Source of the DNA: Symbiodinium sp. CCMP2592 | Lineage: Eukaryota; Sar; Dinophyceae; Suessiales; Symbiodiniaceae | Length of the DNA: 64,000 bases | Assembly (NCBI GenBank): GCA_905221615.1 | Contig: CAJNDT010000003.1 | Span: 1,364,062-1,428,061, forward strand | Direction of reading: 5' to 3' | Shown here: one piece after another, positions 1 to 64,000 of the stretch | How positions within the stretch are numbered: the first letter of the stretch is position 1 | How the letters are laid out: every line of letters begins with the position of its first letter | Notes under the pieces: model-generated | What the model saw: only the letters and a program-made list of their open reading frames with translations | What the model was told of the DNA's origin: nothing | The model's database searches: none | Made by a program: the position numbers and the translations under genes

Positions 1-1
1 G

Positions 2-101
2 CCCTGCGAGCCTGTGATGCAGGCTAAGCTGCTGCCGAAGCCCCTCCTTAAAGCTTCACGTGGTTTTGGAGATTTAGGCGTGATGGTTTTCAGTTTTGGA
101 C
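2..101 (+). CDS. Exon-like islet, 5' partial, ending at a TIR element
   Basis: Frame 2 is open from the window edge and reads CEPVMQAKLLPKPLL early on. It reaches a GT at 102-103 that is the outer end of TIR element A (GTACTTAGAGG). Read past the GT, the frame stops within three codons. No domain is recognised. The start lies outside the window. Confidence 0.3.
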
Positions 102-102
102 G

Positions 103-226
103 TACTTAGAGGATCATGGGACTTAGTAACTAGGGTTATAATTAAGGTAGCTATACTTATAATTACTTATAACCCCAATTAAGGTACTTATAACCATACT
201 TACTAAGTCCCATGATCCTCCAAGTA
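103..226. mobile_element. TIR element family A, copy 1 (introner-like)
   Basis: The ends are inverted repeats: TACTTAGAGGATCATGGGAC at 103 onward, and its complement (one mismatch) ending at 226. The AT-rich interior is shared, in opposite orientation, with the copy at 17,117 and, in the same orientation, with the copy at 36,063. There is no coding capacity, so this is a non-autonomous MITE-sized element. Exon-like sequence stops at its left edge. Confidence 0.75.
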
Positions 227-455
227 ATGATTAGTTTTCAAGGCTCGGGGGGCAAGGGACTTAGACATGACTGCATCATGGCTCCAGTTCTTTGTGCAGG
301 GCACTTATCCCCCCTCAAGTCTTGCCCGAAGCCCCTAACACCTAAACCGTTTTTACCCTGAGTCCTATGTCGTGAGTTTTGGAGTTCGCTGCCAAGGCTG
401 AGGCTATGAAGCTTTGCCTGGCAGCACCGCAGGTGGCTGTTGGCTAGTTTTATAT

Positions 456-552
456 GGGTAGTTCTCTAAATTAGGCTCCCTCTTGCGTCCTTTATTATAA
501 GGATGCCGTATTATGTTGGGCTCACAACGGACCCTACTTGAGAGAACTACCC
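456..552. mobile_element. TIR element family B, copy 1
   Basis: GGGTAGTTCTCT at 456-467 is matched by AGAGAACTACCC at 541-552, a perfect 12-bp inverted repeat. A second copy with the same TIR core (GGCAGTTCTCTAAATTAGG) lies at 20,592. The interior is unrelated filler. It is a non-coding MITE. Confidence 0.65.
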
Positions 553-692
553 ACAATCTCTTTTCAATTCAATATGATGGTTTCCGGTTTGACGATGTCA
601 CGTTCAGGGATCTAACAAAGTGGGCGAATGCTATCGAAGTTCCAGCTGGATATGCTTTTGTTTTGGCGGAGTGAACATGTATGGTGATAAGC

Positions 693-808
693 TTAATATA
701 GGGGCCTTGATAATTACCTATACTTTTCTGGGGCTCTTTATTATTCTTGTAAATATAGTACAATGGGCCCCGAAACCCTATTCCAATCAATAAAGGACCC
801 TGTAGTAC
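693..808. mobile_element. TIR element family C, copy 1
   Basis: It begins TTAATATAGGGGCCTTGATA and ends in a degenerate inverted copy. The core has the family mark 'GGGGnTC ... GCCCCGAAACCCTATTC'. Other members are at 4,764, 18,310, 28,965, 50,612 and 57,160, with more decayed relatives near 10,470, 14,880, 32,573 and 57,360. It is the commonest TIR family in the window. Confidence 0.6.
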
Positions 809-900
809 TTGAACTTGGGAGTCCCGACCCAGAAAACTTATGGAACCTTCACAATTGAACCGAATTCGTCGAAACCTGGCTACAGGGACCCTTAACTTGG

Positions 901-990
901 CCCTAAACCCTAAACCCTAAGCCCTAAACCCTAAACCCCTAAACCCTAAACCCCTACACCCTAAACCCCAAACCCCCATAAACCTTAAAG
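901..990. repeat. Interstitial telomere-like array, C-rich
   Basis: Tandem CCCTAAA units with single-base variants (CCCTAAG, CCCCTAAA). It is followed after about 80 bp by a G-rich array at 1,071, giving opposed arrays around a short islet. Confidence 0.9.
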
Positions 991-1070
991 CCCTGCTCCC
1001 CAAACTCTAAACGTCAGATCTTTCGGGCGGTATTTTCGGCTTTACACCCATCCCAAACTCCTGATAGTGC

Positions 1071-1118
1071 GGGTTTAGGGTTTAGGGTTTGGGGTTTAGG
1101 GTTTAGGGTTTAGGGCTA
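1071..1118. repeat. Interstitial telomere-like array, G-rich
   Basis: Six to seven TTTAGGG-type heptamers, one of them TTTGGGG. It opposes the C-rich array at 901-990. Confidence 0.9.
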
Positions 1119-1435
1119 AGGGTCCAAGTAATAGATAGAGGCTATTTGGACCCTTAGGAAGGTGTTTTAAGGATTTCAACTACACTGTTTCTATCAGAGA
1201 CCCCTCCAGCTCTCAATTACAAACCAGAAAGCAAAGCTCAAATCCTACCTAGACCTAGACCCCCCGATACTAATTCGGATCATGAGGATGGTACCACTCA
1301 AGTGATCTTGATAAACTCTACCCGGGCTTAGGGCTTTCTGAACCCAGCTGAACCCTAAACCCTAAACCCTATCCCCTAAAAAATCCTAAACCCTAAACCC
1401 TAAACCCCAACAAAGCACAGACCAAACCTTGCCAG

Positions 1436-1504
1436 GTTCACTGCATCAGCGGCAGCGAGCAAACGGCGCTGCAAAAGTACGAGATCGTGCCGGGCAGCCC
1501 ACAA
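1436..1504 (+). CDS. Exon-like islet between opposed telomere-like arrays
   Basis: The segment is 69 nt, exactly 23 codons. The acceptor is TTGCCAG|GTT and the donor CACAA|GTTTAGGGG, where the donor is the first heptamer of the next array. The peptide begins VHCISGSEQTALQKYE. It is GC-richer than its flanks and phase 0 at both ends. It is one of the cleanest examples of a telomere-like repeat supplying the 5' splice site. No domain is recognised. Confidence 0.45.
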
Positions 1505-1966
1505 GTTTAGGGGTTTAGGGGTTAGGTTTCCGCTCGTTAGGGTGGAGAGTTCAGGGTTTAGTCTGTTTGGGATATGGGGTTTTTGGTTTGAAGGTGTCTT
1601 TCTGCCTTCACTCCCAATGGCCTCAAACCCGAAGCCCGAAGCCACCCAGAGGCGGCGTGAAACTCTCCAAACTCCTGTCTGGCATGATGGGTTTAGGGTT
1701 TCGGATAACGCATGCTGGAGATCACCCATCAGTCAGTGATGAGATTTCCATTTCAAAAGCTGCCACCATCGCTCTCCGGAGACGAATTTCGCTGCCTCTG
1801 CTCATGCACTCGCCGCAACAAGACTGGTGTCATATTTGGGTTCAATGTAAGTGCAACTATAGCTATCTCCGCCATTTGCTTCGGCAGCCGCAATGTAACA
1901 TTGCTCGCAAGGCAGTCCTAGCTCTTGGCACTGTCACGGCGGCTGTTCCGAGCCCATGGTCTCATT

Positions 1967-2070
1967 TGGGAGTTTCCGAAAATTCGGGGCACCCTATTTG
2001 GGATCCTTATAATCAGGATCCTAGTATTTAGGGTACTACATTCGGGTCCCCCTATATTCGGAAACTCCCA
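1967..2070. mobile_element. TIR element with TGGGAGTTTCCGAA ends
   Basis: TGGGAGTTTCCGAA at 1,967-1,980 is matched by its perfect complement at 2,057-2,070, and the latter half-site recurs at 2,214-2,227. An inner inverted pair GGATCCT/AGGATCC is nested inside. It is non-coding. Confidence 0.6.
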
Positions 2071-2099
2071 TGGTACTACATTCGGGTCCCCTATATGGT

Positions 2100-2213
2100 A
2101 GAAGCCCAAAAGTTGGACACCCAATAATAGCCTTTATCCTTAAGAGCACAGTAAAGGGATTCCCAGCACTATTTGTGCTTAATCCGGTTTCCAACTTTAT
2201 GGGGTTTACTGTA
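2100..2213. mobile_element. Dispersed TIR element family K, copy 1
   Basis: It shares a core with 9,953-10,066: AAGCCCAAAAGTTGGA on the left, TTCCAACTTT then GGGGTTTAC on the right, and AATCCTTAAGAG-like sequence inside. AAAGTTGG/CCAACTTT form the inverted ends. Confidence 0.55.
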
Positions 2214-2312
2214 TTCGGAAACTCCCATTTGATGGCTTGGGGTTTGTATCAGCTCCAGCTCCGTGGTCTCGGCACGACGCTCTAGCGGCTGGTCGCGCGA
2301 AGTGGCTTAGTC

Positions 2313-2362
2313 TAGGGGTTTAGGGTTTAGGAGTTTGGGGTTTGGGGTTTAGGGTTTAGGGT
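2313..2362. repeat. Interstitial telomere-like array, G-rich
   Basis: GGGGTTTAGGGTTTAGG-type heptamers with TTTGGGG variants. Confidence 0.85.
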
Positions 2363-2854
2363 AGGTGACAAGTTGAGAGCTTTGTATCAGCTTTAACATC
2401 CTACCGTGCATATGCGTGTTTTGTCAGGCAGTTGCAAATCACGTAAGGCTGGCCACACGAGATTGACGGCATGCAATGCTTTGTCGAACTGGCGGTATCA
2501 TATCAGTTATGCGTTTGTGGCAGTATTTGCAATTGGAGTATGGCTGCCTCAGTGTAGAAATCTTCCTGAAGCAGTGAGCTTTCGAAGCCTATGTCATGGA
2601 GTTCATGTCCTTTTTCACACCGAAATAATCAGTTTAGTAGGGTGTTTACATGTCAAGTAGTTTCCTCAGAGGTGTCACTTCGCATGCCCTCCTTGCTTGT
2701 AGGTTAGGGGAGTGTGCGTTTGGCTAGACAGGGCTGCTGGACAACGAGGCCGGTTGCGAAAAGGGTAACACATGCAAACTCTTAGGGGGTTGGGGGTTCC
2801 TTTTTGCAACTGGCGTGTGAACCCTTTTCCGGATGCCCTAAAGCTTGAACCATC

Positions 2855-3010
2855 CTTAACCCTAAACCCTAAACGCTACGCCCGAAACCCGCCCCGAACC
2901 TTCAAATCGCAAAGCCCTAAACCATAGACCCTGAGTCATCCTAAACCGTAAACCCTATCCCGCAAACCCTACATCCTAAAGCCTAAACCCTAAGCCCGAA
3001 ACCCGAAAAC
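2855..3010. repeat. Degenerate telomere-like array, C-rich
   Basis: CCCTAAA units heavily interrupted by CCCGAAA, CCCTACA and CCGTAAA variants. It opposes the G-rich array at 3,085. Confidence 0.8.
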
Positions 3011-3084
3011 CTTTATTACACCTGGATCCTTCAAGTGCGGAAGAACTCCAAGCCTAGAGTCCCCCCGTCAGCCCTTGACTTGTA

Positions 3085-3190
3085 TTGTTCGGGGTCTAGG
3101 GTTTAGGGTCTTGGGTTTAGGGTCTTGGGTCTAGGGTTTTGCGTCCAGGGTTTAGGGTCTACAGGGTTTGGAGTCTGGAGGGGTTCAGAG
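3085..3190. repeat. Degenerate telomere-like array, G-rich
   Basis: GGGTTTAGGGTCTTGGG-type units; the heptamer phase is kept while bases drift. Confidence 0.8.
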
Positions 3191-3195
3191 TTCAG

Positions 3196-3311
3196 AGGAT
3201 TTTTCACAGCGGGCTTCGCATGCTCTCGCAGCGTTTCCAGATGCTTGTTGTGTTCATGCTGCTGCAGAGTACTGGCTGAGTTACTTACTTTCTGGCGCTA
3301 TTAAGTCATGA
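3196..3311 (+). CDS. Exon-like open segment
   Basis: After GTTCAG|AGG the frame stays open for 38 codons to TGA at 3,309-3,311. It reads SQRASHALAAFPDACC in the middle and is Ala- and Cys-rich. It lies downstream of a G-rich array. It could be a terminal exon or a chance ORF; no domain is recognised. Confidence 0.25.
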
Positions 3312-4270
3312 AGAAAGGCCCCGCCATTACCTATGATGCTTTCTTGTAGTTGCCAAGAGTTTATTCGTATCCTACAGCACACCACTTTACGTGTTCAGCC
3401 CCCTATCATAACGGTCTCCTTGCAGGGCGGATAAATGCCTCAGAAAACTCCCATAAACCGTGGAGAACACCTACAAAAACTTTCGAGATCCTCCCCAAGG
3501 CCCCTATAATAACCCAGACCCCCAACATCCTCAACCCCACAACAAGCCCTAAACTCTAAACCCCAAACCCTAAGCCCCTCGAGGCTCAGCCCCCACCGAA
3601 CCCCAGAATGCCTAAACCCTCAAGCCTCAGCCCTAAACGGCAAGGTTGGTCTTCCTGTCCCTGGGTCCAGGGCTCGGCGTTGCCTTGGGGACGTGAGGTA
3701 GGGGTTTGGTTTTAACGTTTTTGGTGTAGTCTAAGTTGCGCTTTTCTGTTGATCAGTGGTCTTTCGCTGTGAGTTTAATGGTGTTTAACGCGGGTTGGGT
3801 TTTTGGGCTTTCGCGTCGAGTCCAGCTCTTCAGGGCTTTAGAGCTCAGTTTCTCCTTTGTCCGGGAAAGACTCTGCTGAAGCTCAGGTTTGTGCTGCTGT
3901 TCAGGGTTTGGGGTTCGCGCGGGCAGGCCTTGTATAGGTTTTAGGGCCTGAGCTAAATTTGTGCCTTTTGTGGGATTCAAGCTGGCGCGGTTGATTGCTT
4001 GAAAGTAGCAATGTCGGGCCTTTGCACACTTGTTTGGCGGGCGTCAGGACTGAGTGGTGTGTCGATTCCTTGGGATTTGAGGGTGACGTTTTGTCTAGGA
4101 TGCCCAGTAGTACCCTTATTCCCTTTTTGTAGTCCTAGGTTCCTTATAAAGTTACCCAATACCAAAAAGAGAGGCCTTTTTATTCTTAGGTTTGGGCTAA
4201 TCCTTTCTCTCTCTCTCTCTCACACGGACTCGAGTCGATCATGCCACTGGCAACCATTTAAAGCAGGCAG

Positions 4271-4470
4271 CCCATGGGCCTGCCCAGCTCCTCGGTGGCG
4301 GCTGGTGGAGGTCACGATCGGCCCAGCTCCTTGGCGGCGGCGTCTGGTGGAGCTGACGATGAGCCATTTTGCCCGCCATGGGCCGATGAGGACGTTTCGA
4401 TGTCCGATTTTGAGCAAGAGTCGCTGCCGGACATCGATGAAATCGATAGCTGGTGGAACCCTCCGGCCAA
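4271..4470 (+). CDS. Exon-like segment, acidic/Ser-rich
   Basis: Acceptor GGCAG|CCC and an ATG at 4,274. The peptide has an Ala/Gly/Ser-rich start (with a duplicated PSS..AA.GG unit of about 40 bp) followed by an acidic stretch DEDVSMSDFEQESLPDIDEI and WW. A GT donor lies at 4,471. The frame remains open to TGA at 4,676. GC content and composition differ from the flanks. The acidic tail looks disordered. The function is unknown. Confidence 0.4.
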
Positions 4471-4763
4471 GTTTCTGAGAAGATGTGTATACTGCTCCGG
4501 TGGGACATCTTCATCTTCGTTGTTGCATACACATCGGCAACTCTTCCGCCATGCCTGCGTTTGGGGTTTTGGTGCCGGTCTAGAAACTTGCGCAGAAACC
4601 CCTTTATACTGTAGCAACCCTCGAGCAGCCCTCGAAAGAAATTCGTATACTAATTCGTACAAAGTTGTGGGTGCTTGAGGTTCAGGGAAGAGTTCACATT
4701 TCAGTGGTCCTGGGTCCTTCGGAACCCAAACCTACTGCTCAAAAGGTTCGGGAACTAGACCTT

Positions 4764-4877
4764 ACAATATAGCGGGCTTACTATTTATTGCCTATACTAT
4801 TCTGGGGGTTCCGCATTTTATGATTATAGTGCAACACACCCCAAAACCATAGTCAAACCTTTAAGGCCCTAATATTA
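4764..4877. mobile_element. TIR element family C, diverged copy
   Basis: It contains the family core (CCTATACTATTCTGGGGGTT ... CACCCCAAAACC) and ends in TTTAAGGCCC plus TAATATTAA. The left TIR is decayed. Confidence 0.45.
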
Positions 4878-5279
4878 AACAGAATCCTAAAATAGATCCC
4901 TGATAGAACTCTTATAGTGCCCTTATAGCGTCCCTTATAGCACCCTAAACCCTAAACCTCGTTGGCGACCTGGCACCCGATGTTACGGCAGAGGGAGGTC
5001 CCGCCGACATCACCAGACCTGCAGCAGAGTGGGCCCTAAACCCTAAACCCCTCAACCCCTTCTTTTAGGGTTCAGGTTCCCTGAGAAGCCCCTTTAAACC
5101 AAAAACGGCACCCGGTTCATTCCTAGCTTACTCTTGGGCCAAGGGTTGCCTTCGTTCTTTTAAGCCCGGTTCGGTTGAGCTTACTTACCCCTAGAAAGCT
5201 CCCCGGTTCTGCATACAAACCCTACGTGTAGAAGTTGTGGGAACCTCCTCGGACAGAGTAGGGTAATTTTTTTGTCCAG

Positions 5280-5322
5280 GCATTCATTGCGAAGCTTCGA
5301 GGGCTTGTCAACTCGCTGAAAC
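5280..5322 (+). CDS. Exon-like islet with strong acceptor
   Basis: The acceptor is a textbook pyrimidine tract, TTTTTTTGTCCAG|G. The 43-nt islet reads AFIAKLRGLVNSLK and ends at a GT donor at 5,323. Continuing past it hits TAA at once. It is an amphipathic helix-like peptide; the family is unknown. Confidence 0.35.
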
Positions 5323-5569
5323 GTTAAAACCCCTACAATTCAACAAAAGCCTAGGCTTAGGCTTTAGGGGTCGGGATGATGAGTTCTTAGACATCTCCTT
5401 ATGGTTTTTTCGTATTTCACTATGCTATATTTCCGAAACCCTTCGAAAGCCCTAACCAAAACTCTCACGAACCCCTTTTACGATCCCTTACAGAGCCCCG
5501 ACACCTTAAACCGGAGGTAAAACAAGCATCACAACCAATAAAGCCCTTGCACAAACGCCACAACCTACA

Positions 5570-5615
5570 GCCTAAACCCTAAACCCTAAACCCCTAAACC
5601 CTAAACCCCTACGCT
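5570..5615. repeat. Telomere-like array, C-rich
   Basis: CCCTAAA repeated about five times just before the islet at 5,636. Confidence 0.9.
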
Positions 5616-5635
5616 ACACCCTACAGCTCTCTAAG

Positions 5636-5721
5636 ACCGGGACACCTTCTGGTTCGACTTTGACTCGGTTTGGCTGAAGAACCCGGTGCCTTTCATCCGG
5701 GCTGCTGAGGCGGGCGCTTAG
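5636..5721 (+). CDS. Exon-like islet, aromatic-rich
   Basis: After CTCTAAG|AC the frame reads RDTFWFDFDSVWLKNPVPFI and stays open to TAG at 5,719. A GC-type donor (GAG|GCGGGC at 5,710) is possible; GC donors are established in dinoflagellates. The FWFDF pattern is faintly like the end of a calpain catalytic domain, but this is too short to assign. Confidence 0.4.
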
Positions 5722-5769
5722 AGTTCAAAAGGGTTTCGGGGTTTAGCGATCTGCTTGGCTACCCAAAGG

Positions 5770-5965
5770 TTGAGGGTTGGGGGTTTAGGGTTCAGGGTTT
5801 CGGGTGCAGGGTTCATAGTTTCGGGTTTAGGGTTCAGGGTTTTGGGTTTCGGGTATTGGAGTTTAGGGTGCAGGCAATTTGGGTTCCAGGTCAGGGTTTC
5901 AGGGTCTGCAGGGTCTAGTGCTTTTAGGGTTTTGGGAGGTGGGGTTTAGTGTTTAAGGTTTGAGG
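5770..5965. repeat. Degenerate telomere-like array, G-rich
   Basis: About 200 bp of GGGTTTAGGGTTCAGGG-type units with drift to GGGTTTCGGG and GGGTGCAGG. Confidence 0.85.
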
Positions 5966-6315
5966 CGTTTAGCCTTTTTTATGGGCCTATGTCGCGTATA
6001 GCCTTTAGGGTCTATGTCGGGTATAGTCTTTATTGAGTTTACCAGGGTCCATACAAACATGCCTCCTTAGGGTCTGTAGGGTTGATTTCCTTAAACCCAC
6101 TTCATAGTATCGGGTCTTTAGTACTAGTAACTACTACTTGTGTTCGTAGTCGTATTCTCACTGAGTCGATAGACCCTTAGTCTTCTGAGGATTCATCAGA
6201 ATACCTGTTGGCACAGATGCTCGTGGCAAAGGGGGAGGGCAGTTTGGGATTTTAGGATCAGAGCTTGGGGTTCTAGGCTTTAGTGTTTAGGGTTGAGGGC
6301 TTGAGGTTTCTCAAG

Positions 6316-6399
6316 AACCAAGAAGTCGCCGACACAGAGGCATTTCGGCATCAAATCCATGCATTGGCCGCCTACAGACAGGATTGCGACAAATCCTGA
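6316..6399 (+). CDS. Exon-like islet
   Basis: After TCTCAAG|AAC the frame reads QEVADTEAFRHQIHALAAY and ends at TGA 6,397-6,399. It looks helical and soluble. It may be a last exon or part of a longer exon with an unseen donor. Confidence 0.3.
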   Translation, partial: NQEVADTEAFRHQIHALAAYRQDCDKS

Positions 6400-6589
6400 C
6401 CTCATGGAAAAACTTGTATGTCCGTTTTGGGTCCCTAGCTAGGGGTTTCGGGTGTGTGGTCTCGCACAAGCTGGAAAGTCTCTGCGGGAGGAATGCCCTT
6501 GATAAACCCAAAGCCCTGAACCCTAGACCCTCTCCAAGCCCCATTCACAGGCTCACAAGCCCTAGAGACCTTCCCGTACCCCAGAAAGC

Positions 6590-6745
6590 CTTAACCTAAG
6601 CCCTAAGCCCTTAGCACTCCTCGAACCCCTAAAGCCTACACTAGCCCTAAGCCATCACCCTAAACCCTAAAATCCTCCACCCTGAAGCCTCTAACCTAAA
6701 CCCTAAGCCATAAATCCTCAACCCTAAACCCCAAACCTTCTGAGA
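6590..6745. repeat. Degenerate telomere-like array, C-rich
   Basis: CCCTAAGCCCTTAG, CCCTAAACC and similar units with insertions. It opposes G-rich sequence from 6,830. Confidence 0.8.
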
Positions 6746-6771
6746 TCCTTGTTTGGGCCCACACACCCCAG

Positions 6772-6836
6772 TGATCAGGCAGCCGACGCCCTAGAGGCCG
6801 AGACGTCGAGCCGGTCCGGGGCTCGCGGACCTTAGG
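6772..6836 (+). CDS. Exon-like islet between opposed arrays
   Basis: Acceptor CACCCCAG|TG and donor TTAGG|GTTTGTGGGG, the donor being the start of a G-rich array. The frame reads DQAADALEAETSSRSG. The segment is GC-rich against AT-richer flanks. The function is unknown. Confidence 0.4.
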
Positions 6837-8581
6837 GTTTGTGGGGTTTGGGACAGTATGACAGGCTGAATCAGCGGGTTAGGGGAGTTAGGGCATATTG
6901 AATTCGGGGTTTAGTTAGTTTAGGGGTTCAGGGAATACTGAATTGATTAAGGGTTTAGGGGTTGCCATACTGAATTAATTGTGGGTGGAGTTAAGGAGTT
7001 TAGGTGGGTTTAGAGCATACTGACTTAAGGGTTTAGGGATAGAGGACTGCATTATGGGTTTAGGGCCTAAAGCTTAGGGGTTTAGGGGATTTAAGGGTTA
7101 CGGGTTTGAGGGTTCCCTATGATCATAGATTTCACTCTTTTCATGCCTTGGCGGAGCACATCAGTCGCTGTTTCCCGTGAATGACCGTCCAGGCCATCAG
7201 TCTTCGGTTGGGAGTTGTAACGCTGGTCAAAGAATGCGGACCTCGTGGAATGTTTACATGTCCTGATACATTACAGGAGATGCGACAAAGATGCGTCTTA
7301 TGTCATCAATGGGTTGCAGGCGTTCGTAGCTTGCGTCGTCCTTACAACACAGCCATCCTGATGTGGTGAAAAAGAGCGATGGGCTTCAGGGTAGGGTGTG
7401 GGGCTTTCATTTTCCTGGGCTTTATGTAAGGTTTTAGGGTTGATATTGGGGTTTGGGGTTTACGTAGGTCTTCAGGGTTTACGGTTTAGGGTTGTGTACT
7501 TTTGTCTCAGGCTTTCAGCATTTAAGGGATGAGTTAGGCTTTGAGGCCCTGAGCGTTTGGGATTTCAGGTTTCGTCGGCTTAGAGCTTCGGGTTTGTATG
7601 GTTTTGGGATTAATGGTTCTGGCTTGAGGGCTTTCGGTTTCGGGTTGAAGGTGTAGGGTTTGGGATTAATGGTTGAGTCTTGTGAGAGCTTGCTCATAAG
7701 AAGATTAGTTGAGTGAGTCAGACTTCTTGCAAACAGCGACGGTAGGACAGTCAATCATGATCGTGTTCGCATCTCGATGGTCATGCTGATAGCTGTTATT
7801 GTTAATGGCGATAAGAAGGCAAGGGCGAGAGCATCGTCATGCGGCTTATCATCGTATGCCAACAAATAATTTCAGCAGTGTTTCCTTGTGAACCATCGCT
7901 TCGGATGCCCCGTTGCAAGTGTAGCATGGCAGAAAACGCTCCCACCCCCTATACCATCAACTCCAGACCCTAAACCCTAATCTGCTAAACCCCTAAACCC
8001 CAAACCCTAAAACTCAAACCCTATACCCTAAACCCTATGCTAGTGGATGCTGTGCCTCCGAGCAGTCGCCCCGAGGTCTCCGTCCATGGTCTTCTCAGCC
8101 ATCGACTTCAACAGCAAGCGCCTGGGCTGTCATATGGTTCAGGGTTGTGGTTTTCGGTGCTGGGCATGGGATAGGGCTCAGAGTTTAGGGTTTCAAGTTT
8201 CGGGTTTGAGATTTGCGGTTTCGGGTTTGGAGATCAAACATGCCGCGCGCCTTCAGGAATGATCTTTCATGCTAAACCCCTAAACCCAAATCCCCTTACT
8301 CTCAACCCTCAACCAGCAAGGCCCCATAAGCCCTAAAAGCAAATCCTTAGATCTCTCGATCGTGTCCTGGATTCTGGTTTCTTTGCCATAGTTGGGTATC
8401 ATTTTATATTTTTATGGATACTTAAACTGTATATTTTTAAGCCTATCCCAGCAATGAACTAGGTTTGGTGTTCAAGTCACCATAAGACTGAAACCCTACA
8501 CGGGCTCGACGCATCGAGGTGGTGTTGCGGCAGGCTCGAGCTTTTACATGGAGCTTCCAAACCCCTCAAGCTCTACCCCAT

Positions 8582-8750
8582 AGGCCCCATAGTAGTTCCT
8601 TTTTGGGATTACCTTATAGGACTCTAAATATGACCCATAGTAGTTCCTTTATGGGAGTTACCTCATAGGATTCTAAATAATATGAGCCCCGAAACTGGAA
8701 CTACTATGGGGCCTATAAGGTAATCCCAAAAAGGAACTACTATGGGGCCT
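8582..8750. mobile_element. TIR element family D with perfect 39-bp ends
   Basis: Positions 8,582-8,620 and 8,712-8,750 are perfect reverse complements over 39 nt. A partial internal repeat of the same motif (CATAGTAGTTCCTTTATGGG) starts near 8,636. The arms show no divergence, so the element is young or the arms are kept identical. It has no coding capacity. Confidence 0.8.
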
Positions 8751-9534
8751 CTAGGTACACCCCGTGGTCCCTTGCAGTTCTCATCCCTCTCAGTGGAATG
8801 TTTTCCAGGAACTGCGCCATGAACGCCTACTTCCTGATCCGGCCGCCGGGGAACTTGGGCCGGAGCCGCCGTTGAGGGTTCGAACAGCTGGAGCTCTGGG
8901 AGTGGGGTGTAGGGAGAGAGCGTGAGGTTTAGGGCGGTGTAGGGCTTGGGGTTTGGCGGCAGAGTTTGAGGTGTTGGGCTTCGAGTTCCGGGTGTCGGGC
9001 CAGAAAGTGGGAGTTCAATTTGAGGTAAAGACCCCGCAGATGCGAAGTCCCCAAACCCAAGACACTTGGACTGCACAATTGTTCTTGGTTTTTGAGCGTT
9101 TTCGGTGTGTTCGGAGGCTTCAAGGGCTTTGGCTTCCTGCCCTGAGCCGCCAGGGAAGAAGGGAGGGCCATGTCCATAGCGAGAGCGAGACGGAGCGACA
9201 GAGCGAGAATCAGACAGATCGATCTTTCGTGAGTAACTGGATAGAACATGTAGCAGAGCATATGAGTCAGCGAAACTGCAGTTGCACCAGGAGAAACCCT
9301 GGCTTTATTACGCCAGCTCCAGCGTTTCGGAAGCTAGCCAATGCCTTATCCCTAAGCCCTCACCCCCGCCCTTAACCCCCAAACCTCTTATGGAATCCGC
9401 ATGAATTAAACATAAGGCCTTGCTTCTCGAATCACGCAGAACCAATAAACCCCAAAAGCGCTCAGCGCCAGTTTCGAGCTAGAACCTCTACTCGACACAA
9501 TCCTGCGCCGTAAACCCCCCAAGCCCGAAGCATC

Positions 9535-9935
9535 AAGACCAGTAACCCTTAAATCCCAGACCCTCAACCCCTAAATCCCTAATCCCTGAACCAAACAAAC
9601 ACTAAGCAACACACTCGAAACCCTTAAACCCCAAACCCTTAAAGCCTGAGCCCGAAACCCTAAACCTAACCCACGAACTCCAAAACTCTGAACCCTGAGC
9701 CCTAAACCCTGAATCCCAGCCCACTAACCCTTAAACCCTAAACCCTAAACCCTAAAGCCCCAAACCGCGAAGCCCAAACCCTGACACCCTAAAACTCTAA
9801 ATCCTGAGCCCTAAGCCGCAAGCCACTAACCCTTAAACCCTAAACCCTGAACCACTACAGCCCTAAAGCCTGAAACCTCAACCCTAAAACCCTACTCTGA
9901 ACCCAAAATATGCTAAACCCGATACTCCTAGACCC
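9535..9935. repeat. Long degenerate telomere-like array, C-rich
   Basis: About 400 bp of CCCTAAA-type units with frequent CCCTGAG, CCCAAAC and CCACTAA variants. Heptamer phase is often lost by 1-3 base insertions. Confidence 0.9.
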
Positions 9936-9952
9936 CCTACACCCCTCTTTGT

Positions 9953-10066
9953 GGAAGCCCAAAAGTTGGAAACCCAATAGCCTCAATCCTTAAGAGTCAT
10001 GTATATAGGGAATTCCAGCACTATTTGGCCTTAATCGGGTTTCCAACTTTGTGGGGTTTACCGTAA
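9953..10066. mobile_element. Dispersed TIR element family K, copy 2
   Basis: AAAGTTGGAAACCC at 9,962-9,975 pairs perfectly with GGGTTTCCAACTTT at 10,037-10,050. It matches the copy at 2,100-2,213 along most of its length. Confidence 0.65.
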
Positions 10067-10067
10067 T

Positions 10068-10169
10068 GTAGGAACCTGATTAAGAAACCCTGGGCCTCTA
10101 ACCCCAAAATAGTAGGATTGATCTAAGGAACCCCAAGAAAGGCCCAAGGTTTCTTAACCAGGTTCCTAC
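10068..10169. mobile_element. TIR element family J
   Basis: GTAGGAACCTGATTAAGAAA at 10,068 pairs with TTTCTTAACCAGGTTCCTAC ending at 10,169 with one mismatch. The inner TGGGCCT/AGGCCCA extends the stem. A diverged relative seems to lie at about 21,800-21,925. Confidence 0.65.
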
Positions 10170-10364
10170 ACTATTATACTACCCTTATAATAGATACCTT
10201 ACAGTCACCCTTACAGACTCCTAAACCCTAAACCCTAACAAAGGCCCAAGGTTACCTCAAACCCTTGGGCGGCCTTTGGAACCCGGCAAGCCGAGGTCGC
10301 GGGGACCTGCCGTCGCCTGGGTGCTGTCGCTGCTCGCCGGAAGCCCCGGGTGCGGGTAGCTTAG

Positions 10365-10450
10365 GGGTTTAGGGTCTGCGTTTAGGGTTAGGGTTTAGGG
10401 TTTAGGGTGGGGTTTGGGGTTTAGGGTAGGGTTTTGGGTGTGGGTAGGGT
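10365..10450. repeat. Telomere-like array, G-rich
   Basis: GGGTTTAGGGTCTGCG, then TTTAGGG and TTTGGGG units. A GC-rich islet (about 10,265-10,360) sits upstream, open in all three + frames, so its reading frame cannot be chosen. Confidence 0.85.
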
Positions 10451-11031
10451 TTGGCGCCGATTTAACTACCGCAACTAATTTGGGGTATGGTGTAGTATAT
10501 CCCAAAACCGCTTTTGGGGGGTTTATTATAGTATAGTCTGATGGGGATGATGGCGGCATACGATTTCTAATTATTATCTATTCACAGCCATTTGAATTTG
10601 GTATTTCATGAGGAGAGTTGGGCTTCGGTAATTGTGTAATTGTCTTTTTTCAGGGGGTGGCTGAGGGTGTTTCCCTTACAAGTACGGCTTGGGGTCTAGA
10701 GTCTAGGGTGCTTCTTTGGGGATCCCTACTGCGTTTCAGCAGGTTGCTGTGTTCTGGCTCCCTTTCCCAAGCCTCTTAGAGGTTGGCTGTAGCTAGCTAG
10801 CAGTACCGACCACCAGTAAAATGACGACCCGCGTGTTTTTTTACTGTCATCCTCATCCTCTCGGCACGACGGTCACCAGCACCGGCGTCACCAAGGGTCC
10901 CCTTTTGGATGCCGCACTGGAACCATCATGCTGCTGCAGGGACGGGGTGGCAGCACTGCGCCGCCTGTTTCCCAAGAGGTCTGAAGAATCCGAGAGCTTG
11001 GACCTAAGCTGCTCGGCGGGCCCGCACCCAG

Positions 11032-11103
11032 GCGCTGTCGGATGTCGAGCACTCTGCGAGTGCTGAAATTCAGCTTGGCCGCAGCAGGAAGTCGTCCCTG
11101 AAG
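11032..11103 (+). CDS. Exon-like islet, 24 codons, phase 0
   Basis: Acceptor GCACCCAG|GCG and donor CTGAAG|GTTTTGC delimit exactly 72 nt. The peptide reads ALSDVEHSASAEIQLGRSRK. The composition is ordinary globular or helical protein. It is a clean splice-consistent candidate, with no domain recognised. Confidence 0.45.
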
Positions 11104-11683
11104 GTTTTGCAGCAACATGCGAGAGGATCCTGAGTGCCGCATTGCGATGTCAACTGGTAGCTACTGCTGCATCAAACGATAGGATGAAACATATGAGGTA
11201 GGCCGGCTAAAGCCGCAATGACGCTTCGTGTATTAACAATATGTTCAAGACACTCTGGGACAACGCAGCGACAGTACTCTTTCCAAATTTCTGGTGAAGG
11301 ATGGAAAATACTGGCATTCGAACTGCATGACAGGGTACATACTGTGTGAATCTGCATTGGCAAGACATGCCACATTCTGGCAAAGAAGCTGTTAGCATGA
11401 TGTTCGAAAGAAGTATGCGCGTATCATCAAGTGTATTGTCACAGTCAGAGAGCAACCTAGGACCTCCTTCAACTCCATCACACGGCATTGGTCGGCTCTA
11501 GCATGCCTGAATCCTAAACCCTAAACCCTAAGCACTAAACCGTAACCCTCAGGACTGAACCGCAAGCCGCAAAATTTCATTAAATGCATGAAGCTCTAAA
11601 AGTCCTGAATCCCCAACGCCCCATAAACCCCTAAACCCTTAAACGCCTAAACCCTGAAACCCTGTGCCTTGAACCCCCTAACC

Positions 11684-11708
11684 CCCCCCCCCCCCAAAAA
11701 AAAAAAAG
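11684..11708. repeat. Homopolymer junction poly-C / poly-A
   Basis: A run of about 13 C directly followed by about 12 A. It lies at the end of a C-rich telomere-like stretch. Confidence 0.9.
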
Positions 11709-12056
11709 GAACCGCAAAGCCCAGCCCGTGAACCTTAGCCAGGTCTCCTGACAAAGTCTATGTTAGGGTTCGGGTTTTGGGCCAAGAGGGCCCGGGTTGG
11801 TCCATGATTTACGGTCTAAGGTTAAGAAGGTCTGGGGTCTAGGGTTTAGGGTTACGGGGGATGCCCTGTGATTCGTTGCAGTGTCTTTCTTACGACAAGC
11901 GCTCTCCCGGGCCCGGTTGTGAGAGGTTTAGGGTTTTAGGGGATTTTGGGGTTTAGCTTCGGGCGTTTAGGGGTTCGCAGCATAAGGGTTCATGGGGTTA
12001 GGGGGTAAGTGTGCAGGGTTGTTTAGGGCAGCATGCATACCTAAAGTGATGGCAAG

Positions 12057-12113
12057 GACTGGATCTACAGTCGGCCGTTCGTTCACGCTGCAGCCTTACA
12101 CTTGATGCTTGAG
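12057..12113 (+). CDS. Exon-like islet, 19 codons, phase 0
   Basis: Acceptor TGGCAAG|GAC and donor CTTGAG|GTCTTTGGG bound 57 nt reading DWIYSRPFVHAAALHLMLE, which is hydrophobic and helical with aromatic residues. The function is unknown. Confidence 0.45.
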
Positions 12114-12221
12114 GTCTTTGGGATTAGAACAACCCCTGAACTGAACCCCTACACCCTAAACCTGGCACCTTAAAATCTTCAATCTTAAACTCCTAAACTC
12201 CTAGATCGTTAAGCCCTCAAT

Positions 12222-12282
12222 TTGAACTTCTTGCCCTAGTTCGAGTGTTTGAGAAACAATCGAACTAGGGCAAGAAGTTCAA
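12222..12282. repeat. Perfect 23-bp hairpin, 15-nt loop
   Basis: Positions 12,222-12,244 and 12,260-12,282 are perfect reverse complements (TTGAACTTCTTGCCC... on the left). No second copy was seen in the window. It could be a small TIR element or a foldback. Confidence 0.75.
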
Positions 12283-12309
12283 GCCCATGATGTTTGGTAA
12301 GTTCGGAGT

Positions 12310-12609
12310 GCAGGCGCCGTGTGCTATAGAGGCCCGAGTAACTGGAAATACTTTTCTCTCTCTGCCTTTCTATGTGAACGCATGACATTTGTTAATGAGC
12401 CCCACATCCTACTCCCATTGCGAAGGCCACTCAGTTCGCAACAGATATCTACTAACTTCCATCATTGCCCCGGTGTGCTTGTTCTACCGAAACAGGCCGA
12501 CGACATCTTCTGCTGGTCCAGTATGAGCCGTAGGAATCTGTCGTGTAGCCTTTTGCGGAGTAGCACTTGCCAGGGACGGGCTGTGGATGGTCGAAAGTCT
12601 AGAGTTTAG
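12310..12609 (+). CDS. Exon-like open segment, about 95 codons
   Basis: One frame is open across about 290 bp and reads PSNWKYFSLSAFLCERMTF near the start. The start codon is unclear (GTG context at 12,319). Later residues are Cys- and Ser-rich. It is longer than most open segments here, but splice borders are not obvious. It is a hypothetical exon or chance ORF. Confidence 0.25.
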   Translation, partial: AGAVCYRGPSNWKYFSLSAFLCERMTFVNEPHILLPLRRPLSSQQISTNFHHCPGVLVLPKQADDIFCWSSMSRRNLSCSLLRSSTCQGRAVDGRKSRV

Positions 12610-13014
12610 GGTTTGGGATAGGGTCGGGCATGATCCGTTCGGGCTTGGGGTTTATTGGGTGATACGACGCCCTTCCTGCCAAGGCTTGGGGGAATTGCTC
12701 AGGCTTTTGGGTGTTCAAGGTTCAGGGTTGAGGGTTTGTGGTCGAGTTTCATTGGGTGGGTGCAGGATCCAGGGTTTAGAGTTTGAAGTCTAATGTAGGG
12801 GTGTAGATATTTCGAGCCAGCCTTCCTTAGGGTGTACTAATATCACCAAGGGTACAATGCTCAAACCAAGCCCGCCCAATATTCAAGCGTCAATTTAAGC
12901 CCTAAACATTTTCTACTACACGATGAATTACTATAGAACCCTTCAACAGTTTTTGACAGCACGCTTACGCAACTCTTACACAACTCCACTAGGGTTTGGG
13001 GTTGAGAATGCCTA

Positions 13015-13640
13015 AGCCTCCAAACCCTAAACCCCAAACCCCCAAGCCCCAAACCCCTATAGAACCCCTAAACCCTAAACCCCAAACTCCAAACCCTAAA
13101 CCCTAAACCCCCAAACCCCCAAACCCCAATCCCTAAAACCGAAACCCCAAACCCTCAACCCCAAACCCTAAACCCTAAACCCCAAACCCCAAACCCTAAG
13201 CCCCATTTCCTAAACCTTAAACCCTAAACCCCCAAACCCCACTCCCGAAAACCGAAACCCCAAACCCTAAACCCCAATCCCTAAACCCCAGACCCCCAAA
13301 CCCCAAACCCTAAACCCCAATCCCTAAACCAAAGCTTCCAAACCCCAAACCTCAAACCCTAAACCCCCCAAACCCCCAAACCCCAATCCCTAAACCCCAA
13401 TCCCTAAACCAGCCTAAACCCTAAACCCCAAGCCCTAAACCCCAAACCCTAAATCCTACCCTCAACCCTAAACCCCAAACCCGAGAACCCTAAACCCCAA
13501 ATCCCCAAACCGTAAACCCCAATCCCTAAACCCCAAATCCCCAAACCGTAAACCCTAGATCCTACCCTTAACCCAAACCCGAAACTGTAAACCCCAAACC
13601 CTAAGACGCTAAGCCCTAAACCCCAAGCCTTAATCCATAA
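13015..13640. repeat. Longest telomere-like array, C-rich, about 625 bp
   Basis: Nearly continuous CCCTAAA and CCCCAAA units with occasional CCGTAAA and CCCTCAA. It switches to a G-rich array at 13,725 after an islet of about 85 bp. Its complement gives a spurious Gly/Leu-rich ORF. Confidence 0.95.
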
Positions 13641-13724
13641 ACCAAGCACCGAGGATCAACTGGCCTTCAGCCTCTTCCTAGGTAGCTGCCCACTCGTCGA
13701 TGATGCCGGCGGCTCAGCTCGGGA

Positions 13725-13975
13725 GGGGTGTAGGGTGTAGGGTTTAGGGAGTATAGGGAGTGGAAGAATGGTAGGAGTTTAGGGTTTAGGGTTTAGGGTT
13801 TAGTAGTTATACTTGTACCCCATTCCTGCATTCCCTACTAACCAAAGATAAGTTTGGTGGTTGAGGGTTAGTTAACGGTTCAGGGTTTTGTTTTGAGGTT
13901 TAGGGTTTAGGGATTTCGGTTTAGGGTCTAGGGTTAGCTTAAGGTTTCCGGCTTAGGATGGTTTAGGGTCATAAA
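13725..13975. repeat. Telomere-like array, G-rich
   Basis: GTGTAGGGTGTAGGG, then TTTAGGG units, interrupted by an AT-rich stretch near 13,800-13,860. Confidence 0.85.
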
Positions 13976-14199
13976 TACTCGAACGCAAAGAAACATCCCT
14001 GAAAACCCTCTTGTTTAGGCAGCATGTTATGATGTCCTTATATATACTCTTAGATGGGAGGTTTATTGTAACACTATTCCTATGGGCTACTTAGAAAAAA
14101 CTCAGCTAAACATGCCCCTCAGAATCGATTCCAAGTACTAAGGCCTCCAGGCGGCCTCTTCACCATATCGGAGAGTCAGCCCTCCTGCAACTTACAAGG

Positions 14200-14305
14200 T
14201 TGCTATAAGGGTTACTATATAAACTATAAGGGTTACTACAAGGGTTGCTAGATTACTATTACTATAAGCGTTACCAACAAGGTATATTACTATAAGGACT
14301 GCTGT
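14200..14305. repeat. Short degenerate tandem repeat TATAAGGGTTACTA
   Basis: The motif TATAAGGGTTACTA or close variants recurs about five times at irregular spacing. Confidence 0.5.
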
Positions 14306-14671
14306 AGTGCCATCGCTCTATCCCATGGCTTCGAGGACTTGTCCAAGGATAAGTCCGGGCCCCCAGGCAACCCGGAAGCTCCACGGCACCGTAAATGTGG
14401 AGTATACTCTACTGTAAATCAATATGAGAGATACTGCCGCATTTCAACTTGTATATTACTGAGCTACGGGGGGTTCTGAATTTCTGAATCTTTGAAGTCT
14501 CTAGGAACCCCTGACTTCCCGGCAAAGGAACGTGTCAAACCTTGATACCCCAGACTAGGATGAAGGTTTCACTTGTCCTAAACCCGAAACCCTAAGTCGT
14601 CTTTAAATCCCATACCGCAGCCCCAAACCTACGGTTGATGGTATAAATGCTGCCTTACTTTACGGGGGCTG

Positions 14672-14738
14672 AACTATGGGAATCATGGTATATTCCTTAT
14701 AATTATGGGTAATGCAGGATGTATATATCATCAACAGT
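14672..14738. repeat. Dispersed repeat M, copy 1
   Basis: It starts AACTATGGGAATCATGG and ends TCATCAACAGT. A sister copy is at 32,776-32,838 in the same orientation. No clear terminal inverted repeats were seen. Confidence 0.5.
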
Positions 14739-15064
14739 AGTTAGTCCTCCGCTGCTGCCAAGGAGCCCCTTCCTGCTGTTCCGGCGTGGGCACCGTCAGG
14801 GCCACAGCCCGGGCTTCTGTGTTTCTTCTAGGAGCTTCTTTGGGGGCTTTAAGTGGCCGTCAAGGCAAGTCAGCTCGCATGTACTATTTTGGGGGCTCCT
14901 TGTTCTACTGATAGTATAGTACGCCCCAAATCCCAGCTCACAATTATTGAGTCCCTTATAGTAGCACGTGGACGACAGGTCAGATGCTTTTCGTCGGTGC
15001 CAGCAATGCACATGGGTCGGGCCCAGTTGCATCCGAACATACTTGGGCCTCTCGGAGAGCAATT

Positions 15065-15146
15065 CCTTAAGGACGAAATGAACCCTAAAAGGGTTTAAGG
15101 TTCATATACCATATAGGGGTTCATAGTATATGGGTAGAGGGCCCCT
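15065..15146. repeat. Dispersed repeat L, copy 1
   Basis: It is the near-exact reverse complement of 21,678-21,759 (CCTTAAGGACGAAATGAACC here). It holds AACCCTAAAAGGGTTTAAGG and a TATACCATATAGGGG core. Confidence 0.7.
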
Positions 15147-15200
15147 GCGTTAAAGGGTCAATTGGTTCGGGTTCTCGTCCAAAACGGATTGCTTCCTCAG

Positions 15201-15296
15201 ACGAAAGTCCGGCACATGAACATCTTCTACGCAGACTTCTCCCCCAGAGTGGCAGACGCTACCGTCATCAGACCACGGGACGCGCAAGCATGCGAG
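15201..15296 (+). CDS. Exon-like islet, 32 codons, phase 0
   Basis: This is one of the best islets. The acceptor is GCTTCCTCAG|ACG and the donor TGCGAG|GTCAGGGG, exactly 96 nt. The peptide starts TKVRHMNIFYADFSPRVADA and is well mixed, with no low complexity. It is GC-richer than the flanks. No family is recognised. It lies on the + strand like the other good islets. Confidence 0.5.
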
Positions 15297-15689
15297 GTCA
15301 GGGGATGCTAAGGGTTTCACCAGCCGTGACATATCCAAGCTGCTCAAGCCTCTAATCTAACCCCCCTATGGCCTCAACCGGCCTACCTCGAAAGTCTCCA
15401 GCCGAAACCAAGATTCTGAACCAGCAAGAATGAGCCCGTATGCAGAAAGCGAAACGTCACCGCAAGAATTGGGATCAACGGTTTTGGATAAACGTCAGAA
15501 ATACCAAATTAGGGGCCTTGGGTTTAGGGTTTAAGCCCCTAGACCCTTGGAAAGCCTTTGAACCCTCAAACCCCAGACCCCTAAACTCCGCCGCTGCACT
15601 CTCCAACAGAGCAAAAAAAATCATACCGCCCCTAAACCCTAAACCCTAAACCCTAAACCGTGGTTACCCTTACAGGAGCCTCAATCTTC

Positions 15690-15850
15690 CATCACCCTCT
15701 AACGAACCCGCGAAGGAGCCATTAAAGGAGTCATGATTCAAATCCTTAAGCCACCCTTGCAGAACCCTTAAAGGAGCTCTGTAGAACCCTTAAAGGAACC
15801 CTTCAGGAACCCGTAATAGAAGCCCTAGAGGAGCCCTGAAAGAAGGAATT
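15690..15850. repeat. Degenerate repeat around CCCTTAAAGGAGC
   Basis: The palindromic core CCTTAAAGG recurs every 15-30 bp; related units lie at 17,328-17,390. It seems a local expansion unrelated to the heptamers. Confidence 0.55.
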
Positions 15851-15930
15851 ATGCCGGAGGCTCGACCCCAACATCTTTGCGAATGCGGCGCGCTTCGAGG
15901 GGCTTGGTTTCTCCGCCGAGGCGAATTGGG
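15843..15930 (+). CDS. Exon-like islet with telomere-like donor
   Basis: Acceptor CTGAAAG|AAG and donor AATTGGG|GTTTGGGC. The frame reads KELCRRLDPNIFANAARFEG, then a Phe/Ala/Glu-rich end. 88 nt, ending in phase 1. The composition is strongly protein-like. The function is unknown. Confidence 0.45.
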
Positions 15931-16628
15931 GTTTGGGCTTGTTTAGGGTTGAGGGCTAAGGATTGAGGTTTGAGGGAGGGGGTTTTGTGTGAACTCGGAT
16001 TCATGCGACGGTTTGTGAAAAAGGGTTGCCAGGAATGCTTGTGTGTGTGTTTGTTGTTGCAGAATGAATATACTAGTTTTTTTCAAGTACCACGCCATGA
16101 GCTTTTATATGGGCTTTCGGTTTGAACAGGGGTTCTGAACTTCCGAGAGGGCTCTGTAGAGGTTTGGGTTTGGGGATTTCTGGTTTTTCTTAATTTGGAG
16201 TTCACTTCTGGGGGTTTGGGGTTCGAAATTTGTGTTTTCTTGTCATGTTATCAGGTAAACCCCGAACCCTGAAGGGCTTCGAGCCCTTCGCACCACAACC
16301 CTGCAGACTCTAAACTCCTCAGCTCGTCAGGTCTAAAGACCTGTGCCCTAAACCCTGACTTGGCGGTTTTTTGCGTCCTTGGAGCCTTGGATTGCGCAGT
16401 TTTGAGGAGGCCCAGGTGTTCCTGCCACCTTAAGGCTGCTTTGAGATTTCTACAAAGGGTTCGCGAGTGATTGGCAACAGTATCCCCCACATCCAAAGCC
16501 CTAAACCACTAAACCCCTAAGTCCCTAAGCCGTAGACCATGTACTGCTGCGGGTTTCAACAGACTCACGCTTCTTCTTTACCAAGCATGTGTTTATTTAC
16601 ATGCACAAATGCACAAAACAAGGAATGT

Positions 16629-16692
16629 ATGCATGCATGCATGCATGCACGGACGTACGAACCTATGTATGTATGCATGCATGTATGTATTT
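16629..16692. repeat. ATGC/ATGT tetranucleotide microsatellite
   Basis: ATGCATGCATGC and TATGTATGTATG runs with a GGACGTACGAACC interruption. Confidence 0.9.
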
Positions 16693-17064
16693 ATCTGTAT
16701 ATTGCCTAGTTCATTGCACTCTATGTTCCCCCAAGCCCTTTGCTTAGTAGTTGAAGCCCATATCCTGATTGTTCAGGGTTTCAAGGGATCCTACATAGCA
16801 AAACTCCATATCCCAGGCCTAAACTGACCCCCATCTCCTGAAACATGAACAGCAGACATCCGTCGCCTTACGTGAACTCGGCCCTAGTGTTTTGAATCCG
16901 GAACCTTACGGTTCAAGTGTGTAGGGCTTAGGTTGAACAACTAACCATTGATATTGGAGTTTCTAAGGAGCCAGGGATGATAAGGAGCTGAGAACCCCAA
17001 AACCACTGGCTAGACAAGACGGGCATCTTGGAAACCCAGCTCCTAATCATATCGCAGCCCGCAG

Positions 17065-17115
17065 GTGGAAGATTTAGCCTTCTTCCACTTCTTTGACGGT
17101 TGGGCGCCTACTACA
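17065..17115 (+). CDS. Exon-like islet ending at a TIR element
   Basis: Acceptor GCCCGCAG|GTG; 51 nt, 17 codons, VEDLAFFHFFDGWAPTT, ending in phase 0 at ACA|GTGCTTGGAGG, where the donor GT abuts the TIR of family A copy 2. The islet is rich in aromatic residues. It is one of the strongest cases for the TIR element acting as an intron. Confidence 0.45.
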
Positions 17116-17116
17116 G

Positions 17117-17244
17117 TGCTTGGAGGATCATGGGACTTAGTAAGTATGGTTGTAAGCACCTTAGTTGGGGTTATAAGTAATTATAAGTATAGTTACCTTA
17201 ATTATAGCCCTAGTTACTAATTAAGTCCCATGATCCTCTAAGTG
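17117..17244. mobile_element. TIR element family A, copy 2 (reverse orientation)
   Basis: CTTGGAGGATCATGGGACTT from 17,119 and its complement ending at 17,242. The interior is the reverse complement of copy 1, with few changes. GTAAGTATGG inside the left arm is also a good donor match, and the right end CTCTAAG|T could serve as acceptor. Confidence 0.75.
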
Positions 17245-17684
17245 GTCTCAGGCATGATTAGTATCGCGTTTTGGCGCCACCACTACATGTGTGCAAAAAA
17301 CCCAAAACCCCAAATCCTTTGGTTGACCCTTAAAGGACCCCCTTAAAGGAGCCCATTGAAGGAGCTCTTGAAGGAGCCGACAGGTGAGGGGGCAAAGGAA
17401 GCTTAGATGTTCAGAAGCAAGAGGACGCAAGATTCGGTTTGAGGATTCGAGACGGAGTTCCTAACTAGGGTTTAGGGTTTAAGAGCTAATCTGGGTTCAA
17501 GGTCTGGGATAGAAGGTACGGGGTTTAGGGTAGGAGGAGGCTTCGAATTTGGGCTTTAACTCTAGGAGGGGCCTTAACAACTAGAGTGCGGCATTGGGAA
17601 GGACTCCTCGGGTGCGCACTCTAAGCTTTAGGATAGTGGCGTTGGAAAGTAGTGAGGGGTGCTGACGCAATATTATAAATAAAG

Positions 17685-17722
17685 ATATATATATATATAT
17701 ATATGTATATATGCTTATATAG
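17685..17722. repeat. TA microsatellite
   Basis: Alternating TA with GTATATATGC interruptions. Confidence 0.85.
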
Positions 17723-17761
17723 TATATCTTACGGTATAACCTTAAAGGTTCAGGGTACTAG

Positions 17762-17831
17762 AACCATGCTCCGCTTGGCCTACCAGGCTCCTCCTCAGCC
17801 TGCTAGTGCGCAAGCAACAGAGTCCGCAGAG
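17762..17831 (+). CDS. Exon-like islet with GTAAAT donor
   Basis: Acceptor GTACTAG|AAC and donor GCAGAG|GTAAATGC. The frame reads TMLRLAYQAPPQPASAQATE. It has a Pro/Ala/Gln-rich linker character. 70 nt. The function is unknown. Confidence 0.45.
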
Positions 17832-17864
17832 GTAAATGCATGCAAGCGAATACCCTAACCTTTA

Positions 17865-18010
17865 CGGTTTAGGGTTTAGGTTTCAGGGTTTAGGGTTTAG
17901 GGTTTAGGGTTTAGGGTCTAGGGTTTAGGGTTTAGGGTTTAGGGCCCTAACCTTTACACCCTAAAGCCCTAAACCCTAAATCCCTAACCCGAAACCGTAA
18001 ATCCTAAATC
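17865..18010. repeat. Telomere-like array with strand flip
   Basis: About eleven near-perfect TTTAGGG units at 17,868-17,943 flip directly at AGGGCCCT into CCCTAAA units to 18,010, so the two orientations abut without an islet. Confidence 0.9.
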
Positions 18011-18309
18011 CTACATATCCTTATAAAGCCTTTTGACCTTGAAAACCTGAACCCTATAACCCTCAACCGTGCGTTCTTAAGCCCAGGAGTCTCTGCCGCA
18101 ACTGAGGGCGAACTTAGCTTCAAACCCGCAGCCCTAAAGCCCTAAACCCTAAACCCTAAACTCGTAGACCCTAAACCCGAAGCCCTAAGCCCTGAATCCT
18201 AAACCTTCAAACGCTAAGCGCTAAACCCTAAACCTTCGAACCCTAAACCCTAAACCCCTGGAGCCCTACAGCTCTACATCCCACCGCAGGCCCTAAAACT
18301 CCCAAACCC

Positions 18310-18420
18310 TTAATATAGGGGGCCTTAATAATGACCTATACTATTTCGGGGGTTCCTTAGTAGGATTGTAGTATCGTATACTCCGAAACCCGATTCTAAT
18401 TATTAAGGCCCCTATATTAA
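18310..18420. mobile_element. TIR element family C, best-preserved copy
   Basis: TTAATATAGGGGGCCTTAAT begins it, and ATTAAGGCCCCTATATTAA ends it: inverted ends of about 22 bp with one extra G on the left. It is inserted within telomere-like DNA. It serves as the type copy for family C. Confidence 0.8.
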
Positions 18421-18990
18421 CCCCCCCAAACCTCAAGCCGTCAACCCTGAATACCCCCTCTTAAGGGACTGCGGTTCTTCTTGTTGACCACTTGCCTCAA
18501 TCCCTAAACGCTAAACCCTCTAAATCCGTCAAACGCTCCAAACCCTAAACCCTAAACCCTACACCCCAATCCCTAAGCCTCAAACCCCAATCCCTGAACT
18601 GAAGCCGAGGCTGGAATTCGAACAGCCCTGAGGGAGTCGCCTCGGTCTCAGTCGAATTGCGAGGGGTTTAGGGATTTCGGGTTTAGGGATGAGGGGTTTA
18701 GGGTTTAGAGGGTTTAAGGGTTCAGGGGTTTAGGGGTTAAGGATTTAGGGGTTTAAGGGTTTAGGCTCGGGTAATTTCCGGGACTTTGGGATTTGGGGTT
18801 TAGGTTTTAGGCTTTGGGGGTTTTATCATAAGGGTTGCAGGGCTGAAGTTTGGGTTCTGGGGTTTAAGGCTTGGTTCAGGCTTTGCGGGGGAAAAGGCGG
18901 TAGGCTGGACAGTGTTGGGGTTTGGCGATTGTTCTGGCATCTCGATGGCTCAGAGCATTGAGGGTCTTGTTAGTCTTGTTGTGTGTTCAG

Positions 18991-19047
18991 TTTTTCCATC
19001 GCCGTGAGGCACCCGAGTGCATCGGAATCTCTGCCTATCCTGATCAG
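18991..19047 (+). CDS. Exon-like islet with possible GA donor
   Basis: Acceptor TTGTGTGTTCAG|TTT. 19 codons reading FFHRREAPECIGISAYPDQ up to CAG|GATAAC. There is no GT nearby; GA donors are documented in dinoflagellates. After the islet a C-rich array begins at 19,055. Confidence 0.35.
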
Positions 19048-19049
19048 GA

Positions 19050-19145
19050 TAACCTCACCCTAAACCCTAAACCCTAAACCCCTAAACCCTAAACCCCTAA
19101 ACCCTATAAACCCCTAAACCCTAAACCCTAAACGCTAAACCTCAG
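19050..19145. repeat. Telomere-like array, C-rich
   Basis: Ten or more CCCTAAA/CCCCTAAA units immediately before the acceptor of the next islet, supplying CTAAAC branch-point-like motifs. Confidence 0.9.
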
Positions 19146-19255
19146 GTTTCCACAGAGTCCGTCGCCAACATCCCTCCATTCTGCTTCCCATACGGAGGAA
19201 GGGGTTTCTGTCAGCCTTTCTGGAGCACCTGCGTTTGCCTCTCAAGCGCTAAAGC
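19146..19255 (+). CDS. Exon-like islet, Cys/aromatic-rich
   Basis: Acceptor CCTCAG|GTT directly after the telomere-like array; a possible donor is GC|GTTAAG. The frame reads ANIPPFCFPYGGRGFCQPFW and then a Cys/Ser stretch. It could be an extracellular or Cys-rich segment. No family is recognised. Confidence 0.4.
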
Positions 19256-19914
19256 GTTAAGCCCCAAACCCTCGACCCAGAGCCTCGAAACCCGACATTA
19301 ATCCCAAAGCCCCAAACCTTAAAGCGTAATGCCCTAAGCTCCACAGCCTTGCGCCAAAACCCTAAACTCTTCTGGCTTTCTAGCCTTCTTGGAAATCCCA
19401 GCTGGCATCAGGCCAACTTTTGCATTTTCGCTGCGACTGGCACTCTGTCCTCTCTGCATCTTCGCTCCTTTGCATGTGGTATTCGACCACATGAACGATG
19501 GGGTCCTCGAGTTGGAGGAACCGTGACTTTGCGACAACCTTCCTCCTGCAAGCCCTATGCTCTAAAACGTGAGCCCTCATTCCTAAACCTTAAACCCTAA
19601 ACCCTAACTCCTAACCTTCAAACCCTAAACCTTAAATTCTAAACCTTCAAACCCTAATTCCTAAACCTTAGGCCCTAAGTTCGCAGCCCTAAGCGGCCCT
19701 GATCCTTAAATCCCACGCCCTTCCACCCTCAAGCCCAAAACCCTAAACCCGAAAAGGTCCGATTTTGCTTTATAAAAAACCTTAAACCCCTGAGCCATCT
19801 TCGGAAAGGGAGTGCAGTTCAGCTTTAGAAAAAGCCCTAAAGCATCCAGAGGAATACTTCGCGAAGCCGACGTACCGAGGCTCGTGCTTTGTTCCTTCGG
19901 CTACTAGGAGTTTG

Positions 19915-20015
19915 GGTTTAAGGTTCAGGGTTCAGGGAAAGCCGGGTTTAGGGTTTAGTGTTTTGGGTTTAGGGTTTAGGGTTTAGGGTTAAGAGTTGGG
20001 GTTGGGCGTTTTTTT
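19915..20015. repeat. Telomere-like array, G-rich
   Basis: TTTGGGTTTAAGG then TTTAGGG units, ending in a T-run. Confidence 0.85.
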
Positions 20016-20061
20016 TTCTGAGGGTTTCGGGTTTAGCTCCTATAGGGGTTGTCGGGCTTAG

Positions 20062-20130
20062 GCCAAGAAGAATGGAAGAAGCAGGTCATGCAGAGGGAAG
20101 CGAAGGAAAAAGAACCCATCAGGCTTCAGG
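20062..20130 (+). CDS. Exon-like islet, charged helix, telomere-like donor
   Basis: Acceptor CGGGCTTAG|GCC and donor CTTCAGG|GTAGGGTTTAGGG, the donor again being a heptamer array. The frame reads QEEWKKQVMQREAKEKEPIR, a highly charged coiled-coil-like helix. 69 nt. It is a good candidate. Confidence 0.45.
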
Positions 20131-20591
20131 GTAGGGTTTAGGGTCTAGGGTTTAGGGTTTAGGGCTAGGGCTTCAGGGTTTGGGATTTAGGGTTCAGGGT
20201 TGAGGGTTTAGGTTTAGGGGCTATGTTTCTCTTTAGGGTGGCGGTCACCCCCTTGTCAGTGTTGTAGGATTGCGAGGTTTATGACTCTTTGAACGGGAAT
20301 ATAGGGTTTTCATGGTCTGCTATAGCTGTCGGAATATTCAACAAAAAATGATAATAGTGCCCTTGTAAAAATTTTTGTAGCATACCCTAGCGCAGAGGCT
20401 TCTTCTCGATTGTGAACTGACTGAGTGCTCGGCGTGTCGGGATGTTGGAGCTTAGGGCTGATAAACAGTTTTGAAGCTTACGGGCTCTAGCTGCCTTAGG
20501 CGTTTACTCCAACATCTCTTCATGTCATCTTAGCCTTATGGTAACCTTATAGTAGCTTGTGTAGCTGCCTTACAGTAATGTGCAGAACATT

Positions 20592-20696
20592 GGCAGTTCT
20601 CTAAATTAGGATCCGGGTTTAGGTCCCCAAAAACAGTACGGTACCCTTCTAAGGGACATTAAGGGACCTAAGAGGGACCCTAATCAGAGAACTGCC
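20592..20696. mobile_element. TIR element family B, copy 2
   Basis: GGCAGTTCTCTAAATTAGG at the left and CTAATCAGAGAACTGCC at the right. It shares TIR sequence with 456-552 but not the interior. Confidence 0.65.
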
Positions 20697-20881
20697 CATC
20701 TATATAGGATCCGAGGCCATACATCCCCAACACTGAGCCTTAAACTCCTTCCCCTGGGCGCGGAATCCTAAGCCCTTCATCCCAGAGTACCCTTGAAGGG
20801 AACCTATTGTGGAACCCTAGTGTTCCCTTACAGGGATCCTATGATAGAGCCCTGCAGTACCCTTTACCCCTCACGTTGCAG

Positions 20882-20949
20882 CCGACAGGCTTGGACATGT
20901 TCTCGGCTTTGTACTCCGACAAGCAAACGGCGACGGAGATCATCAGCAG
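20882..20949 (+). CDS. Exon-like islet with canonical splice sites
   Basis: Acceptor CACGTTGCAG|CCG and donor ATCAGCAG|GTGGATTTTGG. 68 nt reading PTGLDMFSALYSDKQTATEI. Mixed composition; one of the best islets. The function is unknown. Confidence 0.5.
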
Positions 20950-21467
20950 GTGGATTTTGGGACCTAAACCCTGAATCCTGAGTCGGTCGTATTAATTTTG
21001 GAGTGCAAAGATTGCGATCTGATGAACTGAAAGATTCTCAGGACAAGTTACGGAGTTTGAGTTTAAGCCTTGGTGGGTTAAGGAGTAATTTTGGGGTGTA
21101 GAGAGTACGGTAGGGCAGGAGCATGGGGAGATTTGGTGTACGGTGCTTCCAACTTGCATTCGCGGCGCCCCCATCTGCGGGAGTTCCAGGCAACTTATAA
21201 GATACGCAGAATCGCGACGAGAAGAATCACAACAAAGGCGGATCTCAGAGAGGGAAAACGATGTAACCAGAGTTTCGATCAACTCAACCCTGAAGTATCA
21301 CCCTGCACTCTAAACGCCTTCACCCTCAACCTCCTGCAACCCTGAATGCACCCCAAAGCGCGCACAAGAAAGTAAACCCTAAGGCTCTAAACCCCTGAAC
21401 CCCCGAAACCCACGACCCCTAAACCCTAAACCCCTAAACCCCAAAAACCCAAAGCCCCTAGCCGCAG

Positions 21468-21526
21468 GATCGCTTGCCAGAATCTCTTAAGTTTGCACTT
21501 CAAAGATCCTGTGAAGGGCGATAGAG
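21468..21526 (+). CDS. Exon-like islet
   Basis: Acceptor AGCCGCAG|GAT after a C-rich array, donor ATAGAG|GTGCACC. The open frame reads IACQNLLSLHFKDPVKGD. 59 nt. Confidence 0.4.
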
Positions 21527-21677
21527 GTGCACCAGAATGGTCTTGTACTGGGTTCCCCAGCAGGGTTTAAGGTCTAGGGTTTCCTTTATGGTCACGTGGA
21601 AGGGTTCATCAGCAGTACACTTTTGCCCTTTTGCTTTTTGGGTTCCCTTCCTGAAGGACCAAATGACCCTTAAAAGT

Positions 21678-21759
21678 AGGGGCCCTATACCCATATACTA
21701 TGAATTCCTATATGGTATATGAACCTTAAACCCTTTTAGGGTTCATGTCGTCCTTAAGG
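21678..21759. repeat. Dispersed repeat L, copy 2
   Basis: Reverse-complement copy of 15,065-15,146, differing at only a few positions. Confidence 0.7.
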
Positions 21760-22428
21760 TTATTAGAACCAAGTAGTAGGACTAATGGTCCTCTTATTGT
21801 GTAAAGGCTGCTCAGGAACCCTAGGAGCCTGAGCAAGAACCCCTGGGCCTTTACTAGGGCTCTTAGTGTGAATCCTAAGATATTGGGATTAAAGGGCCAG
21901 GGTTTCCTCATCAGGTTCTTATTTCAAGGGGACCCCGAGCATGAGTTCGCTTAACAAGTACATAGCTGCCAATTTCTTATTTTAAGGTACCATGAGGTCG
22001 CTTAAAAAGTACATAGCTGTCATCTCCCTTCGTCCCTGCCCGAAATTCAGACCCTCTGGGCTCCTTCCTTAATCCTGTTTTGGGAATTTTAGTTTAACGA
22101 GTTTTGGGGGGTCAAGGGCACTTGTTCCTTGGGTGGTTCGCGGAAGCCTATGAAGCCTGAAAGTCAAGACTATGAAACCCTAAACCCTAAACCCTTTAGG
22201 GTTTAGGATAGATCTTGCTCATAAACTCTGCAGCCCTCAAACACCACAGTTCTTCAACCCAAGACCCACTTCCAAACTCCAAATCCCAGCAATCGCTTTT
22301 GTTTGTTGATTATTTGCTTCGCCCTACCCCAAACCCGAAGTCCCAAACCGTACATTCTTCACCCTTCTTCTCCGTCTTCTTTTTGAAGCCTAAACCCTAA
22401 ACCCTCAACCCTTTCTTTTGCTTGGAGA

Positions 22429-22563
22429 GACAGGTCGCGTCTTGAAGCCCCGGCGACATTGAAGGATTGCTCCCAAATGGCCGGGTCCTTGGAGACTCCG
22501 ATGGCCCTTATTTCGAGTTCAGGGTTTCCGGGGCCTTTGATACTGGCTGCGGCGAAGCCCTGA
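22429..22563 (+). CDS. Exon-like open segment, 44 codons
   Basis: Open after GGAGAG|AC to TGA at 22,561, reading LEAPATLKDCSQMAGSLETP, then a hydrophobic end LILAAAKP. It is GC-richer than its surroundings. Splice borders are not certain. Confidence 0.3.
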   Translation, partial: DRSRLEAPATLKDCSQMAGSLETPMALISSSGFPGPLILAAAKP

Positions 22564-23149
22564 ACCTCTAAACGCAGTAACCGGCCTAAGCCCCCAACCC
22601 CGAAACCCCTAAACCCCGAAACCCTTAAAAACTCTAAACAGCTAAACCCCGAAACCCTTAAAAGCTCTAAACCCCGAAACCCTTAAAAACTCTAAACCCT
22701 GAACCGCCCGAAGCCCTTCTTACCCTCTGAGACTCAGAGAGCCTCTCTCGCTGAGGTTGATCTGGGGCTCGGAGTAGCGAAGTCGCAGGTCTGGGTCTCC
22801 GTCTGACAGGCAGGGACCAGGGTTTAGGGTGTAGGGGTTCAAGGATTCGAGCTTAGAGCCAGGGCTGGGGGGTTTTGGGATTCGAGTTCAGGGCGAATTT
22901 AGGGTTTAGAGATTCGAGTTTGGGACAAGTTCAGGGCTTACAGAGATTATGAAAAGGGTTTGGGGAGAGTGTTGAGCGCTGTGGGTTACTTCTAAGGTTC
23001 CTCTTATTGGGTTCTACAAGGTTTCCGGTACGGGTTGCATAAGGGGTTTAGGGTTTGGGATTTTACGGTTTCAAGGATCGGATCGAGGGGTGTAAGGTTT
23101 GTTGTCGGAGCTGGCGGGTGTCCGAAGATGAAGCTGGTTCCTTCATAAA

Positions 23150-23249
23150 GGTAGTTGTCAAAATTATGGTCTTTTTCTGGTACCCCATAGATACTTGGTG
23201 CCACAGTATATTAGGGACCCAAAAAGGGACCCTAATTTTGACAACCACC
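23150..23249. mobile_element. TIR element family E, copy 1 (introner-like)
   Basis: GGTAGTTGTCAAAATTA at the left, TAATTTTGACAACCACC at the right, 100 bp. The left end gives a donor: an open segment (reading RSWRVSEDEAGSFIK) runs into AAAG|GTAGTTGTC at 23,151. The sister copy is at 32,913. Confidence 0.75.
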
Positions 23250-23353
23250 CCTAAAGGTGGCTATTTCGGGCTTTGGGGTTTAGGGTTTAGGGTTTCGGGG
23301 GGGGGGGGGTTGGGGCGGGGGGTTTATGTCTTTCGCTTTGGATAGGTTGATAG

Positions 23354-23452
23354 GTTCGTCAACTCCTCCACCTCTGGCCAGGACGGCGCCGGCAGCGGCG
23401 ATGAGCGACCCATGAAGATTCAAAAAGCCATTCTTGAGCAATGTTGCCTCAG
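23354..23452 (+). CDS. Exon-like islet, about 33 codons
   Basis: Acceptor GGTTGATAG|GTT, donor CCTCAG|GTCTTTTAGGG. The frame reads SSTSGQDGAGSGDERPMKIQ, then a helical KAILEQCC. It has a Gly/Ser linker then a helix. One of the better islets. Confidence 0.45.
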
Positions 23453-23844
23453 GTCTTTTAGGGCTCTTTGGGCTTTTGGTTCAGTCCGTTCAGTCCTTCT
23501 TCTTTTGGTGTGAGTTCGATCGTTTAGAGTGTGGGGTTAGGGTCGGTTTGTAGGGTTTGGAATCCAGGTTCAGTTCTTTGGCAGTTTAGGTGTAGGAGTT
23601 TAGTTGGGGTTCGGATTTCAAGTGTGTGGGGGTTCGGAGTTTAGGGGTTAGGGTTTGGGGGTTCCGAGTCGGGCGTCTCAACAGCTACAACTACAGCACC
23701 TCATAGTATACACCGACCCATCCCAAAGAGGCACAGAATGTCTAAACCTCAACAAGACCCGCCTACGCCCCTAAAAAGGCGCATAGAACTCCGTACAACC
23801 CAAGCGAGCCCCGCACTCCGTCAACCACAACCCTCGATAATCCC

Positions 23845-24000
23845 TAAGGGAACCCTTAAGGGAACCCTAACCCCTAACCCTAAACTCTAAACCCTAACCT
23901 TTAACCCTTAAGGGAACCTTACTAAACCCTAACCTTTAACCCTTAAGGGAACCCTAACCTTCAACTTAGGGTTTAGGGGTTTAGGGTTAGGGTTTAGCCC
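23845..24000. repeat. Tandem repeat around CCCTTAAGGGAACC
   Basis: The palindrome CCCTTAAGGG followed by AACC recurs about five times, mixed with CCCTAAA heptamers in units of about 38 bp. Confidence 0.65.
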
Positions 24001-24094
24001 TTAAGGGAGCCCGAAGGGCCAAAGCAACCCTATTTCTTGAAGGACGCTGCGGGTCTCAGGGCGAGCTCTTCGGCGGGGAATCCCAGAAGAGTTT

Positions 24095-24246
24095 GAATTG
24101 GGGTTTAGGGTTTTAGGGGTTTAAGGTTTAGGGTTTAGGGTTTAGGGTTTAGGGGTTTAGGGTTTAGGGGTTTAGGGGTTTAGGGTTTAGGGGTTCAGGG
24201 TTTAAGGTTTAGGGGTTTAGGGGTTTAGGGTTTAGGGTTTAGGGAT
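24095..24246. repeat. Telomere-like array, G-rich
   Basis: Nearly uninterrupted TTTAGGG and TTTAGGGG units, about 20 copies. Confidence 0.95.
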
Positions 24247-24280
24247 CAACGGGGCTTTATGGAAGGGTTGTAAGGGTTAG

Positions 24281-24344
24281 ACAAAAGTTCGGTAGTCGCT
24301 ACACTGTAGATCCCGGAACGAGTGAACTCCCTTTCTTTGATAAT
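24281..24344 (+). CDS. Exon-like islet
   Basis: Acceptor AGGGTTAG|ACA, donor GATAAT|GTGGTCC. The frame reads QKFGSRYTVDPGTSELPFFD. 64 nt, straight after a G-rich array. Confidence 0.4.
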
Positions 24345-25267
24345 GTGGTCCTTACTAATCTTAGATCCCCAATACCCAACCTTTAAACTTTTTGGGTTCT
24401 TATGGTTTAGTAGGAACCGGAAAGTTTAACCTTTCATTTCCGTGGCTTATTGGGGAAGTAAGTAATAATTATCCAGCAGAAAGGATCCTATGTTTGACCT
24501 CTGGAAGGGAGGGGCCCGGGGGTCTATGGATGTTTTCGACCATCCATGAGCCCTAACCTCGTAGCTCGGGCCGCAGTCTCACTCGAAAAGCTGCAAGTAA
24601 TTATCGTATCGTTTATAATAGCCCTTATATAGACATTTATAGATTTACAAAGGGCCTAATAAATGGACCCTATTCTTATTAATACTTCTCACTACGGGGC
24701 GCAGGCGAACGGTTTCGGGTGGGTTAGAGATTGAAGGATTTTGAAGGTTGAAGGGTTGGCAGCTTTACGAGTTCCGGGGGCTGGGTTTAGGGTTTAGGGT
24801 TTAGGGTTGAGGGTTTAGGGTTTAGGGTTTAGGGTTCGATGTTCGCAAGTTTTCCATAACATGTTGCGTCATGTTCGTCTAGGGCGGTGTCTTTTCTGTT
24901 GGCTTGTGCCGTACCTTGTTTGCACCTGGGTATCATGTGGGCTTTGTTTATTCAATTGTTTATTCAGCGAGTTGACTTAGGGTTGAGGGTTTTAAGCACA
25001 TTGGGGTTCAAAACGGGCTTGTAGGGGTTCGACAAGGGGTTTGGATTTAGGGTCTGGGGCCACAGGGCTTTCGCTTCCCGAAAGCCGAAAGAGTCAGACA
25101 ATCCAACGTCAAAGCAAAGCCCTCACCACACCGGCGCCTCAACCCTCAAATCCTCAATACTGCAACCCTTAAAAGCCCCGAACCTGACATCAAATTCAAC
25201 TCGGTAGACCCTAAAGCCTTGCAAAAGATTCTCGAAGCCATGCAGATAATTTCGATACCTCTCGCAG

Positions 25268-25319
25268 GCGCAAAGCGCCAAGTTCGCCACGGTGGCTCCG
25301 CAGCAGCAGCTGGACGCGA
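25268..25319 (+). CDS. Exon-like islet
   Basis: Acceptor CCTCTCGCAG|GCG, donor ACGCGA|GTCTTT. The frame reads AQSAKFATVAPQQQLDA. 52 nt. Confidence 0.4.
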
Positions 25320-25464
25320 GTCTTTAACGATTGTCGAGATCTTGCTGAGATAGTCTATGCCTAAATTACCGACCCCTCCCCATAACCGTGCCGTAGAAGC
25401 GCAACTCCCAAACCCTCAACCCTAAACAATCCCTAAACCCTGAGCCTTGACCCCATAAGTATCC

Positions 25465-25790
<326 letters not shown>

Positions 25791-25869
25791 GTTTAGGATG
25801 TAAATTTAGTTAGGTATTCAAAATCGAGTAATTATCGTCTGGTGTTCAAGCTCAGGTCTACAGAGAGGG

Positions 25870-26085
25870 ATGTTGAAGGGTTCTGATTTGATCTCACCCT
25901 TCGCGGTGACCCAAAGCCTGAACTCCGAGCCCTACATGCTAAACCTCACTATCGAGATGAATAATATCTCGGCATCATGTCTCACACCACTCGCCGTCGA
26001 TCGATTCATGACAGCTTGCTCGCAGCAAACTTCCGAAGGAGTTGGGCCGGGCTTCCCTCAAACCCTCACGTCCTCAACTCTTTGA
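25870..26085 (+). CDS. Exon-like open segment, 71 codons
   Basis: ATG at 25,870 after the microsatellite; the frame reads SLNSEPYMLNLTIEMNNISA and remains open to TGA at 26,083. Mixed composition, unlike the telomere-derived ORFs. Hypothetical. Confidence 0.3.
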   Translation: MLKGSDLISPFAVTQSLNSEPYMLNLTIEMNNISASCLTPLAVDRFMTACSQQTSEGVGPGFPQTLTSSTL

Positions 26086-26175
26086 AGGCTTCGAGTATGG
26101 GCTTGCCAAAAATCCCATAAGCCCATAGCCCTCATGATCAAACTTTAACAACGAAAACAGCTTTATCCTCTTTAG

Positions 26176-26258
26176 GCATTGAAGCCGCAAGACACATTGC
26201 TTTTATCTCGACTCCTATGGATGCCAGCAAGTTGACCACGGCTCCTGCACAGTGTTAA
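26176..26258 (+). CDS. Exon-like islet with strong acceptor
   Basis: Acceptor TTTATCCTCTTTAG|GC. The frame reads IEAARHIAFISTPMDASKLT and ends TAA at 26,256. It could be a last exon. Confidence 0.35.
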
Positions 26259-26699
26259 CGCCTGTAATTTTTCGGGCTGCTGGGCCTGCTGGATTCAGGG
26301 CTAGGGGTTGCATAAAGGACGAGGCGAGTAAACCCTTATCCCAAATTAAAATGCGAACCAAAGGGTAGATTCCTGCCGCGCAAGCAGGAATCCTCTAACA
26401 CGACACCGCATCATCACCAGTTTTCGAGACTCGGTTGACTGTTCACGGGAGGTCGCTACCACCGGAATAACCTCTAGGAGTTCGAGATATTATGCCGACG
26501 GCCCAAGACCCCAACCCACACGTAAGACAAATATATACCTATAGAAGGATGAAGACCCTGTAGATGCACTGAGATCGCAAGGACAACTCGATCACTCACT
26601 AGGACGCGAAAGGCATCCCAAAGCTCTATATCCCTACAAGGGCCAGGGTTTAGGGTTTAGGGTTTAAAAAGGGACGAAACCCGACGACCTAAACCGCAG

Positions 26700-26820
26700 G
26701 CCTGTGCTCTCGGAAACTTCCAAAAGATCCACTCAAGAGTATTTGCTCTCGGGCCCGGCGTGCGAAACATGCCTTTAATGGCTTCGAGATGTTTCTGTGT
26801 TGCGTTTTCGTTTGATGGGT
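26700..26820 (+). CDS. Exon-like islet, about 40 codons
   Basis: Acceptor TAAACCGCAG|GCC; the frame reads ACALGNFQKIHSRVFALGPG and stays open into the following telomere-like array (26,823 on). The donor is unclear. Possibly membrane-associated. Confidence 0.35.
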
Positions 26821-27004
26821 CAACCCTAAACCCTAAACCTTAAACATTCAACAACTCATAGATCCGGCTTTGGGGATGGACTGTTTCGTTTTGGGGTTCG
26901 ATCGTCAGGGTTGGTATACGGTTTCATGAGCTGCCACGGCTCTCTTGTGGGCCTTGAGGATTGAGATCTTTCCGTATACGATGCCCTGGTACATATGCAG
27001 GATA

Positions 27005-27220
27005 TACCCTGGACCCCGAAACCCTAAGCTCCGAAACCCCCAACCCCCGAAACCCCGAAACCCTCAAGCCCCCAAACCCCCAAACCCCTAAACCCTAAAC
27101 CCCCAAACCCCCAAACCCCTACAACCCCCAAACCCCTACAACCCCCAAACCCCTAAACCCGAAACCCCCAAACCCCCAAACCCCTAAACCCCTAAACCCC
27201 TGCACCCTCAACTAAACCCT
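27005..27220. repeat. Telomere-like array, C-rich variant CCCCAAA/CCCCGAAA
   Basis: The units are dominated by AACCCCCAAACCCCTAAA rather than the CCCTAAA consensus, so this is a locally homogenised variant. Confidence 0.9.
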
Positions 27221-28081
27221 ACCCCACATAGGCGTGCTGGGGCTCGGATAGATAGTTCTTGCCCTCCTGGGCTTTCGCATGCTGAAGTGTCAAGGAAGCC
27301 CGATAACACCCGAATCCTACGTAGATCGAATTAGAGACCTAAACCCTAAACAGCCTGGGTGAGACGGTCTATGTCCCCAAGGGCCCCTAATCCTAACTCC
27401 GCCCTAGCTAAGCCGAAGCAGCCAGTGGTTGTCAACACCGAAAAAGCTTTTCCTTGACTCTAAGACCCTAAACCCTAAACCCCAAGACCTAAACCCTATG
27501 AACCCTAAGACCCTAAATCAGCTTCCCAGAGAGTTGCTTAAGAGTACGGCTTCGAAGAAGCATGATACTCGCGGCAGATCCGGCTGAGCTGCAATTTCCG
27601 AAGCTCCTGTAAATATCGTTTGGGGTTGAGCTTGGGGTTTAGAGTTGAGGGTTTAGGGTATAGTTTAGGTTTTTTTGTGTCGGGTTGATTTCAACAGGCT
27701 TTGTGGGGCTGTACGTAATGGAACATGCCAGCATTACCCATTCCTAAGCAGCATATAGAATAGAAAATGCCAGCATTTTACCCAAACTTCCGAAGAAGAG
27801 TAAGAATGGCACGCCGTAGAACCTAAGCTTGGCACTAAGCCCTACCTTAGCCCGAATTCATAATGAGAGGAACCCTAGAAAGGTAGGTAGTTCCCTAAAC
27901 CCTAAACCTTAAGCCCTAAACCCTAAATCAATGTCGTAGCATTCCTGGCTCAAGGAAGGTCGCATTACTTTGGTCGCCCCAAACCCCAAAACATCCCTAA
28001 ACCCTCAACCCTAAATCTTGAACCCTACACCCTAAACCCAAAACATCCTTAGATCTTGAATTCGGAATCCGACCGCCCCAG

Positions 28082-28173
28082 CGCTCTGACTCCAATCGCG
28101 AGAGTCTTGAGCCCGAAGTAAGAAGTCGAAGCTGGGAGGACCCTCCCCCCGTAGCCTCAGCCGCCACAAGACA
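28082..28173 (+). CDS. Exon-like islet with telomere-like donor
   Basis: Acceptor CGCCCCAG|CGC, donor AAGACA|GTAGGGTCTAGGG. The frame reads RSDSNRESLEPEVRSRSWED, then Pro/Ala-rich. 92 nt. It has the look of a charged, disordered segment. Confidence 0.45.
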
Positions 28174-28532
28174 GTAGGGTCTAGGGTGTAGGGTTTGGGG
28201 TTTGGGGCTAAGGGCTTAAGGTTGAGTGCTTAGGCGGGAGGGTTTTTTTGGGCAGAACTGAAACAGAACAAGACTTTAACCCCAAACCCTAAGCTCAGAT
28301 GCTACACCGTAAACCGTAATCCTAAGCACTGAAACAAATCTCCCTAAAACCTGTTCAGCCCCTAAGCACCTAAGCCCAATAAGCTCCTTCTCTTCCCATT
28401 TTTTCGACTTTACCGCGATGGTGCGGTGGAATCCCGCCGCGAGGCGTGGCTGGGGCTTTGGGGGATTAGGGCTGAGGGTGAAGGGGCCTTAGGGCTCGCG
28501 CCTTTTTAGGGTTTAGGGTTTAGGGTTTAGGG

Positions 28533-28869
28533 TTTGTCCTTCTAAGACAACAGAGGTTAGCTTTCGTTCTAGGTGGCTACTTTAGCAAGACATACTGGTT
28601 CATTACCTGCAGACCTTTAAACATTCTTCACCCTAGGTTTATGAGGCAAGTTGCAAGAAAGGAGACTGAATGCTGTAAGATGGGCTGACATAAAAGGCCG
28701 GATACTTGCAATATCCAAGTCGTTAGTAGTGGTCATACCAATCGCTCTCCCTTCCCCTGGTGGCACTAGTGTAGAGTTCACAAAGCCTTCGAAATGTTCT
28801 GTTTCAAAATCTAATTTTGAGACCCTGCCCCTAACAAGCACTCATTCAGAACCGGTTTTTTATTACTGA
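28533..28869 (+). CDS. Two overlapping exon-like open segments
   Basis: One frame is open 28,533-28,680 (LAFVLGGYFSKTYWFITCRP) and another 28,651-28,869 (KSLVVVIPIALPSPGGTSVE). Either could be coding and the boundaries are not clear. Positions 28,536-28,870 hold no repeats. Confidence 0.25.
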
Positions 28870-28964
28870 CTTGGGCACCTCAGCCTCACAAAGCCAACCA
28901 CCTTCCGGTCGAGCGCTGATATCCCCAAATCCGAAACCTTAAACCCTGATTGAATGCCTAAATA

Positions 28965-29047
28965 TTTACCAACACTAGTTTGGGGCTTGCTTATAAACAG
29001 GATTTGCATCATATCATATCTCCCCAAAACCCTATTAATTTAAATAG
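28965..29047. mobile_element. TIR element family C, copy ending at an exon-like islet
   Basis: It carries the family C core (CAACACTAGTTTGGGG ... CCCCAAAACCCTATTAATT) and ends in AAATAG, which would be the acceptor of the next islet. Confidence 0.5.
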
Positions 29048-29176
29048 TAAGAGCTCATGGAAGCTTAAAGAAAGTGCCCGGGAGGCACCCGTGGTGCTGA
29101 TGCCAAAGGTGCAACCTCTGACATTGCATGATGTGCGGCTCTTTTTCTTTCGGAAGTTAAGGCTTCGAATTCATAT
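29048..29176 (+). CDS. Exon-like islet with GTAAGTTTAGGG donor
   Basis: It starts right after the family C element (AAATAG|TAAG) and ends at CATAT|GTAAGTTTAGGG, a donor merging the GTAAGT consensus with a telomere-like heptamer. The frame reads SSWKLKESAREAPVVLMPKV, then basic. 129 nt. Confidence 0.5.
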
Positions 29177-30456
29177 GTAAGTTTAGGGTTGTTGGGTTTC
29201 AGGGTTCACGGTTTCTTGGGGCTTTAGAGTCTAGGGTTTAGGATTGCGAGGTTCGTTGCTTGCTGAAGCTGAAGCTGGAAGTATTTCACAACAGCATACC
29301 GGATTGGCAGGGTTTGACAACTTAGAGTGTTAGCATGCTCGCATCAGCCATTATGGTATCTCGTCGATCATCATATTTGAGACGGGTGCTTCCATGCCAA
29401 GTGTGCTACAGATGTCGAGAGGTCTGCAGAGTATCCATCTGCTACTGAAGCTCTGTGCAGATTCCTGGTCATTGTCAAGCTGCTTCCTTGGGTGAATAGA
29501 ACCTTTACAGTCACATGCACTATAATTACCATATGCTATACTGTAATATAGTTTCCTACAGTAACATACTACCATATAGAACACTGTGATATAGTAGTCC
29601 TTTCGAATTCTCGGTCTTCGGGTAGAAGTGTTTCGCCTTGCGAGTTGCGGCAGCAGGGCCCCTGCGGTTTAGGGTTTCGGGCAATGTCTCTATCAGGGTA
29701 TTGGGGTTCGTGCCATTGCTGAGATTTAGGCTTTGGGGGCGTAGGGGGTATTCTAGGGTTGCGTGTTGACTGCATAGGGATTTAAGGCATCAAGGTTGGG
29801 TTAAAAGTTAGGTGTGTGTGTGTGTGTGTGTGAGCATCACCATGATCGGGTGCTTCTTGCCTTGGGCCTTGGGGTTCCTTATTATGCTTATGCGGTCAAT
29901 GCCCCTCTATTATGCCTGGGTGAATGGCATGGATTTTGCCCACAATTATGGTCTGTGTGGCTGGTAGTGTTCGGATGTTCGTGTGTGGCCTAGGCTTCGG
30001 GGGTATAGCAAGTTTCAATTGAAGCATCGCCGTCCCGCCGTGACCTTTTGCTTCAGTCTCCATGCTTGAGCTCTACTGAGGGATGTATGGAGAAGCATGG
30101 CTTGGGGTTTAGGGCTTAGGGCAGCAGGGTGCAGGATGTATTTCATTCCAGAAGGTTCCAGAAGCAATTCTGTCGGGTTTTATGTCGGTAGATGCATGGG
30201 GATGCTTCTTCACATATTCTCTGATCTCCGCAGTCAGAATTTTTAGGGTTTAGAGTCTTGGCTTTGCAACAACATGCGCTGAACAATTCGAAGAAGACTA
30301 GAGTAGAGACACCTTGGTGCAGTGAGCTTGTCCGCGTCTGTTTTTTTCGACGTCCAGGCCCAAGCGCGAATCAGCATCGAAGAGGGGGTCGGGCGTAGGA
30401 GTAGTTTGAAATCTCCTCTTTTCGTCCGTAGTTGTACAATGGACCCCAACGGCTTG

Positions 30457-30565
30457 CCCAGACCTTCCAAAACCCCTTAATTAAGGAATATACCTTAAAT
30501 TATAGTAGGACCCTTAATATGATTTAGGGTATATTCCTTAATTAAGGGATTTTGGAAGGTCTGGG
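30457..30565. mobile_element. TIR element family H, long arms
   Basis: Arms of about 38 bp at 30,457-30,494 and 30,528-30,565 are complementary except for about one position; the left begins CCCAGACCTTCCAAAA. The spacer is short and AT-rich. Single copy in the window. Confidence 0.75.
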
Positions 30566-31291
30566 TGTTCTGGCCATCAAGACCTAGAAGCCAGAAAGCC
30601 CTGAGATCCTAGCCTTTATTTACACTTTAAGAACAAAGCCCCTAAGCCCCCCTGCAAACAAAAAACCTAACTTCCCAAACCCTAAACCCTATCCCTAAAT
30701 CTCCAAACCCCTAAAACCCCTAAATTTCGAGAGCATACCAGAGTGTGTGACGTGCACTATAGTCAAGGCACTAACTTCAAGTGTCCAAAGGATCCAATAA
30801 TTGGGTACTGGGTTTTAGGCTAGTAGGTATGTAGGTTAGGATTTTGGAGAGTATATGATTGTTAGGTGCTTGGGCCCTTGGGGTAAGAGCAGGAGTACCA
30901 AGACCAGTATTGCACAAAGTTACAGAACGCTGGTTGAAACCCGGCAGTGCTCGCGCCGTTGCTGTCGACTAGTGACTAGTGTCATCAGAACTACCGCAAC
31001 CATACTGGCTCATGCTTTATATGAGTCATATGAGCACTATCGGCAGTAGACTCAGTTGACGTGCAAGTCTCACTGTGGTGAAAGCTTCAACTGTGCATGA
31101 CCATACCCACAATCGACCTACCGTGAATCTGAGCAGCGCTATCAATATCCGAAATACTGTAACGGCTGTATTGGCTACTGCTGCCCATTTTGTCTTCATG
31201 CCACCTTTGAGGCATGGGGACAACATCGGCCGACGACAGCTCTACCGACTGATCATGGCCTCGGCAGCGATCTTCGGCACTCTTCAATGCG

Positions 31292-31588
31292 ATGCAGGCG
31301 ACCTACTGGACAACAGGTCCGCCAACATGGTGGCCATCAGATGTCATCTTCACCTTGATCACAACGATGGCCTGGGCCCACAAGCGACACAAGGAGGTCT
31401 GGGAGCATGCCGCCTTCTCCTTGGCACCTGGTCGGGACCGGGTGTTCGGGTCGATCCCTTCGGGCCCGTCCCAGCTCTGGCTGCTGATCTCCTTCTCATT
31501 GTGGAGAGGCTGCCAGCCTACGTTTGGTGGGCAGCCAGCCGTACCAGTCCAAGCCACCCATCCAGAAGGGGGGGGGTTTAGGGTTTAG
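31292..31588 (+). CDS. Exon-like segment with hydrophobic stretch
   Basis: One frame reads TWWPSDVIFTLITTMAWAHK, then charged residues and SQLWLLISFSLW, and so could be membrane-associated. A second frame (31,075-31,581) is open over the same DNA, so the choice is uncertain. GC-rich, before a short G-run. Confidence 0.3.
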   Translation: MQATYWTTGPPTWWPSDVIFTLITTMAWAHKRHKEVWEHAAFSLAPGRDRVFGSIPSGPSQLWLLISFSLWRGCQPTFGGQPAVPVQATHPEGGGFRV

Positions 31589-31722
31589 GGGCACTGATGC
31601 CAGCCCATTCGAGTGCCGATGGGAGCAGTGGGCCACGCTAGTCTAAAAGGCTCCTCCCTACGTTCTTAGCCGTGACAAGCCGGGGTTCCTCGTCGTCGTC
31701 GTCCGTGGCCTTTGCTATTGAT

Positions 31723-31836
31723 CCTAGTAGTAGAGTGGGTAACCTTTAACCTGTTTTGGGTAGTATAGTCCCTATATAATCCCTATATATAACCAAGAAG
31801 GTTAACCTTTAGTTCCCCATGATACCCGACATGTAG
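31723..31836. mobile_element. Introner-like element family F, copy 1
   Basis: CCTAGTAGTAGAGTGGGTAA at the left, CATGATACCCGACATGTAG at the right. Four copies in the window share both ends. GTAGTAGAG would be the donor and the terminal AG the acceptor. Inner AACCTTTAACC/GGTTAACCTT partly pair. Confidence 0.75.
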
Positions 31837-31858
31837 GTGATAGACATATGCTCTGCAG

Positions 31859-31902
31859 TGCAATTACTCCCAAAACAGAAGAAGTACCTTGAGCAACCTA
31901 AG
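31859..31902 (+). CDS. Exon-like islet
   Basis: Acceptor GCTCTGCAG|TG, donor CCTAAG|GTCTATCG. The frame reads QLLPKQKKYLEQPK. 44 nt, just downstream of introner F copy 1. Confidence 0.4.
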
Positions 31903-32775
31903 GTCTATCGTAGCCCTCGTAGTTGGCCGCAGACCAACGCGCCCCGTAGTAACCCTAAAGCCTGCACCCTGAACCATCAACCCTGAAAGTATTGCTGAGA
32001 TCCCTTGCAACCATGGCGGACCAGTCGAAGGCATGGGGATGTCTGTGATTTAGGGCTTTATAGCCTCATCAGGGTTCTGAATGGATCATATAAGGGCTTC
32101 GAGGGTTGTACGAACTTACGAGTAGCTTCTACACGGGTTCTGTAGGGTTCTCGGAAGGTTGAGAGTTGAGGGTATATGGTCTAGGGCTACCTTTCGGGGG
32201 TTAGGTCGTGCGCCAGACTCCTGGGTGTGCCGTAGGGGGTTTTGGGTTTTGGGAGCTTTGGAGCTCGGGTTTAGGGCCGACGGCGGATTCGGCAGAGAAT
32301 CGTTCTTGGAATTGGAGATTCAAGCTTTGGATTCCCTGGCTTCTTGCAGGCTTTGATGTAGGGGCCTTAGTTTCAAACGTTTCGTGTCGTCCGCCTCGGC
32401 CCGGCTGTGGTGCATCCCGAAAGCCTACCAAGGCCCATAGGCCTGAAACCCGGAACTCTAAACCCCAAACCTGAAAGCTTAAACCTTCAACCCGAAACCC
32501 TTAACCCTAAACTGGGGAGGTAGAGGGAATCCGAAGAGGAACCTCTGACCGCTTCGGCCGGGGCCGCGGCGAATAATTAGAACAGGGTGTTGCGGGTTCT
32601 TTATTCTAATTAGGGTATAACACACCCCCAAACCTTATTCTAATTGTTAAGGCTGCTACAGTAGGACGCCTCTTTGCAGCGAGGTATTTGTCCCGAAAAG
32701 CTTTGCACTGCATGTGGGCAGAAGCTGGTTTCCTGCGATTGATGATTTAAATTCTGCACTACCTTAAGGACCCTA

Positions 32776-32838
32776 AACTATGGGAATAATGGTATTTTCC
32801 TTATAAGGGGTAATGCAGGATTTTATGTCATCAACAGT
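32776..32838. repeat. Dispersed repeat M, copy 2
   Basis: It shares AACTATGGGAATAATGGTAT ... GTAATGCAGGAT ... TCATCAACAGT with 14,672-14,738. Confidence 0.5.
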
Positions 32839-32912
32839 GTTTAGGGTTTAGGTTTTTCGGATCGAACTCTGTTTGTCTGCCAAGCCCGCAGGGCATACTT
32901 ATTTATATAATG

Positions 32913-33011
32913 GGTGGTTGTGAAAATTATGGCCCCTTGTTGGGTACCCTAAATATTAGGTGCCGTATCATAATAAGGACCCAAAAAGGGACCCTAATTT
33001 CGACAACCACC
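32913..33011. mobile_element. TIR element family E, copy 2 (introner-like)
   Basis: GGTGGTTGTGAAAATTATGG at the left and GACAACCACC at the right; the GACCCAAAAAGGGACCCTAA block is shared with copy 1. An exon-like islet starts 10 bp beyond its right end. Confidence 0.7.
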
Positions 33012-33021
33012 TGTTTGGAAG

Positions 33022-33106
33022 AACCCCACCGCATGCGCAGCAGGCCATGCTGGCTGTGTGCAGCTATGTCTCCAAGGTCGCCAGCGAGGTCAGGGAAACT
33101 GCTAGG
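33022..33106 (+). CDS. Exon-like islet with telomere-like donor
   Basis: Acceptor GTTTGGAAG|AAC, donor GCTAGG|GTTTAGGGTTTAGG. The frame reads TPPHAQQAMLAVCSYVSKVA. 85 nt between introner E copy 2 and a G-rich array. One of the cleanest combinations of introner and heptamer. Confidence 0.5.
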
Positions 33107-34239
33107 GTTTAGGGTTTAGGTGCAAAGTTTAGGGTTTAAGTATCCTCGAGTCGGAAGGTGTTTAGAATGCCGCTGTGCTGTCGAAAGGGCGTAGCAGCGT
33201 AGCTGTTTCAACTCACGTTTGTCCATGCTGCTTACAAGATGCTGGCTAGGGTGGCATGCTGCAAGGGCTTCAGGGACCTTCTTCATGCCCAAGGCATCTC
33301 TGCTCTTTAGAAGACGGCATGATTCCTCAGCCCATAACACTCTCAGCCCTGGCAATATCCTTGGTGGTCTATGGGCACATGCAAGATGGTGACATGTTCT
33401 TTTATGAGGGTGTCGGTGGAGTGAGGGTTTGGAGGAAGGGACGTAAGATCCCCAACGTACTCCTGAACCTCGAACCCCATACAGAGTAAACTAATTGTTA
33501 TGAAGCCCGCTGTAGATCCCTACGTGACCCTTAAACCCGAAACCCTAAACCCCTGAGCCCTAAACCCATAAGCCCCTAAACCCGACCAAAGCGGCTGGGC
33601 AGGTTCGAGACCGCTTAGAAGCGGGAAAGGCTGGAGCCCTTCTGACTGCTCTCTCTCTCGAAGTTGTTCACTACTTTGGGTTATGGGCTTTGGGGTTCAG
33701 GGTTTAGGGTTTAAGATTTGGGGTTTAAGATTTAGGGTTTAGGGCTTCGGGGGGTTCGTAAAAGTCGGTTAGGTCCCGTTGGTTTAGAGTCTGTTTAGGG
33801 CTAAGGCTAAGGCTCAGTGTTGTGGGCTTGGGAGAGGTGGGCTTGGTAAAAAACAGCTTTGTGCGGAGTCGGAGACTTGAGGATTCTGGCGGTTAGGCCT
33901 CAAGACTCGGCGGGTTCTCGCGAACCTCAGCCTTCATTATAGACCCTAGCTTCGTCGAGACCTCTGTCTCCCAAGATGTCGAGAAAGTCCCACAAAACTA
34001 TACCCCTAACCACTTAAAACCCTGCACCCAGCTTTATATTCTTGATATACTACGCCATCCCCCTCCTCTCCACCCCAAATTCTGCAAGCCTTAGAGTACA
34101 ATGGGACCCCGAGCACGTACCTATATGACTCAAATTGAGGCTCGAAGAGGGCTCAGCAGTGACGGAGACTTCCGCTCTCTGCCTTAACAGCGCAGGCTTC
34201 AGGGTTCAGGGTGTAGGGTTTTGTCCTAGTAAAGCCTAG

Positions 34240-34560
34240 GGCCCAAGAAGGCCAAGAAGGCCAAAGAGGATCCAGCTGCGGAGGCCATGGGATCAAAGGG
34301 GCCAGAGGCTCCAGCCAAGAAGAAGGCGAAAAAGCAGGAGGATGGTCCCGTATCTCTCTCCTACTCGCGCCAGTTCATGAGGTTGGACAAGGTGGCGCGC
34401 AAGGAGCGGGCTGTTGGCCAAGCAAGGCGGGCGAAAAAGGTGGCAAAGGGCAAAGCACTTGCCCACAACGCCCTTCGTTGGGTGGAGGATCGCCTGACCG
34501 AGCAGGAGGAGGGCTTGCCATCTCAGGAGCCGGAAGTGGGCGCAGTGGACCTACTTTCTC
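34240..34560 (+). CDS. Lys/Ala/Glu-rich coding-like exon
   Basis: After GCCTAG|GG the frame is open for over 100 codons with repeated K-K-A-K motifs (a nuclear-localisation-like AKKKAKKQE), then a basic helix SYSRQFMRLDKVARKERAVG. It is GC-rich with GC-rich third positions, unlike the flanks. Probably a basic nuclear or nucleolar protein exon. The right border is unclear, since a TIR-like AT segment follows at about 34,565. Confidence 0.5.
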
Positions 34561-34749
34561 ATTATACACCCCTTTGTAGAATTGTGTGGGGCCCTAGAAG
34601 ACAGTACGTAGGCCCGGGTAAGTGGACCAAGTTGTGCTCCTACCCCCAAGTACCTTCAGTTGAACCCGAGTGCAGAGCTGCCTTCAGGTACCAAATCCAG
34701 ACCAGCTGTCCAAGTATGTGCAGCAGGTGGGTGCTTGGGGTTCAGATAC

Positions 34750-34849
34750 TACTATTTGCTTAAGAACCCCCAAAAAATAAAAAATATATTCCTTATGGGG
34801 GTAATATAGGGATTATTATTTTTTTGGTGGGTTTCTTAAGCAAACAGTA
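34750..34849. mobile_element. TIR element family I
   Basis: TACTATTTGCTTAAGAACCC at the left and GGGTTTCTTAAGCAAACAGTA-type complement at the right, 100 bp, with A-rich/T-rich inner arms. Confidence 0.7.
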
Positions 34850-34914
34850 GGATATGATTCCCAGTAGAGACATCCAGTTGATTTTTCATCTAGTGCCTTA
34901 CGAGCACCGTCCTG

Positions 34915-35310
34915 AGAGTTGACGAGTAGCTAAGTACAGAAACAGGAGTGTGCCGGATTAAGAGGAAAATATCAGGAGTGAGACGTGTTTGCGAGCACAT
35001 GTCCTGGAGCAAAGATGTTTATGATCAGTGTCTTAGAGTAGACGCATTTACCGTTAACTGTATTGGAGTAACCGCTTTTGCAAGGATGTAAGGTTCTGGA
35101 GTCACTGTGTTGACGAGTACACTTTCTAGAATTCAAGCGTGTTTACGAGTGCATGTGTTTACGATGACAATTTCTAGAGTCCTCGTGGTCATGTGTGCAT
35201 TATACGCAGAGTGTGTGGTTGCAAGTTTATTTCGTGGATTTTATCTCCTGGAGTACAAGTCCAGGAGTAAAGTTTTGGAGTGACGTTGACAGGATAGTCT
35301 CGACGTGGGC
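34915..35310. repeat. Degenerate tandem repeat, about 35-bp period
   Basis: Variants of CTGGAGT ... GTGTTTACGAGTGCATG recur about ten times, with CTGGAG/TTAGAGT/CTAGAGT marking unit starts. Not heptamer-derived. Confidence 0.55.
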
Positions 35311-35884
35311 CATCACGAGTTTGGAGAATAAAGGGTGTAGGGTTAGGGATTCTTGTGTTGACTTGCCTGAGAGCTTTTATGGCGGACTTCGAGCAGCAAG
35401 CGCATAATATACAAGTGAAGCACCTGTGCGGCGAAGCCACAACCACATGAACCCCCCAAATCTTAATCAAAGGAATCACAGGAAACAACATGCAATGCGA
35501 TGCTGAGCAGAAAATTTCGATGCTGGGTACGAGGCGAGGTCGTAACAATGGGCCGCACGTACATACACATGTACACACCTGCATACAGCTGCATGCTTTT
35601 ACATTGGAATGAACACAGCTTCTTGGTGTGTGATCCTTTGTTTGTTGCTTTGTTCTATGCTGGTCGGCATTAGCGACTACCTCTCCAAGTTGACTGCGTC
35701 GGGGCGGTGCAGGCTTAGGCAAAGGCTTCCATGTTTGGGGTGTCGTGAGTGAGTTCGCAAATAGAGTATTGTACACCCATACACGGATGCATGCACGGAA
35801 AGACACATACACACGTAAATGTGTGCACATGCACACGCCCTAATCCTCAAACCCTTAACTCCACACCTTAAGCCCTTAGACCTT

Positions 35885-36000
35885 ATGGGCCAGAAGCCCG
35901 AAACCCTAAACCCTAAACCCTAAACCCTGAACCCTGAACCCTGAATCCTAAACCCTAAACCCTAAACCCTAAATCTTGAACCCTGAATCCTAGAGGGAGA
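35885..36000. repeat. Telomere-like array, C-rich
   Basis: CCCTAAA units with CCCTGAA variants in blocks. Confidence 0.9.
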
Positions 36001-36062
36001 CCAGAGGCCCCACTCTCTCGCCCTAACACCCAACAGATCCGAAGCCCCAGGCCCTTAACCCT

Positions 36063-36228
36063 ATCATGGGACTTAGTAAACTAGGGTTCTATTTAAGGTA
36101 ACTATACTATACTTACTAATAGCCATACTTACTAAGTCCTATTTAAGGTAACTATATTGATAATTACTTATAAACCCCAATTAAGGTACTTATAGCCATA
36201 CTTACTAAGTCCCATGATCCTCCAAGTA
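36063..36228. mobile_element. TIR element family A, copy 3 (internally duplicated)
   Basis: It matches copy 1 but the outer left 8-10 bases are lost and about 45 bp (CTTACTAAGTCC/TATTTAAGGTAACTATA) are repeated inside. Confidence 0.65.
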
Positions 36229-37334
36229 ATCCCTAAACCCTAAGCGCCAGACCCGAAACTCCCAAAACCCATAAGAGTGTGAAAGGTGGTTGATCAGCTC
36301 CAAAAGTTGGTCAAGGGGGCGCCGAGGAATATCCAGGATCCGGGTTTCGGCAGTTTCTAGGTGCATTCAGGGATCTAGGATTTCGGAAAGTTTCTTACTT
36401 ATCGGGATTTAGGGTTTCTGCTGTTTCTAGGTGCATTTACAGATCCAGGATTCCGGATGGTCTCTTTGGATGTAGCGGTGTAGGGTTCAGTTTTCGTTGG
36501 GTGGGATTTGCGATGTAGTCTCCAGGGTTTGTGGAGGGTTGCTCCTTGGGGTTAGGGATTCGGGAGTGAGGTGGGGTTGAGGGCCAAAGGAGTTAGGGTG
36601 GTGGGGTTCACGGATGGGAGGTTAAGGGTGAAAGGTGGTTTGGGTTTCAGAGTTCAGTCCAAACTTCCTAAAGCGCCCCTTACAGCACCCTAAAAGTAGC
36701 AGTACCCCTTATAGTATCCTTGTGGTAGCCTTGTTTACCATCACTATAGAATCTAAGGGTCCAAAGGACGTAACAATTAGGTATTCGTTTTCAGGACAGT
36801 GGTTTTATGCAAGTTACTTTTTTGGAGAGTATGTGTTTTTTTGATACTTGGACCTTTGGGCAGAATTGCTCTGCAATTTATGCCCTCGCCTACGTCCGGG
36901 TTACTATGGCTTGGGAGTCCCCGAACAAAAAGTTAAGAACAGATCTGGTAAGACCATTTCGTAGCTTTACAAGCTTCCTATCCTTGTCTCGTTTCCTTAA
37001 TGGGACCGACGGGTCTGTCCTGCTTGAACCCTGAACCCCGAAACCTTGTAAGCCATATAAACCCTACAAACCCTATAAGCCCAATAAGCTCCATAAACCG
37101 AAACTCTGGGACCTGGAGTAGGCCCTTATTCCCTTTTTGTAGGGCTCAGGTTCCCTTATAAGCCACTTTAAACCAAAAAGGGCAGCCTTTTTATTCCTAG
37201 GCTACTATTGGGTTTAGAACTACACCCTAAACAATAAAATCGGGATCTACAGGGTCGAGGGTTCAAGGTGTAGGTTAAGGGTTTAAGGTTACTGGTTCAA
37301 GGTTACGTTTAGGTTTACGGTTAAGGGCCCGAGG

Positions 37335-37485
37335 CCCCTCAACTGGGTTTGGGGTTTAGGGTGTAGGGTGTAGGGTGTAGGGTGCAGGGTTTAGGGTTTA
37401 GGGTGTAGGGTTTAGGGTTTAGGGTGTAGGGTTTAGGGTTTAGGGTTTAGGGTCTAGGGTTTAGGGTTTAGGGTTTAGGGCTCGC
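37335..37485. repeat. Telomere-like array, G-rich, TTTAGGG/TGTAGGG
   Basis: About 20 units in register; TGTAGGG variants alternate with TTTAGGG as higher-order blocks. Confidence 0.95.
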
Positions 37486-40044
37486 CTACATAGATGATTT
37501 GACTGATCTGAGGATCGGCAAGGACTTGCAAGGTTTTCTTTCCTAGTGCTTGTTTATCAGGCTCCCATGAGCTCGAGTATAATGACTATTGATTAGAGCT
37601 GTCAGGCGTGTTCTTGCTTTTTCGTCAAGTTTTCCGTTTTCGGGTCATGTTTCCTACCATAGGGCCATAGGCGGCCATAGGGACGATCTCGATAAAGTCT
37701 ATCTGGCGCCCGCCTTCAAAGGGGAATGGAGAGAGCGAGACTCTTGGTAGAATTCAGGGGTTCCGGGTTTAGGGTTTAGGGGTTTAGGGTTTAGAGTTTA
37801 AGGTTTGGGGAGGACCGAGCCATTTGGGTCCGGGGATGTTGTGCAGGGTGTTATCACCTTGCAAGTTCTTACACGCCGTTAGGGTCTAGGGCTCATGTAC
37901 ACTTTAGGGTTTAGGGTTTATGTATCGTTTAGGCTTTAGGGTGTATGTATAGTTTAGGGTTTAGGGTTTAGGCTTTGGTTCTACAGACTGGTCTGCATTA
38001 GACTAAATGTCCTTCCAGAAGTTTCTCTCGCAGCAAAGCTTCGCTCATGGATACTTGACGGGGAGTGTTTTTTAAGAGCCCTTGCGTGAAAGGGTCTGTG
38101 AGTGCGACAAATACTGCAGGATAAGATGGCCGGCCCCTTCCATGGATTCTACGATTTCTGGGGTGGGGGCCTCAGGTATTGAGGCCTGCGCAGGCTCTTG
38201 CAAGGTTAGTGTCACTCCGCAACCATCATGCCCACTGCAGCAAAAGCGCGGGAATCCGAAGTAAGCATGTTTGCTTACCGAACAGTGGGTGCTCAGGGTT
38301 CAGAACGTCTGGTCCAGCCTAACTCAAGTAATATAACTGGCCTTTAAGCTGTTGCTACCTTCTTGCAAACCCTGTGAACAAAAAGAAGAAGTCCTTGTCA
38401 TGTCAGGACGCATCAACAAGTTAAGTCCCCAGTAGCCCTAGATCAAGAAGTCAGGGCTTCTGAACACTCGGGTGTTTGTTTATGTAGGGTCCCTAAACTA
38501 AGGATCAGTGAACATGTAGGCTGTTCCGTCAGTTTGCTGATGTGCCCCACGTGGCTGCGACACGTCTCAACCTGGATAAGGACGCACCTTGCGAACAGCA
38601 ACCTAGTGCTGAAGCCACCGCAGCCGCAGCTCAACCTGAGTCAATCTGCAGTGCCGGCAGAAGCACCGCGTCGCCCGGAGCCAGAGCCAAAGCGGCAGCA
38701 TAAAACGTTGTTTCAAGCTAAATAAGGAAGCCAGCTAGAGAAGGATGTGGGTTGATTCCTTTTGTCAGCATTAATCATGTTGTGATTATTGTTCCAACCG
38801 CTGGTTGAAGTGCTTAATGCCTGTAGTTACAGGCACTCGTGCTACTACTGCTGCTACTGCAACCGCGACCGCCACGCCACGGCCTTCTTGACCCTCATCA
38901 TGAATTCCAAACCCCAAACTCTAACAACTAAACCCTAGCCCTAAACTCTGGACGTTGAAACTCCAAACACTATGATTAAGCCCGACATAGCCCTGTAATT
39001 GCAAACCTCCAAACCATCGGTTTAGGGTTTAGGGTTTCAATGTTCGTTGGCTTGGCCACCTGAGGCAACAAGACCAACAAGCCCCTGAGTGCACAGAGCT
39101 TTCTCGGCATCCTCGAGGATTTGGAGGCGGGTTTTCTTACGATCAGGGTTCAGAGCCCGACGGTATAGAGTTTAGGGCTTAGAATCGAAAGTTTAGGGTG
39201 TAGGGTTCAGAGATGGTTTTCAACTTGCTTTCTGTTCTTTGTTAGAGTTGTGTTTTGTGCGCGTTGCAGTTCGGGGGTCGGGTTCCAAGTTTTCGTGGTT
39301 CCGGAGGTTTGGGGGATACTTATTGCAGCGTTCAGAACAGTGGGAATCCCGGTTTGTCGCATGATGCCCCAGCTAAAACCGAACACCGCACCTCAAGTCT
39401 GTTGCCGAAGTAGTTGAACAACAGACTGCTGAAGGAAGACCAGCTAACAAGGCATTCGCATCACGACAAGCTTGTGTAAAGCTACATTGAATACCCTATT
39501 CAGTCTACACCAGACTGTATTGCCAACAAACAGCAACACCCTGACCTTCTTTAAGCCTAAAGCCCTACACCCGCATGAGTCAAAGTATCATTACACTTCA
39601 GTTACCGTCATCACGGAAATCTTTGGCAACGGTTAAACCATTCAAACCAACACGGGCTCGTGGCTGAAGGGGCTCGTTCTTCAATCTAGGGTTTCGGGTT
39701 TACGGGAATGGATAGGGTTTTGGGTGAAGAAGGGGCTTGGTAGTCATTTCCATACAGCCTGCGAGGGTTGCAGATGTGATGTCGCATATGAGCATTTGAA
39801 CTAGGGAACTTGGACACTTGGGTATCGGTGTCTGTACATACACCAGTGGTTGTTGGTGACCACTTACATACAAACATATATCCCTGCAGTCCCTACATAG
39901 TTACAGGCGAAGATACCCCAACTTCTTTTTATTTGTGTTACAAAACTCTATTGCTATTCCAGGACGTCTTCCCTGTGCCAGCCAATGGCGATGGAGACGC
40001 AGGCGAGGTGAGTCCTCCCCTCGCCTCGGCTTAGGGGTTGTTTA

Positions 40045-40049
40045 GGGTT
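40045..40049. other. Target-site duplication (left)
   Basis: GGGTT, identical to 48,780-48,784. It lies inside a TTTAGGG-type heptamer. 5-bp duplications are normal for Copia integrase. Confidence 0.9.
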
Positions 40050-40265
40050 TGCAAGTGAAATCACTTGTACGATGAACCTCCTCACCGCAGGTGGAAGCCT
40101 CATCGGTGTATCTCCCGACGCAGATTCGACAGGTCAAGAAAGGGAGCCCAAAAAGAGAGGCCGCTGTAGCTCCGTTAGCCGAGCCATCAGGCCTCCGTGA
40201 CTGGGTTCCTCTGACTTTCGTTCTCCTTGAGCACTCGAAGACTTCAGTCAGCTACCAGACTTTCA
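40050..40265 (+). repeat. 5' LTR, 216 bp
   Basis: Starts TG and ends CA. A 7-bp inverted repeat CAAGTGA/TCACTTG lies at 40,052-40,067, possibly a regulatory site. The LTR is short and open in one frame throughout, which gives spurious 60-codon ORFs in both copies. No TATA box was recognised. Confidence 0.95.
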
Positions 40266-40278
40266 TGGTAGCGGAGCC
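40266..40278 (+). promoter_or_regulatory. Primer-binding site (tRNA-iMet type)
   Basis: TGGTAGCGGAGCC follows the LTR with no gap. It resembles the complement of the 3' end of initiator tRNA-Met (TGGTAGCAGAGG in many eukaryotes), the normal copia primer; one or two mismatches to that reference. Confidence 0.75.
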
Positions 40279-40322
40279 CTTGTGGCTCCAAAACCGATCC
40301 GGGGACCTATACTGCTGAGCGA

Positions 40323-40338
40323 TATTTTCCCTCTGCAG
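40323..40338 (+). promoter_or_regulatory. Putative spliced-leader acceptor before gag
   Basis: ATTTTCCCTCTGCAG, a pyrimidine tract plus AG, ends 35 nt before the gag ATG. Dinoflagellate mRNAs get a trans-spliced leader at such sites; use here is inferred. Confidence 0.4.
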
Positions 40339-40373
40339 GACAAGAGTCTGTAGCGAGAGTGAAGTGAGCAATC

Positions 40374-42272
40374 ATGACAGAGATTGCCCGATCGAAAGAT
40401 GGAGTGCCTATCTGGAATGGCGAAGCAGGGACGTTCCAGGAGTTCGAGGAAACGGCCCTGGTATGGGAGCAGTCTATTGCTCTCAACAAGCGATACCTCT
40501 GCGGCCCAAAGCTCCTGGCGGAGCTGACCGGAGCCGCAAAACGGCTTGTCGCGGGGAAGCGACATGACTGGGTGTCGCACAACGGGGGAGTGCAAGATCT
40601 TATGAAGCACCTGCGAGCTTGTTTGGGGAAGCCAATGGTGTCTGATTTGACCGAGCACCTGAACAGATATTTCAAAAGTTCGAGGAGACGGCCCAATGAG
40701 AGCATGAACGATTATATCACTCGGAAATGTGAGGTGTATCTTCGTGCATGCCAAGCTCTACAGCGAGTCATACCACATCATGAGACGACAGGACCGACCT
40801 CGACTACCGGGACCAACCGAGGCCTTCAGAGCCGGCGATCCAGCTGGGACTCAGCAGGAGTCGCCCCCACAGAGGCCGCTCCGGAGGTTCAGGCCGCAGC
40901 ACCTGTGAGCGCCACAGGAGCGGCCGATGATGATGATGAGGAGCATGAAACATCGGAGCAGGGCCCGGATGCTTGGAGCAGCTATAACTGGCAGTGGCGA
41001 GGCAGTCAGAACTGGTGGTGTGGAAGCTACGGGGGCTACGGCAACTACCAAGGCAGTTGGGCCAACTACGGGGATCGAGATGCAGGGTGGTCGCCACCAG
41101 ACCACTGGAGACCCTCTCGAGAGGCCCCTACCACCACGATGCCAGAGCTGCTACCAGATTTTGTTCAGGGATGGTACCTGCTGCAAGACTCCGGTCTGGA
41201 CCAGAGCGAGCGCAACGTGATCATGGCGGCTTTGGGAGGAGAGTTCACTCTCCAAAGAGTCGCCCAGGAGCTACGGACGCAATGGTCCGGGCAGGAAGCA
41301 GCGCGACGCAGAGAGCAAGGAGGCCGCCAGAGCGGCTTCCTAGGCGACGCCGCCGCAGATGAGCCAGACCAAGAAGCAAGTGACCTCATTGCCGAGGAGT
41401 TCGACAACGAGCTCGACGAGGAGGGGTACGCGATGGTGGCCGAGGCAGAGGAGGATGCCCAGAGTGCCATGGCAGCCATGGACCAAGCGAAGCGGACACT
41501 AAGGGCTGCCCGAGCCCGCCAGCACAACGTCCGCATGTCACGGCAGTACTATCGCGCCTCAGGCAAAGGCTTCTCTGGAGGAGGCCGCGGCAAGGGCGGT
41601 ACAGTACCCGATGATAGCAAGATGACGTGCATGCGATGTGGAAAGCAGGGGCATCGCATTGCAAACTGCCCCCATCCTCCACCCAGTGCCAAGGTGGCAG
41701 AACAGGTGGAGGCCACTTCGTCATTCATCTGCTTCAACGACGTGGAGAATGAGGCAGCTTACGTGGCCGGGATCACTACGGCAGAAGCCGTTCACCAAGG
41801 GAAGGCCGTGATCGACGGCGGGGCCACTCGTACGTTGGCCTCGATCTCGGCCATGGAAGCCATCATGGCCCTCAACCAATCCAAGCATGGCCACAACGGC
41901 GTGGCCGCAGTCGACCTGAAGGAGAGGCCGGTGTTCGGATTCGGAAACGGCTCGGAGAATCAATGCGCGTCAACAGTTCAGTTGAAGATCGCCGCGAACA
42001 GTGCGCCGCGAGTCCTGAAGGTCCATTGCTTGGATCATGGGAGTGGCCCCCTGCTTTTGAGCGTGGACTCATTGAGGAAGCTGGGCGCCATTGTCGATTT
42101 TGCTGAGGACCTAGTTTGTTTTCGTAGTTTGGATGCTAATCAGGTGATACAAGTCGAAAGGTCTGCCACAGGACACCAGTTGCTACCGATGACCGACGAC
42201 TTGATGAAGCAGGCGAAGGCCACGAAGCTGGCCATCCCGAGCCTGCGCGAGTACCTGGCTGAAGAGGGCTAG
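40374..42272 (+). CDS. gag: Gag-protease polyprotein, 632 aa
   Basis: It packages the element RNA and carries the maturation protease. The first ATG after an in-frame TGA (40,365) was chosen. Residues 1-140 resemble dinoflagellate copia Gag (WNGEAGTFQEFEE start, then SMNDYITRK). The middle has an acidic DDDDEE patch and Trp/Gly/Tyr-rich stretch. A CCHC zinc knuckle is at C419, C422, H427, C432 (CX2CX4HX4C). A retropepsin-like active site D481-G-G-A-T lies within VIDGGATRTLAS; the usual motif is D-S/T-G, so Gly in the second position is unusual. It ends at TAG 42,270. The same frame then continues to pol after one stop codon. Confidence 0.9.
   Translation: MTEIARSKDGVPIWNGEAGTFQEFEETALVWEQSIALNKRYLCGPKLLAELTGAAKRLVAGKRHDWVSHNGGVQDLMKHLRACLGKPMVSDLTEHLNRYFKSSRRRPNESMNDYITRKCEVYLRACQALQRVIPHHETTGPTSTTGTNRGLQSRRSSWDSAGVAPTEAAPEVQAAAPVSATGAADDDDEEHETSEQGPDAWSSYNWQWRGSQNWWCGSYGGYGNYQGSWANYGDRDAGWSPPDHWRPSREAPTTTMPELLPDFVQGWYLLQDSGLDQSERNVIMAALGGEFTLQRVAQELRTQWSGQEAARRREQGGRQSGFLGDAAADEPDQEASDLIAEEFDNELDEEGYAMVAEAEEDAQSAMAAMDQAKRTLRAARARQHNVRMSRQYYRASGKGFSGGGRGKGGTVPDDSKMTCMRCGKQGHRIANCPHPPPSAKVAEQVEATSSFICFNDVENEAAYVAGITTAEAVHQGKAVIDGGATRTLASISAMEAIMALNQSKHGHNGVAAVDLKERPVFGFGNGSENQCASTVQLKIAANSAPRVLKVHCLDHGSGPLLLSVDSLRKLGAIVDFAEDLVCFRSLDANQVIQVERSATGHQLLPMTDDLMKQAKATKLAIPSLREYLAEEG
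42270..42272 (+). other. Single in-frame TAG between gag-pr and pol
   Basis: gag-pr and pol are in the same frame, separated by this TAG and 12 sense codons before the pol ATG. Readthrough would give a Gag-Pol fusion; alternatively pol may be made from its own trans-spliced mRNA (see 42,279-42,295). Confidence 0.6.
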
Positions 42273-42278
42273 GGACAG

Positions 42279-42295
42279 CTCCTTCATTTCTCTAG
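42279..42295 (+). promoter_or_regulatory. Putative spliced-leader acceptor before pol
   Basis: GCTCCTTCATTTCTCTAG, a good pyrimidine tract plus AG, ends 13 nt before the pol ATG at 42,309. Inferred role. Confidence 0.4.
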
Positions 42296-42308
42296 TTCCG
42301 CGGGGAAA

Positions 42309-45300
42309 ATGAAGGACCAGCGACTTTTTGCGGAACCCGGGGTAGAGACCAAACCGAATCCCAGTCTTGTACAGATGGCTGTGAACGGGTCTGGTTATAG
42401 TGGGGTTAGTGTTAGTCAATCTGCTTCTCCGGCTGTGTATGTGACCCAGCCTCAGAAACCTGTGCTGACTGAGCAAACTTCGTGTCAAGACAGCCGTCCT
42501 GTGAGCGATTCCCCTCCTCGGTGTGAGGGGCATGGCCCTGGCTCTGAGCAAGATGAATGCGATGACCAAGGAGCAGCTCAAATCCCATCTCTTCGAGGTT
42601 TACCACGAGCACGCCTACCACAAGTGGACCAAACTGGAGATTCGTCAGAGAATCCTCGAGTTGCAAGGCGACGATGTGGATGCCCTGCCACGTGGACCTC
42701 AGATGACGGCGACCGAAGCCGCCGTCAAGGAGGTGCGCAAAGCAGCCAAGAAGAAAGTGGATCTGGTAAAGCTATGCACCGAGAAGTACCAGATGGAAGT
42801 GAATCGCAACGACACGATTGCCATCCTGGAGGCCCGCGTCCTGAAGATCATCTATGCGACCGAGGTGCCGGAGGCGGGCGACATCATCGGCTTCGGCAAG
42901 AACAGTACGATGCACTACCAGGACATGCTCCTGCCGGAGTTCGAGAACTATGCGCAATGGGTGCTTCAGACAGCACGGGAGAACCCAGGAACCGGATGCG
43001 ACCCAAGGTTGTATCGTTTGGCCCGCTGGTTGGAGGGAAAAGTGTTGGCTTCCAGGAAGCCACAGCCCAAGACGAAGGCCAAAGTGATCTTTCCCCCGAC
43101 GAAGGACTACGAGGCCTATGTGGAGGAAGCAACGTATCCGTCGGCCGGAGCCCAGAGCAGTCACGAGCACATGAAGGATCAGGACAAGAAGATCGAGGCG
43201 CTCACCGAAGTGCTGAGCGAGATCAAGAACGAGCTCCGGGAGATGAAAGGGGAAAAGTTGCGCAAGCAGAGCGGCTACCAGAAGGAGGCCCCGGACTCCG
43301 AGATGACGGAATCCGACGCCTCGTTTTACAAGATCCATACGCCACCGACGAGCAAGCCGTCGAAGGAGTGAGCGGAACCGCCGCAGGCTTAGATGCGGAC
43401 GAGGGGCCAGGTCCAATCCTTAGTGCGTCTGCGAAACTTAGCCAGCAGTTACGAAGTCAATCTACGCGGTTCAAGCAGCTTAGTGAGCAACAGTCTAGAA
43501 CCCTGGAGGAACAGGGTTCCAATGTGGTGCCAGGTTTGTTTCAGGATCTGGTGGGCTATAATCGTCCCGTTTTGCCGCAGTATAGTCATCATGCAGATAC
43601 CCACCTCACTCAGGCAGTGCAGGAACGTGCAAAAAGCTCAGAAGCTGCCGTGCACTGCGGACCATGGAACGGGTGCGACCTGACCACTAAGGAGGGACTG
43701 AGGTTGTTGCTAGATCGTATCCGATTGGAACAGCCGCAGCATGTGTGGCTGGCACCAGCGACGGGGGCGTATAGTCCTTTGACCAACCTCCAACAACAAA
43801 CGGAGGCACAGCGCGACGAGCTACAGGTACGACGAGCCGAGGCCTTGCGACACTTTGTAGCGTGTGCCTGCGTAGTTCATTTGTGCGTTCAGTTGGGTAT
43901 ACACGTGAGTTGGGAAATGCCAGAGAAGTGTCAGGCCTGGAGGTTGCCACTGTTGAACCAGCTTAGGGATAAGTACGGTTTGCACACGGCAGTCACAAGA
44001 GGTTGCGCGGTGAACCATAGAAGCAGGAAAGATGGACCCCTCATACAACAGGGATGGAAGATCCTTACGTCCCACAAAAGAGTTTCCGAAGGCCTCAACT
44101 TGCCCTGTAGATGTCCTAGACAGTACCAGCATGGACCCTGTACGAACAACCCGAACCCAAACAAAGACTACTACACCAGAGAGTTCGGACAGCGACTGAG
44201 CCGAGTGCTCCAACACGAGCTCTCGTATGAAGCCACTCTTCAGGAGTGCACCGGGGGTACGTCTTTAGTTCAGGGATTTGGAGAAGGGGAGTTTTGTACG
44301 TGCGGGGAGGTATGTCTTCCAAAGGTGCGGCAGGAGTGTTCCAGTTGTCTGAAGGGTAGGTGTCAGCTTCAGGTGGGTTCACAAGTTGAAGCGGCTCATT
44401 GTGTTGGTCCTGAAGAGTTGGAGGAACCGTTGGGTTCAGAGGAAGATCATTCAGGGGACACTTTCGTGGTAGGAGAAGTAGGCCAAGCCAGGTTCTCCGA
44501 TGCCCAAACCGAACAGGTGGAAGCCAAGGCTCAGAGGTTCCTCGAACAACGACAGTTTCATCATAAGGCCTGTGAACAACTGATCCGAGAGCTTCCCCCA
44601 CACCACCTTAAGAACCACCGTAGTGTTGTCCTGGAAGAACGAGCTAGGTACATGACCTTTGGCTTGTATGCGTATGGCAATCACTACGGCATCACTAAAA
44701 GTACCCTGAAGTTCCCGAAGGTGTGTAGGTACGTCCTGGAGTACTTGAGCCACTGGGCTCAGAAGCCTCTGGAATGCACGTCTTTTGTGATCAATGACAA
44801 CGGTACTCTGAGGATACACAAAGATCATCACAATAGGCCCGGCCACAACAATAGTGTCATAGGAGTAACCGCGTACCAAAACGGAGGTCTCTGGATAGAG
44901 GGACCCCCGGGGAACAGCCGTCAGAAAGCCAGCTCCAAGGTGTTGCCCAATGGGCAAACGGTCCTGGGACACACCCTGGAGACCCGACAACGAATGGTCC
45001 AGTTCGATGCGAAGAAATGGCACGCCACAGAGGCTTGGCATGGAGACCGTATTGTGATAAGTGCCTTCGTTAGTCGGGGTTGGGATGTCGTTGGTTCGGA
45101 AGTTCAGGAGACGTTAAAGACTTTGGGGTTTCCAGGTGTTTGGCCGAAAGTAGGAGATGAGGCCATGGTCGTGAAAGGTAGAGGCGCTTGGTCAGGACCC
45201 CTGAAATCCCAAAGTAACAAGGAAGCAGAAGCCATCAAGCGGAAACTCTATCTGTTACATGCGGCGACGGGACATGGTAGCATTAGGCACATGGTGGAAG

Positions 45301-48300
45301 CCCTGAAACGGCGTAATGCTAAGCCCTTGGTGATCAAGTTAGCCAAAGAGTTTACTTGTTCCGTGTGCCAAGAAAAACAGAAGGTGTTACCCCGACAAGT
45401 GGCGTCGTTAGAACCCCTGCCCCCAAAGTTTCATACTGTGTCGGCGGACATCGGGCATTGGATGCATCCGAAGACCCACGAACATCAGAACTTCATGTTG
45501 ATTGTGGATGAGGGTTCGAGATTTCGGGTTGCCAGAATTCTGACGAAAGGCAATAAACAGACGCCCAATGGGGCAGCTTGTACCAACTACTTGTCGGAGG
45601 GATGGTTTCAGGTCTTTGGGAAGCCGAAGACTCTTCGGCTCGATCCAGCCGGAAGCTTCCGTGGAGAGCATATGTCAAGCTTCTGTGACCGCCATGGCAT
45701 TTATCTTGACATAATACCAGGGGAAGCGCATTGGCAGATCGGAGTGGCCGAACAGGCCATTCAAGGAGTGAAGCAGTTGATGGATAAACTGATTGCCACC
45801 GATCCGGACACGAGCGCCGAAGAATGCTTGAGCCTGGCAGTGTCGACCTTCAACCAGCGAGAGCTGATCAGGGGTTTTTCACCGACGCAGCACGTGCTGG
45901 GTCACAGTCCGGATGCCACGGGCAGTCATGTGCAGACCGGGCGACTACCGCCCGAGGAACCCATCCTCAATGACTCTCCTGCCGAGATGAAGCGTCAGGC
46001 ACAACTTCGAGCCGAAGCAGAAAAGGCTTTGGCAGATTGGACAGCCCAACAGCGTGTGACCAAGGCTTTGAACTCACGGACCAGACCTCTGCAACAGTAT
46101 CAGCCTGGCGACTTAGTCTACTTCTGGCGGACACAGGAATCCGGGCAAAGCAAACGCAGTCCCGGGACTCGTCATGGCCGCTTCTTAGGACCCGCGCGAG
46201 TGTTGGCGACCGAGAGCCGCCGAGACGCCAGCGGGAACCAGAGGAGCGGACACGCCATATGGTGCGTCCGAGGTCGTCAACTGATAAAGTGCAGCCCTGA
46301 ACAACTCAGGCCGGCCAGCACCCGTGAAGAAATTGTGGAAGCACTGGCGGAGGACGAGAGCACGCCCTGGACCTATGGGCGATTGGCCAAGGAATTGGGC
46401 GGCAACCAGTATGAGGACATCAGCCATGAGATTCCTGATGAAGGCGAATGGCGCCGAGCTCAAGATACCACGCAGGAGCCAACGCCCTCACGGTTCCGAG
46501 TGAGCCGAAAGCGACCACCACCGGACGCCACAGCCGAGGAATCCATGGACGAGCTGTTTGTCACGGACAAAGACGGTGTGCCCAAGCTGGCAGGCCGAGA
46601 CGAGGCGACTTCTTCCAGCAGCAAGACGGCCCCACAGGATACCCTGCAGGGCTACAGCTGGTGGTCCGAAGTCAAAGCAGAGGCATGGCGCAGCGAGGAT
46701 ACAAGCCACTGGGCTGATGAACAGGCAGCAGTGGCCGTGGAAATTGAGATGCCTGATCAACCGCGATGCTGGGAACAAGCCACACGCGACCTAGGCGTTT
46801 ACCTGGCCAGCGCGCTCAAGAAGCGCGCCGTGGAAGTCTCCGAGAAGAGACTTACACCTGGCGAACGAGAGCAGTTCAAGGCAGCCAAGATGATCGAAGT
46901 CAAGAATTTCTTGGCCGCCAATGCCTTCGAGGCCCTGCCAGACAATCTGAAGCCCAGTAAAGAGCAGGCTGTGGGAATGAGATGGATCCTGACATGGAAA
47001 ATGCAGGATTCCGGTGTTCCGAAAGCCAAAGCCCGAGCAGTCCTGCTCGGGTACCAGGACCCCGCCTACGAACATAGATCGACAACAGCTCCTGTTATGA
47101 CGCGACAGACGAGACAACTTCTTTTGCAGCTTGCCGCAAACCGCCGCTGGCGCATCATGAAAGGTGATGTGAGCGGCGCCTTTTTACAAGGGCGCGAGTA
47201 TCCGGATGAACTGTTTTGCATCCCATGTCCGGAAATTTGCAAGGAGATGGGTTTACCGCCAGAGTCGGTGACACGTCTCAAAAAGGCTTGTTACGGCCTG
47301 GTTGACGCACCTCTGGAGTGGTACAAAACAGTTGCTACATATCTTGAGAGCCTGGGACTGGAAAGACTCTGGTCTGACGCTTGTGCCTGGGTATGGCGGA
47401 AAGATGGGCAACTTAGAGGGATGATTTCGGGACATGTCGATGATTTTATTTTTGCTGGGGATGATCAAGATGCAGAGTGGCAGGCTTTGTTGCAAAAGAT
47501 CAAGAACCATTTTAAGTGGGGCGACTGGGACATGGACACTTTCACGCAATGCGGCGTCCAGGTGGAGACTACCAAGGATGGGTTCAGCCTGTCTCAACCG
47601 AGGTACCTGGAAGGTGTGAGCGAGATACATGTGAATGCTACTCGCCGGAAGGAGCGAGATGCTGAGACCTCAGTGCGTGAGAAGACGCAACTTCGTGGTA
47701 TCTTAGGTGCTTTGAGCTGGCACAGCCAGCAAGTGGCACCACACCTAGCGGCAGACGTGAGTATGATGTTATCTGAGGTGCCCCAATCCAAGGTGGAAAC
47801 AATCTTCAAAGCCAACACGTTGTTACAGCATGCTAAGGCCCGCAACTCTCACAAGCTGAAGATCCAACGATGCGTGAGCGAGGACATGGCAATGATTGCC
47901 TGGGTGGACGCAGGCAGCCAGAACCGCTGGGATGGCGGTAGCACGCAGGGCATCGTCATTGGAGCAGCTCCCGCTCGTCTTCTAAAAGGAGATGTGACTC
48001 CTGTGTCTTTGATTGCCTGGCACTCTAACCGTATTGACCGAGCATGTCGCAGTCCGGGGGCAGCGGAAACACAAGCCGCGGTCAACGGAGAGGATGCATT
48101 ATATTTCGCACGTTTTCAGTGGAGTGAAATGTTGTATGGCAAGGTGAATCCTCGTCAACCAGATTCTGTAGTTTCCCGAGTACCTGGTTGCTTGATTACA
48201 GATTCGCGGAACGTGTATGACAAGCTCTCTTGCGAAGTTCTAAGCATCAAGGGTGCCGAAAAGCGGACAAACATCGAAGCCTTGGCTTTGAAGGAGTCTC

Positions 48301-48542
48301 AGCAAAACACGGGCTTGATCATCAGATGGGTGCATTCAGAAGCACAGCTGGCAAATTCGCTCACAAAGCAGGGCGGAAAGAATGAAATTGAACTGTTCTA
48401 TCGGATGGGACAGGCTTGGAGGATCGTGGAAGATCCTCACATGAAGTCAGCACGCAAGCGCAAGGAAGAGGGACTTGAGCCACTTGCGCAGACGGAGAAG
48501 CAGATAGGGGTTGATAATAACCAGACGGTTTTACAGCCATAG
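42309..48542 (+). CDS. pol: Pol polyprotein, 2,077 aa, with extra domains
   Basis: It makes and integrates the cDNA. Order: N-terminal segment; about residues 72-355 where the frame is open but looks like a shadow of the overlapping +1 ORF; methyltransferase-like region 445-650; Cys cluster 663-685; dioxygenase-like region 765-925; integrase with H984, H989, C1017, C1020 and D1047, D1112, E1148 (last two spaced DX35E), then a basic C-terminal domain near 1262-1337; reverse transcriptase about 1525-1770 with D1620 (GDVSGAF) and D1711-D1712 (HVDDF); RNase H about 1860-2040 with D1867, E1920, D1965. The fourth RNase H position, usually D in ADxLTK, is N2016 (LANSLTK). ATG at 42,309 has A at -3. 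Confidence 0.9.
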   Translation: MKDQRLFAEPGVETKPNPSLVQMAVNGSGYSGVSVSQSASPAVYVTQPQKPVLTEQTSCQDSRPVSDSPPRCEGHGPGSEQDECDDQGAAQIPSLRGLPRARLPQVDQTGDSSENPRVARRRCGCPATWTSDDGDRSRRQGGAQSSQEESGSGKAMHREVPDGSESQRHDCHPGGPRPEDHLCDRGAGGGRHHRLRQEQYDALPGHAPAGVRELCAMGASDSTGEPRNRMRPKVVSFGPLVGGKSVGFQEATAQDEGQSDLSPDEGLRGLCGGSNVSVGRSPEQSRAHEGSGQEDRGAHRSAERDQERAPGDERGKVAQAERLPEGGPGLRDDGIRRLVLQDPYATDEQAVEGVSGTAAGLDADEGPGPILSASAKLSQQLRSQSTRFKQLSEQQSRTLEEQGSNVVPGLFQDLVGYNRPVLPQYSHHADTHLTQAVQERAKSSEAAVHCGPWNGCDLTTKEGLRLLLDRIRLEQPQHVWLAPATGAYSPLTNLQQQTEAQRDELQVRRAEALRHFVACACVVHLCVQLGIHVSWEMPEKCQAWRLPLLNQLRDKYGLHTAVTRGCAVNHRSRKDGPLIQQGWKILTSHKRVSEGLNLPCRCPRQYQHGPCTNNPNPNKDYYTREFGQRLSRVLQHELSYEATLQECTGGTSLVQGFGEGEFCTCGEVCLPKVRQECSSCLKGRCQLQVGSQVEAAHCVGPEELEEPLGSEEDHSGDTFVVGEVGQARFSDAQTEQVEAKAQRFLEQRQFHHKACEQLIRELPPHHLKNHRSVVLEERARYMTFGLYAYGNHYGITKSTLKFPKVCRYVLEYLSHWAQKPLECTSFVINDNGTLRIHKDHHNRPGHNNSVIGVTAYQNGGLWIEGPPGNSRQKASSKVLPNGQTVLGHTLETRQRMVQFDAKKWHATEAWHGDRIVISAFVSRGWDVVGSEVQETLKTLGFPGVWPKVGDEAMVVKGRGAWSGPLKSQSNKEAEAIKRKLYLLHAATGHGSIRHMVEALKRRNAKPLVIKLAKEFTCSVCQEKQKVLPRQVASLEPLPPKFHTVSADIGHWMHPKTHEHQNFMLIVDEGSRFRVARILTKGNKQTPNGAACTNYLSEGWFQVFGKPKTLRLDPAGSFRGEHMSSFCDRHGIYLDIIPGEAHWQIGVAEQAIQGVKQLMDKLIATDPDTSAEECLSLAVSTFNQRELIRGFSPTQHVLGHSPDATGSHVQTGRLPPEEPILNDSPAEMKRQAQLRAEAEKALADWTAQQRVTKALNSRTRPLQQYQPGDLVYFWRTQESGQSKRSPGTRHGRFLGPARVLATESRRDASGNQRSGHAIWCVRGRQLIKCSPEQLRPASTREEIVEALAEDESTPWTYGRLAKELGGNQYEDISHEIPDEGEWRRAQDTTQEPTPSRFRVSRKRPPPDATAEESMDELFVTDKDGVPKLAGRDEATSSSSKTAPQDTLQGYSWWSEVKAEAWRSEDTSHWADEQAAVAVEIEMPDQPRCWEQATRDLGVYLASALKKRAVEVSEKRLTPGEREQFKAAKMIEVKNFLAANAFEALPDNLKPSKEQAVGMRWILTWKMQDSGVPKAKARAVLLGYQDPAYEHRSTTAPVMTRQTRQLLLQLAANRRWRIMKGDVSGAFLQGREYPDELFCIPCPEICKEMGLPPESVTRLKKACYGLVDAPLEWYKTVATYLESLGLERLWSDACAWVWRKDGQLRGMISGHVDDFIFAGDDQDAEWQALLQKIKNHFKWGDWDMDTFTQCGVQVETTKDGFSLSQPRYLEGVSEIHVNATRRKERDAETSVREKTQLRGILGALSWHSQQVAPHLAADVSMMLSEVPQSKVETIFKANTLLQHAKARNSHKLKIQRCVSEDMAMIAWVDAGSQNRWDGGSTQGIVIGAAPARLLKGDVTPVSLIAWHSNRIDRACRSPGAAETQAAVNGEDALYFARFQWSEMLYGKVNPRQPDSVVSRVPGCLITDSRNVYDKLSCEVLSIKGAEKRTNIEALALKESQQNTGLIIRWVHSEAQLANSLTKQGGKNEIELFYRMGQAWRIVEDPHMKSARKRKEEGLEPLAQTEKQIGVDNNQTVLQP
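42532..43371 (+). CDS. Overprinted ORF inside pol, 279 aa
   Basis: Frame +1 relative to pol. In-frame TGA at 42,502 and first ATG at 42,532 (G at -3, G at +4); ends TGA 43,369. Codons mostly end in G or C, as real genes here do, while the pol frame over the same DNA gives Gly/Arg/Ser/Glu-rich noise. The protein is helical: MTKEQLKSHLFEVYHEHAYH and VDLVKLCTEKYQMEVNRNDT look like two weak SAP-like helix pairs, then a charged coiled coil near residues 205-245 and an acidic/Thr tail. It is preceded by a pyrimidine tract and GTGTGAG (AG at 42,527). Possible accessory nucleic-acid-binding protein; family unknown. Alternative: two compensating frameshifts within one ancestral polyprotein. Confidence 0.7.
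   Translation: MALALSKMNAMTKEQLKSHLFEVYHEHAYHKWTKLEIRQRILELQGDDVDALPRGPQMTATEAAVKEVRKAAKKKVDLVKLCTEKYQMEVNRNDTIAILEARVLKIIYATEVPEAGDIIGFGKNSTMHYQDMLLPEFENYAQWVLQTARENPGTGCDPRLYRLARWLEGKVLASRKPQPKTKAKVIFPPTKDYEAYVEEATYPSAGAQSSHEHMKDQDKKIEALTEVLSEIKNELREMKGEKLRKQSGYQKEAPDSEMTESDASFYKIHTPPTSKPSKE
43641..44256 (+). other. Methyltransferase-like region of Pol (degenerate)
   Basis: Residues about 445-650. It has hallmarks arranged as in cytosine-5 methyltransferase folds: HVWLAPATGAYSPLTNL where a PPC(GP) loop would be, then GIHVSWEMPEKCQAW where the EN(V) motif would be, then a GCAV strand and QGWKILTS. The catalytic Cys of PPC/PCQ is absent (P483-A-T-G), so if homologous it is probably inactive or uses other residues. 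Homology is inferred from motif order, not an alignment. DNMT capture by Symbiodinium retrotransposons is known from the literature. Confidence 0.4.
44295..44363 (+). other. Cys-rich zinc-ribbon-like cluster in Pol
   Basis: C663, C665, C669, C677, C680, C685 (CTCGEVC ... CSSCLKGRC). It could bind one zinc between the methyltransferase-like and dioxygenase-like regions. Confidence 0.45.
44601..45083 (+). other. 2-oxoglutarate/Fe(II) dioxygenase-like region of Pol
   Basis: Residues about 765-925. The iron triad is seen as H837-x-D839 (LRIHKDHHN) and H905 (DAKKWHATEAW); R914 (HGDRIVISAF) sits where the 2-oxoglutarate-binding Arg should. Gly-rich GGLWIEG and FGLYAYGNHYG strands fit a double-stranded beta-helix. 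Spacing and WH..R end resemble the TET/JBP group, which oxidises 5-methylcytosine or thymine. Dinoflagellate DNA contains hydroxymethyluracil, so a thymine- or methylcytosine-oxidising role is plausible; it is not shown. Confidence 0.6.
45246..46318 (+). other. Integrase region of Pol
   Basis: Zinc-binding HHCC (LHAATGH ... CSVC) then the RNase H-like core with D1047, D1112, E1148, then the QPGDLVYFWR ... GPA segment, a small beta domain typical of copia integrase C-termini. All catalytic acids are present. Confidence 0.9.
46881..48425 (+). other. Reverse transcriptase and RNase H regions of Pol
   Basis: RVT_2-type RT: KARAVLLGYQ, GDVSGAFLQG, KACYGLVDAP, HVDDF. RNase H follows directly: WVDAG, AAETQAA, ITDSRN and LANSLTK. 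N2016 replaces the usual last Asp; RNase H activity may be reduced, or another residue is used. Confidence 0.9.
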
Positions 48543-48563
48543 GGGTTTGGGAGCCGGGGGTCA
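48543..48563 (+). promoter_or_regulatory. Polypurine tract region
   Basis: GGGGTTTGGGAGCCGGGGG then TCA before the 3' LTR. Purine-rich but with two T-containing breaks; it primes plus-strand synthesis in this family. Confidence 0.6.
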
Positions 48564-48779
48564 TGCAAGTGAAATCACTTGTACGATGAACCTCCTCACC
48601 GCAGGTGGAAGCCTCATCGGTGTATCTCCCGACGCAGATTCGACAGGTCAAGAAAGGGAGCCCAAAAAGAGAGGCCGCTGTAGCTCCGTTAGCCGAGCCA
48701 TCAGGCCTCCGTGACTGGGTTCCTCTGACTTTCGTTCTCCTTGAGCACTCGAAGACTTCAGTCAGCTACCAGACTTTCA
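48564..48779 (+). repeat. 3' LTR, 216 bp
   Basis: No difference from the 5' LTR was found by eye; TG...CA ends. Confidence 0.95.
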
Positions 48780-48784
48780 GGGTT
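48780..48784. other. Target-site duplication (right)
   Basis: GGGTT, matching 40,045-40,049; followed by further heptamer-like DNA (TTATGGTTTGGGGTTCAGGG). Confidence 0.9.
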
Positions 48785-51110
48785 TATGGTTTGGGGTTCA
48801 GGGTTGAAGGTGCAGGGGTTCAGGGCCACCCCCTTTTCAGGATTTAGGGTTTGGGCTTCAAGGTTGAAGGTTTAGGGCCACTCCATTTTTGGGGTTTAAG
48901 CTTCAGGGTTTAGACTTTGGGGCCACTCCCTTCCTTAAGCTCTATACCCTCAGCGGCCCAAACGGGCCGAGCACCCCTAGTAAAATCCCAGACCTGAAGC
49001 CCTCGAAGTCGCAAGAGCACCCAGGCACCAAAGGCGGGACCCTGGTATAGTACCCTACTGAGTAGGATCGTCAGGCAAGGAACCGTAAACCTAACACGGT
49101 ATCGCGAAAGCCCCATCGTAGCTGCCATTGAGGTCATAACTTTGGTAATCTGCAATCACCTATCGTCCCTATCTCACTATACTATGTAACCCCTAAACCC
49201 CTAAACCCTACACCCCCGGCAAGGCCCAATCTTCAAGGGCTGGCTGCGAACCCGAGCCTCTAAAAACCTTATACGAAGCGAAGTAGCCGGCCCTATGACA
49301 TTTTTCATGGCGCTGGAGCAAGCATCTTTAAAGTAGAATGATTGTGATTCCTTTATTACCCAAGAATTTGAGACCTTCATAGACCCTCGTAGACCCTCTG
49401 AGCTGTCCCGAAAAGGAATTCTTTTTGGGCCCCACTTTAAATTAACGGCCCTATGTCGAGAGCTTCAGGTGGGCCGGCCCCAGCACCAAAAGCAGCGGCT
49501 CCAACCGGAACCGGAGGAAAGGGCAAAGGCTGCGGCATAGGGTTTAGGGTTGTGGGGTTTAGGGTTTTAGGGTTTAGGGTTGCTGTTCATTTGTTCGCTT
49601 TTTGATCTGAGATTTTCTTCCACGTGGTCGTGGACTTCAGATGAAGGCTGTAACTATTCAGAAGCGTACATACAGGGCTTAGAAGGGGTTTGAGAGGCTG
49701 CTTACTACAGGGCCGATAAGCTGTCTGTTCTGCCTTTCATCACGGACCCTAGCTGGACCCTATAAAACCTTTTTTTTAGGGTTCCCGATCATGATTTCCT
49801 TATATAAGTCCTTAAAAAGGTAGGATATCTGGGGTTAGGGTAGCGTTTAGTCAGAGTTTCAAGCTCTGCACCGCAGGGCTACAGGGTTCCAGTCCAGAGG
49901 AGATATTGAGGTTGCTGGGTTTTCGCACATGCGGTTTTGGATGTATTCTCGAGTTGTTGGACTTGCAGTTTGGCATTTAGTTCGGGCTTCGTGCTGTAGG
50001 GAAACGGTTCCGGGCTTCATGAGAAGGGCAGGGGCTTAGGAGGCGGATCTTTGGGCTGCATGTTCTCTAGAGATTGTAGCTGCCCAGCCGAAACCTTTCA
50101 TCGATGGATTGTTCGTGAGGTGAGAGGTTTAAACAGGGCAGCGCAGAAGCCCTTGCAAACACCAATGTAATTCCTTAGGGTTCCATATTATGCTTCTGCT
50201 ATAAGCAGAATATACCGCGAAGCTCACACTGACGATGCAGGCCGCGATATTGCTTCTCCCAAGAATGTCTGCTGCCATAACATACCGCAAAACCCCATTC
50301 TGATGATTGAGGCCCCAATGCTACTTCCTTAAATACCCTAAAACCCCAAAACCCTAAAGCCCTAAAGCCCAAACCCTAAACACTAAACCCTTAAACCCTA
50401 AACCCTAACACCCTAAACTCCAAAGCCCAAAACCCCAAACCCAGGTGACCCTGAACCCTTCTGAACAGGGACGCAGGTGTTTCGAAGAGCCGGGTCTCGC
50501 AGATCGTAACAGCGTGCCGCAATGTCGAAGCCCTTATGGCGACATTGTGGTGGCAAGCCTCAGGTTTGTGCTTTCTGAACGATCTAGAAACCTTCTCCTT
50601 AGCAAACAGCCTAATATAGGGCCCAACCAATTACCAACATTATTCCTCGGGTTCCTTACTACCGCAGAATGTACGACACCCCCAAACCCTATTCTAATGT
50701 TTGCGGCCCCCTACATTACTAAGTTGATTTGACAGAGTCTGACAGGGATTAGGCTTTGTACCGTTCCATGTGCCGATAGTCAGAACATTTCTCTTCATGC
50801 CAAAGAATATGCCACGTCGGCACAAGGACCCTTAGGGAGAGGTATAAACACACAGTGTAGCAGAGTAGAGTGAAGAACCTCAAACCTGAGCCGGAGACCC
50901 CAAAATTTCGGGGAGGTGCGACGACAGCCGCCCCTGCAAGTGGCAAAGGCTCGCACCAGTTTCAGCTCTTTTGTACGCTGAGCAACTCTTCCACCTGTTT
51001 TTTTTTGTGCGGCGCTTGTAAATTCTGTATCCGGTTGTTCGAGTCTACTTTAATTGTCCACGCCAGCGTAGGCTATGGTAGGTTAAGGTAGGCTTCAGAA
51101 GGGTGTACAG
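48785..51110. other. Mosaic region after the retrotransposon
   Basis: Degenerate G-rich heptamers to about 48,910, C-rich ones near 49,190 and 50,330-50,450, G-rich near 49,540-49,580, and a family C TIR element at 50,612. In between, AT-balanced DNA with no supported gene. Confidence 0.6.
50612..50718. mobile_element. TIR element family C copy
   Basis: TAATATAGGGCCCAACCAAT begins it; GGCCCCCTACATTA ends it, with the CCCCCAAACCCTATTC core. Confidence 0.55.
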
Positions 51111-51292
51111 CAGTAGTAAAGTAGTAAAGTAGTAAAGTAGTAAAGTAGCAAAGCAGCAAAGTAGCAAAGTAGTAAAGTAGTACAGTAGCAGTGCAGGCGC
51201 TGTACAGTGACAGTACGGTGGTAATAGGTAGCAGTATAGTAGTAGTACGGTGGCAGTACGGTGGTAGTACAGTAGTAGTAGTAGTAGCAGGA

Positions 51293-51353
<61 letters not shown>

Positions 51354-51600
51354 TGGTAGTGGTAATGGTAGTGGTAGTGGTAGTGGTAGTGGTAGTGGTA
51401 GTGGTAGTGGTAATAGTAGTAGTAGTAGTAGTAGCAGCAGTAGTAGTAGTAGTAGTAGTAGTACTACTACTACTACTACTACAACAGCGCTACACTAGAA
51501 GTAGTAGAACAGTAGTAGTACGGTAGTGGTACAGTAGACGGTAGTAGAAATCAGTAGTACCGCAGCATAGTACAGTAGTAGTACTGACAGTCATGAGTAG
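51111..51600. repeat. Compound microsatellite, TAAAGTAG, AGT, GGTAGT
   Basis: About nine TAAAGTAG 8-mers (51,112-51,185), AGT runs, about ten GGTAGT 6-mers (51,347-51,410), AGT again, then an abrupt flip to ACT at 51,463. Confidence 0.95.
51441..51482. repeat. AGT/ACT microsatellite palindrome
   Basis: An (AGT)n run meets an (ACT)n run at GTAC 51,461-51,464, giving a near-perfect loop-free palindrome of about 40 bp. Confidence 0.85.
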
Positions 51601-51954
51601 TACAGAAGAAACCTGGAAACCAAGCCCCGATCACTCAGCGAAGTACCACTGCTCAAAGCCCTGCATCTTTAAGACTTATTCCTTCATCCTGCAGGACAAG
51701 CCGGAGGCCTGCTAAAAGAGTTTCCAGTGGTCTCTTGCCATTAATCTCTTCTCCATTCACAGAAGATGAAAGGAAAATAAAACACACATCCGCACGAACT
51801 TTCGGGCGCACTATAGAAGACGGCAAAAAGTAGTACCAAGTCCTGTATAAGCCCCGGAACAAAGCATTAAGAGGCCGAGGGCCGCCCAAATCAGGACAGC
51901 GCAACATTATCCCATAAGGTACGTGCATGTTTGAAGCCCGCAGATGTCAGGACT

Positions 51955-52953
51955 CATGCTTGGGTTTGCTTAGGAAGGGTCCGAAAGATCCGTTTCAGGA
52001 GTTCGAAAACACAACAGGGAACAAGCAAACAAACTTAAGCAAACAATGGTTTTTGATACCGGTATCTTGGTCCAAAAATAGGCGAGAAACGGTTTGTTTC
52101 GAGCAGAGGATGTCAAACAATTTTCGGCAGCATGGATGTTTTCGTATACAGAAAAGCATGTTTTTTCGCGAAATTTTGCAAGTATGAATTTTTTTCTAGT
52201 CTCTATTTTTCCACTCTTTGACTTGCGTTTTGTGTGTGCATATAAGTAACTTAGACACAAAGACAATCATACGTAAACATTGCCTTGCAGCAACTTATGT
52301 GACTGATGTACAAATATGCATACAGTATGATATCCATATTATATGTATACACACATATGTTACACGTAAATAACCTTAGTAACATTGGTTTCTTGGTCTT
52401 GGGGCTTTTGGTTTGTTGCCATGGCCAAGCAGCCCCAAACCAAACCTCACATAAGAGCTTTCTGGGTTGTTCCCTGAGCAGCAGGCATCCTCAAATTCAA
52501 GCCGAACCCCAACCCCAAGTGAACGCCTTTGAAGAATGGAAGCCTAGGTGATAGTATCTTCAATCCACATTAAAGCCCTCGCATCCCTGAGCAATAAACC
52601 TTCCAAGCCTCAAAAGCCCCAAGCCCGAGCCCTTGGGTTTTAGGGGTTTCGGCTAGCTGTTTAATGGCTGTCCATCGATGGCTATTAAACTACAATTTAA
52701 TGCTTGCCACCTGGCAAGTATTAAATCCAATCTTTGAGCTGTTTAATGGCTGCCTGCTGGCGGTCATTAAACGTTGGTTGCCTAGTCGTAGTCTTAGTGG
52801 CACAGTGACCGACAGCTGACTATCATCCTCTCGTTCAACGTCCACTCTGTGGAGGCCAACCTTCAGGGGAGGGTTTCAGAGTCTAGGTTTAGGGTTCGTT
52901 CAATGGTTGTCGGCTGACAGCCATTGAACCCGGGCTAGTAGGGCTGTTTAATG
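51955..52953. repeat. Large inverted duplication, left arm
   Basis: Reverse complement of 55,221-56,314. The outer 350 bp differ at only a handful of positions; the middle (52,450-52,640) is more diverged with indels. An 80-codon open frame reading LLRKGPKDPFQEFENTTGN is conserved in both arms. Carries hairpin units at its inner end. Confidence 0.85.
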
Positions 52954-53069
52954 GGGGCCATAATTAAACCACACACCCTGGAACCCTGCTGTGCACTAGG
53001 GCTGTTTAATGTCTGCCAGCTGGCAGTCATTAAACCTGTTGACTGGCTCCTAATTGAGGGCCATTAAAC
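52659..53069. repeat. 32-nt hairpin units, cluster 1
   Basis: Units at 52,659-52,690; 52,695-52,726; 52,741-52,772; 52,898-52,929; 53,004-53,035; 53,038-53,069, each 32 nt, plus a shortened one near 52,946. Ends are GTTTAATG/CATTAAAC. The 52,898 unit has GTTCAATG/CATTGAAC: both arms changed together. Inner arm bases differ freely but mostly still pair, some as G-T. Confidence 0.8.
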
Positions 53070-53563
53070 CACACACCCTTAAGCCCTACAGCCCAAGGGA
53101 AGGGTCGCTTGTCAAGTTGCAGGGGTCCTACCACTGAGGGTGCGCAGCTTTAACCAAATATGCGTCTTCGATGGCGGTGGTAGCGGTGGCGCCTGTGTCT
53201 GTTGAGCATGAGTGTGTCAGTGTGTGAGTGAGTGATCACAGAGAGAGAGAGAGAGACAGAGGACAGATGGATTGATCTATCAGAAGGTATGGATTGGGCT
53301 TTAGCCGGCTGGCACCACATGTGGGCACAACCCGCCGCACAAGACAGAAGATAAACCCATACAAAGTCAACTGTGTAGTTCCTAAAAATCTGGACCCCGG
53401 ACCCCGGGCAGCAGGCTGTGGAATGCAGCAACGCAGTGAAGTTCGGCAGCCTTTACACTATGGTCTCGACCCCTTTCTGCATTCTCCAACCTGAATCGAA
53501 TGCGACGAGGCATCATTCCTGATCCAGCAGAGGCTGGAGAATTCAGGGTTTTGGGGTTTTGGG

Positions 53564-53838
53564 ATTAATGGCCGCCAGGATGGCGGTCATTAAATTCACG
53601 GTTAGCGGCTTCGCAGTCAGCATGCTCCCCTACCTATCGGCTTAAGCTTCCATTCCTTGCAGGAAAACTTCGACCTGAGCTCCTTCCCGAAGCCGTCCCG
53701 TGCGCCTCATTACTAGGGCTGTTTAATGCCTGCCAGCCGGCAGTCATTAAACCTGTTTAATGGCTCCCACTTAGGGGCCATTAAACCGCCTACCCTTAGA
53801 CCCCTTGTTTAATGGCGACTTATTGGTGGCCATTAAAC
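53564..53838. repeat. 32-nt hairpin units, cluster 2 (spacer)
   Basis: Units at 53,564-53,595; 53,721-53,752; 53,755-53,786; 53,807-53,838. The middle two are adjacent with a 2-nt gap. Same dyad design as cluster 1, though this region is outside the duplicated arms. Confidence 0.8.
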
Positions 53839-54097
53839 GACTAATCGGCATGAAGTCCTGAACCCTGAGACCTGCACCCTGAAAAACACCAAACCCGCCG
53901 GTGGCGCCTATACACTGTAGGCTCTTCCGTTTGATCCGCTCTGCTTCACCTCCGCTTCCGGTCCAGGCAACTTTGAAGTTCGGGTGACAGGTCTCGTTGT
54001 TGGGAGGTTCGACTTGTACAACAGAGAAGCCCAAAACCCTTAAGCAAACAAATCCTGCAATCCGCCGTTCTACTGAGCGAAACAAGGGCCTGTGCAA

Positions 54098-54327
54098 CGC
54101 GCCGGCTGTTATTTCGGAGCTGGGCGCCCAGCTCCGAAATAAGGATCGGCGCGGGGCGCCTGAGGGCACAAAGGTCTGATCAGCGATGATCGCTGACGGC
54201 CGGTTATGCTAAGTTAGCGCCACGCGCCGGTTGTTATTTCGGAGCTGGGCGCCCAGCTCTGAAATAACAGCCGGCGCGTGGCGACTGCTCTTAGTGTCGC
54301 TTCCAAAAGATCCGCTGGATCTTTTGG
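54098..54327. repeat. Cluster of four GC-rich palindromes
   Basis: 54,098-54,153 and 54,218-54,283 are near-perfect loop-free palindromes with the same core (GGAGCTGGGC/GCCCAGCTCC) and centre, the second 66 bp. Between them is CAGCGATGATCGCTG (54,181-54,195). After them CCAAAAGATCC/GGATCTTTTGG forms an 11-bp stem (54,303-54,327). Confidence 0.85.
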
Positions 54328-54395
54328 GATATATCTCGGTTGTTTTGCAATGGCAATAATAATTCTATATTTATGAGTTCATTCTAGCCTAAGGT

Positions 54396-54602
54396 TACAA
54401 ACCCCGGAGAGCATAAGCAGGGCACAAAAGAGCATAAGCAAAAGAGCATAAGCACAAAAGAGCATAAGCAAAAGAGCAGAAGCAGAAAAGAGCGTAAGCA
54501 AAAGAGCATAAGCACAAAAGAGCATAAGCAAAGGATCATAAGCAAAAGAGCAGAAGCACAAAAGTGCATCAGCAAAAGATCACAAGCAACAACAACAACA
54601 AC
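54396..54602. repeat. Minisatellite AAAAGAGCATAAGCAC
   Basis: About a dozen units of 14-16 bp, AAAAGAGCATAAGC with or without AC, merging into CAACAACAA. Confidence 0.9.
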
Positions 54603-54689
54603 ACATGCGCGCAAACTTCGTTCACCTGCACAACCGCACAGTGTGTCAGAGAGAGAGAGAGGGAGCGCAACAACAGCAGCAACAACAAC

Positions 54690-54838
54690 AACCACAACCA
54701 CAACCACAACCACAACCACAACCACAACCACAACCACAACCACAACCACAACCGCAACCGCAACCGCAACCGCAACCGCAACCGCAACCGCAACCGCAAC
54801 CGCAACCGCAACCGCAACGACAACAACAACAACAAAAA
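54690..54838. repeat. Hexanucleotide array CCACAA then CCGCAA
   Basis: About ten CCACAA units change at once to about eleven CCGCAA units, then CAACAA. The shift of one base across the block suggests spread by slippage. Confidence 0.95.
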
Positions 54839-54847
54839 AATCAGTCC

Positions 54848-54906
54848 GGGTCGCCGACCCAAGCCCCTAAATTTTCGGAAAATTTTGGGGTCTGGGTCGG
54901 CGACCC
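54848..54906. repeat. Inverted repeat GGGTCGCCGACCC
   Basis: GGGTCGCCGACCCA on the left and TGGGTCGGCGACCC on the right, with AAATTTTCGGAAAATTTT in the middle, itself nearly palindromic. Each GC arm is also self-complementary. Confidence 0.8.
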
Positions 54907-55220
54907 AGGCCCTCAAATTTTCCTACACTTGTAGTGTTTAGAATCTATATATCGCGGGCCTGAGCCTGAGCCTGAGCCTGCTCCTGCTCGTCTCAGACCT
55001 AACCGAACCAAGATCTAAGACGAATTGTCCGAATTCAATCACCATGCTCATAATAATCATTCCTGACCCCATCAATATGCTCTCCATCCTGGCCCCGGGC
55101 CCGGCCTCACACCAACTACAGAAAAATGCGCTGAATCTCGTAACAATCATCAGGGTGAAGCAGTGAGACCTGAATACCAACTGAAGTGACACACGCCCTA
55201 TCGACACTACAGTCGGCAGG

Positions 55221-56314
55221 CATTAAACAGCCCTGCTAGCCGTGGTTCAATGGATGTCAGCCAACGACCATTGAACAAACCCTAAACCGTAGACCCTGAA
55301 ACCCCTCCGCGAAGGTTGCCTGCGCGGGCGGGAGCAGGACGATGATGATGATGATCAGCTGCCGGTCACTGTGTCACTAAGACTAGAACTAGGCAACCAA
55401 CGTTTAATGACCGCCAGCAGGCAGCCATTAAACAATTCAAAGATCTGATTTAATACTTGCCAGGTGGCAAGCATTAAATTCACGTTTAATAGCCATCGGT
55501 TGACAGCCATTAAACAGCTAGCCGAAACCCCTAACAACCCAAGAGCTCGTGCTGGGGGCTTTTGGGGCTTGGAAGGCTTATTGCTCTGGGCAGTGAGGGC
55601 TTTAATACGGATACTATCCTAGCCTAGGCTTTCAAGCTCCATTACGGGCATTTAGGATTGAATCCTTACAACCCAGATACCCCTCGGCGCTTCAACGGTT
55701 TTCACTTGGGGTTCGGGTTTGGCTTGAATCTGAGGATGCCTGCTGGTCTGGGAACAATGCAAAGATGGTTCACTCGTAGAGCTTCAGGCTTCGACTTGGG
55801 GTTTAGTTTGGGGGCTGCTTGTCGATGACAGCAAAGCAGAAAGCCCCAAGACGAAGAAACCAATGTTGCTAAGGTTATCTACACGTAATATGTATATATA
55901 TATACACATATATACATATCATGTGGATATCAGACTATATACTATATGCATGTTTGCACATCAGTCACATAAGTTGCTGCAAGGCAATGTTTACGTATGA
56001 TTGTCTTTGTGTCTAAGTTACTTATATGCACACACAAAACGCAAGTCAAAGAGTGGAAAAATAGAGACTAGAAAAAAATTTCATACTTGCAAAATTTCGC
56101 GAAAAAAGCATGCTTTTCTGTATACGAAAACATCCATGCTGCCGAAAATTGTTTGACATCCTCTGCTCGAAACAAACCGTTTCTTGCCTATTTTTGGACC
56201 AAGATACCGGTATCAAAAACCATTGTTTGCTTAAGCTTTTTTGCTCGTTCCCTGTTGTGTTTTCGAACTCCTGAAACGGATCTTTCGGACCCTTCCTAAG
56301 CAAACCCAAGCATG
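55221..56314. repeat. Large inverted duplication, right arm
   Basis: Mate of 51,955-52,953. About 95 bp longer, from indels around 55,560-55,800. Both arms also share TA-rich microsatellites at different lengths (55,880-55,960). Confidence 0.85.
55245..55515. repeat. 32-nt hairpin units, cluster 3
   Basis: Units at 55,245-55,276; 55,402-55,433; 55,448-55,479; 55,484-55,515, mirror copies of cluster 1 in the other arm, plus a half unit at 55,213-55,229. Confidence 0.8.
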
Positions 56315-57159
56315 TTGTGTCGAAACTACCTCGCATGAGCTTCTGCACTGATGTGATGCCACGCGAGTGTTTGTCCTGACTATACATGGAGCCGAGCGAA
56401 GCAATTTCACATTATGGGGTGTTAGCAAAGTTTGGGGTTCCTTTTCTTATTGTCAGGACCCTGTTGTTCAGAGCCTGTCCACATGCCTGGCAAACTGCTT
56501 ACAGTGTGTTGCTGGATGTAAGCTTTTCCTTACTCTTTTCCCATTAGTTTGCATATTCGCATGTTTTTGCCATCGTTTTTGGAATGCTCAACAGCCCGTT
56601 TGCGCTTGAGAGTCTGCTTACAGGTGGTTGCAATGTAAGATTCGCATCATTTTCAGCCATTGAAGATGTCGGACACCAGGCGGGAGTGGCATTCGGACCA
56701 GCGCGGCATGGGTCTTGTCACAGGATATTGGTCACGTTGCTGCAGGCTTGGGATCTGGAAACAGGCAACAGAAAGAATTTCTCAATGTGGCGTTGAGGTG
56801 ACGTTTTACGGCTTGAAGCGAGTTGGTGTGTGTGTGTGTGTGTGTGTTTCAGAGGAACTGAATCTCCGATGCGTCTAAACATTATTACACCTCCTACCCT
56901 TAGCCCAAGATCCGAAGCCAGAAAAGGCCGGACCTTCAATATGGGGGCAAACAGATTCAGACTGATGTCGCCTTATAGTCTTCATTCAACAATGTTTTAA
57001 CACGCTCCAAACTAAAGTCTACATATTAAAGGCCCTTTGCCGAACAATCCTATCCTCTTCTGGCAACGCAGTTCATTCGCCTTGCTTGGATTTCAGGCAA
57101 TTCACGTAAATCGGGTAGATAGGGTCAGATATATCCTGCACAATAAGCTTGCAGTTTAC

Positions 57160-57257
57160 AGCCTAGATAAGTACCAACACTATTTTGGGGATTCTTTATT
57201 GCATTTCAGTATAATGGGCCCCAAAACCCTTTTCGAATTATTACGGCCCCTACATTA
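57160..57257. mobile_element. TIR element family C, diverged copy
   Basis: Core CAACACTATTTTGGGG ... GGGCCCCAAAACCC then TTATTACGGCCCCTACATTA. The left TIR is decayed. Confidence 0.45.
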
Positions 57258-57863
57258 GTTTCAGGGCTCGGGCGCATGAAGTTGTTTGCGCTCGCCACAG
57301 CATGTCGCACGTGGCCATGAGTGCCATCAGAGCTTCTGCAGCAACGTAGCACGGCCTTTTTGGAACCGTTACAGCACCCCGTATCGTAAGCTGTATAGTA
57401 TATTATCGTACCCCGAAAAGCAACCCCTACATTCATACTGGCATTACCGTCATCGGGGCCCGCGCCCCGTTCCTCCAAATTCGGATGCGTTGAATAGTGT
57501 GACCCCCTCCGCGCGCGGCGTATGGCTTGGGTTCGAACTAGAAGGGTACTAGTTCTAGGATGTTAAGGTGGGGGTTTGAGGTCTTGGAGTCTTGGGGAAA
57601 CACAAACAACCGGGCCAAACAACGCATTATTACGACGGCCCAGAACTATTTTGCAAGAGTTTGAATAAGCTGCCAAAATAACGCATCAAAGAAGGTCATC
57701 AACCTAAACCCAGTGCAACATCATCGTAACCTGTATCATTATCTAGCTTTTATACTTATGGGTGTGGACGCCATGTTGGCCAGGTGCCCCTGCAGCCGCC
57801 CCAAGTGGCGGCAAAGGCGGCTATTTGTGTCGGGATTGGTTGAGTTGAGGACTTGAAGTTCAG

Positions 57864-58020
57864 GTTCGAAGTGGACCTTCGAAGCCCGGCACTTGAAACA
57901 GCTCGGGTGTTGTTGCCCAAAAGTCTGGGACAGTTGCAGCCGAAGACATGGCTTTGTTCGCGTTTTCAGACATTTACTGTTTTGATTTGTTGTCTGGTGC
58001 TGTCATTTGCAAGTCTGAAG
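57864..58020 (+). CDS. Exon-like segment with hydrophobic helix
   Basis: Acceptor AAGTTCAG|GTTC, donor TCTGAAG|GTGTCTGG. 157 nt. The frame reads DLRSPALETARVLLPKSLGQ and later FTVLICCLVLSFASL, a likely membrane segment. One of the longer splice-consistent segments. Confidence 0.45.
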
Positions 58021-59032
58021 GTGTCTGGTTTGCGCTGTGAGTAGCAGTTTGTCCTTGTCTTTCGTGGGTGGTGGTCCATAGGCTCCCCGGCTTTTCTGGC
58101 TGCTCTGGGTTCCTAAGCGAACGATCTTCGGAGGCCTTCATTCTGGCAAAAAGCACAGCTGGATCTGATGGAGTGTATCGCCCAGCTGAGTGGAAGCAAC
58201 CTCAGTTTCGGCTGCCCGTCATCACACCCCGGAAGCCAAGCCGAAAGCCTCTTAATCCCAGATGCTGCAAGCCGCAAGCTTTCTGCATTCAGGTTTCTAG
58301 GGCTCTACACTGGACGGAATGCTTTCTTGACCGACCTCACACAAAGCCTCACGTGAACATCGCATGGGTTCCATTACGGCGTTTGGGCACCTCCAGAAAG
58401 CATCCACACCTTGAACTCCGAGACCGAAAACCCGCAGCTTCACCTTCAATCCGAAATTCTCGCAGGCTACGCACCGTCCCCTGCGCAGGCCACTTGCCAG
58501 GTATACTACATAACAGTCAGCGTTTGCACACAGAAGTTCAGCCGTATGTGAGATCAGATCGATATCAGTCATTCGGGAAGAAAGCTATCTCCTAGGTTTC
58601 AGATCAACACCCCAGCTCTTGAGCCGCCGGAGACCTTTGGTCAGACCTCTAAGTTGGGCTTAACACGTTCCTCACTAGATTCGGTTTAGGGTCTAGGGTT
58701 TAGGGTCATTAGATTTTACAGTTACATTGTCTCCAACTTTCGCATTTCGCCAGCATTTTGGAGTGCCTGGGACTATCTTCAACGGCACCCCCGCGGCACC
58801 AAGTAGTCTTTCGTAGTGACTTTGTGACTCGATTCACGAACTGCAGCCAGATGCTACCTGAACCCTCATACAAGCTATTCCAGTGCTCCTTGTCGTGATT
58901 TCCTGATACATGCTTGAAGAGGTAGGCTGTTGGGAACAAATTGCAGGGACCCCTTACTCTAAAAACCATGACAAAAGAGATGAAAGGATGCAAAATGCCC
59001 TCATCGGATCGCCTTAGAGCCTTCTACAGCAG

Positions 59033-59147
59033 GGTCTTTGGGCCCAACAGCCTTAAGCGTCTTACTCCTCACAGCCTTCGAGTTTACGAATATTCACTTC
59101 CTGGAGCGTCTCATTGGTTCGGCCCTTGCTGACCCAAAGGGTCCTAT
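59033..59147 (+). CDS. Exon-like segment running into introner G
   Basis: Acceptor CTACAGCAG|GG. The frame reads LGPTALSVLLLTAFEFTNIH then LERLIGSALAD, hydrophobic. The donor CCTAT|GTATGTACC lies in the left arm of the TIR element at 59,129. Confidence 0.45.
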
Positions 59148-59248
59148 GTATGTACCGATATGTGGAATGTACGGTTTCCATATTAGAAATTGCTATGACT
59201 TAGGGAATTACTCCCCGTAACAGTCAATAGGACCCTTTGGGTGATCAG
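59129..59248. mobile_element. TIR element family G (introner-like)
   Basis: CTGACCCAAAGGGTCCTAT at the left and ATAGGACCCTTTGGGTGATCAG-type complement at the right. It offers GTATGT as donor and GATCAG as acceptor; open frames abut both sides. Confidence 0.7.
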
Positions 59249-59362
59249 AATCCCGAAGCAAGGAACGAAGTAACGTCACAGCATCGATGCCCTTTACCAA
59301 GAGTTTCCACAGAGTGTAATATGGACAATACAGAGAGACGTGGTGATGTTGTCCCCTTATAG
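59249..59362 (+). CDS. Exon-like segment after introner G
   Basis: It starts directly after GATCAG and reads NPEARNEVTSQHRCPLPRVS; open to TAG at 59,360. The donor is unclear. Confidence 0.35.
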   Translation, partial: NPEARNEVTSQHRCPLPRVSTECNMDNTERRGDVVPL

Positions 59363-60336
59363 TGAACCCCAGAAACTTGGAACATGAGTTTAGGATGATT
59401 CATGCTGGGATTCCGTATGCTTTGCTCTAAGGGCATGAGGCTAATGATGTTCCAACTTTCTGGCTTCTACTGTAGAGTTATCCTCATAGTACCGCAAACC
59501 CTGAACTCCAAATCCCCTAGCCCTATAGCTGTGCCAGGCCAGGGCAGATTTTGTGGGGTTCGAGAATGAAAGGTTCTTTGCCACACTGAACTGTTTGCGT
59601 TTGAGCGGTTCGGTTCAGGCTTGGTGGCGCAGAACCCTTTCAAAACACAAGAGTCCTAAAGCCTACAACTCCAAAGTCTCAAAGCCGAGATCTTACGAAC
59701 CAACCATGGGAAACTCATAATCCCTAAGTTTTGGGCACATGGACCCTTAGGGAATATGAACTGTCTCGGGTGATTCTTGAGGCACCTGCAGCGGTCGAGC
59801 GACCGCCGAAAGTCGAGGCGGGATGGCTGCGATTGCGGTGCCCTTGTTGTGGTTGTAGGGTTCGGTTTAGGGTTTAGGGTTCAGGGCTTGAGGTTTGGGG
59901 CTGAGGCTGAGCAGTAGCAGTAGCAGTGGCACTAGCTGGAGTAGCTGCTGCAGCGACCAGCAGTGGCAGTAGAGGTAGCAGTAGCAGTAGGTCAGAACGG
60001 TAAGCCTTACGTAGCACATGAGACAATCTCCCTTTTGAGGGCTCCCTTGTGGGAGCCGAGATGTCTTTTTGTTTTGGGGTACATGTAGCACTTGAAGACC
60101 TGAAACCTCCAAGCTCTACAACCCTACAGCTGCACACCCTATTAACACAGCCCCGAAGCCTCTACAGATCCCCTGGCGAACTCTGGAATCCCGTAGAACC
60201 CCCCTACCCAACCTCTCCAGAAGCCCAGAAAGTGCTTCTTGGGTTTGCAGGCCCCCTCCGTTCGCCCAGCGCCTAGCCAGGCTCGTCAGGGCAATGTTGC
60301 GACGTTGGTGTGCTGGTAACAATAAATAGCAGCAGT

Positions 60337-60340
60337 AGGC

Positions 60341-60429
<89 letters not shown>

Positions 60430-60512
60430 CGTAGTAGTCGTAGTAGTAGTCGTCGTCGTAGTAGTCGTAGTAGTCGTGGTAGTAGTAGCAGTAGCAGCAG
60501 CAATAGCAGTAG
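60337..60512. repeat. AGT trinucleotide microsatellite with CGT interruptions
   Basis: About 55 units; CGT variants collect at the right end. Confidence 0.95.
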
Positions 60513-61102
60513 TAGGCCCTAAACAGTAAACCCTAAGTCTACTAGTAGCCGTGAGTAGTATCCCCTGAACTTGCAGAGGCTTGAATGGTCGATTTCGCGG
60601 GGTCCTGTGTCTTTTGCTGCCCTGGTGGTTGTACCCGGCGGCTCGCTTGCCCCTACTTCAGCATTCGTAACATACCACAAAATCCAACATCCTCCAATGA
60701 TGAAGTGCAGATACTTTCTGTTCTAGCCCTGTATATACCCGAAAACCGGGCCTGCATTTCAGGTGCTATGTAAGACATGTCTAGAGTCTCAAGCCGCCAG
60801 TTGTGTACTGAAAGGTCCTGACAACGAGCAAGTTTGTTCCCACATAGTCCCTGTTTGAGTTCTAGTATGCGGGAACCCTGATACCCAAACTCGATGTCGT
60901 GAAGCTCCATCACCCTGAATCCCCAAAGCGGCAAATAGCCTGAAACCCTGAAGCCCTGAAGCGCCCTGAAGCCCTGAACTCTAAGCTCTAGAGCCCGGAA
61001 GCTTTCCAAGACTTGCGCAGGGCTCATAAGCCCCATGGAAACCCTAGAGCCCTGCAAAACCCTCCTATTGAAGTCTCTTTAACCTTGATAGATAGATACA
61101 CA

Positions 61103-61111
61103 GATCTACAG

Positions 61112-61153
<42 letters not shown>

Positions 61154-61154
61154 C
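61103..61154. repeat. TA then GA dinucleotide microsatellite
   Basis: TATATATA then GAGAGAGA for about 30 bp. Confidence 0.9.
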
Positions 61155-61220
61155 CTTAAATCCCGCAGAAACCGAAGCATCAAACACACCGAAGCCACGA
61201 CGACCCATGCCTCCGTCCAG

Positions 61221-61281
61221 GCCGGGCAGGCTTTGTTCGAGGCCTCCATGCCTGGCAACCCTTCGAAGCCAGGGATTCCTA
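61221..61281 (+). CDS. Exon-like islet ending at introner F
   Basis: Acceptor CCTCCGTCCAG|GCC, donor TTCCTA|GTAGTAGAG, the left end of family F. The frame reads AGQALFEASMPGNPSKPGIP. 61 nt. Confidence 0.5.
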
Positions 61282-61331
61282 GTAGTAGAGTGGGTAACCT
61301 TTAACCTTTTGTGGGTAGTGTAGTCCCTGTT
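61278..61331. mobile_element. Introner-like element family F, 3'-truncated copy
   Basis: It keeps the left half (CCTAGTAGTAGAGTGGGTAA to TAGTCCCTGTTG) and lacks the GACAAG.AG end; a complete copy follows 40 bp later. Confidence 0.65.
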
Positions 61332-61369
61332 GCAACACTATAGAGGCGATGGGGTTTATGGATCAGTGG

Positions 61370-61479
61370 CCTAGTAGTAGAGTGGGTAAGCTTTAACCTT
61401 TTTGGGTGTATAGTCCCTATATAAACCCTACATAACCCAAAAGGTTAAGCTTGAGTTCCCCATGATACCCGACAAGTAG
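61370..61479. mobile_element. Introner-like element family F, copy 3
   Basis: CCTAGTAGTAGAGTGGGTAA to CATGATACCCGACAAGTAG. The 20 bp upstream (GGGGTTTATGGATCAGTGG) are also shared with copy 4, so the two may derive from one duplication. Confidence 0.75.
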
Positions 61480-62662
61480 GGATTGTTTTTTTGGAGGGCG
61501 CTTTGGGGTTTAGGTCCTGTGGGGCGGTTTGGGGCGGAGGGTTCAGGGTCTACAGGGTCTAGAGTCTAGGGACTCTGGCGTTTAGAGATGTCTTTTACTT
61601 CTTCGGCTTTCATTAGAGTTCCATAAGACTTCTGGTCAGGGTTCTACAGGGTCGTAGTTCGGGTCAGTGACAGGTTTTGGGGATTTTTGGGGCTTTCGGC
61701 TTCGGAGCCTTCTGTTTCGAGCTGATGCAGTGTTGGTTCTTTGGTTTTCTTCCAGCGCCCGTGGTTGCTGACCGGGGTGGGGGTTTTGTGGCAAAAATGG
61801 GGCCTGGCATCTGAGAGCTCCTTCTATTCATCTAAACGCCCTAAGTATAGTATACCACCACGACCCTCTTTGAATATAATTTGGCACCGTATTCATTTGG
61901 TGTGGCTCTGGGTTGGACTTTGTTTGCCTAGGTGCGCTCTTGGGTGCCGCCCAGCAAGCTTGAGAAAAAGAGACTTCTGGTGGACCTTGTACCCTCGCAA
62001 AGAGTACCTCGTTCTACACGTCGGCTGACAGCTTGCCTACTGACGACCTCGGTGCATTCCTGAAGAACCGCCAGACCCCAAATCCACCCGACCTGTTGCA
62101 GATGATTTCTTCCCCCGCGAGAAGAATCTAAGGGTTTGCCTGCTACCTTAGCACTGATTAGCTATTCTTGTGGTTTTAGTATAATCGCAGTTTGCGTAAT
62201 GCGATATTGTAGTATCAATATATTAGTATACCCGCAGCTTGTGCTACGAATATTTAACATCAAATTTACATTACATCTTACTGTTATGTTCAGTTTTTCA
62301 GCTGCCAAAGCACCTTGTGAGGCGAAGCGGAAGCCCGCACCAGCGCCAGCGCCGCCTGCAGACGGCCAGTCAAGCTGATCCGGGTTCACGCTTTAGGGTT
62401 TAGGGTTTTGGGTCTACGGTTCAGGGCATTGGGATTAGGAAGTAGAGTGTGGAGTCTAGGATGGGAGCCGCGAAATCTCCGTACAGTAAATCTCAAGCCG
62501 GGGACAGGGGTTCTGCAAGGGTTTAGAACAACGTGTAAGGGTTCCCGTGAGGTTTTATTGTGTTTCTACGGGTTGCAAGGTAGACTGTCGAAAAGCATTC
62601 ACCTTTTCTTGCAGCGCCTAAACTGAAGAGTCCCTAGTGGGGTGGGGTTTATGGATCAGTGG

Positions 62663-62778
62663 CCTAGTAGTAGAGTAGGTAACCCGGTAACCCGTAGCCT
62701 TTTTTTGGGTAGTGTAGTCCCTATATATTCCCAGCCAAAAAGGTTAACCTTTAGTTCCCCATGATACCCGACAAGCAG
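62663..62778. mobile_element. Introner-like element family F, copy 4
   Basis: CCTAGTAGTAGAGTAGGTAA to CATGATACCCGACAAGCAG. Inner TTTTTTTGGG/CCAAAAAGG are longer than in other copies. Confidence 0.75.
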
Positions 62779-62911
62779 GAGTGGTTTACATGACATAAGC
62801 GCCCTTACAGACCCCTTTTCGACGCGTAATCCGCAGCCCCCAGACTCGGAACTGTGTATGTCAAGACATCCACAAGCCTTCAGGAGAAAATACTATATAG
62901 AATCATGTAGG

Positions 62912-62968
<57 letters not shown>

Positions 62969-63022
62969 CATATATGTATTTTTTACACTCTTTCTATATA
63001 TATATATATATATATACATACA
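62912..63022. repeat. CT then TA microsatellites
   Basis: About 20 CT units, TATATATACATATA, then more TA units. Confidence 0.9.
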
Positions 63023-63099
63023 CTGTATATACAAAAATTAAAGGACCGGATAACCCCACATGTGAAGATCATCCATTCGTATAGAACACAAAGGTGCAG

Positions 63100-64000
63100 A
63101 AGAGTAAATGAGTGAGGGAGTAAATGAGTGTGTGAGTGAACGAATGAGTGAGTGCTGCTGTGAGTGCGTACGTGGGTGTAGGGTGTATGATGTGTGCATG
63201 TGTGGTGTGCGAGTGTAGAGAGAGAGAGAGAGTGTGTGTGTGGGTGTGTGAGTGTGAGTGTGTGAGTGTGTGAGTGTGTGAGTGTGTGAGTGTGTGAGTG
63301 TGTGAGTGTGTGAGTGTGTGAGTGTGTGAGTGTGTGAGTGTGTGTGTGTGTGTGAGTGTGTGTCTGGGTGTCTGAGTTTCTGTGTGTCTGTGTGTCTGTG
63401 TGTCTGTGTGTCTGTGTGTTTGGGTGTCTGGGTGTCTGCGTGTCTGTGTGTCTTTGTGTCTGTGTGTCTGTGTGTCTGCGTGTCTGTGTGTCTGTGTGTC
63501 TTTGTGTCTGTGTGTCTGGGTGTCTGCGTGTCTGCGTGTCTGCGTGTCTGTGTGTCTGTGTGTGTCTGTCTGTGTCTGTGTGTGTCTGTGTGGGTCTGTG
63601 TGTGTGTCTCTGTGTGTCTGTGTGTGTCCTGTGTGTGTCTGTGTGTGTGTGTGTCTCTGTGTGTCTGTGTGTGTCTCTGTGTGTCTGTGTGTGTGTGTGT
63701 CTCTGTGTGTCTGTGTGTGTGTCCTGTGTGTGTCTGTGTGTGTGTCTCTGTGTGTCTGTGTGTGTCCTGTGTGTGTCTGTGTGTGTCCTGTGTGTGTCTG
63801 TGTGTGTCCTGTGTGTGTCTGTGTGTGTCGGTGTGTGTCGGTGTGTGTCGGTGTGTGTCTGTGTCTGTCGGTGTGTGTCTGTGTGTGTCTGTGTGTGTGT
63901 GTGTCTGTGTGTGTCTGTGTGTGTCTGTGTGTGTCTGTGTGTGTCTGTGTGTGTCTGTGTGTGTCTGTGTGTGTGTGTGTGTGTGTCTGTGTGTGTCTGT
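63100..64000. repeat. GT-rich 8-mer satellite, open at the window end
   Basis: Early GAGTGAGT units, then about 12 GTGTGAGT units (63,249-63,350), then TGTGTGTC/TGTGTCTG units to the end with TGTGTCCTG and GTGTCGGT sub-blocks. One strand is purine/GT-rich throughout. Confidence 0.95.

Follow-up and report, generated by a model that had tools for sequence, protein, structure and literature searches.

Transposons that carry nucleic acid-modifying enzymes have already been published, with methyltransferases in LINE and DIRS elements, AlkB in Gypsy elements and TET in fungal DNA transposons. The Symbiodinium genome is mostly CG-methylated, and DNMTs lie within its LINE and DIRS retrotransposons (PMC5890265). 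According to that study, Copia elements are without any DNMT domain; its gene count relied on PF00145, and neither dioxygenase nor TET is a term in its text. In orchids, a Gypsy LTR retrotransposon has captured a 2OG dioxygenase of the AlkB type, an RNA m6A demethylase encoded in a separate ORF, and across angiosperms, at the filter applied there, extra domains are confined to Gypsy elements and absent from Copia (PMC9289625). Mobile TET/JBP-type enzymes, plausibly anti-silencing, are found in fungal Kyakuja, Zisupton, PHISTA, IS3EU and other elements, all of them DNA transposons and Helitrons, and this December 2025 survey of fungal transposons found TET/JBP in no retrotransposon (PMC12730594). 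An opinion article on the accessory domains of retrotransposons makes, in its accessible part, no mention of dioxygenase, AlkB or TET (PMC6338049). In the dinoflagellate Breviolum, 5-hydroxymethyluracil (5-hmU) is enriched on repeats, and a role in modulating repeat activity has been suggested (PMC11071213).

Here we describe a Copia element of Symbiodinium sp. CCMP2592 whose Pol is predicted to hold a TET-like 2OG/Fe(II) dioxygenase domain next to a C5-methyltransferase-fold (DNMT-like) domain. The element is similar to SymbioLINE-Dnmt and SymbioDIRS-Dnmt3 (PMC5890265) in being a Symbiodinium retrotransposon whose Pol includes or adjoins a C5-methyltransferase domain, but those are LINE and DIRS rather than Copia elements, and their key DNMT residues are conserved. 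Like the fungal elements it would mobilize a TET/JBP-type enzyme, and unlike the orchid Gypsy it encodes its dioxygenase in-frame in Pol, with a TET-type pocket and beside a DNMT fold. Among the top-ranked titles and abstracts of the literature outside subscription journals and preprints, we found no TET-type dioxygenase in a retrotransposon Pol beside a DNMT-fold domain.

A recently inserted Copia element

The DNA analysed (the window) is a stretch of 64,000 nucleotides from contig CAJNDT010000003.1, in which the element and its parts are arranged as follows.

40050-48779, + strand: Copia LTR retrotransposon, from the LTR pair plus a 5-bp target duplication
40045-40049 (left) and 48780-48784 (right): target-site duplication GGGTT, before the TG of the 5' LTR and after the CA of the 3' LTR
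40050-40265, + strand: 5' LTR with TG...CA ends, same sequence as the 3' LTR
48564-48779, + strand: 3' LTR, from repeat comparison
40374-42272, + strand: Gag ORF, including a CCHC-like zinc knuckle as well as a D-G-G site
42309-48542, + strand: Pol ORF (P0001, 2077 aa), to which the residue numbers below refer as in the earlier reading of this DNA; coding frame from about 43440
42523-43371, + strand: second ORF, not in the Pol frame; rich in K/E, and SAP-like only by eye
45246-46200 (end approximate), + strand: integrase region with LHAATGH and SADIGHW...LRLDPAG
46950-47618, + strand: reverse transcriptase RVT_2 (P0001 1548-1770; Pfam PF07727, E 3.1e-26)

RVT_2 lies downstream of the integrase, within LTRs that are flanked by the target duplication, and the element is apparently an autonomous Copia LTR retrotransposon. 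The LTRs measure 216 bp by their TG...CA ends, the exact repeat being 220 nt, and since the two copies are identical, the insertion, or else gene conversion between the LTRs, was recent. In Gag, the zf-CCHC match at 418-434 (E 0.021) is under the Pfam cut-off, and the D-G-G site is presumably aspartic-protease-like. We take LHAATGH to be the pre-integrase motif and SADIGHW...LRLDPAG the integrase core; the integrase was placed by these motif strings, with no match to rve in the window's own Pol at E <= 1 in Pfam, and weak rve matches were found in the relatives P0026, P0027 and P0029. Those related proteins that carry an organism name come from Symbiodinium sp. CCMP2592 and KB8.

The GGGTT duplication sits in a TTTAGGG repeat, of which 37331-37487 is an example stretch. 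TTTAGGG, which we take to be the plant-type telomere repeat, occurs 176 times per strand in the 64 kb compared with about 4 per strand expected (an estimate from the base count, 64000/4^7). Positions 40000-47999, which are nearly all element, contain just one in total, on the + strand.

Pol had been described, from the sequence alone, as having about 3 kb before the integrase. The extra region is indeed present, but its coding length was overstated. Codon scores trained on the remainder of the element preferred the frame of the 42523-43371 ORF from about 42540 to 43250, came near to a tie at 43260-43440, preferred the Pol frame from about 43440 onwards, and were decisive for neither frame at 42309-42520. 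Both the DNMT-like and the dioxygenase domain lie downstream of the switch, in the part that scores as coding. The 42523-43371 ORF gave no match of note in a Pfam scan, and a counterpart is visible in P0005. In relatives such as P0002-P0004, P0007 and P0008 the listed ORF starts with Met near the corresponding switch position, and P0009 shows, by eye, the same sort of shadow-frame leader. In the window the Pol frame has no Met near the switch, so that a frameshift or a non-ATG start would be required; 43260-43440 is a candidate site for a frameshift from the frame of the second ORF into that of Pol.

The dioxygenase domain

The dioxygenase domain and the residues discussed below occupy the following positions.

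44490-45146, + strand: TET-like 2OG/Fe(II) dioxygenase domain, predicted DSBH fold (P0001 728-946)
44817-44834, + strand: HKDHHN, with H837 and D839 as putative metal ligands (from conservation) and N842 at the base-reading position (role per PMC11040006)
45021-45023, + strand: H905, putative third metal ligand, H in 30/30 rows
45048-45077, + strand: R914 (2OG Arg, 29/30 rows), F920 (R+6 aromatic, F or Y in 29/29) and R923 (R+9 Arg, 29/29)

Residues 728-946 were predicted to form a double-stranded beta-helix (pLDDT 90.8), as the sequence-only reading had anticipated in proposing the DSBH fold as a test, and the fold of the model is nearest to TET structures. Every one of the 50 matches in the VIA-align list is a nucleic-acid 2OG/Fe(II) dioxygenase, with NgTET1 first. 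In the structure rankings ALKBH5, FTO and AlkB come closely behind the TETs. TM-scores in Foldseek were modest, the top match reaching about 0.42 by query length, and the 50 matches listed there also include DSBH proteins whose targets are not nucleic acids (JMJD7, PiuC, phosphoglucose isomerase).

H837, D839, H905 and R914 had been correctly placed in the 42309-48542 ORF (44817, 44823, 45021 and 45048), and the triad proved to be conserved in related elements. Across 36 rows, with the window's own and fragments included and gaps set aside, position 837 is H in 31/32, 839 is D in 32/32, 905 is H in 30/30 and 914 is R in 29/30 rows; the exceptions are P0033, with Arg at H837, and P0010, with Cys at R914. 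In an alignment of 23 of the 25 dioxygenase pieces (A1; P0017 and P0022 left out), 17 of 219 columns are invariant, among them H837, D839 and H905, and the chance of all three named columns falling within the invariant set is about 4e-4. R914 is nearly invariant in A1 (22/23 rows), and triad and Arg are kept at identities to the window's dioxygenase domain down to 31%. A chance resemblance to a dioxygenase was rejected on account of this conservation across elements and of the structure ranking.

The pocket can be compared with that of CcTet, where H326, D328 and H376 are the metal ligands, R385 is the 2OG Arg and F391, the counterpart of Tyr1902 in TET2, stacks on the base (PMC11040006). In the same account, the residue three positions after the metal-binding Asp (D+3) contacts the base N4 in TET2 (Asn1387), NgTET1 (Asp234) and CMD1 (Asp350), CcTet has Gly331 there and makes no N4 contact, and a steric conflict between 6mA and a D+3 side chain is reported for TETs. 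By ungapped offsets, which are not a structural superposition, the second His and the Arg of the Copia dioxygenases are nine residues apart, as are H376 and R385 of CcTet; R+6 is aromatic (F or Y) in 29/29 rows, as it is in CcTet; and D+3, counted from HxD, is Asn (N842) in 32/32 rows, as is Asn1387 of human TET2. At D+9, the position that aligns without gaps to CcTet Asp337, 32/32 rows keep an Asn (Asn848). Arg is invariant at R+9 (29/29) with Ser at R+8 in 23/29 rows, and the base-O2 contact of TET/JBP enzymes, an Arg or His, is at R+8 (R393 in CcTet). AlkB was represented by the E. coli sequence alone (translated here), in which the spacing from H187 to R204 is +17, R+6 is Arg (R210) and D+3 is Glu. 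The AlkB family is marked by RxxxxxR, with a second Arg six residues beyond the 2OG Arg; this second Arg is absent from the Copia dioxygenases, all 29 scorable rows having F or Y.

With the His-Arg spacing of +9, the aromatic R+6 and the Asn at D+3, the pocket is TET-like by the sequence positions compared, and not like that of E. coli AlkB. The nearest solved TET/JBP enzymes, NgTET1 and CcTet, share about 12-14% identity with the Copia domain, without a profile match, and the latter differs from them in its Arg at R+9 instead of R+8 and in being encoded inside a retrotransposon Pol.

The DNMT-like domain

The predicted methyltransferase-like domain and its motifs precede the dioxygenase.

43566-44366, + strand: C5-methyltransferase-fold domain, catalytic Cys lost (P0001 420-686; structure prediction and motifs)
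43755-43778, + strand: motif IV site, PATGAYSP here and PPCGPFSP in many relatives, from alignment
44106-44141, + strand: C-x-C-x5-H-x2-C cluster (C600, C602, H608, C611), invariant in 19 A2 rows
44295-44348, + strand: C-x-C-x11-C-x2-C cluster (C663, C665, C677, C680), invariant in 19 A2 rows

The claim that the part before the dioxygenase has the motif order of a C5-methyltransferase but no catalytic Cys held, with PATGAYS in the window and PPCGPFS in many relatives. A Rossmann-like fold, also proposed as a test, was borne out by the structure prediction. VIA alignment of the model of residues 420-686 gave a C5-methyltransferase fold, but Foldseek by itself returned no match at E <= 0.001, mostly generic Rossmann rows and the first DNA C5-methyltransferase at rank 28; assignment of the fold thus draws on the VIA alignment and on the motifs in relatives. 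The structure matches to C5-methyltransferases end at model residue 231 at most and leave the second Cys cluster uncovered.

The motif IV residue is Thr in the window's copy. Motif I, which in E. coli Dcm is the glycine-rich DLFAGIGG, reads LxEVACxxxS in relatives, without a glycine loop, and the window's copy has also lost the Glu and Cys; P0032 was left out of the alignment behind this reading of motifs I and IV. The Glu of motif VI is present (E536) and is Glu in 60/67 rows with a letter. The methyltransferase-like part had been called reader/writer-like; the loss of the motif IV Cys and of the motif I Glu and Cys makes it very unlikely that the window's DNMT-like half is a writer. An active writer-plus-eraser pair in the window's copy was rejected on the same residues.

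Both Cys/His clusters (44106-44348) are, judged by their residues, likely zinc sites. Their invariance refers to alignment A2, with 19 of the 23 DNMT-like pieces (P0004, P0016, P0017 and P0022 left out). In the 31-row A3, which combines 18 whole proteins with 12 pieces and that of the window, two residues of the first cluster are invariant and two stand at 90% or more. A3 includes truncated rows, and none of its invariant columns holds a residue of the second cluster.

Profile and pattern searches

Pfam held no usable family for either domain, and the PDB sequences recognised neither. Pfam matches below E 0.01 were few and look like chance, for example CMC4 (0.0027) and Gemini_AL2 (0.0014), seen in 1 and 3 members. 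None of the 2OG families in Pfam reached E 1 in 23 dioxygenase members, although these profiles may not extend so far, and PF00145 gave no match at E 1 in the members scanned here. There was nothing usable in NCBIfam for the DNMT-like domain or in PHROGs for the dioxygenase, where phrog_6059 (queuine tRNA-ribosyltransferase) matched weakly around HxD in 6/23 members (best E 0.00066; P0020, E 0.0031) and not in P0010, P0013, P0021 or P0024. Alignment of the DNMT-like profile with E. coli Dcm alone by hhalign gave nothing. One peptide pattern per domain found no relatives in viral contigs, and one dioxygenase pattern found none in prokaryote genomes. Since the profiles tried miss both domains, such captures may be overlooked.

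Domain pairing and repeated loss of the catalytic Cys

Both domains are present in 26 of the 32 proteins P0001-P0032, the window's included, a count that is biased towards pairs because the search query spanned both domains. P0026, P0029 and P0030 carry the DNMT-like domain only, and P0027, P0028 and P0032 the dioxygenase only. Motif IV could be scored in 58 of 76 DNMT-like rows, and 47 of the 58 have Cys. With a dioxygenase in the same ORF, the Cys is present in 12/23 rows and lost in 11/23 (7 Ser, 2 Thr, 1 Ala, 1 Gly); without a detected dioxygenase it is present in 35/35. Three of these are long Pol proteins, and the other 32 are short ORFs, which may or may not belong to an element with a dioxygenase. 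The contrast gives 6e-6 in Fisher's exact test, with rows that are related to one another, and is not significant against the 3 long Pol proteins alone (p 0.24).

We placed 46 of the 76 rows (coverage 55% or more, motif IV present) on a tree, where the Cys-less state requires 8 changes, of which branches with good support impose at least 5. Cys is kept in every row of one supported clade, whose 18 members (2 long Pol, 16 short ORFs) lack a detected dioxygenase. Cys is also present in P0026, which branches outside this clade and is a long Pol that lacks the dioxygenase.

In 16 elements having all four domains (120 pairs), the pairwise identity of the dioxygenase correlates with that of the integrase (0.90) and of the reverse transcriptase (0.86), and that of the DNMT-like domain with the integrase (0.81). 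Mean identity is 38% for the dioxygenase, the lowest of the four, 47% for the DNMT-like domain, 60% for the integrase and 66% for the reverse transcriptase. Divergence of the DNMT-like domain relative to the integrase has a median of 1.58 where both partners are Cys-less versus 1.39, and is thus only a little faster. By these sequence comparisons, the dioxygenase has been part of these elements for a long time and has changed fast except at its catalytic positions, and the DNMT-like domain is kept after loss of its catalytic residue.

Two further layouts hint that the dioxygenase was captured or shuffled more than once. P0031 matches rve but, at E 0.1, not RVT_2; its dioxygenase lies upstream of a different, Dcm-like methyltransferase with SPPCTTFS; this layout is tentative because of shadow-frame-like stretches and by far the longest branch in the tree. 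P0032 is a Copia-type Pol with a MATH-like match, and its dioxygenase is located between an SH3-retrovirus-like stretch (E 0.047) and RVT_2.

Proposed function and alternatives

We think it somewhat probable that this Copia Pol encodes an active TET/JBP-type dioxygenase together with a DNMT-fold pseudoenzyme, acting on 5-methylpyrimidines and allowing the element to evade silencing. Processing of Pol would keep the domain pair together with integrase and reverse transcriptase; having lost its catalytic Cys, the DNMT-like domain would bind or position DNA; and the dioxygenase would oxidise C5-methylated pyrimidines, most likely 5mC, on element DNA or at the insertion site. Such oxidation would block or dilute silencing marks in a host lineage with most CG sites methylated. 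Fresh cDNA carries no 5mC, and the point of action is therefore guesswork.

The close structural ranking of ALKBH5, FTO and AlkB, together with the published RNA demethylase activity of the orchid Gypsy AlkB (PMC9289625), could instead point to an AlkB-type demethylase that acts on RNA (m6A or similar) or on alkylated bases of the element's transcript. We consider this unlikely, as the His-Arg spacing, the aromatic R+6 and the Asn at D+3 fit TET and not AlkB, represented by the single E. coli sequence; in addition, the reported clash of a D+3 side chain with 6mA in TETs (PMC11040006) and the DNA-methyltransferase fold of the adjoining domain speak against it. Slightly less probable again is a JBP-like thymine hydroxylase that would place 5-hmU on element DNA and render new copies host-like or less accessible. 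The 5-hmU of dinoflagellate DNA, with its enrichment on Breviolum repeats and suggested role in repeat activity (PMC11071213), is in keeping with such an enzyme, and T, unlike 5mC, would be available as substrate in fresh cDNA, whereas the Asn at D+3 is that of TET2, which reads 5mC (PMC11040006). We give least credit to the view that Pol carries the two domains as inert passengers or structural spacers: the DNMT-like half has repeatedly lost its catalytic residue, and conservation among the four Pol domains is lowest in the dioxygenase, but near-perfect retention of the metal triad and Arg at such low identities, and of a DNMT-like domain that diverges only slightly faster, speaks for selection.

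If the preferred TET/JBP-type dioxygenase is active, the element would be a case of a retrotransposon oxidising DNA marks instead of writing them, and it would bear on which enzymes place dinoflagellate 5-hmU and on the concentration of this base on repeats. A more far-reaching and doubtful proposal is that the element-borne enzyme itself writes 5-hmU (or 5-hydroxymethylcytosine) on dinoflagellate repeats, with the dead DNMT serving as its DNA-targeting arm; part of the 5-hmU on transposable elements would then be made by the elements themselves.

Other features of the window

Downstream of the element, an inverted repeat of 196 nt (91% complementary) lies at 52635-52830 and 55344-55539, 2.5 kb apart, with a second inverted pair at 52267-52328 and 55939-56000. 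Together the repeats at 52267-56000 are possibly those of a terminal-inverted-repeat element. Dense low-complexity arrays of AGT-based triplets, CAACCG/CAACCA hexamers and AAGAGCATAAGC units occupy 51096-51526 and 54395-54846.
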